A DNA stretch of 64,000 nucleotides, taken from assembly GCA_947650285.1 (NCBI GenBank), contig CANTFL010000376.1, positions 61,110-125,109 of the forward strand. Reading direction: 5' to 3'. This DNA is from Hyaloperonospora brassicae (lineage: Eukaryota; Oomycota; Peronosporomycetes; Peronosporales; Peronosporaceae). The notes under the pieces are model-generated. The model made no database searches. It worked only from the letters and a program-made list of their open reading frames with translations, and had not been told where the DNA came from. The position numbers and the translations under genes were made by a program. Positions 1 through 64,000 of the stretch are shown here, one piece after another (positions within the stretch are counted from its first letter, which is position 1; each line of letters opens with the position of its first letter).

Positions 1-775
1 AAGCGGACTTTCGACATTCATAGCACGAAGTGCGGCTGCTTGTCCCTTCCATTGCCATTGCAGCACACTGCCAAGGTGATACGCTCTTTGTTTTGGGTGC
101 GGCCTCCCAGCTGCTTGGTTGCCAGCGAATTAATTGCCTATAAATAAGCTTATGTAAACACAAAGTGTTACCATTTGTTGCAAACAAGTCCACTTGTACC
201 AACGAACCCGCAGCCGGTAGAATAGCCCTGTTTCATACATATTGTAAATATCTTTCCACTCGTACTTTTCCAGCGTCTCACGGAAGTCAGGGAATGATTC
301 CTCGATGAGTGTCATGTCAACAGAACCACTCTCTTCAAAATGGCGAAAGGACCTGATTCCATGCCGGTTTTCAAATAGTTTCAGCCAGACATTCGAGAAC
401 TCGAACACATCATGCTCAGGGTAGAGGTGTTCAATGAAAAGGGCTGCTTTCTCTTTAATAAGGTCCACCACTCAGGTTGACGCGATCCTGATGGCTAAGG
501 AATCCCTCAACTAGAGCATATTCCATCTGAGGATACTTCACGTTCCTTTTACGTTTTGCGTCAAGATTGCTGTTGTCGGCCTTCGCCAAGATTGTCGCTT
601 TCCTCTTTAAAAGGCCTTAGATTGTAGGCTGACTGACATTTAACTTGTGCCTCTGTTCTAGCCACTGGATTAGGTCCTTCTAACTGAGCTGAGGATTCTT
701 ATCATGGTGCTCACACAAAGCAATGGAGATCTTGTCCGTCATTGTCGTGTACTGAGCGCCTTTCGGAGACATGTT
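1..775 (-). pseudogene. pogo/Tigger-like DDE transposase, decayed, 5' part only
   Basis: Read on the minus strand from an ATG near 773, a CENP-B-type helix-turn-helix segment (TDKISIALCEHH, then QWLEQRHKLNVSQPTI) is broken by two in-frame stops. A 113-codon open stretch (130-471) then holds the DNA-binding tail (FSNVWLKLFENRHGIRSF) and the start of the DDE domain (DIYNMYETGLFYRL, where the family usually has DIYNxDETGL). The transposase reading resumes in another frame at 1-129 (LATKQLGGR, KERITLAVCCNGNG) and runs off the window. Members of this family cut and paste pogo-type DNA transposons. Several stops and frame changes, and Y in place of the first catalytic D, make it inactive. The family assignment rests on motif order only. 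Confidence 0.7.
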
Positions 776-3700
776 GGAGGAAGAAAAGTCGGGGACGACG
801 GGGGACTCCCTGTTTATATAGGTAAGGGGGTTGACTGGGGGTGGCGGCTGCAGCAAGAATCAAAAATGTAAACAAAGCCGATCGCAATATTTTTCCCACT
901 TGTAAAATCCATATATTTTTTGACCCTGTCGTAAGTGATAACCTCCGTAAAGTATTACCATGACCTCGTTCCCAACGATTTTAATTTAGACAGGTTATAC
1001 TGTATGTATATAATTATTGATAAATTACACGACATGCGTGCATGCATACGTCATGAATTACTTTACTTACACCAATAATGTCGCCGCGATAATCGACCAA
1101 CAAAATTTGCTATCCACTTGTTACCTGTTCAACTAACTCGCGCATAAATTCGAGGAATTGATTGCCTTCAACCGATACCAAAATCAAAAACGATATATAC
1201 TGAATTTGAACAAGAGAACGGACATTTTTCTATTGACATAGGTTACAACTTACCCTCATCCTAATTTATTCTGCGTCGAGCTGCACAAATTATCCGTACT
1301 TATTATCTTATCGGTAGTTGAAAATTTTTGATTTATATTAAAGTACGGGTATATTACAAGTATCATCGTCCCTTAGTTTGTGTGTACTGATGTTGCATGT
1401 GACGCACTTACTACTGCGTTTAAAAAAGATGGGTTATCGCTTGATTTTGCTATCGCGGCTACTTTTCTGCTCATTCTTTTAGTCCAATATGCGTTGCTGG
1501 AATGGGCCACTAAACGCGTTTGATATCACAGTGCAAGCAACCACATTTAATCAAAGTCCAGGCAGTTGCACCTTGATATTATGTGCTCCGTGCATGCAAT
1601 TAAATGTATGTCGACGACACACAAACTTAAAGGAGATGCAAGTATATCAAATGTGCTCAATTGCCGAATTAAATGTATACCTATATCGATATCTATGATA
1701 GGACTTGTAATACATTTGTTACCAATAACGCAAATGCATCTCTGCGATTAGGTAGATCGACTGATGAAAGGCTCGGATCGCGCATGTGTTTTAAGTGCGA
1801 TATAAGATATTATTGATGCATACTAACACAGGATTATTGATTTTATCACGATAAGTATCCAGCTAAATATACTCTGCTCCTTACAAGTTTAAAAAAATTG
1901 CGAATTTGTACGTGTATTTACAAGATGGCTCTGCAAGATCGTAATAGCAGGGTAGAAGGGAGATCTCTACCCGAACACCATTAAATCCGAATCGTTTATA
2001 ATTTAAAAATATCCATATTGGCACCGACAGATTTGGATCGTTCTATGCAATAAATTTGGTGAAGGTATAAAAGAAAGAGGAGCGAGCGACAGCAGCAACG
2101 ATAGTGGAAAAGCCTGCAAGTGATTATGTGGGTCTGTAATTACCGCATTTCAAGTAATAAATTAAAGGCACAATTACCAAGACAGTAGAAAAACGTTTCT
2201 TAAGCTAAGTAGTGCGACCTAAGTGCCGATTATTTCGTGTTTTATAATCACGTTATCAGCCGTAATCTATAATCCTTCTAGTCAAGATGGGGCTGCTGGT
2301 GTCAATATGTAAGATTTCATCCACGCTAGCAGATGTCTTTATTTTGGAAAATTAAATATGGATCATCTAATTAAACGACTTATTTTTGGCTATATTGTTC
2401 CCACTTTTTCAAGCGCGAAGTAAGTGGCAGGCATGGCGTCGATTGTCTTCGTTACGAAAGTGGTGACTCAAGCCAAATTATCGGAGTCGTAGCTGTCAGT
2501 GCGATCCCGACTTAAGCTATGTCGGGTTTTTTCTTACACCACAAAGGATGAAAGAGAACGCAAAATGTTGCGCCGCTCTCATAAAAATCAGCTAAGTTAT
2601 GCTAACAGCGGGCTTCATTCAATATATTAAATAAACCACCGATGAAATTACTTTTCTTAGTATTAAAATAGCGCATTGAACTTTGAAGACGTGCGTTAAT
2701 ATTAAGTACAAACCAAAGCTTAAGCATCGAGATCAGCTTTAGACATTACTCATCAATAAGAATGCGCACTACAGAAGGTCATTGATATAAATAGAGCGTT
2801 ACACGTATTCATCCTCAACATTTGTATACATCTGTCATAAAAAACAACTTGGTGGATTGGTGTAACTCGCACTAGGATTTATAACATACCTGTAGAAGTG
2901 CGCAATCTATTTAAAATTAGATATTAAGGAATTAGGTCTTTTCTGCATCTCATTAATCGACATGTGGTAGATATTTGGCAAACGTTTGGATTATTCTCCT
3001 TCGGCGCCCGCTTTGATCACTTTTGATTATGGTAGCGCATACCTACAGGTCTCCGTATAAAGGTCTCGATCTCGCAATAATATATACGATACTTCGAGCG
3101 TTCAAATTGTATATATATATATGATAAAACGACTGAAATCGTTGTATTGCTACTCATTTGAATAATTTATATGATTATCTGGGGCCGAGACACTCATGTA
3201 TTTCAAGGAGGCCAATTTCCGCGCCTCATATGCGATGACTACTTAGACTTCCCGTCACGTTATTTTGCAATGTTTTTTCATCGATATATTTAAGTAATAA
3301 TCATACCATTGTGCTATCCGTTGATTGAATGAGATGATAATCAGGAGCCTTTTTGAATCAATAGTAGGAACGGAAAAACTTTGCATGGACAATTGTCGAT
3401 TTTTTTAAAATTCGTGACAATCTAAACACTTTTTAGGACCAGCGCCAGACCCTAACTGTTACAATTTAGTGGTAATATGCATATCGTTAAACGAATCGGT
3501 CACAATTTACCATCTAGATTGAATAGTTAGTAGACGGGCTGTAAATTATGTTGGAGCAAGATGGAGGAGACGAGCAAACAATTATAATGGAGGTCATATC
3601 TTCATCAATTAATTGGGTTGGGCGCCGAGAATGTTATCACATATAATACGGAAATGGTTAAAATTGGTGGTAATAAGTATTAACGAGGATTTATACTGAT

Positions 3701-6700
3701 AGTTGGTTTGGTGAGGTATATTCGGGTACGCGAACGACCCACTATATCCAGTATATTCCATCCATGGTTTTTGAGAGGTAGTGGCAGGTTTGTCAGCTAC
3801 TGTGGGATAGTATGTAAGATTAAGTCGACCCCCCCCCTAAACAGAGGAAACTTTCAAATACAAATTGGCAGCTCAATAACTATTGTGCTACGTTTGCGGC
3901 AACATAAACGAGATGTAATTATGTAATCAGATATATCGTCACTTCTGTTCACAGTCGTCTTTACGTAGACAGGGAGGTACATCGCAGGAAATATAATTTA
4001 AAGACCTAGTTTTATAATTCTTAAAGAGTTGCATCCTCCATATTTTTAAGCGTCTCGTCTTATAAGATTTACCGTTCTCATGAAGTATTAAGAGGTCAAA
4101 ATATACCTCTTCAATTTGTCCCTGTCCGCTTCAATCTTGCGCGCTTATTAGTGAATACTTTTTTTTGGTCTTCCGAGTGCCATCGTTTTTGATGATGTTG
4201 TCGTCGGTACCCATCGAATAACTAGAACCTTTGATTAAATCAAGTGACAAACTGTCCCGCGCTTTGCTATTTCTAAATTGTCACTATCAATGACTTCTGG
4301 ATCTTTCCCATCATAGAAGCATTAGATACGTGACGAGCAAGAGTCACCAGCGGAGTTCGAGCGTATCCTCAATTACTTAAGCGTTGTGCGCCATACATGC
4401 TAATAATTGCGAAAGTTGTATGCTATTTACATATAAAAAGATTAAATGTCCGATGAATGCCCATAAGATTGTTTTGTATGATATAATCGCGGGCAAATTT
4501 GCTGCCCCGAATTATAAGGTTTGACGTGGCTTTTACGTATTACGCCTGATAAAAACATAGGCACATTTTATATCATCATCCTATATCGTATAGGTATGCA
4601 TAGAAACATATCGTTCTATTTTATTGAATTGTTTTACGGAACGACAAACATCTCCGTCAATCATGAAGTCGATTAAAGACGAAATTTAAAATGTGATGCA
4701 TGAATCTTAGCTCGCGGCATTGAAGATTCGGAATATTCCGTCTTCTGTGTTATAAACCTTATGATCAACAAGGTATTATACGTACCGACATCGATTACTT
4801 TGCATAAAGATATCTGAGGTTTTGCGATCGTCGTCGGGAATGCTAAATGCAAAGTCCAATAGAATTGACTCGTATTACTCTTTAGGGTTAATAATATGCT
4901 GCTTCCATGCAAGGGGATAAGGAATGGATGTAGTTTTTGACAAAATTCGCAAGCACATATATACCTGCGCACAAGAATAGTGTACATTTTCACTATACGG
5001 CATTTTTTGTTGCAGGCTTTCGACAAGAATTTTGTTGTAATACGACTGCACGTAATGAATAAACGAAAAGGGTTGTGTGCAACTAGCCCTTTTGGGTAGT
5101 GTTTAGCTAGATAATTATAGATTAGATGCTGGCAAGACCTATTAATTATCCTTGTTCAGCTTTAAACGATGATAAATTAGGTGCACGATATATTATGCGC
5201 GATCCATGTAAAACATTTACAATATTACATACCTATGCGATAGACGCGAGACATGATCAGTGTATTACTTGATAGTGAGTAATTTATGGTCATGCACTTG
5301 ATACAGCGATAAGCTATATGCGGTTGACGCGACTAGTTTCAGAAGGCGCGCTCCGCACATTGTGCATCGTATTGCATTATCGCATATCCGATTGCTACAT
5401 CGCTGGGTTATAGAACTCACAAAATAACATATACTGATCTGCAATCACAAACAAGGCGAAAGTACATTTATCTTGTTGAGCCCCTCATCGAAGGATAACA
5501 CTTAACACTATAATTTACGTACTCGCTTTCGTCAGCATACGAGAAATATGCTCGGTCATCTAGACGTATTTTAGCGAGTACTTACATGTACGCCTGTTTT
5601 CATATCTCTATCGAGTTCTCATATTATTATTTGACACCGACCAGAACTTACCAACTTTAGTTTTTGAGATCAAGGCGCAAGCTAAAATTAGAAAAAAAGG
5701 CCTTAGTTTTATAAATTTCGATCACTGCAAATTTACACTGTTTGCAATTGGCACTAACATTATGCGCGAGTGAGTTAATAGACCTTTATACGTGAGGTCG
5801 GTGGAAAGCGACATCACTATATTCTTTTGCAGCCCAAACATGGAGCAACATATCGTTGTGGGAGCTAGAAGCTTATTGTTTGGCCGAGCCCAATCTAATT
5901 GGTAAACATCTGTTCATATTGACAGAGGCGAACATAATTACTTGTGATATTACCATCAACGCTTAAATCATAAAGCTGGAAGTGCTTACTTCTGCATGTA
6001 AAATATTGCGTTAGATCGTAAGGATCTGATAAGCCTTCCATCATATTCATAAAATATTGGATAGGACCTTTTGATAATTTATCAAATTTACGGTCTATCT
6101 TTGTATCGGCGTATGAGGCGATACATATGCATTATTTAATATGCTTGATGGATGCACCGTTTTTCATCCACGATAAAATATTAGCACAGCAAAGGTCATA
6201 TGGCTATGTAGATAGGCTAACGCTCATATCCCTCTTTAAAGCGATCGATTGAACGCGCATGATTATAATTGACTTGTATATCGAGGTGTTATTCACTCCT
6301 AATAACCATATTAAATTATACACTGGCTCAGACTGAACTATCAAAGAGTGCAGATAACCTTCGGCTATCGCACGGTACGACTTCAATAATAAATTTTTAA
6401 TTTGGTCTAATTCTTGTATAAAGTACTTGTTTAAGGGGTTCTTGCGTTGAGACGTATAACGCGATATCTTAGCCTTCCAATAGAAACTCCTTTCCATAAA
6501 TGAGATGCTATGAAGACGTTTTTCCAGACCATTTCACCGCCCATATACGTCGCTTACTTATTCGTCCTCTGCGACGAAAACGCAGATATGCTATTACAAT
6601 TTCGATGCGCAAATGTTACATTATCCATAATATGATCATCAGCAAATGTAATCTTACAATATTAAACAGTAGAGGCGATCCGATTAAGCGTTTAAGCACA

Positions 6701-9700
6701 TTTACTCGAGACATCGTCAACTACGACATTGGATGTCAAGTTTTTTTCCTAAAAAAAAACTTTTCTGAGATACTAGAAATCTCAAATTTTTAAGGAGTTG
6801 CACAAGTCTTTCTTGAGTACTTGGGGATGATGGCCTCAACGTCTTATAGCAGTTTTAATTTATCTGATATTTTGTACAGACGTATCTTAAATCAATATAA
6901 TATAGCCGTGTTAATGCTTCTGGGCAAGAGAGGGCTTCTTCCAAGATTTTCGCCACCTAGACATGCGTATTTAATCAAGATAACACAAGTGACTGAGTCA
7001 CCAAATTTATCATCGTGTCTTGTGATGCGGCGAAAGGCACCATTTCTAGCTAGCGTTATTTTATATACTCAGATTCAAATGAATATGTGCTAACGAAGGA
7101 ATTGCGAGCAAGACCATAGCACTTATTCGCACGGCGTTCATACGCTGCTGAGGGCTTTACGAATATATACTGTTATTTGGTAAACAAAACAAAGGCATCT
7201 TCCGAGATCGTCATTATAAGATAAATATCGGAAATCTTTTTATGGAAGCCATGGTTGACTAAGAATGACAACAGGGTTGTCACCCAATGTATTATAATAG
7301 TCATTATCGAATTTATATCTTAATGTTGTACTGGATGCCTACTGTGTTGGGGAAATAATGCTACGCACTGACAACAGTTCGTAGCTAGCCATCATTGACT
7401 GAAAAGTAATAGCGCTTTTATTACCTATCGTGTACTGTAAGCGCTGAGAGGGATACTTAGTACTGACAACTAAGTTTATTACGAGAAGAGGAAAACTATA
7501 CTAATGAAATGAAGATCAAATGTGTCTTGTCAAATTTTTCTTACCCATTTAAATTGACCTAAGTGTATATAGTTAAAGCGATACACTACTCATTGCGCGC
7601 GTCTACCTGTAACTTTTTGGGTAATGCAATCCAACTTCAACCAAAAATTAGACCTGTAAACACTGAAACAATATCTATAAACTTAGCAATATTTTAATAC
7701 TAACCAGAATGACAATAATTATGTTGTATAATTAATTCTCTGATATCAATAAACCACATATAATAATATTACACAACTAGCTGAACTTTTCGCCTACTAC
7801 ACGCTTCTTCAGTTTTATAAATTCGACTGTTGCAAGATACACCGTTATCCTCGATAGAGGGTTTAAGTTTCACCGTACACAGATCTTCAATTGGCAGCAA
7901 TTGGCTCCTAATGAAGCTATAAATTACTTAAAATAGATAGAACAGGAGAGAGATGTCTTGCGTCATCTAGAAATTTCAATGATGATATTTATCTTAACAT
8001 TAGGTGTGGCAACAACCACAAAATGTGTGTTAGAACTAACTTCGTCAAATAAGCTACGACTTCTCAAAGCGGTTTGAGATGATCAGGGCATGCCGCCTAT
8101 TATTATCCTGATCAATTTAGACAATGATTGCATGTGCGTGATATGAACAAGATTGGATTTAAATCTTGAATTTCGATTACCTAAGTAAAGGTCATTACGT
8201 ACAGTCGTACGTAGCACAAAAATGGGGATAACTTAGATATAAATGAAGCCCTGTGGTTAATATTAGTTTTTATCTTTCTCCTACATGTTTTGCCTACAAT
8301 AAGTTTCTCACTTTATTTGTTTTAAGGTTTTCCGGGGCTAAACCGTCGCTCCCCAGTAATCTTGAATGACAATACGACGTCAGATTGACGTGGGCGTATC
8401 TCACGCATAAGTTTGACCATTCCGCCACGGATATCAAATTTAAGCGTGTAAAAAGTCAGGCAAAACTACCAGGTTTTAAAGAGAGCATTAAAAATTTCTG
8501 TAGAAACAATATATATATATATATATGTATAAAGTGAGTATGTTAAGAAATTTTGCGGTGATACAACTCGCTAGGTGGAGTATGTTCGATGTGTAAACGT
8601 GCACTTAACGCACACATTTCTTAACTCGCATCTAGAGAGGAGCAATGAACGCAGCAATTTGACAATATAATGTCTAAATTAGCCCTTAGTCAGAGTTACC
8701 GTATTATACAATGGTTTACATGCCGTGCATCGCGAGCGCTGAGGCAAACATTTCAACCTGCTCTTCCACAATTAATAGGCGAATGCATTTTGGCGTCAAT
8801 CACGCAAAGGGTTTTTGGCATCGTCTAAATGGACGAAATTAAAAGACGTTGGAGCCGTAAATATATATTTTGTGCGCATTGAACTGTATACACGGTCTTC
8901 GTGCGTGCGTAGACCTGGATGCCGCCGACTAAGATTGCTATTGTTGGATACGTTTACGCTGTACTTGAACCAGCTTTTGTAAAGCTAATTCTATCAATTC
9001 CCTTGCTAGTATAAAGAACTTAATTATCTTTCCAATATATATTCTTGCTTGGTAAACGTGGTAATCACCGCATTTTGCTTGTCACTTACAGCGAAATTCG
9101 TGTAGAAGGTGTAAACCAAGCCCACGGGGTAATTGTATTTTCTAACGCAGTCTATCCGATGCAACCCACCTCGGCGAGGCTAAGTGTGTCATGACAGCTA
9201 TACATTATCGAGCTGAAAAAAATGTATGTTGGAATAAATGTATTTTGTCCTCAGATGGACCACAAAGTGGTACAGCTAAAACGAGGCACCAACACCTAAT
9301 ACTGACACAGTCTCCGCTGCATCGCAGTATCTAAACAATTCCGTATACCTCACGTACGGATGCAGGGTTCTCTTATAAACGAATACAAATGGTAAGGGGA
9401 AGTTGTATAATTGAATATCATACCGATTCATTTGATATTATGTATACTCTACGTACGGATGGACACTTCTCTTATAAACTAAAACGATTTGTAGAGGTAA
9501 GTTGTACATTTTTATATTACACCAAAAATTTTGGACAATCTGATCCCTCTTTAACATGATATATTGCTATATACATAAAAGGGTCGATCCACCGCTTCTA
9601 TTTTATGTCAATGTGTAGGGTATGCTTGACGATGAAAAAAGTTGATAGTCGATCACTAACTTCGTCCATATTTGATATTTATGGTCCGGATTATAGGTCA

Positions 9701-10375
9701 CTGGCATGGGAACGATAATTACACGGAACTAGTCTGAAATATATATCACGCCTTCGTGCAGTTTAAAATTGTATAGTAACGGGTACTGGTCGGAATAATT
9801 ATAGGTGGCTGCGTTCAACTAAAAAGAATCTTGTACAAACTATTCAGATCGCTCATTAAATATCTTGGCATGTTAGAGTAGCATGATTGAAACCGCAGAA
9901 AACGTATTCACGAATCAACGTCTGTGTAATAAGGATTTTTTTCTGTTACACTTTCAGTATTGCGCACAATCGCTGCTGAATGTAAGCATATTTCCCATGA
10001 CAAGATTCTCTCGATCCGGATGGTCATATAGTTTGTAATTATAGATGAAACTGAGTCATCCTCTCCCCGGCGCTGGCATCTGTCTGTATTTGTGTGACAA
10101 CTTCTCTAGTTGTAATCAATTTATATGGTCGCTGCTCTTAATCGTAAGCCGCTACTTTGCTGAGCAAATTTGAGGTCGTTAGCGCTATATCTCTGTGTCG
10201 GCCTCTGCGGTGCAGCAAAATACGAAGTTCAGGTCCATCGAGTCGCGGATGCGTAGCCTACACAAAAAATTTTCTAGGCTAGTGTTTGATTGGTAATAAG
10301 CGTCCTAGCGTGATTTGCGAGGTGATCATAATGCCGTGCACGAATTCTGTGTGTCGGAAAAAGTATAGAGTAGCA
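776..10375. other. AT-rich gene desert
   Basis: About 9.6 kb with no reading frame longer than about 120 codons and no recognisable domain. The short open frames here (for example 3708-3926, 4673-5026, 6204-6497, 6500-6793, 6821-7093) have no motif, no homologous neighbour and AT-driven composition, so I do not call them genes. There is a short TA-dinucleotide run at about 8509-8526. A diverged direct repeat at 9343-9510 is listed separately. No LTR pair, RNA gene or terminal inverted repeat was recognised. Confidence 0.6.
9343..9510. repeat. Diverged direct repeat, two units, period 99
   Basis: The unit at 9343-9411 recurs at 9442-9510 with substitutions. Both contain GTATAC, then ACGTACGGATG, then TCTCTTATAAAC, then AAGTTGTA in the same order and spacing. 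It lies in the gene desert and no coding role is visible. It may be the remnant of a transposon end or of a local duplication. Confidence 0.5.
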
Positions 10376-11570
10376 TTATTCGGAACTTGAATCCAGCAAA
10401 ATTATATTACTACATCTCCGTAAGCTGTTCCAGCGTGTTGATGCTGGTCTGTAAACCTTTTCTCCTATATTTAAAGCGTGCCCGAGCTGGCGATGTCGAT
10501 TTTGAAGCTCAAATGAGACGATGGTACCTTCGTCCATGGGCCGCAGCTTTTTTGGTGATGATTGAACGAAGATACATGACATTTACTCTGTAACTTCATT
10601 TATAAGAAATATGCACCGATTCATTGTCGAGAAAGGAAACAAATATTCCTTCTGAGCGTGCACGTCGTTGACAAGATCATCAAGCATCTCTCCTGATACG
10701 ACAATGGTCATCCACATCTAATGGTTGCTGCGACGGTTAAATCCAAGTCTAATCCTTGTTTTCGTGAAAACCGCGAGGCTTCTTCGCGTGACTAGTGATG
10801 AGGGTCTCGCGTTGGTCCAAATTGATAGCGTGGCCTATTAAAGAAATTGTCACACAAGTCTTCCTCTTCTTTAGTCCTTTTGCTTGTTCTTAGGGTAAGT
10901 CCTTAATGGACGCAAGGCAGCAGAACATTCCAGTTTCTTATACGTTGTAGATGTTACCAAATAGGGAACTCTCACACGGTCCCGGATGGAGTCGCACGAG
11001 GTGATTATCTTCTTTGAGTCTGCAGATCCGTTCTCGATGTGATTGCTTTGTTGCTCAGAGCCATAACTCTCCCCAAAAAGCTTGAAGCTACACATAGATA
11101 TTAACAGCAGCTGGTATTCTTGATTACCGCTCAATGTTGCCAAATGCTTCTCCCTCATCGTAATTGATATTTGATTAGAAACACGCGCTTGTATCTACAG
11201 CACCCAATTTGCAAGGGATTTATTGACTGCAGGAAACGCAATCTTTCGGGCTTGCTTACGCTTGATGTTTAGGTCCGTTACATGAATGATCTTTTGGCGA
11301 GCACGCTAATTGCCGGCGATCGTCTCCTCGAATGGCGCCTAAAAGAGATCGTGCATAGCCTCCTCTGCCAGCTTCGACTGTATAAGATCGGCATTTAAGT
11401 CATGCCACTAAGAGATCTTCTTCTGCTGCTCATACGTGATATTAAGAGCCCTGTTTAAATCGCGACGATATCGTCGTGCGTACAAAGAATGAGCTATCCA
11501 AAACAAAATACATTCATTTTTGCATTCTTTTTCTACTTTAAGTGCTTTTTACCTTGCGATCCACTCATTT
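10376..11570 (-). pseudogene. Second pogo/Tigger-like transposase, decayed
   Basis: Read on the minus strand, pieces of one transposase follow each other in changing frames. An N-terminal segment (NRALNITYEQQKKIS, then HDLNADLIQSKLAEEAM) is followed by a Tc5/CENP-B-type segment (ARKIAFPAVNKSLANWVL, then ISITMREKHLATLSG). A weak match to the RHG...HGESGSAD block follows (SYGSEQQSNHIENGSADS). Near the end is the typical pogo C-terminal DDE block (LRPMDEGTIVSFELQNRHR, where the family has LQPMDxGIIxSFK). Multiple stops and frameshifts show it is dead. It differs from the copy at 1-775, so two pogo-type insertions lie in this window. Confidence 0.6.
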
Positions 11571-11743
11571 TGCTCTGCCAAATGTTGAGGCAGCAATTTT
11601 TTTCATATCGCTGATGATTTTGTTATCCCTTAAGTAGAAAACGTCACTGCTGGCAGACACTGCTGGCGAACCTTATACACCAGAAAACGTAGTCTCGGAG
11701 AAATCATATTGTTTTACCGATTCTGAAACTGGTAAACTCCCGC

Positions 11744-11893
11744 ATGATTCTAAACGACCCGCTAAACGAGTGGGAAAGCACTGGCACCGGTATCGGGAGT
11801 CACTTAGATCGATACCCGCGCAAGGGCGGTAAATTTTACATCACCGAAGAGTGGCTAAAAAAGCTGGATATAGTGGATCGTTTGCGTATCTAA
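11744..11893 (+). other. Short unidentified reading frame (49 codons)
   Basis: An open frame from ATG at 11744 to TAA at 11891-11893 has protein-like composition, including KGGKFYITEEWLKKLDIVD. The same frame stays open for several codons before the ATG (FLPILKLVNSR). It may be the 3' end of an older coding sequence. I do not recognise it. It lies just 5' of the decayed transposase on the opposite strand. Confidence 0.2.
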
Positions 11894-12995
11894 ACATTTA
11901 TTAAACCATCTTTCTCTCGAGTAATTTACACCAACCCGGTTGAGTAATACGCGTACACGATATGGGTCACTCACAACACCGACTGTACACATGTACACAT
12001 CTGTTACACACACTCGCACAAACTAACACTGAGGCATACAAAGTAAGCTTCCAATACTGATGCATGACGCATTACCAACTTTTGTTGCGCAATAGGTGCA
12101 AAACGAGTCACTTAAACTTAAAATGTGTTTTAATGTGGAGCTGACCACAAATCCGGGCGTTTTTGATGTTTTTGAGGGCAGATAAGGACTAGAGGATGTT
12201 CGCACCTGTAGAACTGGATGCTATTGATTTATTTGATACACTTGCGCTCCACGGGTCACAACAAATTTGGCTCGTTTATCTTGCTAAATTCACTAAAAAT
12301 ATATTTCGGTCCTTTTTAAGACAAACGAGACCACAAATTAAAATGCTCTTTTCGTGCACGACCCGTTGGGAGCTTCAGCAACGATTGGTCGTTTTTACTG
12401 TTATATAATAGCTGATACTAATAATACGTGGAACCGTGCCAAAAAGTTATCTCGAAGTAATGAATAAATGACGTTATCGAGTAAATTTATGTAATAAGCC
12501 CTCTCCATTTCATTTTTTTGCTACCCAAGGAAGCATTCATTCAATTGTTATATACGGATCAGTGTTTTCCCCTTAGGCAGATCCCTTATGTTCTTTAAAG
12601 CTCGACGACCAGACTACATCATTTAGTCGACGGCGACTTTGGTCCTCAGTTCATTAATTTTTGTATGCCTGTTGATGATGATCAGCACCATAGCAAGTTG
12701 CTGACGATACAATGATGTTCACTCAGAAAAACGGATTTCGTAAAAATCCTAAAGGTTTAGCCCTGCACCTATACAAAATGCCAAATTAAAAACTTGTTTT
12801 TTTTATTAGATAAAGCGCTTATTGTATATTGTAAATCACAAAAGCTACGGACTATTTAATCGAGGTGATCACCCGTCTTGTGGCCCATTAAGGCATGTTC
12901 TGCTTGTGAAGCTGTAATTTTAAAACGCTTTATCGGGCTCATATATATTTGTACAGAGATTGTGTGGCACTTGAGCAAATGATGCAGAAAGTAAA
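11894..12995. other. No recognisable gene
   Basis: Short open frames at 12023-12205 (minus) and 12196-12408 (plus) show no motif I recognise. The region lies directly beyond the point where the integrase of Gypsy-1 fades out, and should hold its integrase tail and 3' LTR if the element were complete. Neither the TGTAAC LTR start nor a chromodomain could be found, so that end has been deleted or has decayed beyond recognition. Confidence 0.5.
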
Positions 12996-12999
12996 ACGA

Positions 13000-13725
13000 A
13001 GCTGGATTCGCGTTTACTAGTCTCCCTCGCCAGCACTACAGCATTCATCCTTAACGGCACTACAAGAACTTACTCCATCTCGATAACGAGTGGACATATC
13101 CTCAAAGGATTTATTCGAGGCACGGTGTGCAGGCTCTGTCTTATCATCTATTAAGGATTGTCAGAAGCCGAAATCTTTAATCGTGTTCCAAGAGAACGGT
13201 ACATGGTTTGCCAAAATGCCGCCGTGAACCGAGGGTCACGGTCGGATACGAGTTCACAGGGCAGCCGGTGGAGTCGTAATGTCTAGTCTACGAAGCCACG
13301 CGCACAGCCTTGTGCCATGATCGACACGGAGACCGCAGAAAGATGCACCATCTTGCTAAAATGATCGACAAACACAAGAATACCATTATTCTTGTGAGCA
13401 TCTTCGGGAAAACCGAAGACGAAGTTCATTATAACGGACTTCCAGCACTCTTCCGATACCGGCAGAGGCTTTAACGGTGCACGGGATAAAGAACTAAGCT
13501 TCACCAGTTGGAGACCTCGCAAGAGCGAATGTACTTGCGGACAAACTGATACTGGTGGGGCCAGTAAAAGTCACGGCTTACTATGAGGTAAGTCTTCTCC
13601 TTACCACGATGCCCGCCTGACGGCTCATCGTGACATTCGAACATGATGCGTAAATGCAAATCAGCACAATCGGAAACGACGACACGGGGGGTGTCGTCAG
13701 CAACTCTGTGTAATACAGCAGACAA
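13000..13725 (-). pseudogene. Gypsy-1 integrase, degenerate
   Basis: On the minus strand the zinc-binding region comes first (FECHDEPSGGHRGKEKTY, FYWPHQYQFVRKYIRSCEV). The core follows, with the first catalytic Asp region GILVFVDHFSKMVHLSAV (13283-13522) and the second in CELVSDRDPRFTAAFWQTMY (about 13175-13270). A decayed Gln-Thr-Glu stretch then continues toward 13000. Frames change at least three times and stops interrupt the core, so no active integrase is made. The normal C-terminal domain and chromodomain are not seen. Confidence 0.75.
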
Positions 13726-13729
13726 TTGC

Positions 13730-14400
13730 GAGTCGTGTACCGATCCACAGAGGAGAGGTATAGAGCCGGCAAGTTCGACAATAATTTCCGGGATGGGATT
13801 GCAAGATGACCCATCAAATGGAAACGATTCGTGTCTCCTGCGTACGCCTTCCGCACGTCGTCGAGTAAAGGCGACGACAGCACACTGACTGACGGATCCG
13901 CAACAGTGGGCAAGGACTTACTGTTTGCGCATGTTGTCGCCTCGAATTCGGGTCGACGTAATAGCGCATCAGCGACGACGTCAAGTCGTCCTGGTTTATA
14001 CTCCACGTAGACCTTATACTCCGCGGAGAAATACAGCCACCTCGACATTCGTTGCGAGAGGTGTGGACTGTTTACGGCCGTGCGTAGTGACCCATGGTCC
14101 GTATAGACGATGAACGGTTTATCTTTTGTGAGACAGACGCGAAACTTGGACAGTGCGTACTTCGTGGCAACGTGTTATTTGTCATGAACTTGATATTAAC
14201 TTTTAGCTGATAGAAGATGACGCGATTGATAGCAGATGACGCGATCCGCGCCATCTGTAATAAATTGCACCAACGCGCAGCTGATCGCCAAATCGCTGGG
14301 GTCACAGACCACATGAAATGTGTCCTGGTCGAAAAATCGCCAACATGGGCGATTGCATCAAGCTTTACTTAGTACCTTTAAAGAAACGCTGACAGTCAGC
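13730..14400 (-). pseudogene. Gypsy-1 RNase H region, degenerate
   Basis: The minus strand encodes the RNase H end and connection (AEYKVYVEYKPGRLDVVADAL at about 13960-14040, LLDDVRKAYAGD downstream). It aligns with the intact RNase H of Gypsy-3 (FAEYNFSVEYKPGRLNVVADAL). The upstream part to 14400 includes the region corresponding to CDASESAIG and carries stops and shifts. This domain degrades the RNA strand during reverse transcription. This copy is inactive. Confidence 0.7.
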
Positions 14401-15130
14401 GTTCTATGCCCACTTCACATTTTTCTTGAGTAAACAAGAAAGATGAACAGTCATATCGGCACCGTTGGGCGAGTACGTGTGCAAGTACGCCGCTAAGCTA
14501 AGGATCTTACGAAGTCCCTTGTCATCGACTGGCACTGGCCAGTCGGTGATCGCCTTCATCATTTCGGGATCAGGGCGGACGCCGTGTTTGCCGACGCTGC
14601 ACCCAAGAAGTAGTATTTCGCTTGCCGCAAATATTCACTTCTTGAGGTTGGCATACAACTTCTGCTTGCGCATAAGATGAAGAATCTTACGGAAGTGAAG
14701 TCGGTGGACTTAAGCGTCCGTCCTTCCATCCATAGCCCGGCTATGGACGAACACATCGTCGAAGTAACTCGGTGCGACATCCCACACCGGTTTCAACAGA
14801 TTTGTAACACATATGTTGAATGTTGCAGGGGCATTGCTCAGCCCCTGTGGCATCACTAGCCCCTCCCACAACATACCGCTGATGGTTCTCACTACTGTGT
14901 ACAGGATCTCCAGCTCACACATGAGGATCTGGTAGAAGCCATCAATCAGATCCATGGACGAGAAGATGGTCCTCTTCGACATACCATCTATGATTACGTC
15001 CTTCCTCGGTATCGGCGTCCGAGCCGGTACCGTTGCAGCATTCAATTTGTTGAATGCGTGCACTATCCGCCATCCTCCTGTGGTCTATCGCACACAGAAG
15101 GTCGGAGAGCTGTGAGGGAAAGTTGATTCC
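14400..15130 (-). pseudogene. Gypsy-1 reverse transcriptase palm, degenerate
   Basis: The open stretch 14710-15063 holds HAFNKLNAATVPARTPIPRK, MDLIDGFYQILM, MLWEGLVMPQGLSNAPATFN and the catalytic YFDDVF box, in RT order. The catalytic Asp pair is still present. The thumb region continues at lower coordinates in other frames (to about 14400). Joining to the upstream RT part (15148-16176) needs a frame change near 15130, so the enzyme is broken. Confidence 0.8.
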
Positions 15131-15147
15131 CTCACATGACCTGCCGC

Positions 15148-16176
15148 TTAGCGATCGGTAAAGAACTTGTCGATCGCTATCACTTGTTCACGAGGCAGTG
15201 GCCACTGATTCATGACACAGTACTTCGAGCCCGGTTTGAGCTCGATCTCGTGTCGAGTGCCTTTGTCCTTAGGCAACTCGCAAGGCACGGATTCAGGGAA
15301 CACATCTCTAAATTCGATCAAATCCTTATACAAAGGATTTGCCTGAAGTGACTCCCAGGATTGAGATGTGTATCGCTCAATCCGAGTCTTCTCATCGAGG
15401 ACACTTTCGTCCATCGATGATCTGCTGAGCACCCGTTCGTTCTCAGCAAATACTGTGGCCGACCGAATATCGGCCACATACTCATCCTCTGTTACGAGTA
15501 TGCAGATCTGCTTGACTTTGCCACTGCGCAGATCACGCAAGAACCGTTTCGGTTCTAGCGTTGGCAATTGAGTTATCTCCGAAGTTAACTTCGGAGGCAC
15601 AATCAGATCAAGCGTATAAGCGCCTACGCTTGATCCGTCATTAACCAAGACGTTCAACGTCTCGGTTTCTTCCTGGGAACTTGCTTCCACAGGTTGCTCA
15701 GGGCCTGATCCCTCAGCAAGTGACTCTCGAGGAATTCCTTCCTCAAGTACGTGGGGACTTATTCCCTCGACGTCTTCCGACTGTGGCTGTGCAACCACAG
15801 TCAGGCACCGATCCTCTACGGTCGACTCTCCATTCGACCTAGGATTACCGTGTTGCCACTTGGAGGCAACATGTTTCTTACTTCTCAGATGCTGCCCTCT
15901 AGGCATGCATCCATGTCCCGGTCCACTCGACTTATTCGAGAGGTGGACCTTCGGCGCAGCCTGTACTCCTGTACAGCGTCCGGGAGCTTGCTCCACAGTG
16001 TAGGGATCAGCTACACTGTGATCTTGTGCAGTCGTGCTAACGACTGTACCGCAAGTGAGGCCATCGCACTCGCTCGTAGTACACCCACGTGAGTGTGGGC
16101 TTTCCAAGATATTCATCAGATGGCCATCTGAGGAACAAGTGGCAGGTGTCGTAACCGATCGATACTGCCAACTCAC
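15148..16176 (-). pseudogene. Gypsy-1 protease-RT linker and RT N-terminus
   Basis: A long open frame of 342 codons begins with a Ser/Gly-rich linker (residues 1-190) and passes into the conserved pre-RT region with a Leu/Thr-rich segment (LDLIVPPKLTSEITQLPTL). It then enters RT fingers with ELPKDKGTRHEIELKPGSKY and QWPLPREQ. It ends at a stop just before the template-contact HAFNKLN block of the next segment. It matches residues of Gypsy-3 51779-52380 almost colinearly. The length of open frame suggests this part decayed late. Confidence 0.8.
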
Positions 16177-16191
16177 CCTTGGCTCGTATTT

Positions 16192-16599
16192 TCAGAGCCA
16201 AGGCAACCCTAAGATGACGTCGAACTTGTCATCTAGGTCAAGCACGATGAAATCATCATCGTACTGTTTATCTTTCAGCGTGTAGAGGATTCCGAATACA
16301 CATTTCTTCACAGTAATCGATGCGCCTGTCGCAAGGCGCACCGTTATTCTCGTTGGAGGGATCTTCCGCTCCACAAAGCTGATACGTCCAGCCTCTATTG
16401 ACTGGCGTCGAAAAAAGTTGTTTGACTCCCCACAGTCAACTAGGGATCGAAGTGACAAGTCCTTTGTCACTTCCAATGTCAAGGTGAGGAGGGATACTTC
16501 ATCACCAGGTTCAGAGACACACAATGACTGTGTGTCGGGAGCAACCTTCGTCGAGAGATTTGCAAATTCGCTCGATGTTGCCAAATTAGTGAGACGCAT
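16192..16599 (-). pseudogene. Gypsy-1 aspartic protease domain
   Basis: A 135-codon open frame with a retropepsin-like fold signature: the active-site loop is LVDCGESNN (D55-C56-G57-E58) and the C-terminal flap/hydrophobic box is FDVILGLPWL. The usual retroviral-type motif is D-S/T-G-A. Here Cys replaces Ser/Thr and Glu replaces Ala. Gypsy-3 has D-C-G-A, so Cys is shared by both copies and Glu is private to this one. The domain would release Gag and Pol pieces from the polyprotein. Confidence 0.8.
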
Positions 16600-16738
16600 C
16601 GCCCCTACTAAACTAGACCATTTTTTGATGGTCCACTTCGCTGTTGCGGCTTTTCAACAGCATCGGACAATCTTCCTCCAGTTCTTTCAACTGGTTGATA
16701 TTTACTGCGCTCAGCACGACGGATGCCGAGCGGGGGAA

Positions 16739-17740
16739 ACATCATTCGTATGCATAGTGTCCCAGCTTATGACATCGATGGCATCTCAACATTCGCTTGT
16801 CATTCACAGGGCGAGGTTTCTCGCCCTCAACATGACTGAGTTCCATTGGTTCTGGACCTCCGACCGCTAATCGTCTTTGTAAACGATAGGGTGTAAGAGT
16901 AGTGTGAGCCTGTCTCACTCTAAAGTCTTCCTGCTGCGCAGCGTAGATTGCCTCAGAAAGCGTCTTAAGCTCTTTATTAACAGGTGGCCCCTGACAGGAC
17001 CATTTGCAAGACCTTGAATAAATATTGTGATCTTGACAAATTCATTTACAGGGTTCACTACCATGCAACTTTATGGTAGCGTACATGCTGAGTGTAAGCG
17101 TGAACCTTTAGCTTACCCTGTATGATCTCAAGGAATTCAGAGAGAGTCCTGAAATTTGCCCTGGGAGGCTTAATCGGATCAGTGATCAGGGTCTTGAAGA
17201 CGTCCAACGACTCGAAAACGTTCGGGTCGTGTAAGATGAGATTCAGGGCCCAATTCCTGGCGTCCCCTGCCAAGTAAGACTGATCGAATGCGACTTACAT
17301 TTGCTCGTTGTCGATGCGACGGGCCTCGATGGCACCGTTGACCTCGACGAACCATATTAACAGGTAGTCTTCCTCTTCTCCTCGATACTTAGAGATCTCT
17401 AACTAAGAGACTCCTGTCGACGCTCACACGTCGACAATGCGGACTGAGACTGATGCAGTCTCGGTGCTTCAGTCCGCTGAAGCCCTTGTTGTTGCAACAA
17501 GGTCGCCTGCGCTCGCGAATTATTAAGTTCTCGTTGCAAGAGCTTGCTGATGACGGCATGCTGCTGGTCTCTATCCCTTGATAATAGCATGATTTAGATA
17601 GCCTCTTTGCCAACGGTCGAACTCATTCGTTCGATCGCACTCCATTCGGCATCTCCAAATAGGAGTAGCTTTAACGAGCTTGTGAAATCTGTCGCCTTCG
17701 ACTTCGTCCAACATGTCCTTTTTTGGCGACGCGAGTGAGG
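16739..17740 (-). pseudogene. Gypsy-1 Gag, degenerate
   Basis: The minus strand encodes a Ty3/Gypsy Gag (DNWALN-type block AGDARNWALNLI, then FKTLITDPIKPPRANFRTLSEFLEI, open at 17058-17273). At 16739-16783 is a CCHC zinc knuckle, CHRCHKLGHYAYE then Cys, with an extra TGA codon between Glu and the last Cys. The N-terminal coiled part (RELNNSRAQATLLQQQG) is at 17399-17590. Gag coats the element RNA. Stops and shifts show this copy is dead. Confidence 0.75.
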
Positions 17741-17770
17741 TCCTTGGACGGACTACATAGTGCTACCAGG

Positions 17771-18213
17771 TGTAACGGGGTACTGGTGACTACGTACTGG
17801 ACTGCCAGTACGAAGTTTACCTTCCACTGACAACAGTGATAGTCAGTGCCCTGCTTAGTGTTGCACCAACACAGAGGAAGTGAAAAGAGACTAGGGAACA
17901 CGCTAGTCTATGGTAAAGTAAAATTGTTATTTAATATAATTAAGTCCTATCAATCTTATGTCTCTGTTTATCCTGACTTAATTATATCAATCTATCTAAA
18001 CGTATGATGACGTCCACTTACCACCCATTGCGCGCGTCTAGCAGCGATTGGTGGGTTGATATCATCACGATATCAACCAATGAGTGTACGCTTCGGTCAT
18101 CTTCAACAATATCATCATGTTTTGCGATATTGTAGAAACAATATCTAACGTAATATTCTTTATTGTCACTTAATCCTTAGTGACAATATCATGTAGCGGG
18201 CTACCCCGTTACA
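17771..18213 (-). repeat. Gypsy-1 5' LTR
   Basis: Read on the minus strand, the LTR begins TGTAACGGGGTAGCCCG at 18213 and ends CCCCGTTACA at 17771, 443 bases. It aligns with the 389-base LTR of Gypsy-3. The first 22 bases are themselves an inverted repeat (TGTAACGGG / CCCGCTACA). The primer-binding region follows inward (minus strand, 17770 to about 17753), beginning CCTGGTAGCAC. Its TGG fits priming by a tRNA 3' CCA end. The partner 3' LTR was not found. Confidence 0.85.
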
Positions 18214-18711
18214 GTCAGACCGACCCAAGGTCCTAATAATAGTTGTGACACGCTAGATTCAAAACTGGTATAATCCCGGGATTTACGGTACCGGCTAGTA
18301 AGGCATTTCGAAAAGACATTAATTTGTAGCAATTATAATATTACTATCCGGTCTGGCAGGCAACATAGCAGTCGGTAAGGAGCGCCTGTGACCAGTTGGA
18401 TGAAACCACGATCGGGAAGGAATGCATAGGCCCGACCGGAAGCGGGTCGTATCATGTCATTAGGAGACTTACATGTACAGGTTGAACTACAGAACAAAAA
18501 CCCAAATAAAAAAACGTCGCCCGGACGCAGGAAAACAAGTGGCGAAGGGCAGACACACATGGCCAGTCCAAAAGCGCTGCTGAGCATTGCACCGTCGTCG
18601 AAACGGCCATTTCTGCTTTCGAATTGCTTCGCACTTGCAGCGCGTTCGTCGATCAAGCGGCAGTCGACGCAGTAGCTCTGCGTAGAACAAGACATTCATA
18701 GGAGGCCAAAC
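18214..18711. other. Spacer between Gypsy-1 and the CAP gene
   Basis: About 500 bases without a supported gene. Open frames on both strands (18333-18695 minus, 18454-18675 plus) have no motif and overlap the expected promoter and 5' leader of the gene starting at 18712. No clear oomycete initiator motif was seen. Confidence 0.5.
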
Positions 18712-19902
18712 ATGAAAGCCGCACGAACAGCTCTCTTCGTCTCTGCAACCACTGCTTTCCTCGTGCTTTCCACTCAAGCGAGCAACTACAGCAAAGAAGA
18801 GCAAGCGATTTGGCTCGACCGGCACAACTACTTTCGCACGACGGGGTTGCCATGGTCGGCTGGGAACATGCGCCGCATCGGGTGGGACGCGGCGCTGGCA
18901 ACCCGAGCTGCGGCAGCGGCTGCCACTTGCTCCGCTACGACGGCACGAGGTGTGAACGTCTTTCGCCAGTCTCCTTCGGGCGACGTGTCGTCAGCGATTG
19001 ACGAGGCGATTCAGGAGTGGGTCGTTGAGACGGCCGTGGCAACGATTCAGACCGTGGCCCAGCCAGGCTCGACTGGCCTTGACGTCGGCGTCGATATCTA
19101 CAATACCTACTCGCAAGGCGTCTGGGCCTCCACTTCGCTCGTGGGGTGTGCGGCAAGCGAATGTGCCGACGGGAACCTGGTCGTGTGCGGTTATTCGCCA
19201 GCTGGCAATGACGGCGAGTCGGCTTGGTACCATCACGCCCCCCAAGCGTCCGAGTGTCCCGGGGCGACGGTAGCATCGTATGGGTTATGCATCCAAGAGG
19301 GCGACGAGGCGAACGATCGGATCGCAGCGATTCCTACTGGAAGGTATTCGTATCAGGTGTATCCAGCGTACGTGTCGGACGTTCAGGCCATTCTTATCAC
19401 GACGGCGCGCGAGATCGCTACCGGCAAGAAGATTGCGCCGCGTCGCAGCACCGAAGAGCTTCGGAACAACAGGAAGACAGAGCCAACGACGAGGGACAGC
19501 GAGTCGGGCAGTGAAGGCTATCCGCCGAGCTTTTTGAGGAAAGGCGGACGTGCGACGAACGCATCGTTCGAGTACGAGTTCTCGTCGTCTGCGTCCGTCC
19601 GGACAGAAGGTGGTGGCACCGACGTGCCTCAGGGGAAAGTGAAGGCTGGTTCGGACGCTGACTCGACGTTCCAGAATGACATTGAGTCTTCCGAACGGCG
19701 CAAGTCGAGCAGTCCGGCGCTCAAAGAGCAACGCGCCACCACACAAAAGGATATATCGTTGTCAACCAGTGAGGGCCATTCGAAAAGCGCCGAGTCGGAA
19801 GTGACATCGTTTCGGCAGATGCTTGGCATGTATTTCCTCGGAATGGGCGCAGTGACCGGGATCCTCCTCTTTGTGCACTACACGACGCCTCCTAAACGAT
19901 AG
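18712..19902 (+). CDS. CAP/PR-1-like secreted protein with C-terminal membrane anchor
   Basis: 396 residues, single exon. Residues 1-23 form a signal peptide (hydrophobic core LFVSATTAFLVLS). A CAP (SCP/TAPS, PR-1-like) domain covers about 28-200, with HNYFR at 38-42, EW at 102-103, the YSQGVW...GCA block at 133-147 and the CGYSPAGN signature at 159-166. Six or more Cys fit extracellular disulphides. Residues 245-365 are a Ser/Thr-rich, probably disordered stalk. Residues 370-388 are a hydrophobic helix (YFLGMGAVTGILLFV) followed by TTPPKR, so the protein is predicted to sit in the plasma membrane, domain outside. Oomycetes have families of such proteins and some act on the host or on sterols, but the job of this one is unknown. 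The second CAP cavity His (normally before Tyr-Thr/Ser-Gln) seems to be Thr132. The next gene begins 275 bases downstream. Confidence 0.9.
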   Translation: MKAARTALFVSATTAFLVLSTQASNYSKEEQAIWLDRHNYFRTTGLPWSAGNMRRIGWDAALATRAAAAAATCSATTARGVNVFRQSPSGDVSSAIDEAIQEWVVETAVATIQTVAQPGSTGLDVGVDIYNTYSQGVWASTSLVGCAASECADGNLVVCGYSPAGNDGESAWYHHAPQASECPGATVASYGLCIQEGDEANDRIAAIPTGRYSYQVYPAYVSDVQAILITTAREIATGKKIAPRRSTEELRNNRKTEPTTRDSESGSEGYPPSFLRKGGRATNASFEYEFSSSASVRTEGGGTDVPQGKVKAGSDADSTFQNDIESSERRKSSSPALKEQRATTQKDISLSTSEGHSKSAESEVTSFRQMLGMYFLGMGAVTGILLFVHYTTPPKR

Positions 19903-20177
19903 TGTCAGTCCCTTTGTCGCTCGTGTGGGATCTCGTAGAGCTCGAAGTATTAACACGTGGTCTCGATCGAGTGCAAAGTCGATCTCGTTCCTTCCGCTTT
20001 CCTTCCATCCCATTCCGGCCATCGATTTACTCAAAGTGCTCCATTTGGCTTATCTCAATCGGAACGTTTTGCATGTGACGGACGACTCCTCGATACCAAT
20101 CAGTCGATCGATCCTACAAAGATACATCAAGTCAGATTTCGTTTGGCCACCCCCGTCTAGGCACCTTCCAGTACAGA

Positions 20178-21271
20178 ATGGCCACAGACAAGTCGAAGGC
20201 CGCGGTAGCAGCGCTCGAGCGGTTCGTTCATACCGAGCAAGAGGAGGTCACGCTAGACAAGTCTAAAGCAGCAAAAGGGGACGCGTCGCGGCTGAACGAC
20301 AGTGTCTACGACTGGACCCAAACGTATGAGCAATGGGACGCGTGGGAAGACCCGGAAGAACTTGCAAAGCAGGAACAGACGACTCGAGACCGGCGTGAAC
20401 GTACCTCCAGAGCTCAATTGGGCTGTGCGCACGACCACTCTGCCGTACGCATAGTTCGCATAGTTTTTTGTGGCAGACGTTGTCGACCCGTATTGATGGC
20501 AGTATTTTCCTCTCCTTGTGCGTGACACAGGAGCAAAAGTTGATGGACATGACAACTGCAGCAAAATTGGCAGCGTGCGAGGAGTTTCGAGTGCTCGGTA
20601 ACCTTTTCTACGAGCACGGCCAAAACCAACGAGCTGCACTGCACTATCACAAAGCACTCGTGTACTTTGAGTATGTGTTTACAGACACAGACGAAGAGGA
20701 AGCAGAGGCAGAGGCACTCAAGCTGAAGGTGTTGCTGAATGTTGCAGCCTGTAGACTCAAGACGGTGCATCTTGACGACGCCGTGCACCATATTGATCAG
20801 GCACTGGAAATCGACGCCGGTAACGTGAAGGCGCTCTACCGTCGAGCACAGGCTTTCCGACGGATGGACAAGTTTGATCTCGCGCAACGAGATCTTGCGT
20901 GTGCATTGAGACTTTGCAGAGCTGCAGGTGATTCGCAGTCAGTAGCTTTGCATTTGATGCAAGAAAAGAAGCTGCTGCAAGCGAAAGCACTTGCTTACAA
21001 GTTGCGAACGAAGCAAGTGTCGGATGCGATGTTTGGCAACAGAGCACCACAAGACAAGGCGCTGCTGCGTCCCGCGCCTAAAAGTGCCAATGGACGTCGA
21101 ATTCATGATGGGGGCACAATGAATCTCAGTTTGTCGAAGAGGTCTGACTCGATCCTGACGTCGTTTTGTGATAATTGCAAGTGTTGGAGCGCGTTTCAGC
21201 CATCTACTCGAGGACTAGACGAACTTCAGACATTGATAACGACGCTTGACGAGCGAACGATGGAGACTTAA
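20178..21271 (+). CDS. TPR-domain protein, two exons
   Basis: I propose exon 1 at 20178-20444, an 86-base intron at 20445-20530 (GTACGCATAG...GACACAG) and exon 2 at 20531-21271, giving 335 residues in phase. The join removes a stretch with poor coding character and keeps both frames. Exon 1 encodes a charged N-terminus with a Trp-rich patch (YDWTQTYEQWDAWEDPEEL). Exon 2 starts with a helical segment and then about three tetratricopeptide repeats, near residues 108-215. Typical repeat residues include LGNLFYEHGQNQRAALHYHKAL and ALYRRAQAFRRM. Arrays like this bind partner tails, often in Hsp90/Hsp70 cochaperones or assembly factors. The specific partner is not visible. The C-terminal 70 residues are basic and Ser-rich. 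The gene ends 115 bases from the SRP40-like gene, tail to tail. Confidence 0.85.
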
Positions 21272-21386
21272 GTGGAAAACAGTGAGAAGGAGATACATTC
21301 TATTGGATTTTTACCTGTGCAAGTAAGAGTGGACGGACACCAGCTCCTCGTTTCTGCCACATTGCCAGCCAAACTATCAGATCCGC

Positions 21387-22604
21387 CTAGTCCTCGAATT
21401 TGAAAGAGTTTGAGGCCATGCTGATGGCACCGCACATGTACGTCGAGCGCTTGAGCTTATTCTTGCCCTTCGTAAAATCCTTTCCACGCGTCATAAGAAG
21501 CTTTGCGTTGGCCTTGACACCGACACCGTCCGTGCCAAACGCGCCTTCGTAACTGTTGTCACGCAGTGTGTCATTCACGATTTTCTGCGACCAGAACTCG
21601 CCATCGACACGTTGGAATGGTGTGCCCGCTGACTTGACCTTCGTGGCGACCGTTTCCATTTTCATAGGCTGCCACGCCAGCGCAGCCTTAGCTGCCTCAT
21701 CACGACGTGCAGCTTCCTTCTTTCGAGTCACTTCGTCCGCCGAAGAGTCCGAGTCCGAGTCTGATGAGTCCGAGTCCGAGTCTGATGAGTCCGAAGAGTC
21801 CGAAGAGTCCGAAGAGTTATCGTCTGATGACGAGCTGGCCTCTGAGCTCGAGTCTACGTCCCGTTTTACCTTCTTGGTGTTCTTCTCGGCAGGAAGAGCC
21901 TCAGTCTTCCGCTTGCGGATCTTTGACTTCGCTTCGTCGTCGGACTCTGACTCACCCGATGAATCCGACGAGTCATCCGATGAATCCGACGAGCTATCCG
22001 AGCTCGACGAGTCATTCTTCTTTGCCTTCGCCTTTACCTTCTTCGTATCAGCAGCAGCTCTTTTCCTCATCAATGTCTTTACCTCTTCCACTATCTCATC
22101 CGACGAGTCGCTCGAGCTGTCGCTCGATCGAGACTCTGCCATCTTGCCAACTGCCACCTTCTTTGACCCCCTTTTCTCAGCTGCTTTCACGGACGACTTC
22201 GTCTTCTTCTTCTCCTTCTCCTCTGTATCTTGTAGCACTGTCTTCCCCTTTTCTATCTTCTGACCGCTGCTCCTTGAACCCGTCTTCCCCGTCAACTGCT
22301 TCTCCTTCTCAGCCTCGGATGAGTCCATTGACCCACTACTCTTCTCCTTCTCCTTCTTCTTCATCTTCTTCTTCTGCTCTTTCGTGACTGTGTTCTCTTT
22401 CACGAGGCGAGTCGCGGCCTCTCTTTTGCTCCCGTTGACTTTGTGCGTCACGTAATACGAGTACACATCGACCAAATCGTGCGTGCTCTCCAACGCCTGG
22501 GGCTGTAGCTTGGCTTCCTTTGCCAATGCAGTTGCTGCTTTCCTCATTCCAGAGCGAGTCAACAGGGCGTGGATCAATGGCAGCACGTCGCTCGCTACTA
22601 TCAT
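21387..22604 (-). CDS. Nopp140/SRP40-family nucleolar phosphoprotein with LisH
   Basis: 405 residues, single exon. An N-terminal LisH-type helix pair lies at about 5-40 (VLPLIHALLTRSGMRKAAT), as in Nopp140 and SRP40. Residues 80-310 are alternating Lys-rich and acidic Ser-rich blocks, with long runs of Ser-Asp/Ser-Ser-Asp that are typical casein kinase 2 targets. Residues 326-405 are the SRP40 C-terminal domain (FQRVDGEFW, DNSYEGAFG, KANAKLL, RGKDFTKGKNKLKR, NSFKFED at the very end). Family members shuttle between nucleolus and cytoplasm and chaperone snoRNPs and rRNA-processing factors. The coding DNA has low-complexity repeats (GAGTCC units at about 21735-21850), which also create long antisense frames with no meaning. 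Confidence is high for the family and moderate for the exact role. Confidence 0.93.
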   Translation of the reverse strand: MIVASDVLPLIHALLTRSGMRKAATALAKEAKLQPQALESTHDLVDVYSYYVTHKVNGSKREAATRLVKENTVTKEQKKKMKKKEKEKSSGSMDSSEAEKEKQLTGKTGSRSSGQKIEKGKTVLQDTEEKEKKKTKSSVKAAEKRGSKKVAVGKMAESRSSDSSSDSSDEIVEEVKTLMRKRAAADTKKVKAKAKKNDSSSSDSSSDSSDDSSDSSGESESDDEAKSKIRKRKTEALPAEKNTKKVKRDVDSSSEASSSSDDNSSDSSDSSDSSDSDSDSSDSDSDSSADEVTRKKEAARRDEAAKAALAWQPMKMETVATKVKSAGTPFQRVDGEFWSQKIVNDTLRDNSYEGAFGTDGVGVKANAKLLMTRGKDFTKGKNKLKRSTYMCGAISMASNSFKFED

Positions 22605-24507
22605 GGCGGCACAAGGTCAGTGCAGCTACCAGATGGGTACAAAGAGCTCTTCACGTGACTGACTGCGGACGGTGGACGGTGTCCAGCAGTATATGTCACC
22701 ATCCGAGAAAGTGCGATTCGGTGGCTGAAAGACTCGTTTCGATGCCACGATAGACTACAGCCACCGAATACCGACAAGCGCGTCGAGGCGCACCATTACG
22801 TCCGAAGTTATGCCACATGGACAAGAGGTATACCCGACAGGGGACTATGGGCAACACGAGGTTTATCATTTATTACAAACACATGGGATCCTACAACACT
22901 CAGCCCGAAATCCTCAAGCACACGTGTTAGAAGTAGTGCTCCTGTGAATCAGCTGATACGTATGCGAATGCGTGATGAAAGATGGAGATGTGCTCTAGTA
23001 GCTCTATGTGCTTGAGCCGACAACACGGTACCGCTGCTATGCGCAGGTGGTTCAAACGAAACCACCAGAGCTCACGTGCTTCAGAAAGTACGTACGAGAG
23101 ATAGAGTGTTCTTTGTACCGATGTGTCTTTGGCTAGCAGCAAGTCAATTGGCATTCGGAGACTGTTGGAGTTCGATCCACGATGACAAAGGCTTTGACAC
23201 CTCAATTTGATCACGGAGCAAGTTCGTTTTGGCCTGCGTCCGAGTCTCGCGGCAATTACGCATTCTGATGTGCTTTCTGCACCGATTCGTCGAATGGAGG
23301 CTTGGACTCGTGGGTCACTATAGTGCACCATCTATCCAACAACGTCCCTACGACGATATGAGCCACGTAATGACACCGGCACGAATGTCCAGCACAAATG
23401 CGGTAATCCATGCGCATCATTCGTACCACATGGTTGGTCCATTGTGCTAAAGACTGTCATGCAACAAAAGCTTGGTGTATACACGAACTCAAATTCTTGT
23501 TCTAGACACGTTTTTAAAGTACCTTCACGGATGAATGCTATACGAGCGGATACACGCATGCCTGGAATCATTTGACCACATCGACGCACATCTTCTTCAT
23601 TCCTTATCATATACATAGATTACAAACTTTTCAACTGTATCCGTCAACAGCCATTTCGCAAGAAGGGAATGGTGCTTTGACGCGTCAATCGAAACCAAAG
23701 ACTGTTTTAAATACCGTTCAATTGCAAGACAACGTAGCTTCTCTCTCGTTTATCCAGATCGATTGACGTTGTATTAATGTGGCTGTCGCCTTGGCGGTAT
23801 GGTTGAGTGTAGATGGAAAAGACAGCGGCGTGTCAAATTGCCGCCTTACTCTGGTTTGAGCGGTGGTAAACGAAAAACAAATTGTCAACATTAGACGACG
23901 AATGGATATAGGCAGTAAGAGCATACATTGTGCGGTCCGCATCAAACACGTGGTACGGAATACTGACACTTCATTGTGCTAGATTCTTTGATGCAAAGTT
24001 GCTCAGCATGCGTTCAAACAAGATTATGACCTCGCGTCATCGAGTGTATGTATCTGGTGGGTAAACGTACTGGCGTGCCGATACTTTTCATGGTGCACCC
24101 CTAAAATTTGTTATTCTTGCCATAATATAATCTTAGTATGGACTTTGATCTGTCCACCAGTGTGTGCATGGCGTATCAGTGCAGTATATCACGCAACCAC
24201 CCGCAATCAAGCGCCTATTTGACGAAAAACACGTCCGATAGAAGCCATCATCCACACCATACATAGAATACAATCCGCTTGCACAATACGGTGCATTCAC
24301 TGTAAGACCTGAGTGGACGACTTCAGCCTTATCTTACTATGGCAACAAGATGCACAATCATCTGCAGATGTTTTACGTAAAAAGCATAGAAGACCACATT
24401 GAACGTAGCCAATCGATAGAGCTTGCATCCATCGAGCAGATGCATTGCTGTACTTGCCTCATGAAGGAATCGTCCAGACCACGATTGGCGCCAACATCGA
24501 GTACAAA
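22605..24507. other. Spacer with no assigned gene; one-stop minus frame
   Basis: No domain is recognised between the SRP40-like gene and the Gypsy-2 LTR. On the minus strand a frame is open from ATG at 23616 to 22927 except for a single TAG at 23332-23334 that is followed at once by ATG, about 228 codons in all. It has no motif I recognise and could be a decayed gene or chance. Around 24270-24440 the plus strand carries a short coding-like stretch listed separately. Confidence 0.4.
24270..24440 (+). pseudogene. Fragment of an unidentified repeated coding sequence
   Basis: The plus strand reads YIEYNPLAQYGAFTVRPEW and then ALSYYGNKMHNHLQMFYV without a stop. About 28 bases at its core (ending GTAAGACCTG) recur at about 61335-61363. 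There the same frame gives QHGAFIVRP. Two copies with the same frame suggest an old coding repeat, perhaps from a transposon. The family is unknown to me. The fragment abuts the Gypsy-2 LTR. Confidence 0.35.
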
Positions 24508-25142
24508 TATCTGCGGGGCTACACAGCTTTTTATGTCAGAGATAGACGTCAACTCTCAACGAGCAACATTATATTCAATGATCCCGACTTAAAGAGTCAA
24601 AAAGCTCAGAGAGCTTTAGGTTTGGTTCAAAAAACTCAATTTGAGAGTCTACAAGCTCAGAAAGATTTAGGTTTGGTTTAGAGAACTCGACTCAAAGAGT
24701 CAACAGCTCTACGAACAGCTATCGTTTTAAGAATCCGACTTAAAGGGTCAACAAGCTCATAGGATTACAGTCCCTGTTCTAGGGAGACCAAAATATTCAA
24801 AGAATCAAACGCACTAAGTGCACAAGGAGTAGCAGCCTTAACAAGGCGTTGCTACTTCCTTACATCGCAAGACGCCTCAGAGAGGCACGTGTCTTTTGTT
24901 GATCAAAATGGGAACGGAATTTTATTTCTTCCTTTAACCTAAAAGAACACCGTAGAACAAAGTAAATAACCTACTCACTTATGTCCTAAATAAACCTATT
25001 AAAAGATTGCGTAATCAATGGTTGACAGACACTAGTCTTCAACAATTGATACTTGTGTTTTTATATTACTTTAAAGGGGATCCCATCTTTTGTGTGTACC
25101 ATACCTATTGTCGACTACCAGTCGACTTGTAACCTCGTTACA
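24508..25142 (-). repeat. Gypsy-2 3' LTR
   Basis: Read on the minus strand, the LTR starts TGTAACGAGGTTACA at 25142, a 6-base inverted repeat around a 3-base loop. The matching right LTR starts at 34113. Shared blocks include GGGGATCCCATC, TGACAGACACTAG, GACGCCTCAGAGAGGC and TACAGTCCCTG. The left end is uncertain: similarity to the right LTR fades at about 24508 near CTACACAGC. Two imperfect copies of a CTCAGA..TTTAGGTTTGGTT unit occur at about 24605-24680 in this copy only. Confidence 0.75.
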
Positions 25143-25157
25143 CCCTCCCCCCCCACC
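25143..25157 (-). other. Gypsy-2 polypurine tract
   Basis: On the minus strand GGTGGGGGGGGAGGG lies directly before the TGTAAC start of the 3' LTR. This is the expected site of the plus-strand DNA primer in reverse transcription, and its position fixes the LTR boundary and the orientation of the element. Confidence 0.85.
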
Positions 25158-25253
25158 AGACTGACGTTTCCACAAAACGTCAATCGAATTCTTTCCTAAA
25201 AGAGGACGGTGTGTGTGCGCTTCAACCTTACGGTTGGCAAAATACAAAACATA

Positions 25254-26294
25254 ATGGCATCACCACCCTATGAGTCCTCGACTCTCTTGTCCTACCTTGG
25301 CATCGATGTGGATGTGGATTATAGTAGCGATACTGATATTCATGGTGAAGAGAGGAAAATGTCCGACGCACCAGTGCAAGAGGCAGCGCCTCATAATGCA
25401 CCATACCCATTTGCCGAGCGTGGCGAAGCCAACGCACCATCGGCGCCGCATCAAACACCCATCGTGGGCGATGCCATCCTCGCCAACCCGCTCGATGAGC
25501 AACAACAGTTGGCTATCCAACGAGAGGAGAGCGCTCAGCGCCGTATGCAGCTTGCTGCAACCCTTGAGGGTCGCCGTAGCTATCTGTTCGCACCACTCAA
25601 TGTTGAAGAGCGTATACGCCAAACGACAGGTCGTTTTTTGGCAACGCGGACCATTGGCGCTGAGCCTACATCTTCTGATGAAGTGGCAAGTCGACAGGCA
25701 CTTTGTGAGAGGTACTTGCAACCCCACTTGACGACTCAAAGTCAATACAAGTTGCGACTTGACACGCAAGCACGGGGTGCACCGGTTCCACCGATGAGGG
25801 ATATACCCATCCTCTTTTTCGCAGGCAAATCTCAGGAAGAAGAAGACAACGCTTTTGTTCGCTGGGTATATTGGAAACGACACCTTATCAGCGTTTAAGC
25901 TCTCAGAGCAAGTGCTGATGTGGCATATGTTCGTCTAGAACGAAAGCTTCGGTATGATTACGCCAAGCTTAAGGCCAGAGGCCAGTTGCGAACTCGCACA
26001 CGCTATGCTCCGGCTGTGCCGATTGATGTGGGTGTTGGTCAAGCGGTACCCAACTACCCACCTGCCTCCACCACTATTGGTGAGAAGCGCTCTCGGTCAA
26101 CGGATGACCCCTGCCACGATGTTCAAAAACATCAACGGCGTATGGGCATTCCTGCCGATGGGGTGTCTCATACTCCCACGAGTTCTCCGACTCCGGGTAT
26201 CCTCGCCACTTCACCAAATAGTGGTATTGGCCACGACGACGACGTCGTTTCAGGAGTCGGTCCACATGGAACTGGCATTTGCCTTGCTTATTAA
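25254..26294 (+). pseudogene. Extra antisense reading frame in Gypsy-2, one stop
   Basis: Opposite in direction to gag-pol, a frame opens at ATG 25254 (the ATG at 25209 is also in frame) and runs 214 codons to TAA 25896-25898. It continues in the same frame to 26294, about 347 codons with one stop. The product is acidic and Ser/Asp-rich at first (LGIDVDVDYSSDTD), then Gln/Glu-rich and helical (DEQQQLAIQREESAQRRM), then aromatic and basic. In another plus frame, 26300-26530, the coding character continues as a likely coiled coil (KPKEEHEKVLLEMSDLREAL) with one stop. No known domain was recognised. Plant Tat-type Gypsy elements carry extra, partly antisense, genes in this position, so a real element gene is possible. 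The part past 26074 overlaps the chromodomain on the other strand. Confidence 0.5.
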
Positions 26295-27055
26295 GCAGCG
26301 TCGTAGGTGGGGTCGTTAAACCAAAGGAGGAGCATGAGAAGGTGCTTCTTGAGATGAGTGACCTCCGTGAGGCATTGGGTAAGACCCAGAGTGCGTTTGA
26401 CGCGATGCAAGCCCGTGTTCGGGCGTCGTAGTTGAGCCAAGCCCGGATGGAGGCTCAGCTTGACCTCCTGATACGGATTCAGCAACCCATGGCAAGGCCA
26501 ACATACCCGGCGCAAGCGCCTCCAAGTTGATTTGAAATGGATCCCGAAACGGCTTAAGCAAGCCAACGTAGAACACGGGGTGTGTGCGCAGTTTGTGCGG
26601 AAGGTTAAGCGTATACTCAAGTCCCTTCTTGGCGACTACAGTTAATGGTCCAATGAAGCGCGGGCGCAACTTTGTCTTGAAGAAAGCAGATACTGCATTT
26701 GTAGGAAGGTTTTTAGCATTGAGTAGAACTTGGTCTCCGACCTCATAACGATCGATACAACCTCTGCCTTTAGCATCAGCTTGTTCCTTCTGCTTGTCTT
26801 GGCTATCAGCCAGTGCGTCACGCACATGTCGTAAGACATTCAATCGCGTTGCGAGAAACTCGCTTACCTGATTTGGACAGCAGAAGGGCTGCTATCAGCA
26901 AGCTGATTGGTTAATCCTTCCCCACAAGGCCCTGAACCACGCAGTGGTAGCGTTAACAAAACGCGAGGGTGTGTGAGACCATACACATAAAACGGTGTGT
27001 AGCCGGTCGAGGCATACACGGCGTTATTCAACGCAAACTCAGCGACAGGGAGCAT
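26074..27055 (-). pseudogene. Gypsy-2 integrase C-terminal region and chromodomain
   Basis: Read on the minus strand: 26864-27055 is the end of the integrase core (LPVAEFALNNAVYASTGYTPF). 26316-26843 is the GPY/F-type C-terminal domain (YEVGDQVLLNAKNL, LRPRFIGPLTVVAKKG, YTLNLPHKLRTHPVFYVGLLKPF) followed by a Pro/Ser/His-rich linker. 26074-26265 is a chromodomain (YHYLVKWRGYPESENSWEY). Chromodomains of such elements bind histone marks and steer integration to heterochromatin. The three parts lie in different frames. Confidence 0.85.
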
Positions 27056-27060
27056 CGACT

Positions 27061-27650
27061 TTAACGATTAGGCGTTTCAGCGCAAACACTGCGCAAGATG
27101 CCACCGATGATGCGATTCACTCGCTCGGTTTGACCATTAGTAGGCGGATGACCAATTTCGGACATGTCCAAACGTGTGCCGAGCACCTTGGAGACGGACT
27201 TCCAAAACTTTCTAGTGAAGCGAGGATTTATATCAGAGACAATTTCCAACGGCAAACCGTGTTGTCGAAACACGCGATCGATAAACAGCGTAGCTGTACC
27301 TTCACCATCAATTGTATCTGGCACCGCCGCTAAATGAGCCATCTTGCTAAAACGGTCAACAAAGACCACAATACACGTAGTTCCATGCGAATCATTCGTC
27401 AAACCAAACAGGAATTCCATGCTGATGGACTCGTAATACCCTTTTGTACAGGCAAACTAGCCAGCGACGCGGCCGCGTGAGATGAAGGTTTCACCCGTTG
27501 ACAAGTTTCACACGTACGCACATATGTGCTCACCCATTTGTATATTTTGGTCCACCAATAGCATTGGCTAACTAAGCCATAGGTCTTCTCACAACAGAAC
27601 TGACCACTCAACGCAGTATCATGTGCCTCATAAAGGATCTGACACTTAAC
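27061..27650 (-). pseudogene. Gypsy-2 integrase zinc-binding and catalytic core
   Basis: 27399-27611 holds the zinc-binding domain ending TCETCQRVK; one His of the HHCC set is Gln (SGQF where SGHF is usual). 27061-27420 is the catalytic core with all three acidic residues in place: IVVFVDRFSKMAHL, EIVSDINPRFT and NGQTERVNR. It is still open for 119 codons. A stop and a frame change separate it from neighbours, so no full-length enzyme is made. Confidence 0.85.
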
Positions 27651-27729
27651 CCCTCATAATAAGGGTCAAAGATACGATAAGTATTTTCAACATGCGTGCT
27701 ATAGTACAACAGGCCTTGTTCGATAAACT

Positions 27730-28510
27730 ATCGATGTAGCCTCGCACGTAAACGTGCCGACAAGTCTATGTCCGCGTCCTTAAACTCCTCGCTCCCTAGA
27801 GCACGCAGCAGGGCTACACAATATTCATTTTTGGCATATGCCGAACGAATGAGGACAGTTATCGCCGACAAAAGAGTCGTTTCGTGAGCAAGCTCAAGGT
27901 CCGGCCTGCAATACAGCGCATGAGCCAAAGCATTCCGCTCTCCCGGTATGTAATTCAGCTCGAAGTTATATTTGACAAAGAATTCAAGTCAACGAGCCAA
28001 TCGCTGAGAACGATGTGGCGACTGGATCACAGTGCGCAACGACTTATGATTGGTGTAGATCACAAATTGCTAATAGCCAAGAAGATGAACTCTGAATTTA
28101 ACGAAATCAAACTTCATTTCAAGTATCTGCTTGTCATGTACTGGGTAGTGCTTTTCTGCAGGATTTCATTTTCGGGACTCAAACGCACTGACGTTTTCCC
28201 GTCCGTCGACATCTTTTTGTAACAGATCGATGCCTATGGCAAAGTCAGATGCGTCACAGACGACACAATAATATCGATTAGGATTGGTCAAAGCCAAGAT
28301 TGTCGCATGAAGGAGACTCTCCTTTACTCCTTGAAAAGCACAATGCTCGGTGCTAGTCCAACACCATTTTACATCCTTTTTAAAGGAGATTGGATAATGG
28401 CCGAGCCATATCTGCGTAATACGCACTACACTTGTGTAAGTAATTGGCAATACCAAGCCACTTACGTAAGTCCTTTTGGTTCTTTGGAACCAACCAATCA
28501 ACTATGGCTT
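27730..28510 (-). pseudogene. Gypsy-2 RNase H, degenerate
   Basis: 28166-28501 on the minus strand carries the RT connection and first RNase H motif (YYCVVCDASDFAIGIDLLQKD). The part toward 27730 includes remnants of the KYNFELNY-type block and a stretch rich in Ala/Leu (27728-27928). Stops and frame changes interrupt it. Domain order and spacing match Ty3/Gypsy pol. Confidence 0.7.
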
Positions 28511-28559
28511 TTTTCGTAGCGGGATCCGCTTAAAGGCCTCGCATACCAATAAATAACCC

Positions 28560-29300
28560 TAAAAAGGGAATCTATTTTGCACCAAAGATGCACTTTGACG
28601 CGTTAGCGTACAAATTATTTGTGCGCATGCACTCGAGCACCGCTTGTATTTGGTCAGTGGTATTGTCCACATCTGACCGACCATTCATAGCACGACTATG
28701 GACAAAGATGTCGTCAGAGTGCGTCTGTTCATATCGTCTATGAGGTCTGAACAATTGTGTCACAAGACGATTGAATGTATCCGGGGCATTTGATAACTCT
28801 TGCGGCATAACAAGCCACTCCCAGAGCATACCGCTTGGAGTGCTGACCGCTGTCAGCGGAATGACGCTCTCTCGCATGATCAGCTGGTAATAACGATCGA
28901 CTAAGTCGAGCGCACTGTACATTGTACATTCGACCATATTGTTTTAAAGCACACCCTTATCAGATTTTATGTCTAAGCCGGGATGGTGGCCGCATTAAGC
29001 TTTTGTAAGCATGAACAATGCATTACTACCCATTGGGCTTTTTGACACAGAAGGTCGGTGTGGAATGGGGATATTCGCTCTCACGTAACATGCCTGCCGC
29101 GTGCTTTGCACGAAAGGCGTCGTCAATGACTTCACACTGTTACTTTGGTAAAGGCCACTGCCGTGTTACGCAGTATTTAGTTCCAGGAACTTAATCAATC
29201 TCATGACGAATGCCTCTATCACGAGGTTAGACAGACAGTAGCTCGTGACACACCACGTCTTGAAATTCATTTACCAAATATAGAAAGGATCAAGAGGATA
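28560..29300 (-). pseudogene. Gypsy-2 reverse transcriptase, degenerate
   Basis: The open stretch 28572-28937 gives MYSALDLVDRYYQLIMRES, MLWEWLVMPQELSNAPDTFN and NLYANASKCIFGAK. The catalytic box reads HSDD where the family has YFDD, so the Asp pair is kept but the Tyr is lost. Upstream, to 29300, fragments of the fingers remain in other frames. Inactive by stops as well. Confidence 0.8.
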
Positions 29301-29315
29301 CTTAAGGATCGAGAA

Positions 29316-30190
29316 TCAACTTCGCGCACTTAGTGCCACCCTTGTGTACTCAAGGACAGACTCTTTCACTAACGAGGATGAGTTCAACTCAATATCGGGT
29401 CGGATGACCACTAACTCGGATAACTCTCCTGCCTGTAAGGCTTGGCTAAATTCAACGTCATACATTTCGTCTAGATGAAAGAGAGTAACAAAGGATAGCA
29501 GAGTCTCAAGACTAATATTGCCATCAATCTGGCCAGTCAACCCATTGACAAGTGTATATAGTGTATTATTACTATTATCACTTCGAGACATCTTAGACGT
29601 TGGGCGCTTCAAAAATTTTACCCTACGCTGGGATTGTTTATCACAAAAACCTAACGCCTCCTAGAGGCCGGGACAGTAGGGTCCCCGTGGTTGCTATCTA
29701 CCTTAGCGCGCTCTATACGAGAGCTCATGTCTTGAACGACATCTGGTGAAGTGTTACGTAACTCAAACTCTTCACCCAGAGGATTCACTCGTACCACTTT
29801 ACGTACAGCATTCGGGCCTAGCCCTGAACACTCTGGCTTCTCGCCATCAATGTCATTACCGACATTCAGTGAGGTGCCACCTCGGCCGCCCTCACTCGGT
29901 GAGATTTTACGTGCCACCCATTTCACATCAGAGGAATTATATTCGTGATGACTCGGCCCTAGGCCAACCGTGCCTGAAGCATGCAGTGACACATTATCAC
30001 AACGAGTATCACATACCGAAAAACAACTCCTCTCACATACGGTGAAAGAGATCCGCTCAATACTAATGTCATTGGCATTGGAATTAACTAACTCCGACAT
30101 ACCAATGTCCAGCACATTGACATCTTTAGTCAATGGCTCGCGCCAATAGCGCTTTTGTTGCCTAGCAAAGGTGGGTTCATGACTCTCCAA
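29316..30190 (-). pseudogene. Gypsy-2 protease-RT linker
   Basis: Two open frames, 29651-30190 (179 codons) and 29316-29612 (98 codons), lie between protease and RT. The first is Ser/Asn-rich without a domain. The second has the conserved pre-RT helix region (LETLLSFVTLFHLDEMYDVEF, ALQAGELSELVVIRP). Such linkers are common in Gypsy pol and have no known catalytic role. A frame change separates the two. Confidence 0.65.
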
Positions 30191-30235
30191 AGCTTCGCCG
30201 GGAACATTGCGCGTTGCGCCTAATGTCTTAGACCT

Positions 30236-30718
30236 TCAATTAATCCATGGTTCATGGCGTTCAAGCCAGGCCATGCCTAGGATGAGATCGTGCCTCGAAT
30301 GCAAGTCAACGACAAAACAGCGTTCTGTGCTATCAAAGTCCAAAAACTTCAAGCCCAAGTTCAACGGAACTTTAGGCACAGTCACGCGACTACCCGTCGC
30401 TAACCGAACAGTGATGGAATCACCATCGTGCGCTTTCAGCGCCTCAGCATATTGCTGACTCCCCTCTAGAAAACGGCGTCTAGAATAGTTGCATGACGCC
30501 CCAGAATCGATTAATATCGACCAGTGCTTCTTAAAGACTTTAACTATCGCCTCGGCGAATGACAAGCCAGGCTTGTATTCACGCTCTGTGCTTGCTGACA
30601 CGGAGCTCTGTGGGGCTAAGCCCAGTGTTGCTCTACCTCGTAGAGAAGTGACAGAACTCAGTTCTACCCCAGTAGGGCGCCCCCGCGCCAACTGGGTGTC
30701 GACGTATCCCCGTGCCAT
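30236..30718 (-). pseudogene. Gypsy-2 aspartic protease
   Basis: A 160-codon frame with the canonical retropepsin loop SILIDSGASCNYSRRRF and the C-terminal box HDLILGMAWLERHEPWI. Unlike Gypsy-1 and Gypsy-3 the active site is a normal DSGA. The frame overlaps the Gag frame at 30664-30718, which would fit a Gag-Pol frameshift, although decay could also give this. Confidence 0.85.
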
Positions 30719-31609
30719 ACCAAGTTTTTGGTTGCGGCTGGGGTTTCACCCATAGGAGTCGTTTGTTGCTTACGAAAAGGAAAAGTGGGACGCAAGTGTT
30801 CAGGGCTTCCGCACATATAACAGCGTTTAACTTCCTGTAGTTGCTCTGCCACATGAAGCTCCGCTTCACCTTTATCTTCAGCATGTCTGAGATCCATCGG
30901 TTCTGGTTTACAGTAAGCCGAGGTGCTCGCAGAGGTTGCCCTCGCAAAGCTTGGGTTGTACCCATTCCAACCAATTCTGGCCGACTTGAAGTTGTGCTCA
31001 GCATTTTGAGCGATGCTAACAGCTTCCTCAAAAGTAGAGGGATGGATCCAAAACACGTCGGTCCTGAAAACGTCATTTCGAAGACCTTCCATGAATACAG
31101 TTACATAGACTGTCTCAGGGAGCAGGATAGACCGCACAGCAGCCATCGGAGTTCTCAACTCTGAACATAGTACGTGAACTAATTCTTACCCTGAAGGTTA
31201 GACAAGAAGCATGAGCAACACGATAAGCCTGAGGAGGCGGCGATAAAACTCTCAAAGGTCTAACTTGAGGGATCACATGTGGAAAACGCCAATTCGACCG
31301 ACGTGCCACACGTCAAAGCCCACTCTCTAGCTCTTCCATCGATCTTAAAATGGCCAGCGAGACTCGCTGATGCTCAATTGAGATAAGGCTAGAGCTAATG
31401 GCCATCTTAATCTTACGGATTATAAGGGTGATGTTCTCTCCCTTCTTCCCGGAGTAATGTTTAACGTCCACCAGAAGAGGACGAGTTTTAGCCTCTTCTG
31501 GTGGCATTGCCACGTAGCGTGTTGGCATAGCCGACGCTACTTGGTTTTGAACCTGCCCTAGGAGGGCTATTTTATACTGCATCAAGGTCTCGACTCGCGC
31601 ATTAAGCAC
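30664..31609 (-). pseudogene. Gypsy-2 Gag with altered zinc knuckle
   Basis: 31313-31609 is the Gag N-terminal half (TRPLLVDVKHYSGKKGENIT). 30664-31158 is the rest (PETVYVTVFMEGLRNDVFRT, FEEAVSIAQNAEHNFKSAR) and a zinc knuckle CYMCGSPEHLRPTFPF, whose last Cys has become Phe. Between the two, about 31115-31309, reading is broken. Gag forms the particle that packages the element RNA. Confidence 0.75.
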
Positions 31610-31775
31610 ATCGGGACTTCATGAAGCTAAAAACCCCACATATTTAGGGCCTATGGCTGTGGCTAGCCAATCAAGCGCGACTTCTGGGCCTCAGTAAGAT
31701 GTGTTTATTGCTTTACCTTTACAGAGGATTAGTCGTTACCGGCTCAGGCGTAGAGTGACTACAAGTTCTATCGAG

Positions 31776-34113
31776 TGTAGCGGAGCTACACAGCTCCTTA
31801 AGTCAGAGAAAGACTTCAACGCTCAACGAGCAACTTAAAGTTCAATGATCCCGACTCAAATAGTCAACATGCCCGAGAGCTAAAGGGTCGTTCAAATAAC
31901 CCTACTCAAAGAGTCAACAAGCTCAGAGAGATTACAGTCCCTGGTACAGGGAGACAAATCATTCATTGAATCAACGCACAGAGTGCACAAAGGGTAGCTG
32001 CCTTAACAAGGCGGTATGGGGTAGAGTCTCAAATCGAATTTGTAGAACGTGAATCGGGGACCACCCAATTGAGACGTCACTTATTGGCGGAAAACGGCAC
32101 CAAGCAATTCAGCGATCCAATAAGAGATGAAAGATTGTTTCAACGAGAATAAGCGATCCGATCCAATTATCGCCAGATAGACGGACATGGGATGATTTAA
32201 GACGGTGAGCAGAAAGGAATGAAAGCTATGGACCAATCTGGGACGAGTGGAAGATATGTATGATTGCCAACGGTACATTTGGGACCAGGTTGTGCGGTAT
32301 GACTCTTTGACGGACGTGTTACATCCGTCAGATCGGTGACACTATTTACCGGTCCCGCAATGGGAGTACTGGTTTTAGTTAACTATAGCCCGACCTGGAA
32401 GTGTGAATATTCACGGGAGCACATGAAATTTTTCCAAAATATGTGGATAGTCTCATGGACCATATAAACCCTGAGGGATGAAATTGGAGCACGTATAATG
32501 AACAGAAGGATATATACTGCTGAATAGTATCGTGTTGATCCCCAACGATCTCGAATTGACCGTCAGATCGGTCATGTTTCCTGTTGATGATGTATATATC
32601 GCTGATGAGACTTTGGATCATGAGAAATCTGTTTGTTGAACGTCCATGAGTGATTTCGTAAGAGATCAGACAACAAAAGCCAGTGGAAGCTAGTTGAATT
32701 GACGTCGCAAAATGGATTTAGACACATTTGGTTGTCATGTACTATTTAATGCTCTTTGTAACAGACCTGGCAATTTGGTACCGTTATTGGGATTAGGTCC
32801 TCGTTTGGTGTTTAGCTACGATATCGGGGATATTGGCGTTATCTTTGAAGCACAGGTCATAATATTTGGACACGTATTTAAGGGGGCGGTCAAGCTTAAA
32901 GAAGATATCGGGCTGGAAAGTGACCTGCGTTTTGAAATCGGCGTAAGGATAGGTGGCTATTAAAATGGTTGGTAAATTAACAGACTTGAACTCTGCTTCT
33001 TCGGCACACGACGCGTGTCCCCCCTTCTTTTCCAAGCAAGATTGATTAGCTTCCCCGTCGGTGTGAGGCACGCGTGCTGAAAGTGCACAGAAGACCGATC
33101 TTGAATTGATAGCCAAGATCGAAGAGAGCGATCCCGGACAATATGGACCGAATCAATCAAGTACTCACACTCAACTCGACTACTAGGGTATCAGCAACAA
33201 CGAAAAAGGATAAGAATTTTGGATACAAGATCGCGAGACGGCTCGAGTGGTTAAAAGATCCAGACAAGAAGTTCAAGACAATACAGAGCAAAATCGAAGC
33301 GATCTACAAGGCAGATTGGAACGTTTCATTTTGTTGAAACAAAAAATCTATCTGCCCAAATTGCGCACTGTCGGCAAGATAGATCAATCTTTAGACCAAA
33401 TCGGACCAAGACAAAGGCGAGACAAACGCAAGACTATTATTTGCTGTGTGAAGACACTATATACAGCAAAGACCTCGATCCCGAATACGAATTGAGATCG
33501 GTGTGGTCCGAAGTTTAAGATCGCAACATATTATAATCGAGATACCCGTGACTTAAGATTAAGACCGCAGAACCCCTGTTCGTGGTGTGAAGATTTTCGC
33601 ACCGAAAGCGAACTTTAACATCAAACCCTCAGCGAGATCGACATCTCCCAAGGCCATTACGAAGAGCTCAATCCAGCCTAATCGACGGGTAAACAAGGTG
33701 ATCACAAGGCTATACAACAAGGCACGGATCGGAGTACCCCCTCCGTGAGTCGGCAAGTCTGGGCAAGTGAATATCGACCCTCACACAAGCAATTTTGTGA
33801 CACCGACTTCATCACAGTTTCTGTTTCATCAAACGATCACAAGACGCCTCAGAGAGGCACGTGTCTTTCGGATCAAATTGGAAACTGAACTTCATTTTTA
33901 TTCTTTTGACCTAAAAGAACACTTTAGAACAATGTGATTGACCTAATCGCTAATGTTCTAAAACAAACTCTTAAAAGATCTCGTAATCGACGGTTGACAG
34001 ACACTAGTCTTCAACAATTGATACTGTGTTCGAATATCACTCGAAAGGGGATCCCATCCATTGTGTGCACCACATATATTGTCTTCTACCAGTCGACGTT
34101 TAAGTCCGTAACA
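31776..34113 (-). repeat. Gypsy-2 5' LTR, split by an insertion
   Basis: Blocks of the 3' LTR (24508-25142) recur here in two parts: 31776-about 32014 and 33817-34113. Between them lies a 1.8 kb sequence that the other LTR lacks. Without the insert the LTR is about 536 bases. The inner end, minus strand ...CCGCTACA at 31776, is followed by CTCGATAGAACTTGTAG, the likely primer-binding region by comparison with Gypsy-1. Confidence 0.8.
32015..33816. mobile_element. Solo-LTR-like element, copy A, inside the Gypsy-2 LTR
   Basis: About 1.8 kb, colinear with 55143-56923 (copy B). Shared blocks include AACGATCTCGAATTG, GGCGGTCAAGCTTAAAG, GATCGCGAGACGGCTC, GGCACGGATCGGAGTACCC and GTGAGTCGGCAAGTCTGGG. 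The right end is GACTTCATCACA and the left end is a decayed form of TGTGGTGAAGTC. No long reading frame is present. TG...CA ends and insertion as a unit suggest a solo LTR of a long-LTR retrotransposon. The left boundary is uncertain by a few bases. Confidence 0.75.
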
Positions 34114-36076
34114 ACTGAGGTCAGTAAGTAAAAAGTTGACAAAGCACAATGCATAATGCCCCAAAGAAGTATAGAAAACGATTTATTAGTGTATATGTAG
34201 GCTCAATCGTGGCGGGTTGACCATGACAAACTAATTGACGACCGAGTTGGTCTCCGTAGTTTGTTTCTTCTGCCACTTATTAAGCTTTTCTGCAAAACGT
34301 CAAAGGTAAAGGGCGCCAATATAATCCTCTTTATATTTGAGTTGAAGGATAGATGGCTCACAAATTTCTTGTGGAACCAATCCAGCCGCGCGTTAATATC
34401 GGAACAACATGATTTTAAACTGCTTGCGCCGAACGAAGCAGCTCTCGTAGTGCTGTGCCTAATGGACAAACTGAGCTTTCTCGGCGTATTTCGTCTTGTC
34501 GACGAGGCGTATAATCTTTGGCTACCAACTTATGTGGCCAATCCGTAATGATTCGAAATAACACAATAAGTGGGGGTTCCTTCATCCCTGTCCTATCCGA
34601 ATCAAAAGGTGACGATCGACGTCGAGCGAGTTTGTAAAAGATCTTACTTGAGCTTAGGGTCATCCTATATGTAGAAAATTGGTCGGCACATTTTGATCCG
34701 GTTGAACGAAAGGGTTAGACGGAAGCCGAGTCTCATAACATCGAATATATTCGAGACCCTCTACGGTGTTGGAAAGTCTTTTATCCATTCACTCCTCATC
34801 ACGTTTGTCGGCAGCGTGAGATCTCTGTCGACTGGCTTTGTTGTGCCTGTATGAAAAACCAGATGCAGAGGTCTTTAATTTGCCGATTCTGAAGGCGTGA
34901 TTAGCATTTCTAAGCAGCACACAACCGATGAGGACCGCATGTAGATAAAGCCTCATGGTAGAATTGCGAAGGAAACGGGGAAGGGAATCTTAGCAGGTTC
35001 GAGCAGATTAAATAATGAATGATTGAAAGAGATGAATGATTGAATAAAAACGTATTACTCTATCTTGCAGCTTTATAATCGACGTTCCAGTAATGGTGAT
35101 ATAAAGTCGGCTTCCAAACCAGATATCCCATTTATAGGCAACAGAAGAAATGCTCAATGAAAAAACACGGCTCGACACATGCTGTCGATTGTGACGACAC
35201 CTAGGCTTTTCACAACATATAGCGTCATCAATTGATCTTAGTTAAGCGTCTACATAATCAGCATGATTACAATGTGCACCAGCACGTCAATCAGGTGCTG
35301 ACAATTGTACAAATTCGGTGTGCTTATACTAAGAATACATCATTCTCCACCTCTATGGCTAAGTCTGCTTGCTCGAGTTGCCGGGCGTCACGGGGAACAC
35401 TCTGCAGAAACACAAGAATAGGATATCTAGTCTGGGGTGCAGACAGGGAGATGAGGTTGCGGAACGTCGATTACCACTCTGATCGCTCTCGATGGGCCGC
35501 TGACGCAAATGAACGGGTCAAATCTAATTACGTTTCGACCAGTCCGCGTTGAAGGACCGGAGAACAAGAGCGGCGACAGGACCAACGAATTGAGAGATGA
35601 CTTAGCTTATCAGAAATCAGATGGAGAAGGAGGGCACTAATTGCTGTTGCCGTACCCCTCACCCCGTGGTGTCGAGTTTGTTGCCCCCCTTATGATGATC
35701 TAGCTGTGCTGTCTATCGTAGAGCGTGTCGCAGCAAGAAATCTTCCACCATGTTGTTGGGGTTAAACTAATAGAATGCGTACAATTGACTCAAACGATGT
35801 GTATTTGGACCTGCCATTCATAAATATCATGCAAGTCCTACTTTGCAACCATCAGTTCTATGTAAATTTATATTGGGCCAAGTGTAACCTGGGATCTCGC
35901 CTTTTAAATACGAACTGTCATTAATCTTCGTCAACCGCCCCTTGATTCACCAACCGCCATATTGATATTAAAATGTTATCCAACTGCAATTTAACGTATC
36001 CAACACACCTCTCTTGAGATATTGTATTTGCACCCTGTAAGTGATAGAGCCCTTCACTGCAGACAATTGTGCATAT
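34114..36076. other. Spacer without assigned gene
   Basis: About 2 kb between Gypsy-2 and the Copia element. The plus frame 34261-34548 and the overlapping minus frames 34203-34469 and 34415-34663 show no motif I recognise. A minus-strand stretch near 35310-35540 reads coding-like (LQSVPRDARQLEQADLAIEV) with stops on both sides and is not identified. Confidence 0.45.
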
Positions 36077-36290
36077 TGGGATTACACCGGCGATTACTTA
36101 CGTGAGCTATACCACTAGTAATGCGCGATGTGGCAATTACTTAAGTGTGGTTAGAAGAATGCAAGGGCTTCGACATGCAATAAAAATTTGCTAGCTGAGG
36201 ACCAGACATCCATTCGCTTCACAACTTGCCTTCTTCTTTAAAACAGCTTTATAAACGGCTCCTTGTAACGGGGCACGCTCTTGTCAAATG
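36077..36290 (+). repeat. Copia-1 5' LTR
   Basis: Blocks match 41993-42245 in order: GGATTACA, GGCGATTACTTACGTG against GGCGATTGATTACATG, TAATGCGCGATGTGGCAATTAC, AGAAGAATGC, CTTCTTTAAA and finally CTTGTCAA. The inner end is approximate. Confidence 0.65.
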
Positions 36291-36989
36291 ACTGGGAAGA
36301 CCTTTTGTTGGCTAAAAACAAGGCTACGTACACCCGTCGTCACGTACACGATGCGATGAAGCCAATCTGAAGCGAACAGAATCCGAAACCTTTGTCCCAA
36401 AGAAAAGTAGAATGTTTTAATAAAGTTCTGTTTCTTAATAAAACATCGGTATCTTCATCTTACTGTATCAATTTACAATCTCCTACGTGGTTTCCAAGCC
36501 CGCCCCCAATGGCCACGCCCAGAAGCGATTGATGGTAAATTTAATTAATGAATTGTGTAAATTAATCTCGAAGTGAAGCAACCTCGAATATTTTTCTCGG
36601 GGGATAATTCCGCCACCATTGAATTTTCGATAAATGTTAATTAAATATTCTACAAATAGATGATATCCACAAATAAATGCATTTGTATCAATTTTTATGT
36701 GACGGGTTCACCCTGCTACATTGACAGACGCAAAAATACTGTGTTAAACAACTCTAGCCACCATATTCGCTGCAAAGAAGGCTGACATTTTATTAGGGGG
36801 CGAATAAAAATTACAATGCGAAATATTCATACAAATGACTCTGACAAGGAAGGGACTGCTAGAGCACACAAATTAGTAAAGCATAAAGCAGAGGTGATGG
36901 AATCATGGATGCTAAACGGCATGAAGCAATAGAACCCATTGCTAAAGCCATTGCGCTTAAGCATTAAACCACAATTTAGTAGGCACCTA

Positions 36990-37500
36990 CGGCTATCCAG
37001 GCGTGAATACGCTGCTTGAGTTTTACAATTGCGCGACTATGCAAAGTATAGTAAAGATGGATCGCTGCCTTTCTATTTCAAGATGGTAGACAGCAGAATG
37101 ATGACGAAGGACCTGGACCATTTCGATGACACCCGTGTTGGTCTTCAGTTTCTAACTGAGCCGTAGGACGAGGCGCGGCAGCTCGTGCTTTTGCTCAGCG
37201 GGCGGACCGCCGAGTTCGAGGTCATCGCATCGATTATGGAGAACGCCAAGGGCATTACCCTCATCGAGTGAAGTAGAACCTACTAAATGAATAATAGCGG
37301 CAGAATACGACGTGAGCCTAGGGCACGCGTTACAGGCTACGACGTATTGGGGTAAGTCGAGGATGCAAGATTTGAGTAGGGCGGCAGGAAAAACGGACGC
37401 AAACATAACGTATCGGGAAAGAGAAGTGGGTTAAAGGCAATTACTTTAATTGTGACAAGTTTGGCTTTATGAAGCGAAACTGCACGGTAATGCAATGACC
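36990..37500 (+). pseudogene. Copia-1 Gag, decayed
   Basis: Readable pieces include FKMVDSRMMTKDLDHFDDTR, DEARQLVLLLSG and AEFEVIASIMENAKGITLIE (about 37070-37270), typical of Copia Gag (UBN2-like). A degenerate zinc knuckle lies at about 37433-37490: YFNCDKFGFMKRNC, where the first Cys is Tyr and the His is Phe. Stops and shifts throughout. Confidence 0.65.
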
Positions 37501-37529
37501 GAGGAAGGATGGTAAGGATGCGTTTTTAC

Positions 37530-37700
37530 CGCTGGAGATAGTTGACCAGTAGGGTGGTTGTTTGACAGTGGTGCGACGATACACAAAACACCGCACCTTT
37601 AAAACTTCTTCTATTACAAGGATATGGTGACAGGCATTGAAGTAACAATGCAACCGGCTAGAATAGTCCCGGTTCAAAAAATATTTGATGCGCTTAACGG
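37530..37700 (+). pseudogene. Copia-1 protease motif
   Basis: From 37555 the plus strand reads WLFDSGATIHKTPHLKNFFY, the Copia aspartic protease signature (W-x-x-DSGA-x-x-H), followed by DMVTGIEVTMQPARIVPVQ. The catalytic Asp is at 37564. The frame is broken on both sides. Confidence 0.75.
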
Positions 37701-38199
37701 GCTAATAAGGCAGGCCCATTTGGATTTTGGGCGTCCTCCAAATTCCTGGCTTTTATGGACCACAACTATTAGTAGCCTTGCAAAACAATCGTCTCAACGT
37801 TCAATTGGACTGCCCATTATGTATCTTTGGAACAAGTACCGAATGATAGCCTCGGGAACGAAGGCTAGCAAGTCCTACATGCTAGAATGCAAATTAGGAA
37901 ACGGCGCATCATGTGGCGTATTAAGACGTCGATAACGAGTAAAAGTTTAGCACTCTCGCATGGTATAGTTAAACAAAGACGCGTTGGCAAAACCGCAGCG
38001 CGTGACGAATGGTAATATGATTACCAGATTAAAGGCCAAAGGGATATGCAGTTGATGATTAGAAGCCTAGCATATGTGGCGCAATTTCTTTGTCGTCCGT
38101 AGACGAAGACGTCGTGTGTGCTGAAACTTGTGCACACGGACGTTAAAAGACAAATAGAGACGGAGTTAAAGAAGGGGCGCGAAGTATGTACTTATTCTG

Positions 38200-38710
38200 T
38201 TGATTACTACTCCTATTAAAAATGAGCTTTTTAAAGCAGAAGAGAGAATTATCATAATGCTTTGAGATATATGAGACCATGTTCGAGCATATGTGGGGAC
38301 AGGTCATCTAGGGTCAACGATCTGACAACGGCACCGAGTTTTAAACAAGGCATTGGACGAAATCTGCCAACGTAATGATATTGTGCACAAAAAGACTGAG
38401 CCATTCAGCGCTTATCAAAATGGAGTAGCTGAGCAGATAAATCAAAAGATAAAGGAGAAGGCACGGAGCATGACGCACTACAAGGGCGTGTCTACTAACT
38501 GGTTGACAAAAGATATGTAAGTGAGTGTTGATTGTCAAATGGACGAAAAACATCACGCACTCTGTCGCGACTCCGTACGTGATCGGATTCAAGACGAGGC
38601 CTAGACTGAACAACTTGAGAGTATATGTATTGATGGGTTATGCGCATGTTGAAGACGCTAAACGCACTAAGCTGGAACTAACGCATTTTAGGGTTTATGA
38701 TTCTTAAAAA
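38200..38710 (+). pseudogene. Copia-1 integrase, decayed
   Basis: The core reads RSDNGTEF at about 38318-38341 (second catalytic Asp). Remnants of the QNGVAE-type block follow (SALIKME*LSR, NQKIKEKARSMTHYKGVST in other frames) and then a C-terminal stretch open at 38525-38707 (PYVIGFKTRPRLNNLRVY, MGYAHVEDAKRTKLE). This is the usual Copia integrase order. Several frame changes. Confidence 0.7.
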
Positions 38711-39814
38711 TGTTACTATTATATAGGACTATCGAGTGTCTGATCTCGAGTTAAACAAAGTCAATATTTTACGATCAGTAAAGCTTGACGAACTCGAGGT
38801 GAACACATTATACATCACGTCACCGACGGAAAGAATTAAAATCATCAACATAATCCAAGGAGTTTCACAAAGTGGATCCAATTTAATATGAGAGGGATTT
38901 CCTTGAGGGAAACGAACTGATGAAGTCAACAACGGAACCGTTTGAAAATGTGAAGATGTGAAAAGATAAAATGAGCCTAAGTCATTACTCAAATATTTAA
39001 GGACATATAATCGTATACATAAATCGATTGCAAAAGTTAAATGGGTGTTTAGACGCAAAATGAAACAATTTATAAGAATTGAAGAATCGTTTCTTCTTCT
39101 TGGTAGTGGATCAACCTTGGCTGACGAGTACAAGTCGGTTAGCGAAGACGATTCCAATGTGATGGAGTGGGGTCTCAGAAGTGCGTGATATGCCCTTAAA
39201 ACGGTCCCAGTGCCGAACGGCTGACTTAGGAAGAGGGGTAACCCCATGCCGCGTATGGATGGAGCTTAAATTACCTTGTATACTTGTCGGCTGGCTGTTT
39301 CACTCTTTTGGGAGACTTAAACGGAGACTGAGATGTTTAAGCCTTGGTAGGGGTATACCAGAAGCCCTGAGTAATTATGCTTCACTCAGTGATCCAAAAG
39401 GTGGCCTCTTGACATACTTGGGTAAGAGCGGGCATACTACCATATTTTTTAGGTATATTGTCGGTCTAGCATTTCGTATGATCACAGGGCTGTTAACTTC
39501 CTGGTCTTTTTTGTGATCTCTAACCGCTATGTTGAAGGTCGCTTGAAATAAGCGATAATGAGGGAAGGTTTTTTACTTGACGAACTTACATGCCAAACAC
39601 TTTCGGGAGTTCTAATTGCATTTTGTCTCGCCGCGCAACTGTCTAAAAAAAGGCGAGGACAATGTAGAATACTTGATAAAATTGGGCGGACAGACAGATT
39701 AATTTATACATTCACGACGACGGCGTGCCACGCAGACGTTTGCAGATTTAGAAGTATTAATATAGTACTATCCTTATACTATCTACTTGATTCTTGTCCA
39801 GTGCACTGACTCTC
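38711..39814 (+). other. Copia-1 integrase-RT interval, decayed
   Basis: Between integrase and the tandem repeat there is weak Copia-like reading (LRSVKLDELEVNT at about 38770-38810, SKSVSEDDSNVMEWG-like near 39130-39180). 39181-39516 is then open on the plus strand for 111 codons without a recognised motif. The long minus frame 38729-39247 overlaps the Copia reading and is taken as a shadow. Confidence 0.35.
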
Positions 39815-40110
39815 TAGGTGACTGTTCAGGAGTAGACAAGACTTGAGAGACCAAGTCGTCCAGCAAGGGACCCTGGTTTACTGAGGAAGGGCCAGACAAC
39901 CAATGAGAGACCCAAGTTTACCGCGGAGTGACCAAGGATATCATGAGTGACCCAAGTCTACCCAATAGGGACCTGGTCTGCCTATGATAGATCCTGGCAT
40001 GCCGAAGAGGCACCATATCTATAAAAAAGGACCCCAAATACATGGATGAGGGACTGAGTCTACCAATGAAAGACCTGGGTCTTTTGAAGAGGTTCCGGGT
40101 CTACAACTGT
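39815..40110 (+). repeat. Degenerate tandem repeat, unit about 21 bases
   Basis: About 13-14 imperfect units resembling GAGAGACCCAAGTCTACCAAT lie head to tail (GAGAGACC, GGGACCCTGG, GAGAGACCCAAG, GAGTGACCCAAG, AGGGACCTGGTC, GAAAGACCTGGG and so on). A 21-base unit is seven codons, so a heptapeptide repeat could have been coded here within the Copia integrase-RT linker. The units are now too diverged to give an open frame. Confidence 0.6.
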
Positions 40111-40300
40111 GGGATCGCGGTCGTCCTCTGTCAAAGCCGCTTTACCGGTACTTCGGCAATGATATTGCTCTTACATGGTTCTGCGTGCCCATCCCCATGG
40201 GGGCTCTACCACGTTCGAGGAACTTCTCCTTTGTACAACCCTTCCCTGCTGGTGACTCTAATCGCTTCACCGGTCCGAACTCGGAGTCTACCATTCTTCT
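40095..40300 (+). repeat. Copia linker segment, inverted copy at 43650-43865
   Basis: From GTCTACAACTGTGGGATCGC at about 40098 to CCCTGCTGGTGACTC at about 40260 the sequence recurs in reverse complement at about 43690-43856. Shared blocks include GGGATCGCGGTCGTCC, TTACCGGTACTTCGG, TTCTGCGTGCCCATCCC and GAACTTCTCCTTTGTACAAC. It sits in the same relative place, upstream of RT, in both Copia copies, so it is part of the Copia family. The pair forms a long, imperfect inverted repeat with about 3.5 kb between arms. Confidence 0.75.
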
Positions 40301-40379
40301 TGAGTATTTTATTTCACTAACACTGACAATCCCATCGATTCGCAAACGCCCAAGCGAAATCGTTATAAAGTAGATAGTC

Positions 40380-41480
40380 TGCTATCAGAAGCTGCAGTAG
40401 CCCACGCGGAAAGCGTTGGCAATGCAGCTAGCGCACCAAAAAATACTAGCAAGCCATGGACAGCGACGACGCCGATAATTTGGAAAGGTCTGTGAGCGCT
40501 GAACTAAAATTTACTTCGAAAACGATTTATAAAAACTGGTAAGAAGAATCAAGAAATCCGAACAATTGAATGGAAATGTGTATTTGCGAAGAAATACAAA
40601 GAGAACGGACATGTGGCGCGGTGCAAGACCCGAAATGTAGAAGAAGTGTCTAAGCAGAAATTTATTAAACTTTAGGATGTACTCGCCCGTGGCAAATATT
40701 AACTCGATCAGGTTCGTGATGGTGGTGGTGGCGAACATATACATAACCGAACAGCTGGATGCCAGAAAGACACTTGTGACGAGTAATTATAATGGAGAAG
40801 TGTTTATGAAAGCATTCAATGTCTTACAAAACGCCGAGAAGATTATGGTTAAAAAACGGCAACTTAAGATCTTAAGCAAGCTGCAAATGCATTGAACAAG
40901 ACCACAATGTTGTATTTTTGCAGATTAACATTGGAGAAGATCATTGTGTGTACGTCGAATAACATTGACAGCTACGTCGATGCGTGCCTCTAAGGCGACG
41001 ACATGAACATCGCTGCTAAAATTTTTTAAAGGGATCAAGATAAAAAATGAGCAACTATACATCCGTTTAAGATGATGTAGATGGGCTAGGTCCACATTTA
41101 TTCTCAACATGAAGATCGAACATAATCGCAACGTCAGAACCGTGAAAGCTAGACGGACTTTTTATAAGGATGACGTAGTCAGTCGTTTTAACTAAGAGGA
41201 TGCTAGGGAATTAGTCAACCCATGTATTTTGCAATTAAAGCTATCAAACAAGAAATCGCCAGATAATATTGCTGAGCGAGAAGACATAAGGTCTACTCCA
41301 TACAGGTCATTAGTTGGTTGTAACTATATATCACAGTACATACGCCGCCTGATGTGGCCAAATTCATCACACATATGTCTCGTTTCTTTTAAGAACCAGA
41401 AGAGCAATTTTCGAAAGGCAGCGATCCTTATAGCCCCACGACCTTTAGACGATGAAGAACGACGGGAACAATCACATTGG
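40380..41480 (+). pseudogene. Copia-1 reverse transcriptase, decayed
   Basis: The open stretch 40677-40895 reads YSPVANINSIRFVMVVVAN, then TEQLDARKT, the RVT_2 start. The C-terminal part at 41185-41400 gives LKLSNKKSPDNIAEREDIRS, then PYRSLVG, just as Copia RTs end before RNase H. The catalytic YVDD region falls in the poorly readable middle. Stops are frequent. Confidence 0.7.
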
Positions 41481-41992
41481 TAGTGCCATTAAAGGATAAG
41501 ATACAGTATTGGCGGAAGCGAAATTAGAAAGCAACATTGAATATTGACGCTCGGTGTGAGGGGCAATGGTGATGGTCGGTTGCGTACCCAATTTCTTAAG
41601 TCGATTTATTCACGCAAGGTGGCTATAAGCTCGGAAGATGCAATCACATGGTTTTAGGCTTGTTTTAAAGAAAGGCTATGGGTGCGCACGATGCTTGAAG
41701 TCATTGGTCATAGGCAAGTTGGAGCGACGTTGGATCTGATAAGACTATTAACCCGCAATAATACTTATAGGAAAGCAGTATGAAATTCTAGTTTAAAGCA
41801 CGTTAACATCCATCACGACTGTCTCCGAGAATATATGACACGCTATACCTTCACAACAATGAAAAGGCTACAGTGGACCAAATAGCATACATTCTTATCA
41901 TAACTCTCGAGACCAAGAGAGTCAAGTACCTCGTTCAGGCAAGTGACATCGGACCTAGATATATCTAATACTCCGCGGTGAGTGGGGCGGTT

Positions 41993-42245
41993 TGGATTAC
42001 ATAGGCGATTGATTACATGCTCTGTACCACGTCTAATTAGCGATGTGGAAATTACTCACATCCTCTATACCACCTTTAATTTGCGATGAGGCGATAACTA
42101 GATTTAAGGTAGAAGAATGCTGAAGGCGTAGACTAGCAACAGGATTTAAAAACTTAGGACCAAACTTATATTTACTACACAATTTTCCTTCTTCATTACA
42201 CATCTTTCTATTATAGTGCAAGACGCTTCTTGTCAAGGAAATGTG
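41993..42245 (+). repeat. Copia-1 3' LTR
   Basis: Preceded by a purine-rich tract (GGTGAGTGGGGCGG, 41977-41990) that serves as polypurine tract. It aligns with 36077-36290 block by block. A local 38-base duplication (TACCACGTCTAATTAGCGATG and TACCACCTTTAATTTGCGATG) is visible at about 42026-42100 and is only partly present in the 5' copy. Confidence 0.65.
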
Positions 42246-42272
42246 TGATGAACTATGCACGATTGTCAAAAA

Positions 42273-43870
42273 TTAGCAACCAATATATAATATTAACTTA
42301 ACTTGCTTCAATTGCTCACGAAGAAAATGCCAGCGCAGCTCGATATGTCTCGTACGACGGGCGTAAGTAATATCAGTCGCCATCACGTACGCAAATTGAT
42401 AGTCCAATCGAAGTGCACCTCTCCACCAATATTTAGTGATGTTTTGCTTGGAATTTTTTTCTTTCTCTTCTTCTTTGGTAGCTTCACACGCCGCTACATA
42501 TTCAGGCTTGGCTGTGGACAAGTCTATAAACGTATGTCATTTAATCGACTACGATATGGCTCCACCTCCAATCAAGAAGACGAAGCTGTCGATACCCTTC
42601 GAATTGTCATCATGTAAAGCCCCTCACTTTCACCTTGGCATTTATAGTAATCTTTAAATGCTGTGTAAGTTTCAAACACGATGACATGATTGAGTCTACC
42701 AGCAAAATATCATAGCACAATTTTCACACTACCTACATAGTGCTTTTTTTAACTCGCTACAACTATATTTACCTGTCCTACCGCAAATTACTCGTCACAC
42801 CTCGTACATGTAGCTAACAACATCGCCATTTCCATCTCCCTACGACACTAAAATGTCTTGTCTGTTTAATCTTTGTCCGTTGCACAAACCAAACTTTGCC
42901 TCGTATTCAGTGGATTCATGACTGCGTGTGCTTGTGCAATATTAGAATTCTGGAGAATCTCACGCGAGTATTATCTTTGACATATCACCGCAGAGCTTGC
43001 TCTTACTTGAACTTAAACTCCATGACAATATGCGATCTCTAATATATAAATGATACAAAACATGCAAATCCAGTTATTTTAAGATCCACTTTCACTGACA
43101 CATTGTATGTCAAACACAAGATAGCGTCGACGTACACCAGCACTAACAATGTAGTTTTATCCGTGTCATGCAGATTGTACCAGACAAGGCTTTGTTGAAC
43201 AACCCCGAAATTTGTTTGCAATCATCATAGACATAATTACCATTACACTAATGTTTAGCTTGAATTAGAATATATAAAGTCTTTCGCACCACGTATGTGT
43301 TATTTTTTTGCGCCTGTAATTACTTATAGATTCACAAACTGTATTATCTTTTAAGTCGCATGTAAATCCTCTTTGTTGATATCATATTTTTCAACCCGTT
43401 AAAATTTCTCGGGAGCCGAACCAAATGTCATGAGGAAATTAGACCTACGTGTCATAGGAGATAAAGTTTTAGCAAAGTCAGATTTAGGTCTTTACCTAAA
43501 TCCTAGCGCCACCAAGTGTTGCTTGAGCGAAAACTGTATCCATATTGATCCGTATATAGAGGCCTAATCTACATGTTCTTAATACGTATATCATCTTTAG
43601 CATCTTATTTCAAATTCGATTCAGCTGCCCTGATGAAGTGCTGTCAAAGCTAAGTAGAAGTCGAAGGCGGTTCGGGGAACGGATTAGAGTCACCTACAGG
43701 GAAGGGTTGTACAAAGGAGAAGTTCCTCGAAAGAAGTAGAGCCCCCATGAGGGATGGGCACGCAGAACCAAGTAAGAGCAATATCAGGACCGAAGTACCG
43801 GTAAATTAGCTCTGCAGTGGACGACCGCGATCCCACAGTTGTAGACCCGGTCCCTCTTAGGTAGACCTGA
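42273..43870 (-). mobile_element. Copia-2: truncated Ty1/Copia fragment, minus strand
   Basis: On the minus strand the order is linker segment (43865-43650, see inverted repeat), RT (about 43221-43039: SLVWYNLHDTDKTTLLVLVY, then VDAIL where the family has VDDIL) and RNase H (42521-42273: MSTAKPEYVAACEATKEEEK, then ARRTRHIELRWHFLREQLKQ). One Asp of the catalytic pair has become Ala. The fragment begins about 25 bases after the Copia-1 LTR, in the opposite direction. No LTR was found. Confidence 0.75.
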
Positions 43871-43899
43871 GAACTTATCAGTAGAGCCGTTAACCATTT

Positions 43900-46800
43900 C
43901 GTTTGACTTTATACAGGCTAGTTAAGGCAATATTTTTAAGATTGGAGTGGCTCATACTCAGTTTTTATACATTTAGCCGTGATTATGTGTTGATTAATTA
44001 CGATCACCCTTAAGCCATCAGAAGCAGGGTTTAATTTTACGTCGACAAGTTTCCACTTTGATAAGATCAGCCAGACATACCTGCAGGTAAACAAGGCGAA
44101 AGGTAACAAGGTCTAAAACGGTGACCCATCCGATAATTGAATTTATGGGCTCCAGCAAAATATCTTAGTCACATTAATTCTAAATTATGCGATTTAACAC
44201 AATAAATTTCCGAGAATTTGTTTAGATATTTTTAGGATTATTACCTTGTTTGAGGGTGTTTCTAGAAGAAGAAAGGAATGAACCATTTTACTCCAATTTC
44301 CGTGTTCAACACGCACTCATACTTTTGATAACACGCAAGACACGGATGTAGATGCTTTCGAAACCTTAAATGACGAATGTGGCAATCTAGATGTGTTCTA
44401 TTTTCAAAAATGACAATGACTACGACATCTATACACTAAGTGTAGCAACCAACAAAAATCAGCGATGTTGATGACATACTGGATAATATAAGTTTATTAG
44501 AGGGGCAGTGCGCATTAGTCAAACCCAGAACAATTGTATGTGCTATTTCGGGATAAGTTGGTCTACACTATATTTTGTTGGATTAACAATGTAGTAAACC
44601 TCATCGCGGAAGCTTTGTCTTGACATAAGTAGCGCTACTGACAATCACAGAAGAGCACATGTATAATTTCTTTAATAATACTAATATTGTCGTTCCATGT
44701 ACAATATAGCATACAAAACATGTAAATTATGAAACACAAAACACATAACATCATCCCGTTTATAATATTGCGTCGCCTGGGCAACGCATACATATTTGGA
44801 CTTCGTATGATAAATGCATTATACGTCTAACGTAGTTTATCTCCAACCATACCTGCAGAAAATGCCCATTTCGAACTGCAAAGATGCACAAAACAATTGC
44901 TTTCCCCATTATTCTTGTAATCTTGTTCCAGGCGACCTCCATGGTTATTTAAATAAAGGTATTGCCACAATTTCGTACATTTACTATTGTTCTCTTATCG
45001 TCATTTCTCAAAGAACGACCTCCTCATTATTGTTTTGTGAGAAAGAGTTTATAAACGGATTATAGTCGCGACTATTCTGGTGCCTTTAAACCATATTGAT
45101 AGGATAAACGTCTGTTTGAATGGTGTTCAATGTCGTTGCAAACCACACTCGTTAGGCACATCAGCCCTTACTATCATAATGACCCGATGTTTAATTTATT
45201 ATTTATGTCAGCTACCACCACATCCTCATGTCTCTTTCCCGGTGGTATGGGTATACGTCTTTTTATGATCTAAGTGTGATACTCCAAGCTAATTTTGGGA
45301 CGTTTAAAATCACAATGGTATACTAATAATTCGCTAGCAAATCTCAGAGGAAATACGCGACGACCACATAATATAGTAGGTACGAATACTTCGAAAGAAT
45401 CCATAGCAACAATTTATACAGTATAAGCTCGAAAGCCGCGTTTATAAAAAGGCGATGAATTCAACGATTTGAATACCCCGTGCTACTATATATAGTAAAA
45501 CTTGAGGTGCGTTTTTTACTATTCGTACGAGCTGCAATATGTTGGTCAAGCTGTTTCGATAACAATGTTTAAAAAAAACGTTGTCAATAGATGGTGTCAA
45601 CATTTTTTTTAATGAGCGAGGGTCGTGATGTAGGGTAAAGCTGTACCATAAATGTTTTTAAAAAACCATGTAATAGCTTCGGTAATTAAAATTTGTCATG
45701 TACGATGATGTCATGTCGGTGGAATGTTATATATTTAAGATATATGCAATACAAGATACGTATAAACACTTAACTACACTACATTACGCAAAATGATAAT
45801 TACATTTTCAAATCCAGGTATAGATTGATTGACAATTATTTTCTCCTTCTACTACTTAAGCTCCGAATATCGTCTATTTTTCTTTGAGTATTATCAAGTG
45901 AATCACTAACATTATGAGTGTCGCAATCGCTAGATCTCCTTCGCATCCAGTGCTCTGACTTCATCCAGCTTTTAAGATAAAAATATACAAAATAAAAGAC
46001 AAGCCGCGTGATCCAGTAGAAGGCATGAAGTATGAATACGCTTATTTTTGATCAGGTGTCCACCAAAAGAAAGGTGTAAAACCATATCTGTAAAAATCGG
46101 GTCCACTTAAAGTCAAATCAAATGGTCTTTAGTCATATGCTGCATCTCTCTTTTCACAAAAACTCTTGACGTCCAGTTTAGGATCTCGTTGCTCTTCGTG
46201 CTCGAATTAGCGACCGACGTAGCGAAGCACTAGTTACATGTCGTGTATCGTTACGTGCAGGCAAAACGACTGTCGTTGCAAGAAAGGATTTAACAATAAA
46301 ATATATTAATTTATGTGCTACTTGGTTTATGGGTGTCATTTCACAGGTTAAAAGTATCCAGTGAGCCAGGTTCGTGACATAGTAGCGATACTTCGCTAAA
46401 CCTTTTTACTCATTCCATGAAAATTGTCAAACGTATTAGCCACATTAAAATGTACACCATCGTTAGCATGTCCTAAAAGTAAATTATCTATACCCATGAC
46501 TTCTCTTTTGTACTAATGGTAAGGATGAGTAAGAGACGGGGTCTATTAGACACTCGTGTGACGTCACATTTTTGTTTTTTACAGGCCCAATGAGGATCAT
46601 AAAAAACTTTTTTTAACATCAGAATTTTTCTTGCTTAGAATATTATATAAAATTATTATGATTGAGCACAATATTATCAGCATTGGTGACTCATAGGCAG
46701 ATAAAGAAAATTATAATATACGTGGACTTTCCATCGATGTTCACACTCACAACAATTGGGGAATAGGAATCCATTTCTAAAAGGTGCAGATTTATAACTG

Positions 46801-48400
46801 AAAAACACGATGAATATATATGCCAGAGCCTTTTCTCAATATATTAGGAAGGTTTCTATGGCTTCTAATTTATAAAGCGATATAGTAATCAATTTAGAAC
46901 GTGCAGAGTACGTAACAATTATATGATTTTAAATTCCGTAATGGACGTAGTAATCTTGCTTTGTGAAATCAGACGATGTCGGTTTTCACTTATAATACGC
47001 ACGTACTGGACCAAACAGAAAGCAAAAAAAGTAGCATCATAAAAAAAGTGAATTGATCAGTAAATCTTCAGATGGCACGTTTAGTTGCGTTTTTAAATTA
47101 CTTATATACATATATATCGTTAAAAACTGGCAGATAGTGCTATCTTTCTTTTTATTCGTTTTTAAACTACCACTAGGTATTTATACTGAAAAAGGTTGCG
47201 TACACCGGCGCAGAGTCGAACAGAAAGAGGGTTCTTTATAGCTACTGTTAGCAGTATGACATAGGTTATCTCGTCATTTGTTCAGATCATTTCGGAATTT
47301 TGTCGTAGTAGTAATTATCTGACAGGTGCATCACGTTTCTATGCGAGGCAGTTGATGATATGAAATCGATCACACGAATATTTATATTCGATTAAAATGT
47401 CGAGTTAGGTAATGTAAGTGAAAATTAAGAGTCAAGACATACGCATTTCGAACATCTTGTCGTTTATCATCCTTAAGATAATCTTTATAACGTCTTTGGA
47501 CTCTGCAGAAAACAGGGTGATAAAAAGTGCTTGCCAGGGGAAGACTAAATCAATCGCACATGTTGCGAACAAGTTAGCCTATTCAAAGCGATAAATGATT
47601 ACGGCTTTCACGCAAAGTAAGGTTCAATTCTTATAATAGGATGATATACTCCCGTTAAAATGTGTGTAGTAAGAAATTCTGCGGTGATAGAATTTTTTTA
47701 ACTTTATCCATTGGGTGGCTAACGCGTAGTCGATACTAAATAAGTTACCTAGTAAAATGAATATTTAACGAGTTCAACACAGGGTACGCGTACCCATGCA
47801 TTGTGGTCGTATCCTGGTTAACTTACACGGGATGGCGCTGAATTGTATTTATTTGTCCGCGTGCGTGTCATGCATGCGGCTACGAGTCCAAAGTAATTAT
47901 TACAAAGGAGAAGTCTATATAGGTCATTGACGGGTGAGTGTTTTCTGTCCTGTCATTCTTCTGGTCCTTAATTGCACGCACATGAACATATTGATATTCT
48001 TTATGGGACCTATTACTGGAAATCAGAGGAATGGAAAAAGAGAACACGGTCATTTAAGATAAAATGAAATTAGTGATATAACATGATTCGCTATTAAAAC
48101 TAAATTTGAGACGCAACAGTGCACACATCAACAGAAATATGTAGAACCCGCATTTTCACATACAAAGAGTGTACTTATCAAGTTTTACCTTTCCGCCGAT
48201 GCATCAAATCTGTTACTGCATCTGTAATACGCCGAATTTCAACACAGATTGCCCAGTGAGGTGAGACTCTGCTTTATAAGCCAGGTCTTCGCACGGAATA
48301 CAACAATTGGCAGTCGATAAAGCTATGATTGCTGTCAACTAAGGCCATTGGGATGTTAAGGTCGAAGGAGAGTATATGACGTTCTACAGTCGGAGGCTCT
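43900..48400. other. AT-rich gene desert
   Basis: 4.5 kb without a reading frame above about 85 codons and without recognised motifs or repeats. The small frames at 44760-44942, 44814-45065, 45080-45268 and 47053-47241 are taken as chance. Composition resembles the 0.9-10.3 kb desert, which suggests old, eroded transposon sequence. Confidence 0.55.
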
Positions 48401-48403
48401 ATA

Positions 48404-48900
48404 ATGTATGAGAAACGACGACGATGGCGTCGAGGACGGTACCGAGGGCAACAAATGCCATTGACGAGGCTGATAAAGACGGTTAAATTTGATGACGGAA
48501 CTTAGATAGCTGTAACATATTCTGATAGTAGCGGCTACGTAGATCATCGAGGAAACGACAACTCAACAGGAGCTGCGGCATTTTTGGAAATAGAACTACT
48601 GCCGAGCTCAGATGTTGGCATTCGCATTGACCTAAGGATGACAAAAGGCATTGCTACCGTTATCAATAGCAGTGATGCTATGGCCAGGACTCTCGTTAGA
48701 CTAATGCATATGGTTTGTTTTTACAACTCCACAGCTGTCCGTTCACAAGTTGCTTCTTAATTAAAGGGTTTAGGCCGTCGCTCGATCATGTCGTCAATGA
48801 TCAAGTGTTGGTAAGAGACAAAGCACCTATGATGCATATAAGTAATGGCGAGACCGTCGTTCACTTGTGTACATGTGCGAGTGTCTGAAGCCCTAGTAAG
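48404..48900 (+). pseudogene. Unrecognised decayed coding sequence
   Basis: From ATG 48404 the plus strand reads an Arg-rich start (YEKRRRWRRGRYRGQ), then TRLIKTVKFDDGT, one stop, IAVTYSDSSGYVDHRGND, a 77-codon open run (STGAAAFLEIELLPSSDVG, IRIDLRMTKGIATVINSSD, VCFYNSTAVRSQVAS) and a stop at 48758-48760. A second frame continues with DHVVNDQVLVRDKAPMMHIS and GETVVHLCTCASV to about 48898. The composition is clearly protein-like but I do not recognise the family. One stop and one shift suggest recent decay. It lies 0.4 kb upstream of the Gypsy-3 LTR. Confidence 0.5.
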
Positions 48901-49331
48901 ACGTCCGCGGAAGAGCTCGTGGCTGCGCTGACCATGCTAATCAAGCTTCGTGTTCCATCGTTCCGTTTGAGCACAACATCATCGTAGCAGCATCATTGTC
49001 ATACCTTACCCCCGTACTGTGGAATTGAGTGGTGTGGTAATTTGTCAGGGGCAAATAACCGCAAGTTGGGGTGGAAGGCATCGATCATCATAACTTGACG
49101 CTACGATGTACGGCTTCATCCCACGCTGAGCCCCAATGCGTGAAGCTGTCTTTTCCGTCGCGGTCGTTTGATCGCAGCACAAGCCAATCATTTCGCGCGC
49201 ATTACACTGCCGCCCCTGTACGTCCACACCTTGACTTGTCGGCTCATCCAGCGTCGGCAGATGGACATCTTTCCATTCTGTCTTTAACAGTAGTCGCCCG
49301 GCTCATTTTTTTCTCTTCGCCGTACCATTAT

Positions 49332-49720
49332 TGTAACGGGGCAGCCCGTTACATGGAATTGTCACTTTAAGGAAAGTGACAATAAAGAATATGAAGTTGA
49401 ATATTCTTTGAACAATATCACCAAAGGGTGATATTGAAGAGTCGACCAAAGCGTCTGCTCATTGGTTGATATCTTGATGATATCAACCCACCAATTGTCG
49501 CAAGACGCGCGCAATGAGTGGTGACGAGACGTCACCATACATCCAGTTATATTAGTATAGTTAAGCTAAGTCAAACAGAGAGACAGTGGTTAAAGACTTA
49601 ATTATATTAATATAACAGTTCTACTTTTACCTTACCTACGCTTCCTCGCTTGCCACGTGTACGTCAGTCGGGGCACCGAAAACCTTGCGTTAAGTTCACG
49701 CAAGGGTGTGCTCCGTTACA
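49332..49720 (+). repeat. Gypsy-3 5' LTR
   Basis: 389 bases from TGTAACGGGGCAGCCCG to GCTCCGTTACA. Five strong inverted repeats lie inside: 49332-49353, 49358-49383 (11-base arms), 49413-49436 (10), 49464-49488 (10) and 49683-49705 (8). The first one makes the very start of the LTR self-complementary. The Gypsy-1 LTR has inverted repeats at the same places with partly different bases. The bases just outside are ATTAT. Confidence 0.88.
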
Positions 49721-49738
49721 CCTGTTAGCACTTTGTAG
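49721..49738 (+). other. Gypsy-3 primer-binding region
   Basis: CCTGTTAGCACTTTGTAG follows the LTR; the Gypsy-1 copy has CCTGGTAGCACTATGTAG. TGGTAGCAC in the less decayed copy would pair with a tRNA 3' end (CCA plus acceptor stem). Here the second G of TGG has become T. The tRNA is not identified. Confidence 0.6.
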
Positions 49739-49764
49739 TCCTTCCAAGGACCACAACATCCAAC

Positions 49765-50920
49765 ATGTTCATGTTGGATGATGAAGAGACCTTTTACGCC
49801 ACGCGTGAAGGGTTTACCCATTTGAGTGACATCGAATGGGGTGCGGTAGAACGAATGAGTTCTACCGTAGGCGAACTCGTCGCTATTAGCGCCATTTTTG
49901 AGTCTCTCAACAGAGACCAACAACATGCCGCTATAGCCAAGTTCATTCAAAATGAACTTGTCGCTGAAAGGGAGAAAGTAGCCTTGCTTCACTAGCAAGG
50001 CTCTTAACAGGCCGAGCAGTTGAGAGAACTCGGTGCTCAACAGACAGAGCTGTTGAGACAGCAGCAATTCCATGCTGCTGTGGGCGGGACGGCGCATGCG
50101 CGTCGTCCCGAGGTCATGAAGGTTGACATCTCCAAGTACAGTGGAGTCCCGGAGGACTCCCTGTTATTGTGGTTCGTCGAACTCGACAGAGCCTTAAGGG
50201 CTCGTCCCGTCGAAGATGAGCAAATGAAACTCACATTTGCTCAGACCCACTTGGCAGGACGTGCCAAAACTTGGTCTCTAGGGATCGAGAGTAGCGACCC
50301 ACATGTGTTTAGGTCGCTAGATGACTTCAAGTCCCGGCTCAGACAAACGTTTGAGCCGCCACGGGCTGAGTTCAGGGCTCGTTCAGAGCTCCTGAAACTC
50401 AAGCAGGGTAAGCGTGATGTGCACGCTTAATCACAACATATGCGACTCCTCGCGAGTAGTATAACTGCAAACCCGGTTCATGAACACACGTTGATTACGG
50501 TGTTCATGCAAGGGCTCGCAGAGGGGCCGTCAGGAGCCACCTGTTCCGCCTTGAGCTGAATACGCTTGAAGAAGCGATATCAGCCGCGGAACAGGAAGAC
50601 TTTAGCATGAGACAGGCTCATGCTAGCTAAAACACTCATCGTCCACCGAGACGACAAGAGATCGGAGGTCCAGAACCAATGGACCTCTGCTATGTTGAGA
50701 GCGAGAGACCTCGCTCTTCGAACAACAAGCGATTGCAGAGGTGCAATCGCTGTCAAAAGTTAGGGCACTACGCATACGAGTGTAGTGCTCCACGTCCAGT
50801 ACCAAACAGTACTGAGCGAAATTGTCGTCCATTTGCCAGAAAGGTCAATGGGCGTGGGTCCAGCGCTGTTGCGAAACCGCAACAGCGAGACGGACCATCA
50901 AAAAATGGTCGGGGTCAGTA
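49765..50920 (+). pseudogene. Gypsy-3 Gag with CCHC knuckle
   Basis: The frame from 49765 carries a helical N-terminus and, after stops at 49993 and 50005, the Gag core (VDISKYSGVPEDSLLLWFVE, AGRAKTWSLGIES, FKSRLRQTFEPPRAEFRARS). The stop at 50428 replaces the Tyr codon of the conserved HAYTQH block. After a shift near 50540, the frame ending at 50921 has LNTLEEAISAAEQEDFSMRQ and the zinc knuckle CNRCQKLGHYAYEC at about 50740-50782. The Gag core forms the particle and the knuckle binds RNA. Four changes break it. Confidence 0.85.
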
Positions 50921-51334
50921 GGGGCGGAGCGCACTACTGATCCAGCAGCCTCAAGAGAATTTGCAAATCTCTTGACGAAAGTTGCTCCAGATACACAATC
51001 ATTGTGTGTCTCTGCACCTGGTGATGACGTTTCGCTCATCACCTTGAAGTTGGAAGCGACAAATGATTTGTCGCTTCGTGCCCTAGTAGACTGTGGGGCG
51101 TCAAACAACTTTGTTCGTCGCCAGTCACTAGATAGTCGTAGGCTCAAGTTCGTTGAGCGCGACATTCCCCTCACAAGCATGACGGTGCGCCTTGCAACAG
51201 GCGCATCGATAACCGTTGAGAAACGTGTAGTAGGAATCCACTACACGTTAGAGGGCGAACCGTACGATGATGACTTCATCGTACTAGATCTGGATGACGA
51301 ATTTGATGTCATCCTGGGATTACCTTGGCTCTGA
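50822..51334 (+). pseudogene. Gypsy-3 aspartic protease (DCGA active site)
   Basis: 170 codons open. The active-site loop is ALVDCGASNNFVRR with Asp at 51089, and the C-terminal box is FDVILGLPWL at the end. D-C-G-A replaces the usual D-S/T-G-A; Gypsy-1 shares the Cys. The domain itself is unbroken, although its junctions to Gag and RT are not in one frame. This coding segment contains seven strong inverted repeats, including 51053-51077 with 12-base arms. Confidence 0.85.
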
Positions 51335-51338
51335 AGGT

Positions 51339-53122
51339 ACGAGCCAAGGTAGAGCTGGCAGCATCGGTCCGTCAAGATGCCTGCCGCTTGTTCATCAGAT
51401 GGCCATCTGATGAACATCTTGGAGCGTCCACAAGCGTGTGGGTGTTCTGCGAGTGAGTGCGATGGCCTCACTTGCGGTACGGTCGTTAGCACGACTGGCA
51501 AGATGCCTTTGTAGTTGATCACTACACTGTGGAGCAAGCTTCCGGCGATTGTACAGAAATACAGGCGGCGTTGAAGGTCCACCACTAGAATAAGTCGGGT
51601 GGACCGGGACATGGATGCATGACTAGCGGGCAGCATCTTAGAAGTAAGAAACCTATTTCCCCCAAAGGGCAACACGGTCATCCTAGGTCGAATGGAGAGT
51701 CGACCGTAGAGGATCGGTGCCTGACTGTGGTTGCACAGCCACAGTCGGAAGACGTCGAGGGAATAAGTCCCCACGTACTTGAGGAAGGAATTCCTCAAGA
51801 GTCACTTGCTGAAGGATCAGGCCCTCAGCAACCTGTGGAAGCAAGTTCCCAGGAAGAAACCGAAACTGTTGAACGTCTTGGTTAATGACGGATCAAGCGT
51901 AGGCGCTTATACGCTTGATCTGATTGTGCCTCCGAAGTTAACTTCGGAGATAACTCAATTGCCAACGCTAGGACCGAAACAGTTCTTGCGTGATCTGCGC
52001 AGTGGCAAAGTCAAGCAGATCTGCATACTCGTCACGGAGGATGAGTATGTGGCCGATATTCGGTCGGCAACAATATTTGCTAAGAACGAACGGGTTCTCA
52101 GCAGCTTATCGATGGACGAAAGTGTCCTCGATGAGAAGACTCGAATTGAGCGATACGCGTCTCAATCCTGGGAGTCACACCAGGCAAATCCTTTGTATAA
52201 GTATTTGATCGAATTCAAGGACGTTTTTTTTGAATCCTTGCCTTGCGAGTTGCCGAAGCACAAAGGCGCTCGACACGAGATCGAGCTCAGACCGGGCTCG
52301 AAGTACTGTGTCATGAATCAGTGGCCACTGCCTCGTGAAAAAGTACTAGCGATCGACAAGTTCTTTGACGATCGCTTAGCAGCGGGCCATGTGAGGGAAT
52401 CAACATCCCCTCACAGCTCTCCGACCTTCTGTGTGCGAAAGGCCACAGGAGGATGGCGGATAGTGCACGCATTCAACAAGTTGAATGCTGCAACGGTACC
52501 GGCTCAGACGCCGATATCGAGGAAGGACTTGATCATAGCTGGTATGTCTAAGAGTACGATATTCTCGTCCATGGATCTGATGGATGGATTCTATCAGATC
52601 CTCATGCGTGAAAGGGATATCAAGCACACAGCAGTAAGCACCCCCAGCGGCATGCTGTGGGAGTGGCTAGTGATGCCACAGGGGCTGAGTAATGCACCTG
52701 AAATATTCAACAGATGTGTCACAAATCTGTTGAGACCGGTGCGGAATTTCGCACCGAGTTACTTCGACGATGTGTTCGCCCATAGTCGGGCCATGGGCGG
52801 AAAGACGGACGTTGAAGTTCATAGAACTCACGTTCGTCAAGTACTTCAACTTATGCGCAAGCATAAGTTGTACGCAAACCTCAAGATGTGTATATTCGCG
52901 GCTAGCGAAATACCACTTCTTGGGTGCATCGTGGGTAAACACGGCGTACGCCCTGATCCCGGAAAGATCAAAGCGATCACTGACTGGCCAGTGCCAGTCG
53001 ATGCCAAGGGACTAAGAATGATCCTTGGACTAGCGCCGTACTTGCAAAAGTACTCTCGCAACTACGCCGAAATGACGGTACATCTTTCTGGGTTATTCAA
53101 GCAAAATGTCAAGTGGTTATGA
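51339..53122 (+). pseudogene. Gypsy-3 linker and reverse transcriptase, first copy
   Basis: The linker from 51339 contains the 28-base palindrome at 51389-51416. From 51779 a frame of 447 codons is open: pre-RT region (LDLIVPPKLTSEITQLPTL), fingers (ELRPGSKYCVMNQWPLPRE), HAFNKLNAATVP, MDLMDGFYQILM, MLWEWLVMPQGLSNAPEIFN, the catalytic YFDDVF (Y328, codon at 52760) and thumb (KLYANLKMCIFAASEIPLLG). The RT is close to intact. It ends at a TAG/TGA-type stop at 53120-53122, where a one-base shift leads into RNase H. Confidence 0.88.
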
Positions 53123-53817
53123 ACGCTGAGTGCCAGCGTTCCTTTGAAGGTATTAAGCGGAGCTTGGTGCAGTCGCCGATCTTGGCGATTCCAGATCAGG
53201 ACAGACCATTTCATGTGATCTGTGACGCCAGCGAATCAGCTATAGGCTGTGCGTTAATGCAATTAGATGCAGATGGCGCAGAGCGCGTCATCTGTTATCA
53301 GTCGCGTCAGCTGCAAGCACATGAGCGCAATTACCCAGTGCATGACAAGAAATTCCTTGCCGTGAAGTACGCACTGGCTAAGTTTCGCGTCTATTTCTTG
53401 GGAGATAGACCGTTTGTTGTCTACACGGACCATGCGTCACTACGCACGGCCGTAAACAGCCCACACCTCTCGCAAAAGATGGCGAGGTGGATGTCTTTCT
53501 TCGCGGAGTATAACTTCTCCGTGGAATATAAACCAGGACGACTAAACGTCGTCGCTGATGCGCTTTCGCGCCGGCCCGATTTCGAGCCGGTCGCACAATT
53601 CAATAGTGAGGATAAGCCCACTGTTGCGACACTGACAGCCAGTGTTCCGTCGTCAAGCTTACTTGACGACGTACGAAAGGCATACGCAGAAGATAAGGAT
53701 CTCCTGCGATTAATGGATCATCTGTTGAATCCATCCAGTAAATCCATGAGGGATTTACCGGCTTTGTACCGATCCTCATCGGATCGGTATAGTACACGCA
53801 ACGGGTTGCTGTATTAA
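53113..53817 (+). pseudogene. Gypsy-3 RNase H, first copy
   Basis: 234 codons, open in the frame next to RT. The RT connection (CQRSFEGIKRSLVQSPILA) leads to RNase H with the acidic residues in PFHVICDASESAIG, the DKKFLAVKYALAKFR block and PFVVYTDHASLRT, then VEYKPGRLNVVADALSRRP. The domain itself looks complete. After 53817 reading passes a stop and at about 53878 the sequence jumps back to the pre-RT linker. Confidence 0.88.
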
Positions 53818-53878
53818 ACAGCTGTTGCCGGCGACACGCCTCTTGTCGTCGTCCCCGCTCATGATGATTTGCGTTTTG

Positions 53879-55142
53879 CGCTTATACGATTGATCTGATG
53901 GTGCCACCCAAGTTCACTTCTTATGGTATTCGATATCTAACACTTAAAAAAGAACGTTTCTTGTGAAATCTGCGAAGTGGCAAAGTCAATTAGATCTGCA
54001 TACTCGTCACAGAAGATGAGTATGTGACCGACATTCGGTCGGCAATAGTATTTGCTGAGAACGAACGGCTTCTCAGCAGCTCATCGATGGACGAAAGTGT
54101 CCTCGATGAGAAGACTCGGATTGAGCGTTACACGTCTCAATCCTGGGAGTCACTTCAGGCAAATCCTTTGTATAAGGATTTGATCGAATTCAAGGATGTG
54201 TTCCCTGAATCCGTACCTTGCGAGTTGCCTAAGTACAATGGCACTCGACACGAGATCGAGCTCAAACCGGGCTCGAAGTACTGTGTCATGAAGCAGTGGC
54301 CACTGCTTCGTGAACAAGTACTAGCGGTCGACAAGTTCTTTGCCAATCGCTTAGCAGCGGTCCATGTGAGGGAATCAACATCCCCTCACAGCTCTCCGAC
54401 CTTCTGTGTGCGAAAGGCCACAGGAGGGTGGCGGATAGTGCACGCATTCAACAAATTGAATGCTGCAACGGTACCGTCTCAGACGCCGATACCAAGAAAG
54501 GACGTAATCATAGATGGTATGTCAAAGAGTACCATCTTTTCGTCCATGGATCTGATGGACGGATTCCATCAGATCCTCATGCGTGAACGGGACATCCCGT
54601 ACACAGCAGTGAGAATTCCTAGCGGTATTCTGTTGTTGTGGCTAGTAATGCCACAGGGGCTAATAACGCCCCTGCTACATTCAACAGATGTGTAAAAAAG
54701 TCTGCTGAGGCCGGTGCGGAATTTCGCACCGAGTTACTTCGACGATGTGTTAGTCCATATCCGGGCTATGAACGAGAAAAAGGATCGTGGAAGTCTACAT
54801 AACCCGCATTCGTCATGTCCATTGAGCTGTGCGCGAACATAAGTTGTACGCCAACCTCAAGATGTGTACCTTCGCGGATAGCGAAATACCACTTCTTGGG
54901 TGCATCGTGAGTTAACACGGCGTCCGCTCTGATCCTAAATATATCAAGGCGACCACCGACTGGCCCGTGCCAGTAGATGTCAAGGGACTGAGAAAGTTCC
55001 TTGGTCTAGTGGTATACTTGCACAAGTACTCCTGCAACTATGCCGAGACGACTGTCTATCTGTCTTGCTTACATAAGAAAATTGTAAAGCGGTCATGAAA
55101 CGCTGACTGTCAGCGTACCTCATAAATGTCAAGAAATGCTTG
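53879..55142 (+). pseudogene. Second, partial pol copy of Gypsy-3 (pre-RT and RT)
   Basis: From CGCTTATACGATTGATCTGAT (about 53878) the sequence repeats 51903 onward: the pre-RT region, 54024-54695 open with LKPGSKYCVMKQWPLLREQ and HAFNKLNAATVP, then a broken palm with YFDDVL at about 54735 and a thumb with stops. It is more decayed than the first copy. It is cut at 55142 by the solo-LTR-like insert and resumes at 56924. Confidence 0.82.
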
Positions 55143-56923
55143 TGTGGTGAAGTCACTCATCAAATCTTGTACGAGGATCGGTGGCTACACATTTGGGACG
55201 CCACTTACTGGTGGAAAAAGAGGCCATGGGACTTGGCGATCCAATAAGGAAACAGGATCGGCGATCCGATCCAGCTGTCGTCAGAATGATGGGTATGGAA
55301 CGATCTGAGACGGGGTGATCCGGGACAAGACGACAGTTAGGACGATTTCCATGGAGTGATCTGGGACAAGGATCTGAGATCGGGCGATGTGATGTGACTA
55401 TGTGACGAAGGTGTAACATCCTCCAGACCGGTGACACTCTCTACGGATCTCCCAAAGGGAGTACTGATTTAGGTTAATTATGGACCGATCTGGAAGTGGG
55501 GTTGTTTGTGGGGGTCCGTGGGACCGTTGTGAGAATTGTGGATGGTCCCATTGTGCGGATAAACCGTTGAGTATAGTATCGGAGTATGTACAATCAACGG
55601 AAAAGGCATATAGGGCCGGATCGCACTGTGTCGATCCCCAACGATCTCGAATTGGACATCAGATCGGTCATGTTCCCTGCTGGTTATGGATATTTCGATG
55701 ATAAAGCTATTGTATGATGATGTACATGCTTGTTGGAGATCCATGAGTGATGTCCCAAAAGTTCAAACCGAAAAAGCCAGTGGAAGCCGGTTGAATTGAC
55801 GTCGCAAAATGGATTTAGACACGTTCCACATCTTGGATACTATTTTGGACTTTTCAGTATCAAAATTGCGTATTTAGTACCATATTTGGAATTTAGTCTT
55901 TTTTGGTGTCTAGGTGCGATATCGGGAGTATTGGCGCTATCTTCGGAGTACAGATTACGAAATTTCGACACGTGTTCAAGGGGGCGGTCAAGCTTAAAGG
56001 TGATATCGACTTGGACAGTGACCTACGGTTGGGAATAGGCTTAATGATAAGTCGGCTAGTAATTTGGTTGGTTAATAAACAGACTTGAACTCTACTTCTT
56101 CTGCTCACGACGCACGTTCTCCTCCCCTCTTCTCCGGGCAAGATTGATTTGGCTTCCCCGGCGGGTCAAGGCACGCGTGTTACGGGGACACAGAAGACCG
56201 ATCTTGGATTGTTGGCCAAGATCGAGAAGAGCGATCTCGGGAAATCTGGCCCGGATCGATCAAGTACTCACACTCAACTCAACTGCTAGGGTAGCAGCTA
56301 CACAACAAAGGAAATGTAAAGGGATTTTGGACACAAGATCGCGAGACGGCTCAAGTGGTCAGAAGATCTGGACAAGGCGTTCAAGACAAGACCGAGCGAG
56401 ATCGAAGCGGTCTACTGGACGTATCGGCGTGTTTCATTTTGGCGAAATCAAGAACCGATTCGTCCACATTGCGCACTTCCGGCAAGATCGGCCGATCCCG
56501 AGACCAGATCGGACCGATCCCAACGCAAGATCGACGCAAGACTACTATTTGCTGAGTGAATATATCCGCACAGCGAAGACCCCGATCTCGAAGACGAGTC
56601 GAGATCGGTGTGATTCAAGATCGAGATCGCGACATCTCCAAATAGAGATCGCCGCGACTCAAGATCAGGATCGCAGAACCCCGTTCGTGGTGTGAAGAAT
56701 TCCGCACCGGAAGCGAACGCTCAACCCCAAACCCTCAGCGAGATCGACATCTCCCAAGGCCATTACGAAGAGCTCGAGCCAGCCCAACCGACGGGTACAA
56801 AAGGTGAGCACAAGGTTATACAGCAAGGCACGGATCGGAGTACCCCCTCCGTGAGTCGGCAAGTCTGGGCAAGTGGAAGATCGACACTCACTAAATTAAT
56901 TTTCTGAGGTCGACTCCACCACA
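55143..56923. mobile_element. Solo-LTR-like element, copy B, with CTTG target duplication
   Basis: 1781 bases. The ends are TGTGGTGAAGTC (55143) and GACTCCACCACA (56923), terminal inverted repeats of about 12 bases with one mismatch and TG...CA tips. CTTG occurs on both sides (55139-55142 and 56924-56927). Removing the element and one CTTG rejoins the Gypsy pol sequence. It is colinear with 32015-33816. No long reading frame is present. Size, ends and 4-base duplication fit a solo LTR of an absent long-LTR retrotransposon. A non-autonomous element is the alternative. Confidence 0.85.
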
Positions 56924-57760
56924 CTTGATGCAATCGCACAAATGTGTGGAATGCAGATCAGGATAGACCATTCCATGTGGTCTACGACGCCAGCTATTTT
57001 TCGATCGGCTGTGGGTTGATGCTAATTATCACAGACGGCTCAGAGTGCGTCATCCAGTCCATGACAAGGAACGCCTTGCCATGAAGAACGCAATGGCCAA
57101 GTTTCGCGTCTATATCTTATGAGATAGACCGTTCATCGTCTAAACCGATTTATGCGTCCCTACGCACGGCCGTAAACAATCCACACATTTTGCAAAGTGT
57201 GACGACGTGGCTGTATTTATTCGCGGAGTACAACTTCTCCGTCGAGAAAATCTCAGGAAAACTATATTTCCTCCCTAATGCGCTTTCACGCCGTCCCAAT
57301 TTTGTGCCGGGCGCGCAACTTACGGTGAGGAAAACCCTAGTGTTGAGACACTTACATTAAGTGTCATGTCGTCAACAGTATTTGACGACGTGCGAAAGGC
57401 CTATGCAGAAATTATGGATCTTCTGCGATCGATGAAAAATATTCGGCGCTTTCATTTCGTTTAAAATTTAAATATTTGTCGGACTTAAACCGTTCCTCAT
57501 CGGATCGGTACACAACTCGCAACGGATTGATGTACTATACTGCCGTTGCCGACGACACGCCTCGTATCGTCGTCCGACGCCAAAATGATTGGCTCTTGCG
57601 CATCATGATGAGTGTCACGGTGCCTAAACAGGCGGGAACCGTAGTATGATAACGACTTACCTTACGGTAAGTCGTGACTTTTACTGGTCCCGCGAGTATC
57701 AGTTTGAGCGCAAGCACATTCGTGCTTGTAAAGATTTGTCAACGGAGAGAGCCTAGTACT
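56924..57760 (+). pseudogene. Gypsy-3 second copy: RNase H to integrase zinc domain
   Basis: The sequence resumes with GCAGATCAGGATAGACCATT, matching 53190-53210 of the first copy. Remnants of CDASESAIG, YTDHASLRT and ADALSRRP follow at the DNA level, then the integrase zinc-binding part at 57600-57760 (SVTVPKQAGT-like, FYWSREYQFERKHIRAC). Stops and deletions are frequent throughout. Confidence 0.75.
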
Positions 57761-57767
57761 TCTTCCC

Positions 57768-58200
57768 GTGCTCCTTTTCATCCTCTACCTGTCCCGGCAT
57801 TGTGCTGGCAGTCCGTTTGAATGGCCGCCCCTTCATTTTTTCGAGTATGCTCACAATCATACCGAAATTTTTGTGTTCGTGATCCGGGTGAGCAAGATAA
57901 TACATCTGGCTAAAGTTCCCGAGTCGATCACGGCACAGGGATGTGCGCGTGCCCTTCTCGACACGGTATTTGACTTAACGGATTACCCCATGAACTCGAA
58001 TCTGACCGCGATCCTCAGATCACGGCGAAGTTTTGGCAATACGTGTTCCGCACATTTAGAATACGGTTGAAGATGTCGACATCTCATCATCCGTAAACAG
58101 ATGGTAAGATGGAACGTCAATATGTATCTCTAAAGAGATCCTTCGATGATATGTCTAATCATTATCGATTTAGAGCAATTTACTCCTCCGGTGATATTCG
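57768..58200 (+). pseudogene. Gypsy-3 integrase core, decayed
   Basis: 57768-58070 is open: FEWPPLHFFEYAHNHTEIFV, then FVIRVSKIIHLAKVPESI in place of the usual VFVDRFSKMVHLA, so the first catalytic Asp is lost (VIR for VDR). The second Asp region (LRSRRSFGNTCS, degenerate) follows. Integrase would insert the element DNA. This one cannot. Confidence 0.75.
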
Positions 58201-58799
58201 TCATTAAAGTTTTGGTGCATGCTTTAACACAAGAATACACCATTCTTCGTATATGGCCTACGACATCTTCGTCTTCTCGCTTTTTTAGACTGTGACTTTT
58301 GGAAAAGGCGGTATAGAATCGCTAATGCAAAAGCCTTTTTGGATCCTACTCATGACAGCTCGACGCTAACGTCGTCACGTATGACGCCGATATCGATCGA
58401 GTCGACACCGAAGAAGAAGATCACCTCAATCATAGTTATGACGCGATTTTTAAGTCAGATTATGATGAAAATGCTGGTAATTTGAACATCGCCAACCTCT
58501 AGTCCAGCGAGAATACTGACGCCCTGGATGTTGATGAAAAGGAAGAAAAAATGACTCTTTCTGCAGTGCTTACAAGGAAAACTAGGCAAAAGACACCTAC
58601 TCAGCAGAAGGATCGCTTCTGGCGCGATAAGCAGTGGCCCTTTTTTTGCAGGATTTTATTGCTTATACAATGAGCGGGCAGAGGCGGAACGCTGGCAAGA
58701 ATAAAAGAACGAATATTCTTTCATTTATTGACGCTTAGTTAGTCATACATTCTACAATAAAGCTACCTACACATGTAGTAACTAACGTGGGCAGCAACA
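58201..58799 (+). other. Decayed integrase interval of Gypsy-3
   Basis: No frame is open for 60 codons. Fragments such as the AYDIFVFSL-like and DADIDRVDTEEEDH acidic reading near 58330-58420 may be the region between integrase core and C-terminal domain, which is acidic and variable in this family. Nothing else is recognised. Confidence 0.35.
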
Positions 58800-59524
58800 A
58801 ACTACTGCCCAAGTACATCAGTCCTCTCGTGTTTTGAGCCTACAAGGCAACGCATACACGATCAAGCTACCACGGAGGATGCGCACGCATACTACGTTTT
58901 ATGCAGGTGTCTCAACCCATACTGTCAGTACTGTCAGTACTAGCCCTCTTCGGACGATAAAGATTGCCCCCACATTTAAGAACCTCCATCAGATTCTTGC
59001 GCTTGCGCTCCAGACGATCATTCTGGACGCGTAACAAAGAGACCTCTCCATGCAGTTCAGAGATCTTTCAGCGAGCTTTCCCTAGCTCTTCAACGTTGGA
59101 GAGGACATCGCGCTTGACCAGGAGCTGTGCGAGTGCTAATCATCACGTATATCCGAACGTTCAGTCTCCCCATCCTTGCGGTGCTTCCGCACATAATAGT
59201 ATAGATCGTAGCGTCGGTCCCGCTCGTGCTTCAAAACCTGGCGCGATGAAGAGATTGCATGATTTATCTCGTATGGGTCGATCTGGTGAGTTGAACGACT
59301 TGGAACAGAACATTCCCTCCTCCACACCTTCTGGTTGACTCACACGGTTGTCAACGCTTTCTTGGGAAGCGTACCTTGAACAACCGTGACGATTAAAGAT
59401 CAAATGCGAGTTACCTTGTCCAATGACGGGGGTACCACACTCGTGGGACAACTAGGAGCCCTGCTTTCAGCTATTAGTGCATGTCCCCAATCGCGTCGAT
59501 GAGTACGACGAGACGTTGCCCTAA
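58800..59524 (+). pseudogene. Gypsy-3 integrase C-terminus and chromodomain-like end
   Basis: 58834-58910 reads GNAYTIKLPRRMRTHTTFYA, the C-terminal integrase block. After a decayed linker, 59380-59524 reads MTGVPHSWDN, stop, EPCFQLLVHVPNRVDEYDET then LP and a stop at 59522-59524. This matches the end of chromodomain-type Gypsy proteins (W-x-x-W-EP...L...P...V..YD). No 3' LTR is found after it. Confidence 0.65.
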
Positions 59525-61627
59525 AAAATATAGAGCCATCGTCGAACGTACGCCATGCGCATTCGTTAATAGATCGTAACGTTTAAATTCCATTGTGCAT
59601 CCCAGACGAGATGCACACTCTTCAATACGGCTAATTTAGGAAGAAGGTCTTTCTAAATGCGCGAATAGAGTTATTACACAACTCTGAAATTTCTTTTGTC
59701 ACGAGAGGCAAGGTATCCTGCCTCTTAATACACTCGACGCAGTTTTTACTGAGCACCGATTATAGATTTCTATTCAAACTTAGGGCGTGCTGAAGTAAGT
59801 TTGGTCAGCCAAGCGGCACGGCCATCATTCTCAATGTTGCCGATAAAAATGTTTTACGCCTTAATTACTGAGATCTCTTCTCGCTTGTGGTTGCCGTGGT
59901 ACCATCGATGACTGAAACTGATATCAATGTAAACAATATGCTCAAAGCGATAATCTTCTCACTAAAATTAAGTCAATGCATCCTTGACAACTCAAAGAGT
60001 GGGATTCGACCAATCCCAGTGGTATAGTCATACACTCTCTCAACTCGCTCAAGGTTGGCACGCATGTTTATTCTCAGGTTAAGATCGTAACGAGTTGCGA
60101 TCCTGCTACTCTTGCGTTGTGCCGAAAAAGAAATGGCATCACGATTTCCACATGACCTCGCATTGAAATGACTATGGCTACGATGACTCCGCAAAGAGTC
60201 ATCGACATTTTCATGAGGACGTAATTCCTCATGTATTGCACTCGTCTCGTACGAATACGAGCGCGATTGGTTCCATCCCGACGACGAGTTCTCAGACTCG
60301 CCGGATGAACCTAATATCTCATGGCGCAAGTTTTTAATTAAGACTGCCGCGAAGGGCAGCAGTCGTCATTTCCGTAGCTAGACTGATGGACTCCCCTATC
60401 GACTTCTACTTGGTCGGTGAGTCAGACTCGGCCTAATAGAAAACCTCTAAGTAGGGATTGTGGTACACGGGAATCTACATGCAGCCGAAGCTGCGGGTAC
60501 AGAAGCTGCACGTGCATGGCCACGTGAACCTGAAACGATGACTACCGGGGCAGTCCGTCGATGCCTTCTTATATGTGTGCGACCACTTTCTTGATCGTAG
60601 GACTCGGCTCGGTGACACCTCTGCAGTCAAACATGTTGGTGTCGAAAATCCTTCGTGACTAACATCAAGTGATTCCAATGCCCGTCGTGGAACTGAAGGC
60701 TCGGAGGGAAGTAGCGTTTCATGCGAGATGCCATGCTGACGCACAACTATGATATATAAACACTTCAATTTTGAAGCTGCTGCACGACTAGATTCTGGAG
60801 TGATGATGACGCGTGGCTTAGTCAGTCATATGAATGAAACGGCTCCATCGACGCCCCATACCACTCCGAGCATTTTTTTGATCAACCACATTCACTTATC
60901 CACTCATTATACGTCATTTGTAAAGATGATCTATAGGTTTTTTGCCACCCGCCTTACAAATTGTCGTTCGATGAAGTACGAGAACGTCCTATTGTACCTG
61001 AATGGTTTGATATATCTTACATATCAGGGGCAGAACCTACAGTTGCATAACAGGTTCATAGGACCAAATTTAATTCATCTGAAGTAAAGCGAATTTTGCA
61101 TGTGGAAACCTGAGCTTTAAATACCACGGCTTTAAATTAATTTTCGTTCTTCATCTCTGTTGGCTTTGATCTCAAGTCCTACTTCGTCGACCGCCATGTG
61201 CCTCACGTGTCCTTTTGGGAATTCACGCTAGCACCTGCGAGAGGGCGGCTATTTCGACGTCCAACTGTTTCGATAGAGGCGTCTATCTACACCATCAACG
61301 TCCATTGCACTGTTTTACAAAGCGATCGTACAACACGGTGCATTCATTGTAAGACCTGCGCGGACGGACGTTTGTCCGCTCTCACAACGGTAGCAGAGTA
61401 CCATAGTCTACCGGTAAAGTTTGCGGCGATCGATCCGACACGCTACTGCACATGAGCCAATGTTGAAAAGGTCTGGCCACGATCGGCACTAGCGTCGTAC
61501 ACGAACAAGGAAACAACAAGATACGGGTGAATGCAAAATTTATTATAGAAAGAAAAACGGAGTAAAGAAGAAACATTGCTTTCGATGCAGGGACGCTGTA
61601 GCTAGCCAAATCATGTCACAGCAGGTG
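59525..61627. other. Spacer with unassigned reading frames
   Basis: The minus frame 59973-60329 (118 codons, Ser/His/Arg-rich, ending ELSRMH) and the minus frame 60475-60768 are not recognised, and neither is the plus frame 60749-61087 (112 codons). They may be remnants of another element. At 61335-61363 the plus strand shares about 28 bases and the reading QHGAFIVRP with 24280-24310. No LTR or RNA gene was seen. Confidence 0.4.
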
Positions 61628-62420
61628 TCAGTTGTTGTTTTTTAACTCTTTCATTACCTCCTTCCACGTGTCGTACTCCTCTTTGTGCTCCTTGAGGTAA
61701 CTGGCGCGCAAATCCTTGCCTTTTTTCGACCAATATTTTGGCTCCTTCTCATACAAGTGGGTCACACCACCAATTGTTTCAAGTTTCATGAAAACCTGGT
61801 GTTCGACCGCCTCAATCACCTCTTCATTAATCGCCGGCAACTTACGCGCCATTTGGAAGATGGCTACTTTTTCCCAAAAGTAGCTATACTCTTTTACTAA
61901 TGCATCCAGGGCCTTAGTCTTTTGCTCTGTCGACATGCCGGCGGAGAATACTAGACCTCCAAGCTTCTTAGACATTCCGGTGAGCTCCTCGTCTCTGTGA
62001 AGGCGAGTACTAAAATCGGGGGTCCACCTCAAGGTTTTAAGATTCAAGTAGTCTCCGATGGCGTTCCACCACCGCTTCGCCACCTCTTCTACGCTCGGAT
62101 AGCTTGTCTCCACCACCTCGTTCACGCGCGTATATCCACTGACACTCGAAGGTAGAAGTGGTTCGATCAGACTAGCGGATGGCTGTCTCTCCTCTCGATC
62201 GACGACTCGAAGGTAGAAGTGGTTCGATCAGACTAGCGGATGGCTGTCTCTCCTCTCGATCGACGTCGGCAGCGTACGGTCTCAGTCGATGCTTGGGCTC
62301 GTCGACCTCGTGCGCGGCGCCGAGTGCGACGGTCTTTGTTTGGCCGATACCTGAAGCGAGGTCAGCATTGTCGAGCAGCACATAGGAGACCAGGGCCGCT
62401 CGGAGATATGATAAGCGCAT
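61628..62420 (-). pseudogene. RXLR-class secreted effector gene, frame broken by a 61-base duplication
   Basis: On the minus strand ATG at 62418-62420 opens a typical effector leader: a hydrophobic signal peptide (residues 1 to about 24, RLSYLRAALVSYVLL), then HRLR at 44-47, an acidic stretch and DREER at 54-58. This matches the RXLR-dEER translocation leader except that the first position is His instead of Arg. After residue 72 the frame enters a tandemly repeated 61-base unit (62144-62265) and ends at 62172. The C-terminal effector half is open in another frame from 62125 to the stop at 61628-61630 (165 codons, Trp- and helix-rich, for example SVEEVAKRWWNAIGDYL and EYDTWKEVMKELKNNN). Removal of 61 bases is exactly what would put both halves in one frame, so the duplication caused the break. 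Such proteins enter host plant cells and suppress immunity. The target is unknown. Confidence 0.8.
62144..62265. repeat. Exact 61-base tandem duplication
   Basis: 62144-62204 and 62205-62265 are identical (both start ACTCGAAGGTAGAAGTGG and end CTCGATCGACG). The repeat lies in the part of the effector gene just after the EER motif. Because 61 is not a multiple of three it shifts the frame. Identity of the two copies points to a recent event, or to an assembly error. Confidence 0.9.
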
Positions 62421-62475
62421 GGCAGGATGTCGGAGGTGTAGGGGTGATGGAGGGGGGCTCTTGGCGGTGACCGGC

Positions 62476-62491
62476 AGATTGAATAATGAAC
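62476..62491 (-). promoter_or_regulatory. Oomycete-type initiator (Inr) upstream of the effector
   Basis: On the minus strand GTTCATTATTCAATCT lies 56-71 bases before the effector ATG. It matches 13 of 16 positions of the oomycete core promoter consensus GCTCATTYYNCAWTTT, at a typical distance. It supports 62420 as the true start and shows that the gene was once expressed. Confidence 0.6.
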
Positions 62492-62499
62492 AAACGATG

Positions 62500-64000
62500 G
62501 GAGTGAAGGCCGACCACTTGACCAAGCAGAGGCATTTCGCTTCGAAGCGAAATGAGTGGCAGCGGCCACCCGACCAGGTGAAGACGCTCTGTTGTGTGGC
62601 TGCAGGATCGACTTTCCGTCGGCAGACGACGGCCAGACGGCGTTCGGACCAGTTGTCGTCATCCTAGTAAACCGTGTCACAGCATCCGAATCAGCATGAT
62701 TGGTAAATGTCGCGGGAGAGTAAAGCCGCTGCGGAACACCTGTGCGGTGGCTGCCACTGTGCAGCTCCTGCATTTACATATTCGGACGAGAAATGCCGAG
62801 GCAGCGGTTCTTGTGCGACCGTGCATCAACGACGGTAGCTCGTCTTTGCAATCCATCACATCGCACAGTCTTTTCGGGCACATGCAGTCCAATGCTTGGA
62901 TTCCGCTTTAACGGCCGATAGGCACGGCTTAAAGCCAAGTATTGCGATTCGCGTTGCGCGCGCGCTGTAGGACGTCTCACGACGACAGCTTGTTTCAGAA
63001 CCTCTGAGTTTTGAGACTTCCTCTAGGTATGGAGACCTTATCTAGTATCGGGTGGGCGCCGACGCACCAACGAACTGGTCATGGACAGACGATCCGTCGG
63101 GCTAATTGTAGGAGCACGTCTGTTCCCACGCTTCATACATTCCAGCGCACTAGTGCCGACTCGATCAAGCATCAAAGACCAGTGCGTGAGCCACTATCGA
63201 TGTCATGTCACTCTGGCCAAGAGAAAGCCTCCTGCGGGTCCGAAGTGTAAAGCTACTGCACTTGTAAACGAACACCCTGCGCGTCGGGAGTAAACCAGCA
63301 GCAATCACAGGTGTGCGGCAGCTGAAGCCATCGAATCTGCAAGTTGCAGACTGATCCTTGTCCAGAAACGAGAGCGATGTCTGACCACAAACCAGACAGA
63401 ACAAAATGCCGTTGGTGATAAAATGACCCGGAAGAGAGATAGTGCACTGCGAAAATTTCCTGTGGTTGGCCGCGGAAGGCACCGGCGACTGCTGGGTAGG
63501 CAACTCTTGGGGGAGATTTTTAATACGAGGGGGTAAATGGAGAGTATTTTAGTTCTTGTAGAACCTAATGTGTGCACTTTGAAAAACTCATATAACCTCA
63601 CGTGTCCTTCTTCTGGTGCGCACAAAGTTCTAACCCCAAACTTGGTCAACAGTCATTTACACGTGCCCTTTTGAGGGTGTCCCCCGTAACGTCTGGAGTT
63701 TTTTGCCAGGCGAATGAGAAACGTGGAAGGAGAAAGCTCGTGTCATGGTAGATGACCGAGGTAATTTTCACACAACAGACATCTTACGAATGGTAAGTAG
63801 CTCTAATAGACGATCTGACATCTCTCTCATATCTTCCAACATCAAGCGTCGACGTATGCTGGATCACAGCATTTACCGGCATTCGACTCCGAACTCATCT
63901 GCCGAGCCCAGTCGCGCCGTCCTGTCGACGTGCTCGTAACCACTGCTGCGTGGGCGTCAAAGCCGTTTCCATCTCGAGTGTTCATGGCTGTGTTCATGTC
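62500..64000. other. Right end without assigned gene
   Basis: Frames on both strands (62594-62911, 63011-63250, 63165-63503 minus, 63305-63649 minus, 63745-63939) overlap each other and have no recognised motif. The stretch next to 62491 is the effector promoter. The minus frame 63165-63503 is Cys-rich (FCLVCGQTSLSFLDKDQSA) but not identified. Confidence 0.4.

Follow-up and report, generated by a model that had tools for sequence, protein, structure and literature searches.

Perfect short hairpins saturate a Gypsy retrotransposon lineage of Hyaloperonospora brassicae and may reflect selection on folding

The window analysed here, a stretch of 64,000 nucleotides from Hyaloperonospora brassicae, carries on its forward strand a Gypsy element first described at 49332..53790. 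A 5' LTR of 389 bp with TGTAAC...GTTACA ends (49332..49720, bounds inferred by eye) is followed on the same strand by the gag domain Retrotrans_gag (PF03732, 50236..50424, within the open reading frame 50020-50430), the retroviral aspartyl protease domain RVP_2 (PF08284, 51071..51331, within 50822-51334), the reverse transcriptase RVT_1 (PF00078, 52433..52930, within 51779-53122) and an RNase H domain (PF17919/PF17917, 53122..53511, within 53113-53817). This copy ends after RNase H and retains the 5' LTR alone; it is old and truncated, and belongs to a large family, here termed A. Joined directly to its truncated end is a second partial pol copy (53878..55120, forward strand), 85% identical to it. 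We additionally identified, on the reverse strand, a second, older copy of the family (13652..18212, with its LTR part at 17915-18212), sharing about 80% nucleotide identity with the first over 3.8 kb, and a pol fragment of a related family, C (27893..29268), matching L072 at 83% at the amino acid level.

The Pfam domains bear out the Gypsy-type LTR element identity proposed in the first-pass annotation. The open frame of another copy, L018, contains RVP_2 (86-188), RVT_1 (540-705), RNase H (769-899), Integrase_H2C2 (1017-1074) and rve (1093-1186) domains, in the order of protease, reverse transcriptase (RT), RNase H and integrase found in Ty3/Gypsy LTR retrotransposons, the gag component being represented by Retrotrans_gag in the frame 50020-50430 of the window copy. 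The genome contains this integrated element in at least hundreds of copies. The stem pattern of the LTR hairpin at 49464-49488, allowing at most two mismatches, occurs at 3058 places in the genome, versus 4 for a reversed control, and 11 pairs among the 50 places listed lie about 7.3-7.6 kb apart. Its closest named proteins are from oomycetes, Peronospora effusa (93% identical) and P. matthiolae (87%), with Globisporangium and Phytophthora proteins at about 65% identity. Oomycete Ty3/Gypsy elements share Gag, protease, RT, RNase H and integrase with the hairpin-rich element; we found no description of hairpin saturation in them in the open-licence full-text literature, which is limited evidence, and searches of viral and genome contigs returned no cross-species DNA relatives.

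All 20 hairpins listed in the first-pass annotation are present at their coordinates with the arms given, except that at 49758-49779 and 51322-51350 the positions stood and the arms proved to be one pair longer than claimed. Among the forward-strand examples are an LTR hairpin with 11-bp arms and a loop of 4 (49358..49383), hairpins with 11-bp (49757..49780) and 12-bp arms (51053..51077), a perfect palindrome with 14-bp arms (51389..51416) and, inside the RT domain, a hairpin with 10-bp arms (52847..52870). Counting non-overlapping perfect hairpins with loops of up to 12, we identified in 49333-53890 56 with arms of at least 7, 42 with arms of at least 8 and 16 with arms of at least 10, versus respective means of 3.0, 0.74 and 0.08 in 100 dinucleotide shuffles; the last value is close to the chance estimate of about 0.05 given earlier for arms of 10 bases. 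The LTR (49333-49721) contains 8 perfect hairpins versus 0.2 expected. In codon-preserving shuffles (300 for each window frame, arms of at least 7) hairpins were far fewer than the 13 observed in 51779-53119 (mean 1.2, maximum 5), the 10 in 50822-51331 (0.8, 4), the 7 in 50020-50427 (0.9, 4) and the 4 in 53113-53814 (0.6, 3). The other family A copies in the window are similarly dense, with 11 hairpins versus 0.7 expected in 53878-55100, and 45 versus 3.6 in 13500-18900. The family C fragment shows no excess of arms of at least 7, and the region around it (26800-31200) contains 47 five-bp stems versus 15.1 expected. No excess was found in the window at 19-31 kb (11 hairpins versus 8.5 expected), and no Rfam model matched 49000-55200 at gathering score.

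At 36 other family loci, occupying 33 places, we identified 51-72 hairpins each in 3.6-4.1 kb, versus 1.9-3.5 expected; better-preserved members carry more stems, not fewer. Neither outcome named in the first-pass annotation as refuting, a similar count in codon shuffles or intact members lacking the stems, was therefore obtained. Family A reaches 71 hairpins in 4.1 kb, and its 1254-codon open frame contains 66 versus 3.6 in codon shuffles. Family B1 has 55 hairpins in 6 kb, 40 of them in its open frame (codon-shuffle mean 4.0, maximum 12), and family C has 25 with arms of at least 5 (mean 7.8, maximum 13). Dinucleotide and codon-preserving shuffles therefore reject chance or codon usage as the source of the hairpins in A, B1 and C, and the claim that they span LTR and coding DNA alike, accounted for by neither, was upheld. 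Stem lengths peak at 8-10 bp in A, at 8 bp in B1 and at 4-5 bp in C, where no longer stems exceed expectation; the loop-length mode in A and B1 is 3-5 nt. Hairpin centres are common within a family (13 of 22 and 4 of 10; none of 1000 rotations reached this in either case), and overlap only at the level of chance in rotations between families (A versus B1, B2 and C). Spacing has a coefficient of variation of 0.44-0.66, about that of random non-overlapping placement by our own estimate. In family A, stems take up nearly as large a share of the nucleotides in codons that are at least 90% conserved (27.7%) as in variable codons (31.6%). No common motif was seen among the loops listed; GNRA tetraloops of sense and antisense type account for 5 and 3 of 17 in B1, and for 1 and 2 of 17 in A (L018). 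The first-pass annotation had not foreseen that the window copy is old and truncated, that neither strand is preferred, or that two related families show the signal too, with hairpins placed elsewhere and stems of different length.

We found little of this signal elsewhere in the genome. Thirty other RT loci contain 96 hairpins in total, 0-6 each versus 1.8-2.9 expected each, the small excess lying in arms of 7; arms of at least 10 occur only in L064, which bears a stretch of the family LTR. Pfam domains, examined in four of these loci, identify L039, L048 and L062 as endonuclease-RT (LINE-like) and L066 as RT only. Two Gypsy-type RT-RNase H loci, L071 and L073, show no hairpin excess. A genome-wide or host effect is thus rejected within the sampled loci, given the little or no excess in host DNA, in LINE-like loci and in the Gypsy-type loci L071 and L073.

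Folding energies exceeded sequence-order controls, as in GORS viruses, by 48-51% in three copies of family A, by 16% in B1 and by 13-14% in C; B2 and B3 have a hairpin excess, yet a sense folding excess of just 2%. Eight of nine non-family controls fell between -1.9 and 2.2%. The ninth, L070, has a folding excess of 17.8% without a hairpin excess, and folding energy alone is therefore not a hallmark of these elements. The antisense strand folds as strongly as the sense strand, with an equal or larger excess in most loci.

In copies derived from replicating elements, stems vary less than loops. Third-codon-position variants present in at least 3 of 41 copies have frequencies of 0.066 in stems, 0.182 in loops and 0.117 elsewhere, a stem depletion that none of 1253 rotations matched; stems also have slightly fewer singletons, a level reached by 49 of 1253 rotations. 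In 13 copies we identified 28 double changes in stems versus 12.2 expected, 17 of them Watson-Crick, also more than expected (expected share about 0.42, our estimate from the mutation spectrum), although in L010 none of 5 was. Between the older window copy and L018, stems are less diverged than loops, with 10 Watson-Crick double changes. These third-position tallies, and those below of variants common to at least two copies, leave out L003, L004 and L008 (the same places as L023, L014 and L026) and L009 (the window's second copy); the third-position tally and its rotations also leave out win, win2, L082, L083, L084 and L087.

The hairpins, spaced a few dozen bases apart along the stretches examined, suggest that folding itself is under selection, being compatible with coding and of a length typical of each family. 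We consider it probable that a Gypsy lineage has here a folding architecture that extends over its whole genome and is maintained by selection. The folding role raised in the first-pass annotation gains from the scarcity of shared variants in stems relative to loops, from the compensatory changes and from the extreme folding energies, and loses from the lack of any sense-strand preference in wobble counts or in the folding of the two strands. We regard it as very improbable that the structure of the sense RNA is the sole target of selection, as it is in the GORS of positive-strand RNA viruses. Sense-strand loops in family A are A-rich (A 182, T 128, p 0.0026), and the stem/loop variation and absence of positional conservation resemble coronavirus GORS as described in PMC7642675. 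Plain sense-RNA selection would, however, predict more G.U than A.C, and the counts tell against it: 26 each among stem variants common to at least two copies, 29 each among family A hairpins with one wobble, 35 G.U and 34 A.C among outer mismatches over six sequences, and, among hairpins of at least 8 pairs in B2 and C, 0 and 0 with G.U versus 6 and 5 with A.C. Together with the equal folding of both strands, this argues against plain sense-RNA selection.

The strand symmetry and the lack of wobble bias would also be expected if bases paired in a single-stranded intermediate simply mutated less, hairpins gathering as a steady state without selection. Shared variants follow the order loop, other, stem and those in stems are not shifted to low frequency (median count 7, versus 5 for others), and lower mutability of paired bases is therefore an alternative, although an unlikely one: shared loop variants lack a deaminase-like spectrum (C>T 5, G>A 5, T>C 6 and A>G 6 of 31), the effect is absent from other Gypsy-type loci and from LINE-like loci although these share the same cells, and family-dependent stem lengths are not predicted. 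We view as doubtful, and disfavour as a sole cause, the reverse-transcription by-product suggested in the first-pass annotation, in which one arm serves as the template for the other during snap-back template switching, so that hairpins are built and perfected and pile up without benefit. Perfect Watson-Crick arms without G.U preference, equal on both strands, random-like spacing, confinement to RT-using elements and some double changes that restore pairs all agree with it. Rewriting should, however, harm the protein sequence of one arm, and the 5' and 3' arms show the same degree of conservation in A (0.564 versus 0.587, p 0.55, 59 hairpins) and B1 (0.470 versus 0.451, p 0.87, 35 hairpins). 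Unbiased correction also predicts many shared Watson-Crick double variants, whereas 4 were common to at least two copies versus 87 single-change non-pairing variants, with shared variants depleted in stems; LINE-like loci of this genome and its two further Gypsy-type loci have little or no excess, and family-specific stem lengths, each with an upper limit, are unexpected from open-ended copying. Points that weigh against selection are the lack of wobble preference, the slight deficit of stem singletons, the L010 doubles and the weak sense folding of B2 and B3.

Under selected folding, the target of selection would be the element in a single-stranded state, be it genomic RNA, minus-strand cDNA or both, with each hairpin adding a little, so that any position may serve while local pairing with the right stem length persists. 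As the likeliest role, we tentatively propose that local folding lets the element's own Gag/nucleocapsid recognise its RNA or cDNA and compact it inside the particle, a role that would account for stem lengths differing by family; next in likelihood comes protection of the two strands against base pairing with small or antisense RNAs. More speculatively still, each family might follow a hairpin code along its entire genome, with perfect Watson-Crick stems of a set length (about 5, 8 or 8-10 bp) placed wherever codons allow and putatively read by its own Gag/nucleocapsid or acting on both cDNA strands. A family would then be identified for packaging by the length of its stems and not by their sequence or position.

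Single-stranded RNA viruses with dispersed RNA packaging signals likewise carry many small stem-loops of flexible position, read by the capsid protein; no common loop motif was seen in the element. Quasipalindrome correction by template switching yields perfect inverted repeats with short loops, but its signature of one-arm rewriting is at odds with the equal protein conservation of the arms. As described in PMC7642675 and PMC3695492, GORS viruses resemble the element in their many consecutive stem-loops across coding sequence, in folding energies above shuffles and in stem-loop positions poorly conserved between relatives; its variant pattern can also be likened to that of SARS-CoV-2, where single mutations are equal in paired and unpaired sites and repeated ones enriched in unpaired sites. 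The element differs from RNA viruses of persistently infected animals in being an endogenous, integrated oomycete LTR retrotransposon, with perfect Watson-Crick stems of family-specific length and no sense-strand preference. Folding excesses quoted in PMC7642675 are 15% for SARS-CoV-2, 7.5-10.7% for HCV and at most 23.4% for a vertebrate RNA virus, versus 48-51% here, by slightly different window and shuffle methods.

If selection keeps the stems, this would be the strongest genome-wide folding signal in coding sequence known to us, about twice the record quoted for vertebrate RNA viruses (PMC7642675). Since the genome offers related families with hairpins of unequal length and strength, along with controls that lack the folding, packaging, escape from silencing and mutational origins should be separable in this lineage. 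Annotation is affected as well, as pairing would constrain the codon usage of such elements and the clocks and phylogenies built on them.

The Gypsy element in the window, a truncated copy of family A starting at 49332, comprises LTR, gag, protease, RT and RNase H, and its reading is split over several frames. It ends at approximately 53877, in a direct junction with a second partial pol copy (53878-55120), an older fragment that is 85% identical to the first and matches it from 51903 onward. Further old fragments lie downstream of the joined pol copy (56924-57601), and a further family copy occupies 13652-18212 (minus strand). Very old fragments of the same lineage at 5240-8000 (minus strand; approximately 69% nucleotide identity over 209 bases) have a faint hairpin excess. 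As read from the sequence, the LTR start (49332-49354) is a short inverted repeat (TGTAACGGG...CCCGTTACA), and the terminal sequence is thus itself a hairpin.

Hairpins, here perfect inverted repeats with arms of at least 7 bases and loops of up to 12 unless another arm length is given, were listed for this element in the first-pass annotation, and all 20 checked were as described (20/20). The window copy contained 56, versus 3.0 in a dinucleotide shuffle, and the excess persisted under codon-preserving shuffling, with 4-13 observed versus 0.6-1.2 in four open stretches. Copies are numerous in the assembly (100.6 Mb, 898 contigs), with 1858 first-look candidates, of which the 40 scored were 93-94% identical, the window itself excepted. 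The LTR hairpin pattern was found at 3058 places genome-wide (at most 2 mismatches), versus 4 for a reversed control; among the places listed, some matches form pairs approximately 7.3-7.6 kb apart, which suggests full-length elements near 8 kb. Family A loci outside the window (36, at 33 distinct places) carried 51-72 hairpins per 3.6-4.1 kb (expected 1.9-3.5), and 12 additional 1.5-kb pieces carried 17-24 (expected approximately 1). In one copy, L018, perfect hairpins cover 1615 of 4102 bases, and the open frame of 1254 codons holds 66, versus 3.6 in codon shuffles. The lower number in the window copies is due to decay.

Related families of the same genome differ in stem length. B1 (L069, L089 and L090; 63% amino acid identity to A) had 55 hairpins in 6 kb, with 40 in the open frame versus 4.0 in codon shuffles (maximum 12; n=100), and B2/B3 (L088, L086) had 7 and 6 per 1.5 kb versus approximately 1 expected. 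In C (L072 and L085; 59% to A), arms of at least 7 bases occurred only once in each, the chance level, and arms of at least 5 numbered 25 in each, versus 7.8 in codon shuffles (maximum 13-14). With loops of 3-8 bases, stems of 8/9/10 bp numbered 14/11/10 in A (at most 0.1 expected), and stems of 7/8/9 bp 13/21/9 in B1 (1.4/0.3/0.1 expected), with one of 10 bp; 5-bp counts in both families may contain pieces of longer broken stems. In C, stems of 4/5/6 bp numbered 39/23/3 (20.3/5.3/1.3 expected), with none of at least 7 bp. The decayed C fragment in the window (27893-29268, minus strand), whose relatives' hairpins have 4-5 bp stems only, repeated this pattern, counted over 26800-31200 (110/47/11 versus 59/15/3.8; two of 7 bp). 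Hairpin centres coincided inside families (A versus L082, 13/22; B1 versus B2, 4/10; 0/1000 rotations each), and between A, B and C only at chance level.

Folding energy excess, calculated in 300-base windows against dinucleotide shuffles, was 48-51% (sense) and 49-52% (antisense) in A, 50.5% and 43.6% in the window LTR and gag, 14-16% and 14-20% in B1, 13-16% and 15-21% in C (L072/L085), and 2-7% and 8-10% in B2/B3. Antisense folded more strongly than sense in L088 and L086 (10.3 and 8.2% versus 2.3 and 2.0%). Controls gave -1.9 to 2.2% in sense, except L070 (1-1501), an RT locus with a 2225-amino-acid open frame, which reached 17.8% without an excess of perfect hairpins. Values in PMC7642675, from 350-base windows, include 15% for SARS-CoV-2, 7.5-10.7% for HCV and a record for that paper of 23.4%.

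Stems vary less than loops. Across 41 A copies, third-position variants in at least 3 copies stood at 0.066 in stems, 0.117 at other positions and 0.182 in loops (p 0.0054 and 0.00051); singletons gave 0.141, 0.181 and 0.200. The stem set was pooled from all copies, a choice that should not bias the comparison towards low stem variation. Rotation of the stem mask gave values as low in 0/1253 cases for shared variants and 49/1253 for singletons. Third-position divergence from the second window copy was 0.133, 0.241 and 0.306, respectively; both sides had changed in 14 pairs (10 Watson-Crick), where 5.7 such doubles would be expected. In a set of 13 copies, double changes numbered 28 (17 Watson-Crick) versus 12.2 expected, but L010 had 5, none Watson-Crick (0/5). 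Shared stem variants in A copies were no lower in frequency than elsewhere, and stems may therefore simply mutate less. Our preferred explanation is that selection acts on how a single-stranded intermediate of the element folds locally, because the hairpins follow the lineage of the element, the other elements sampled from this genome lack them, and each family has its own stem length. Mutational freezing and template switching are given lower odds.

Protein-level conservation was equal for 5' and 3' arms, and slightly lower in stems than in the remainder (A, 0.566 versus 0.607; B1, 0.451 versus 0.510), which would follow if pairing took precedence over the protein sequence at some residues. 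At one B1 hairpin (alignment 237-257), the relatives keep all seven amino acids but use different synonymous codons and lack the hairpin. The nearest named proteins, among the best 120 of 1213 matches (E≤1e-20), were from Peronospora effusa (93%) and P. matthiolae (87%), which makes an oomycete of the Peronosporaceae the probable host.

On balance, neither strand is preferred. Shared single changes in stems gave 26 G.U, 26 A.C and 35 other combinations, and one-wobble hairpins of at least 8 pairs gave G.U and A.C counts of 29 and 29 in A, 16 and 17 in B1, 8 and 3 in the window LTR-gag, 0 and 6 in B2 (L088), and 0 and 5 in C; sense-strand loops were rich in A (A 182, T 128; p 0.0026). Equal treatment of G.U and A.C implies a role for both strands or for the cDNA, or else a requirement for strict Watson-Crick geometry alone. 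The favoured selection on folding would probably act via the element's own particle proteins.
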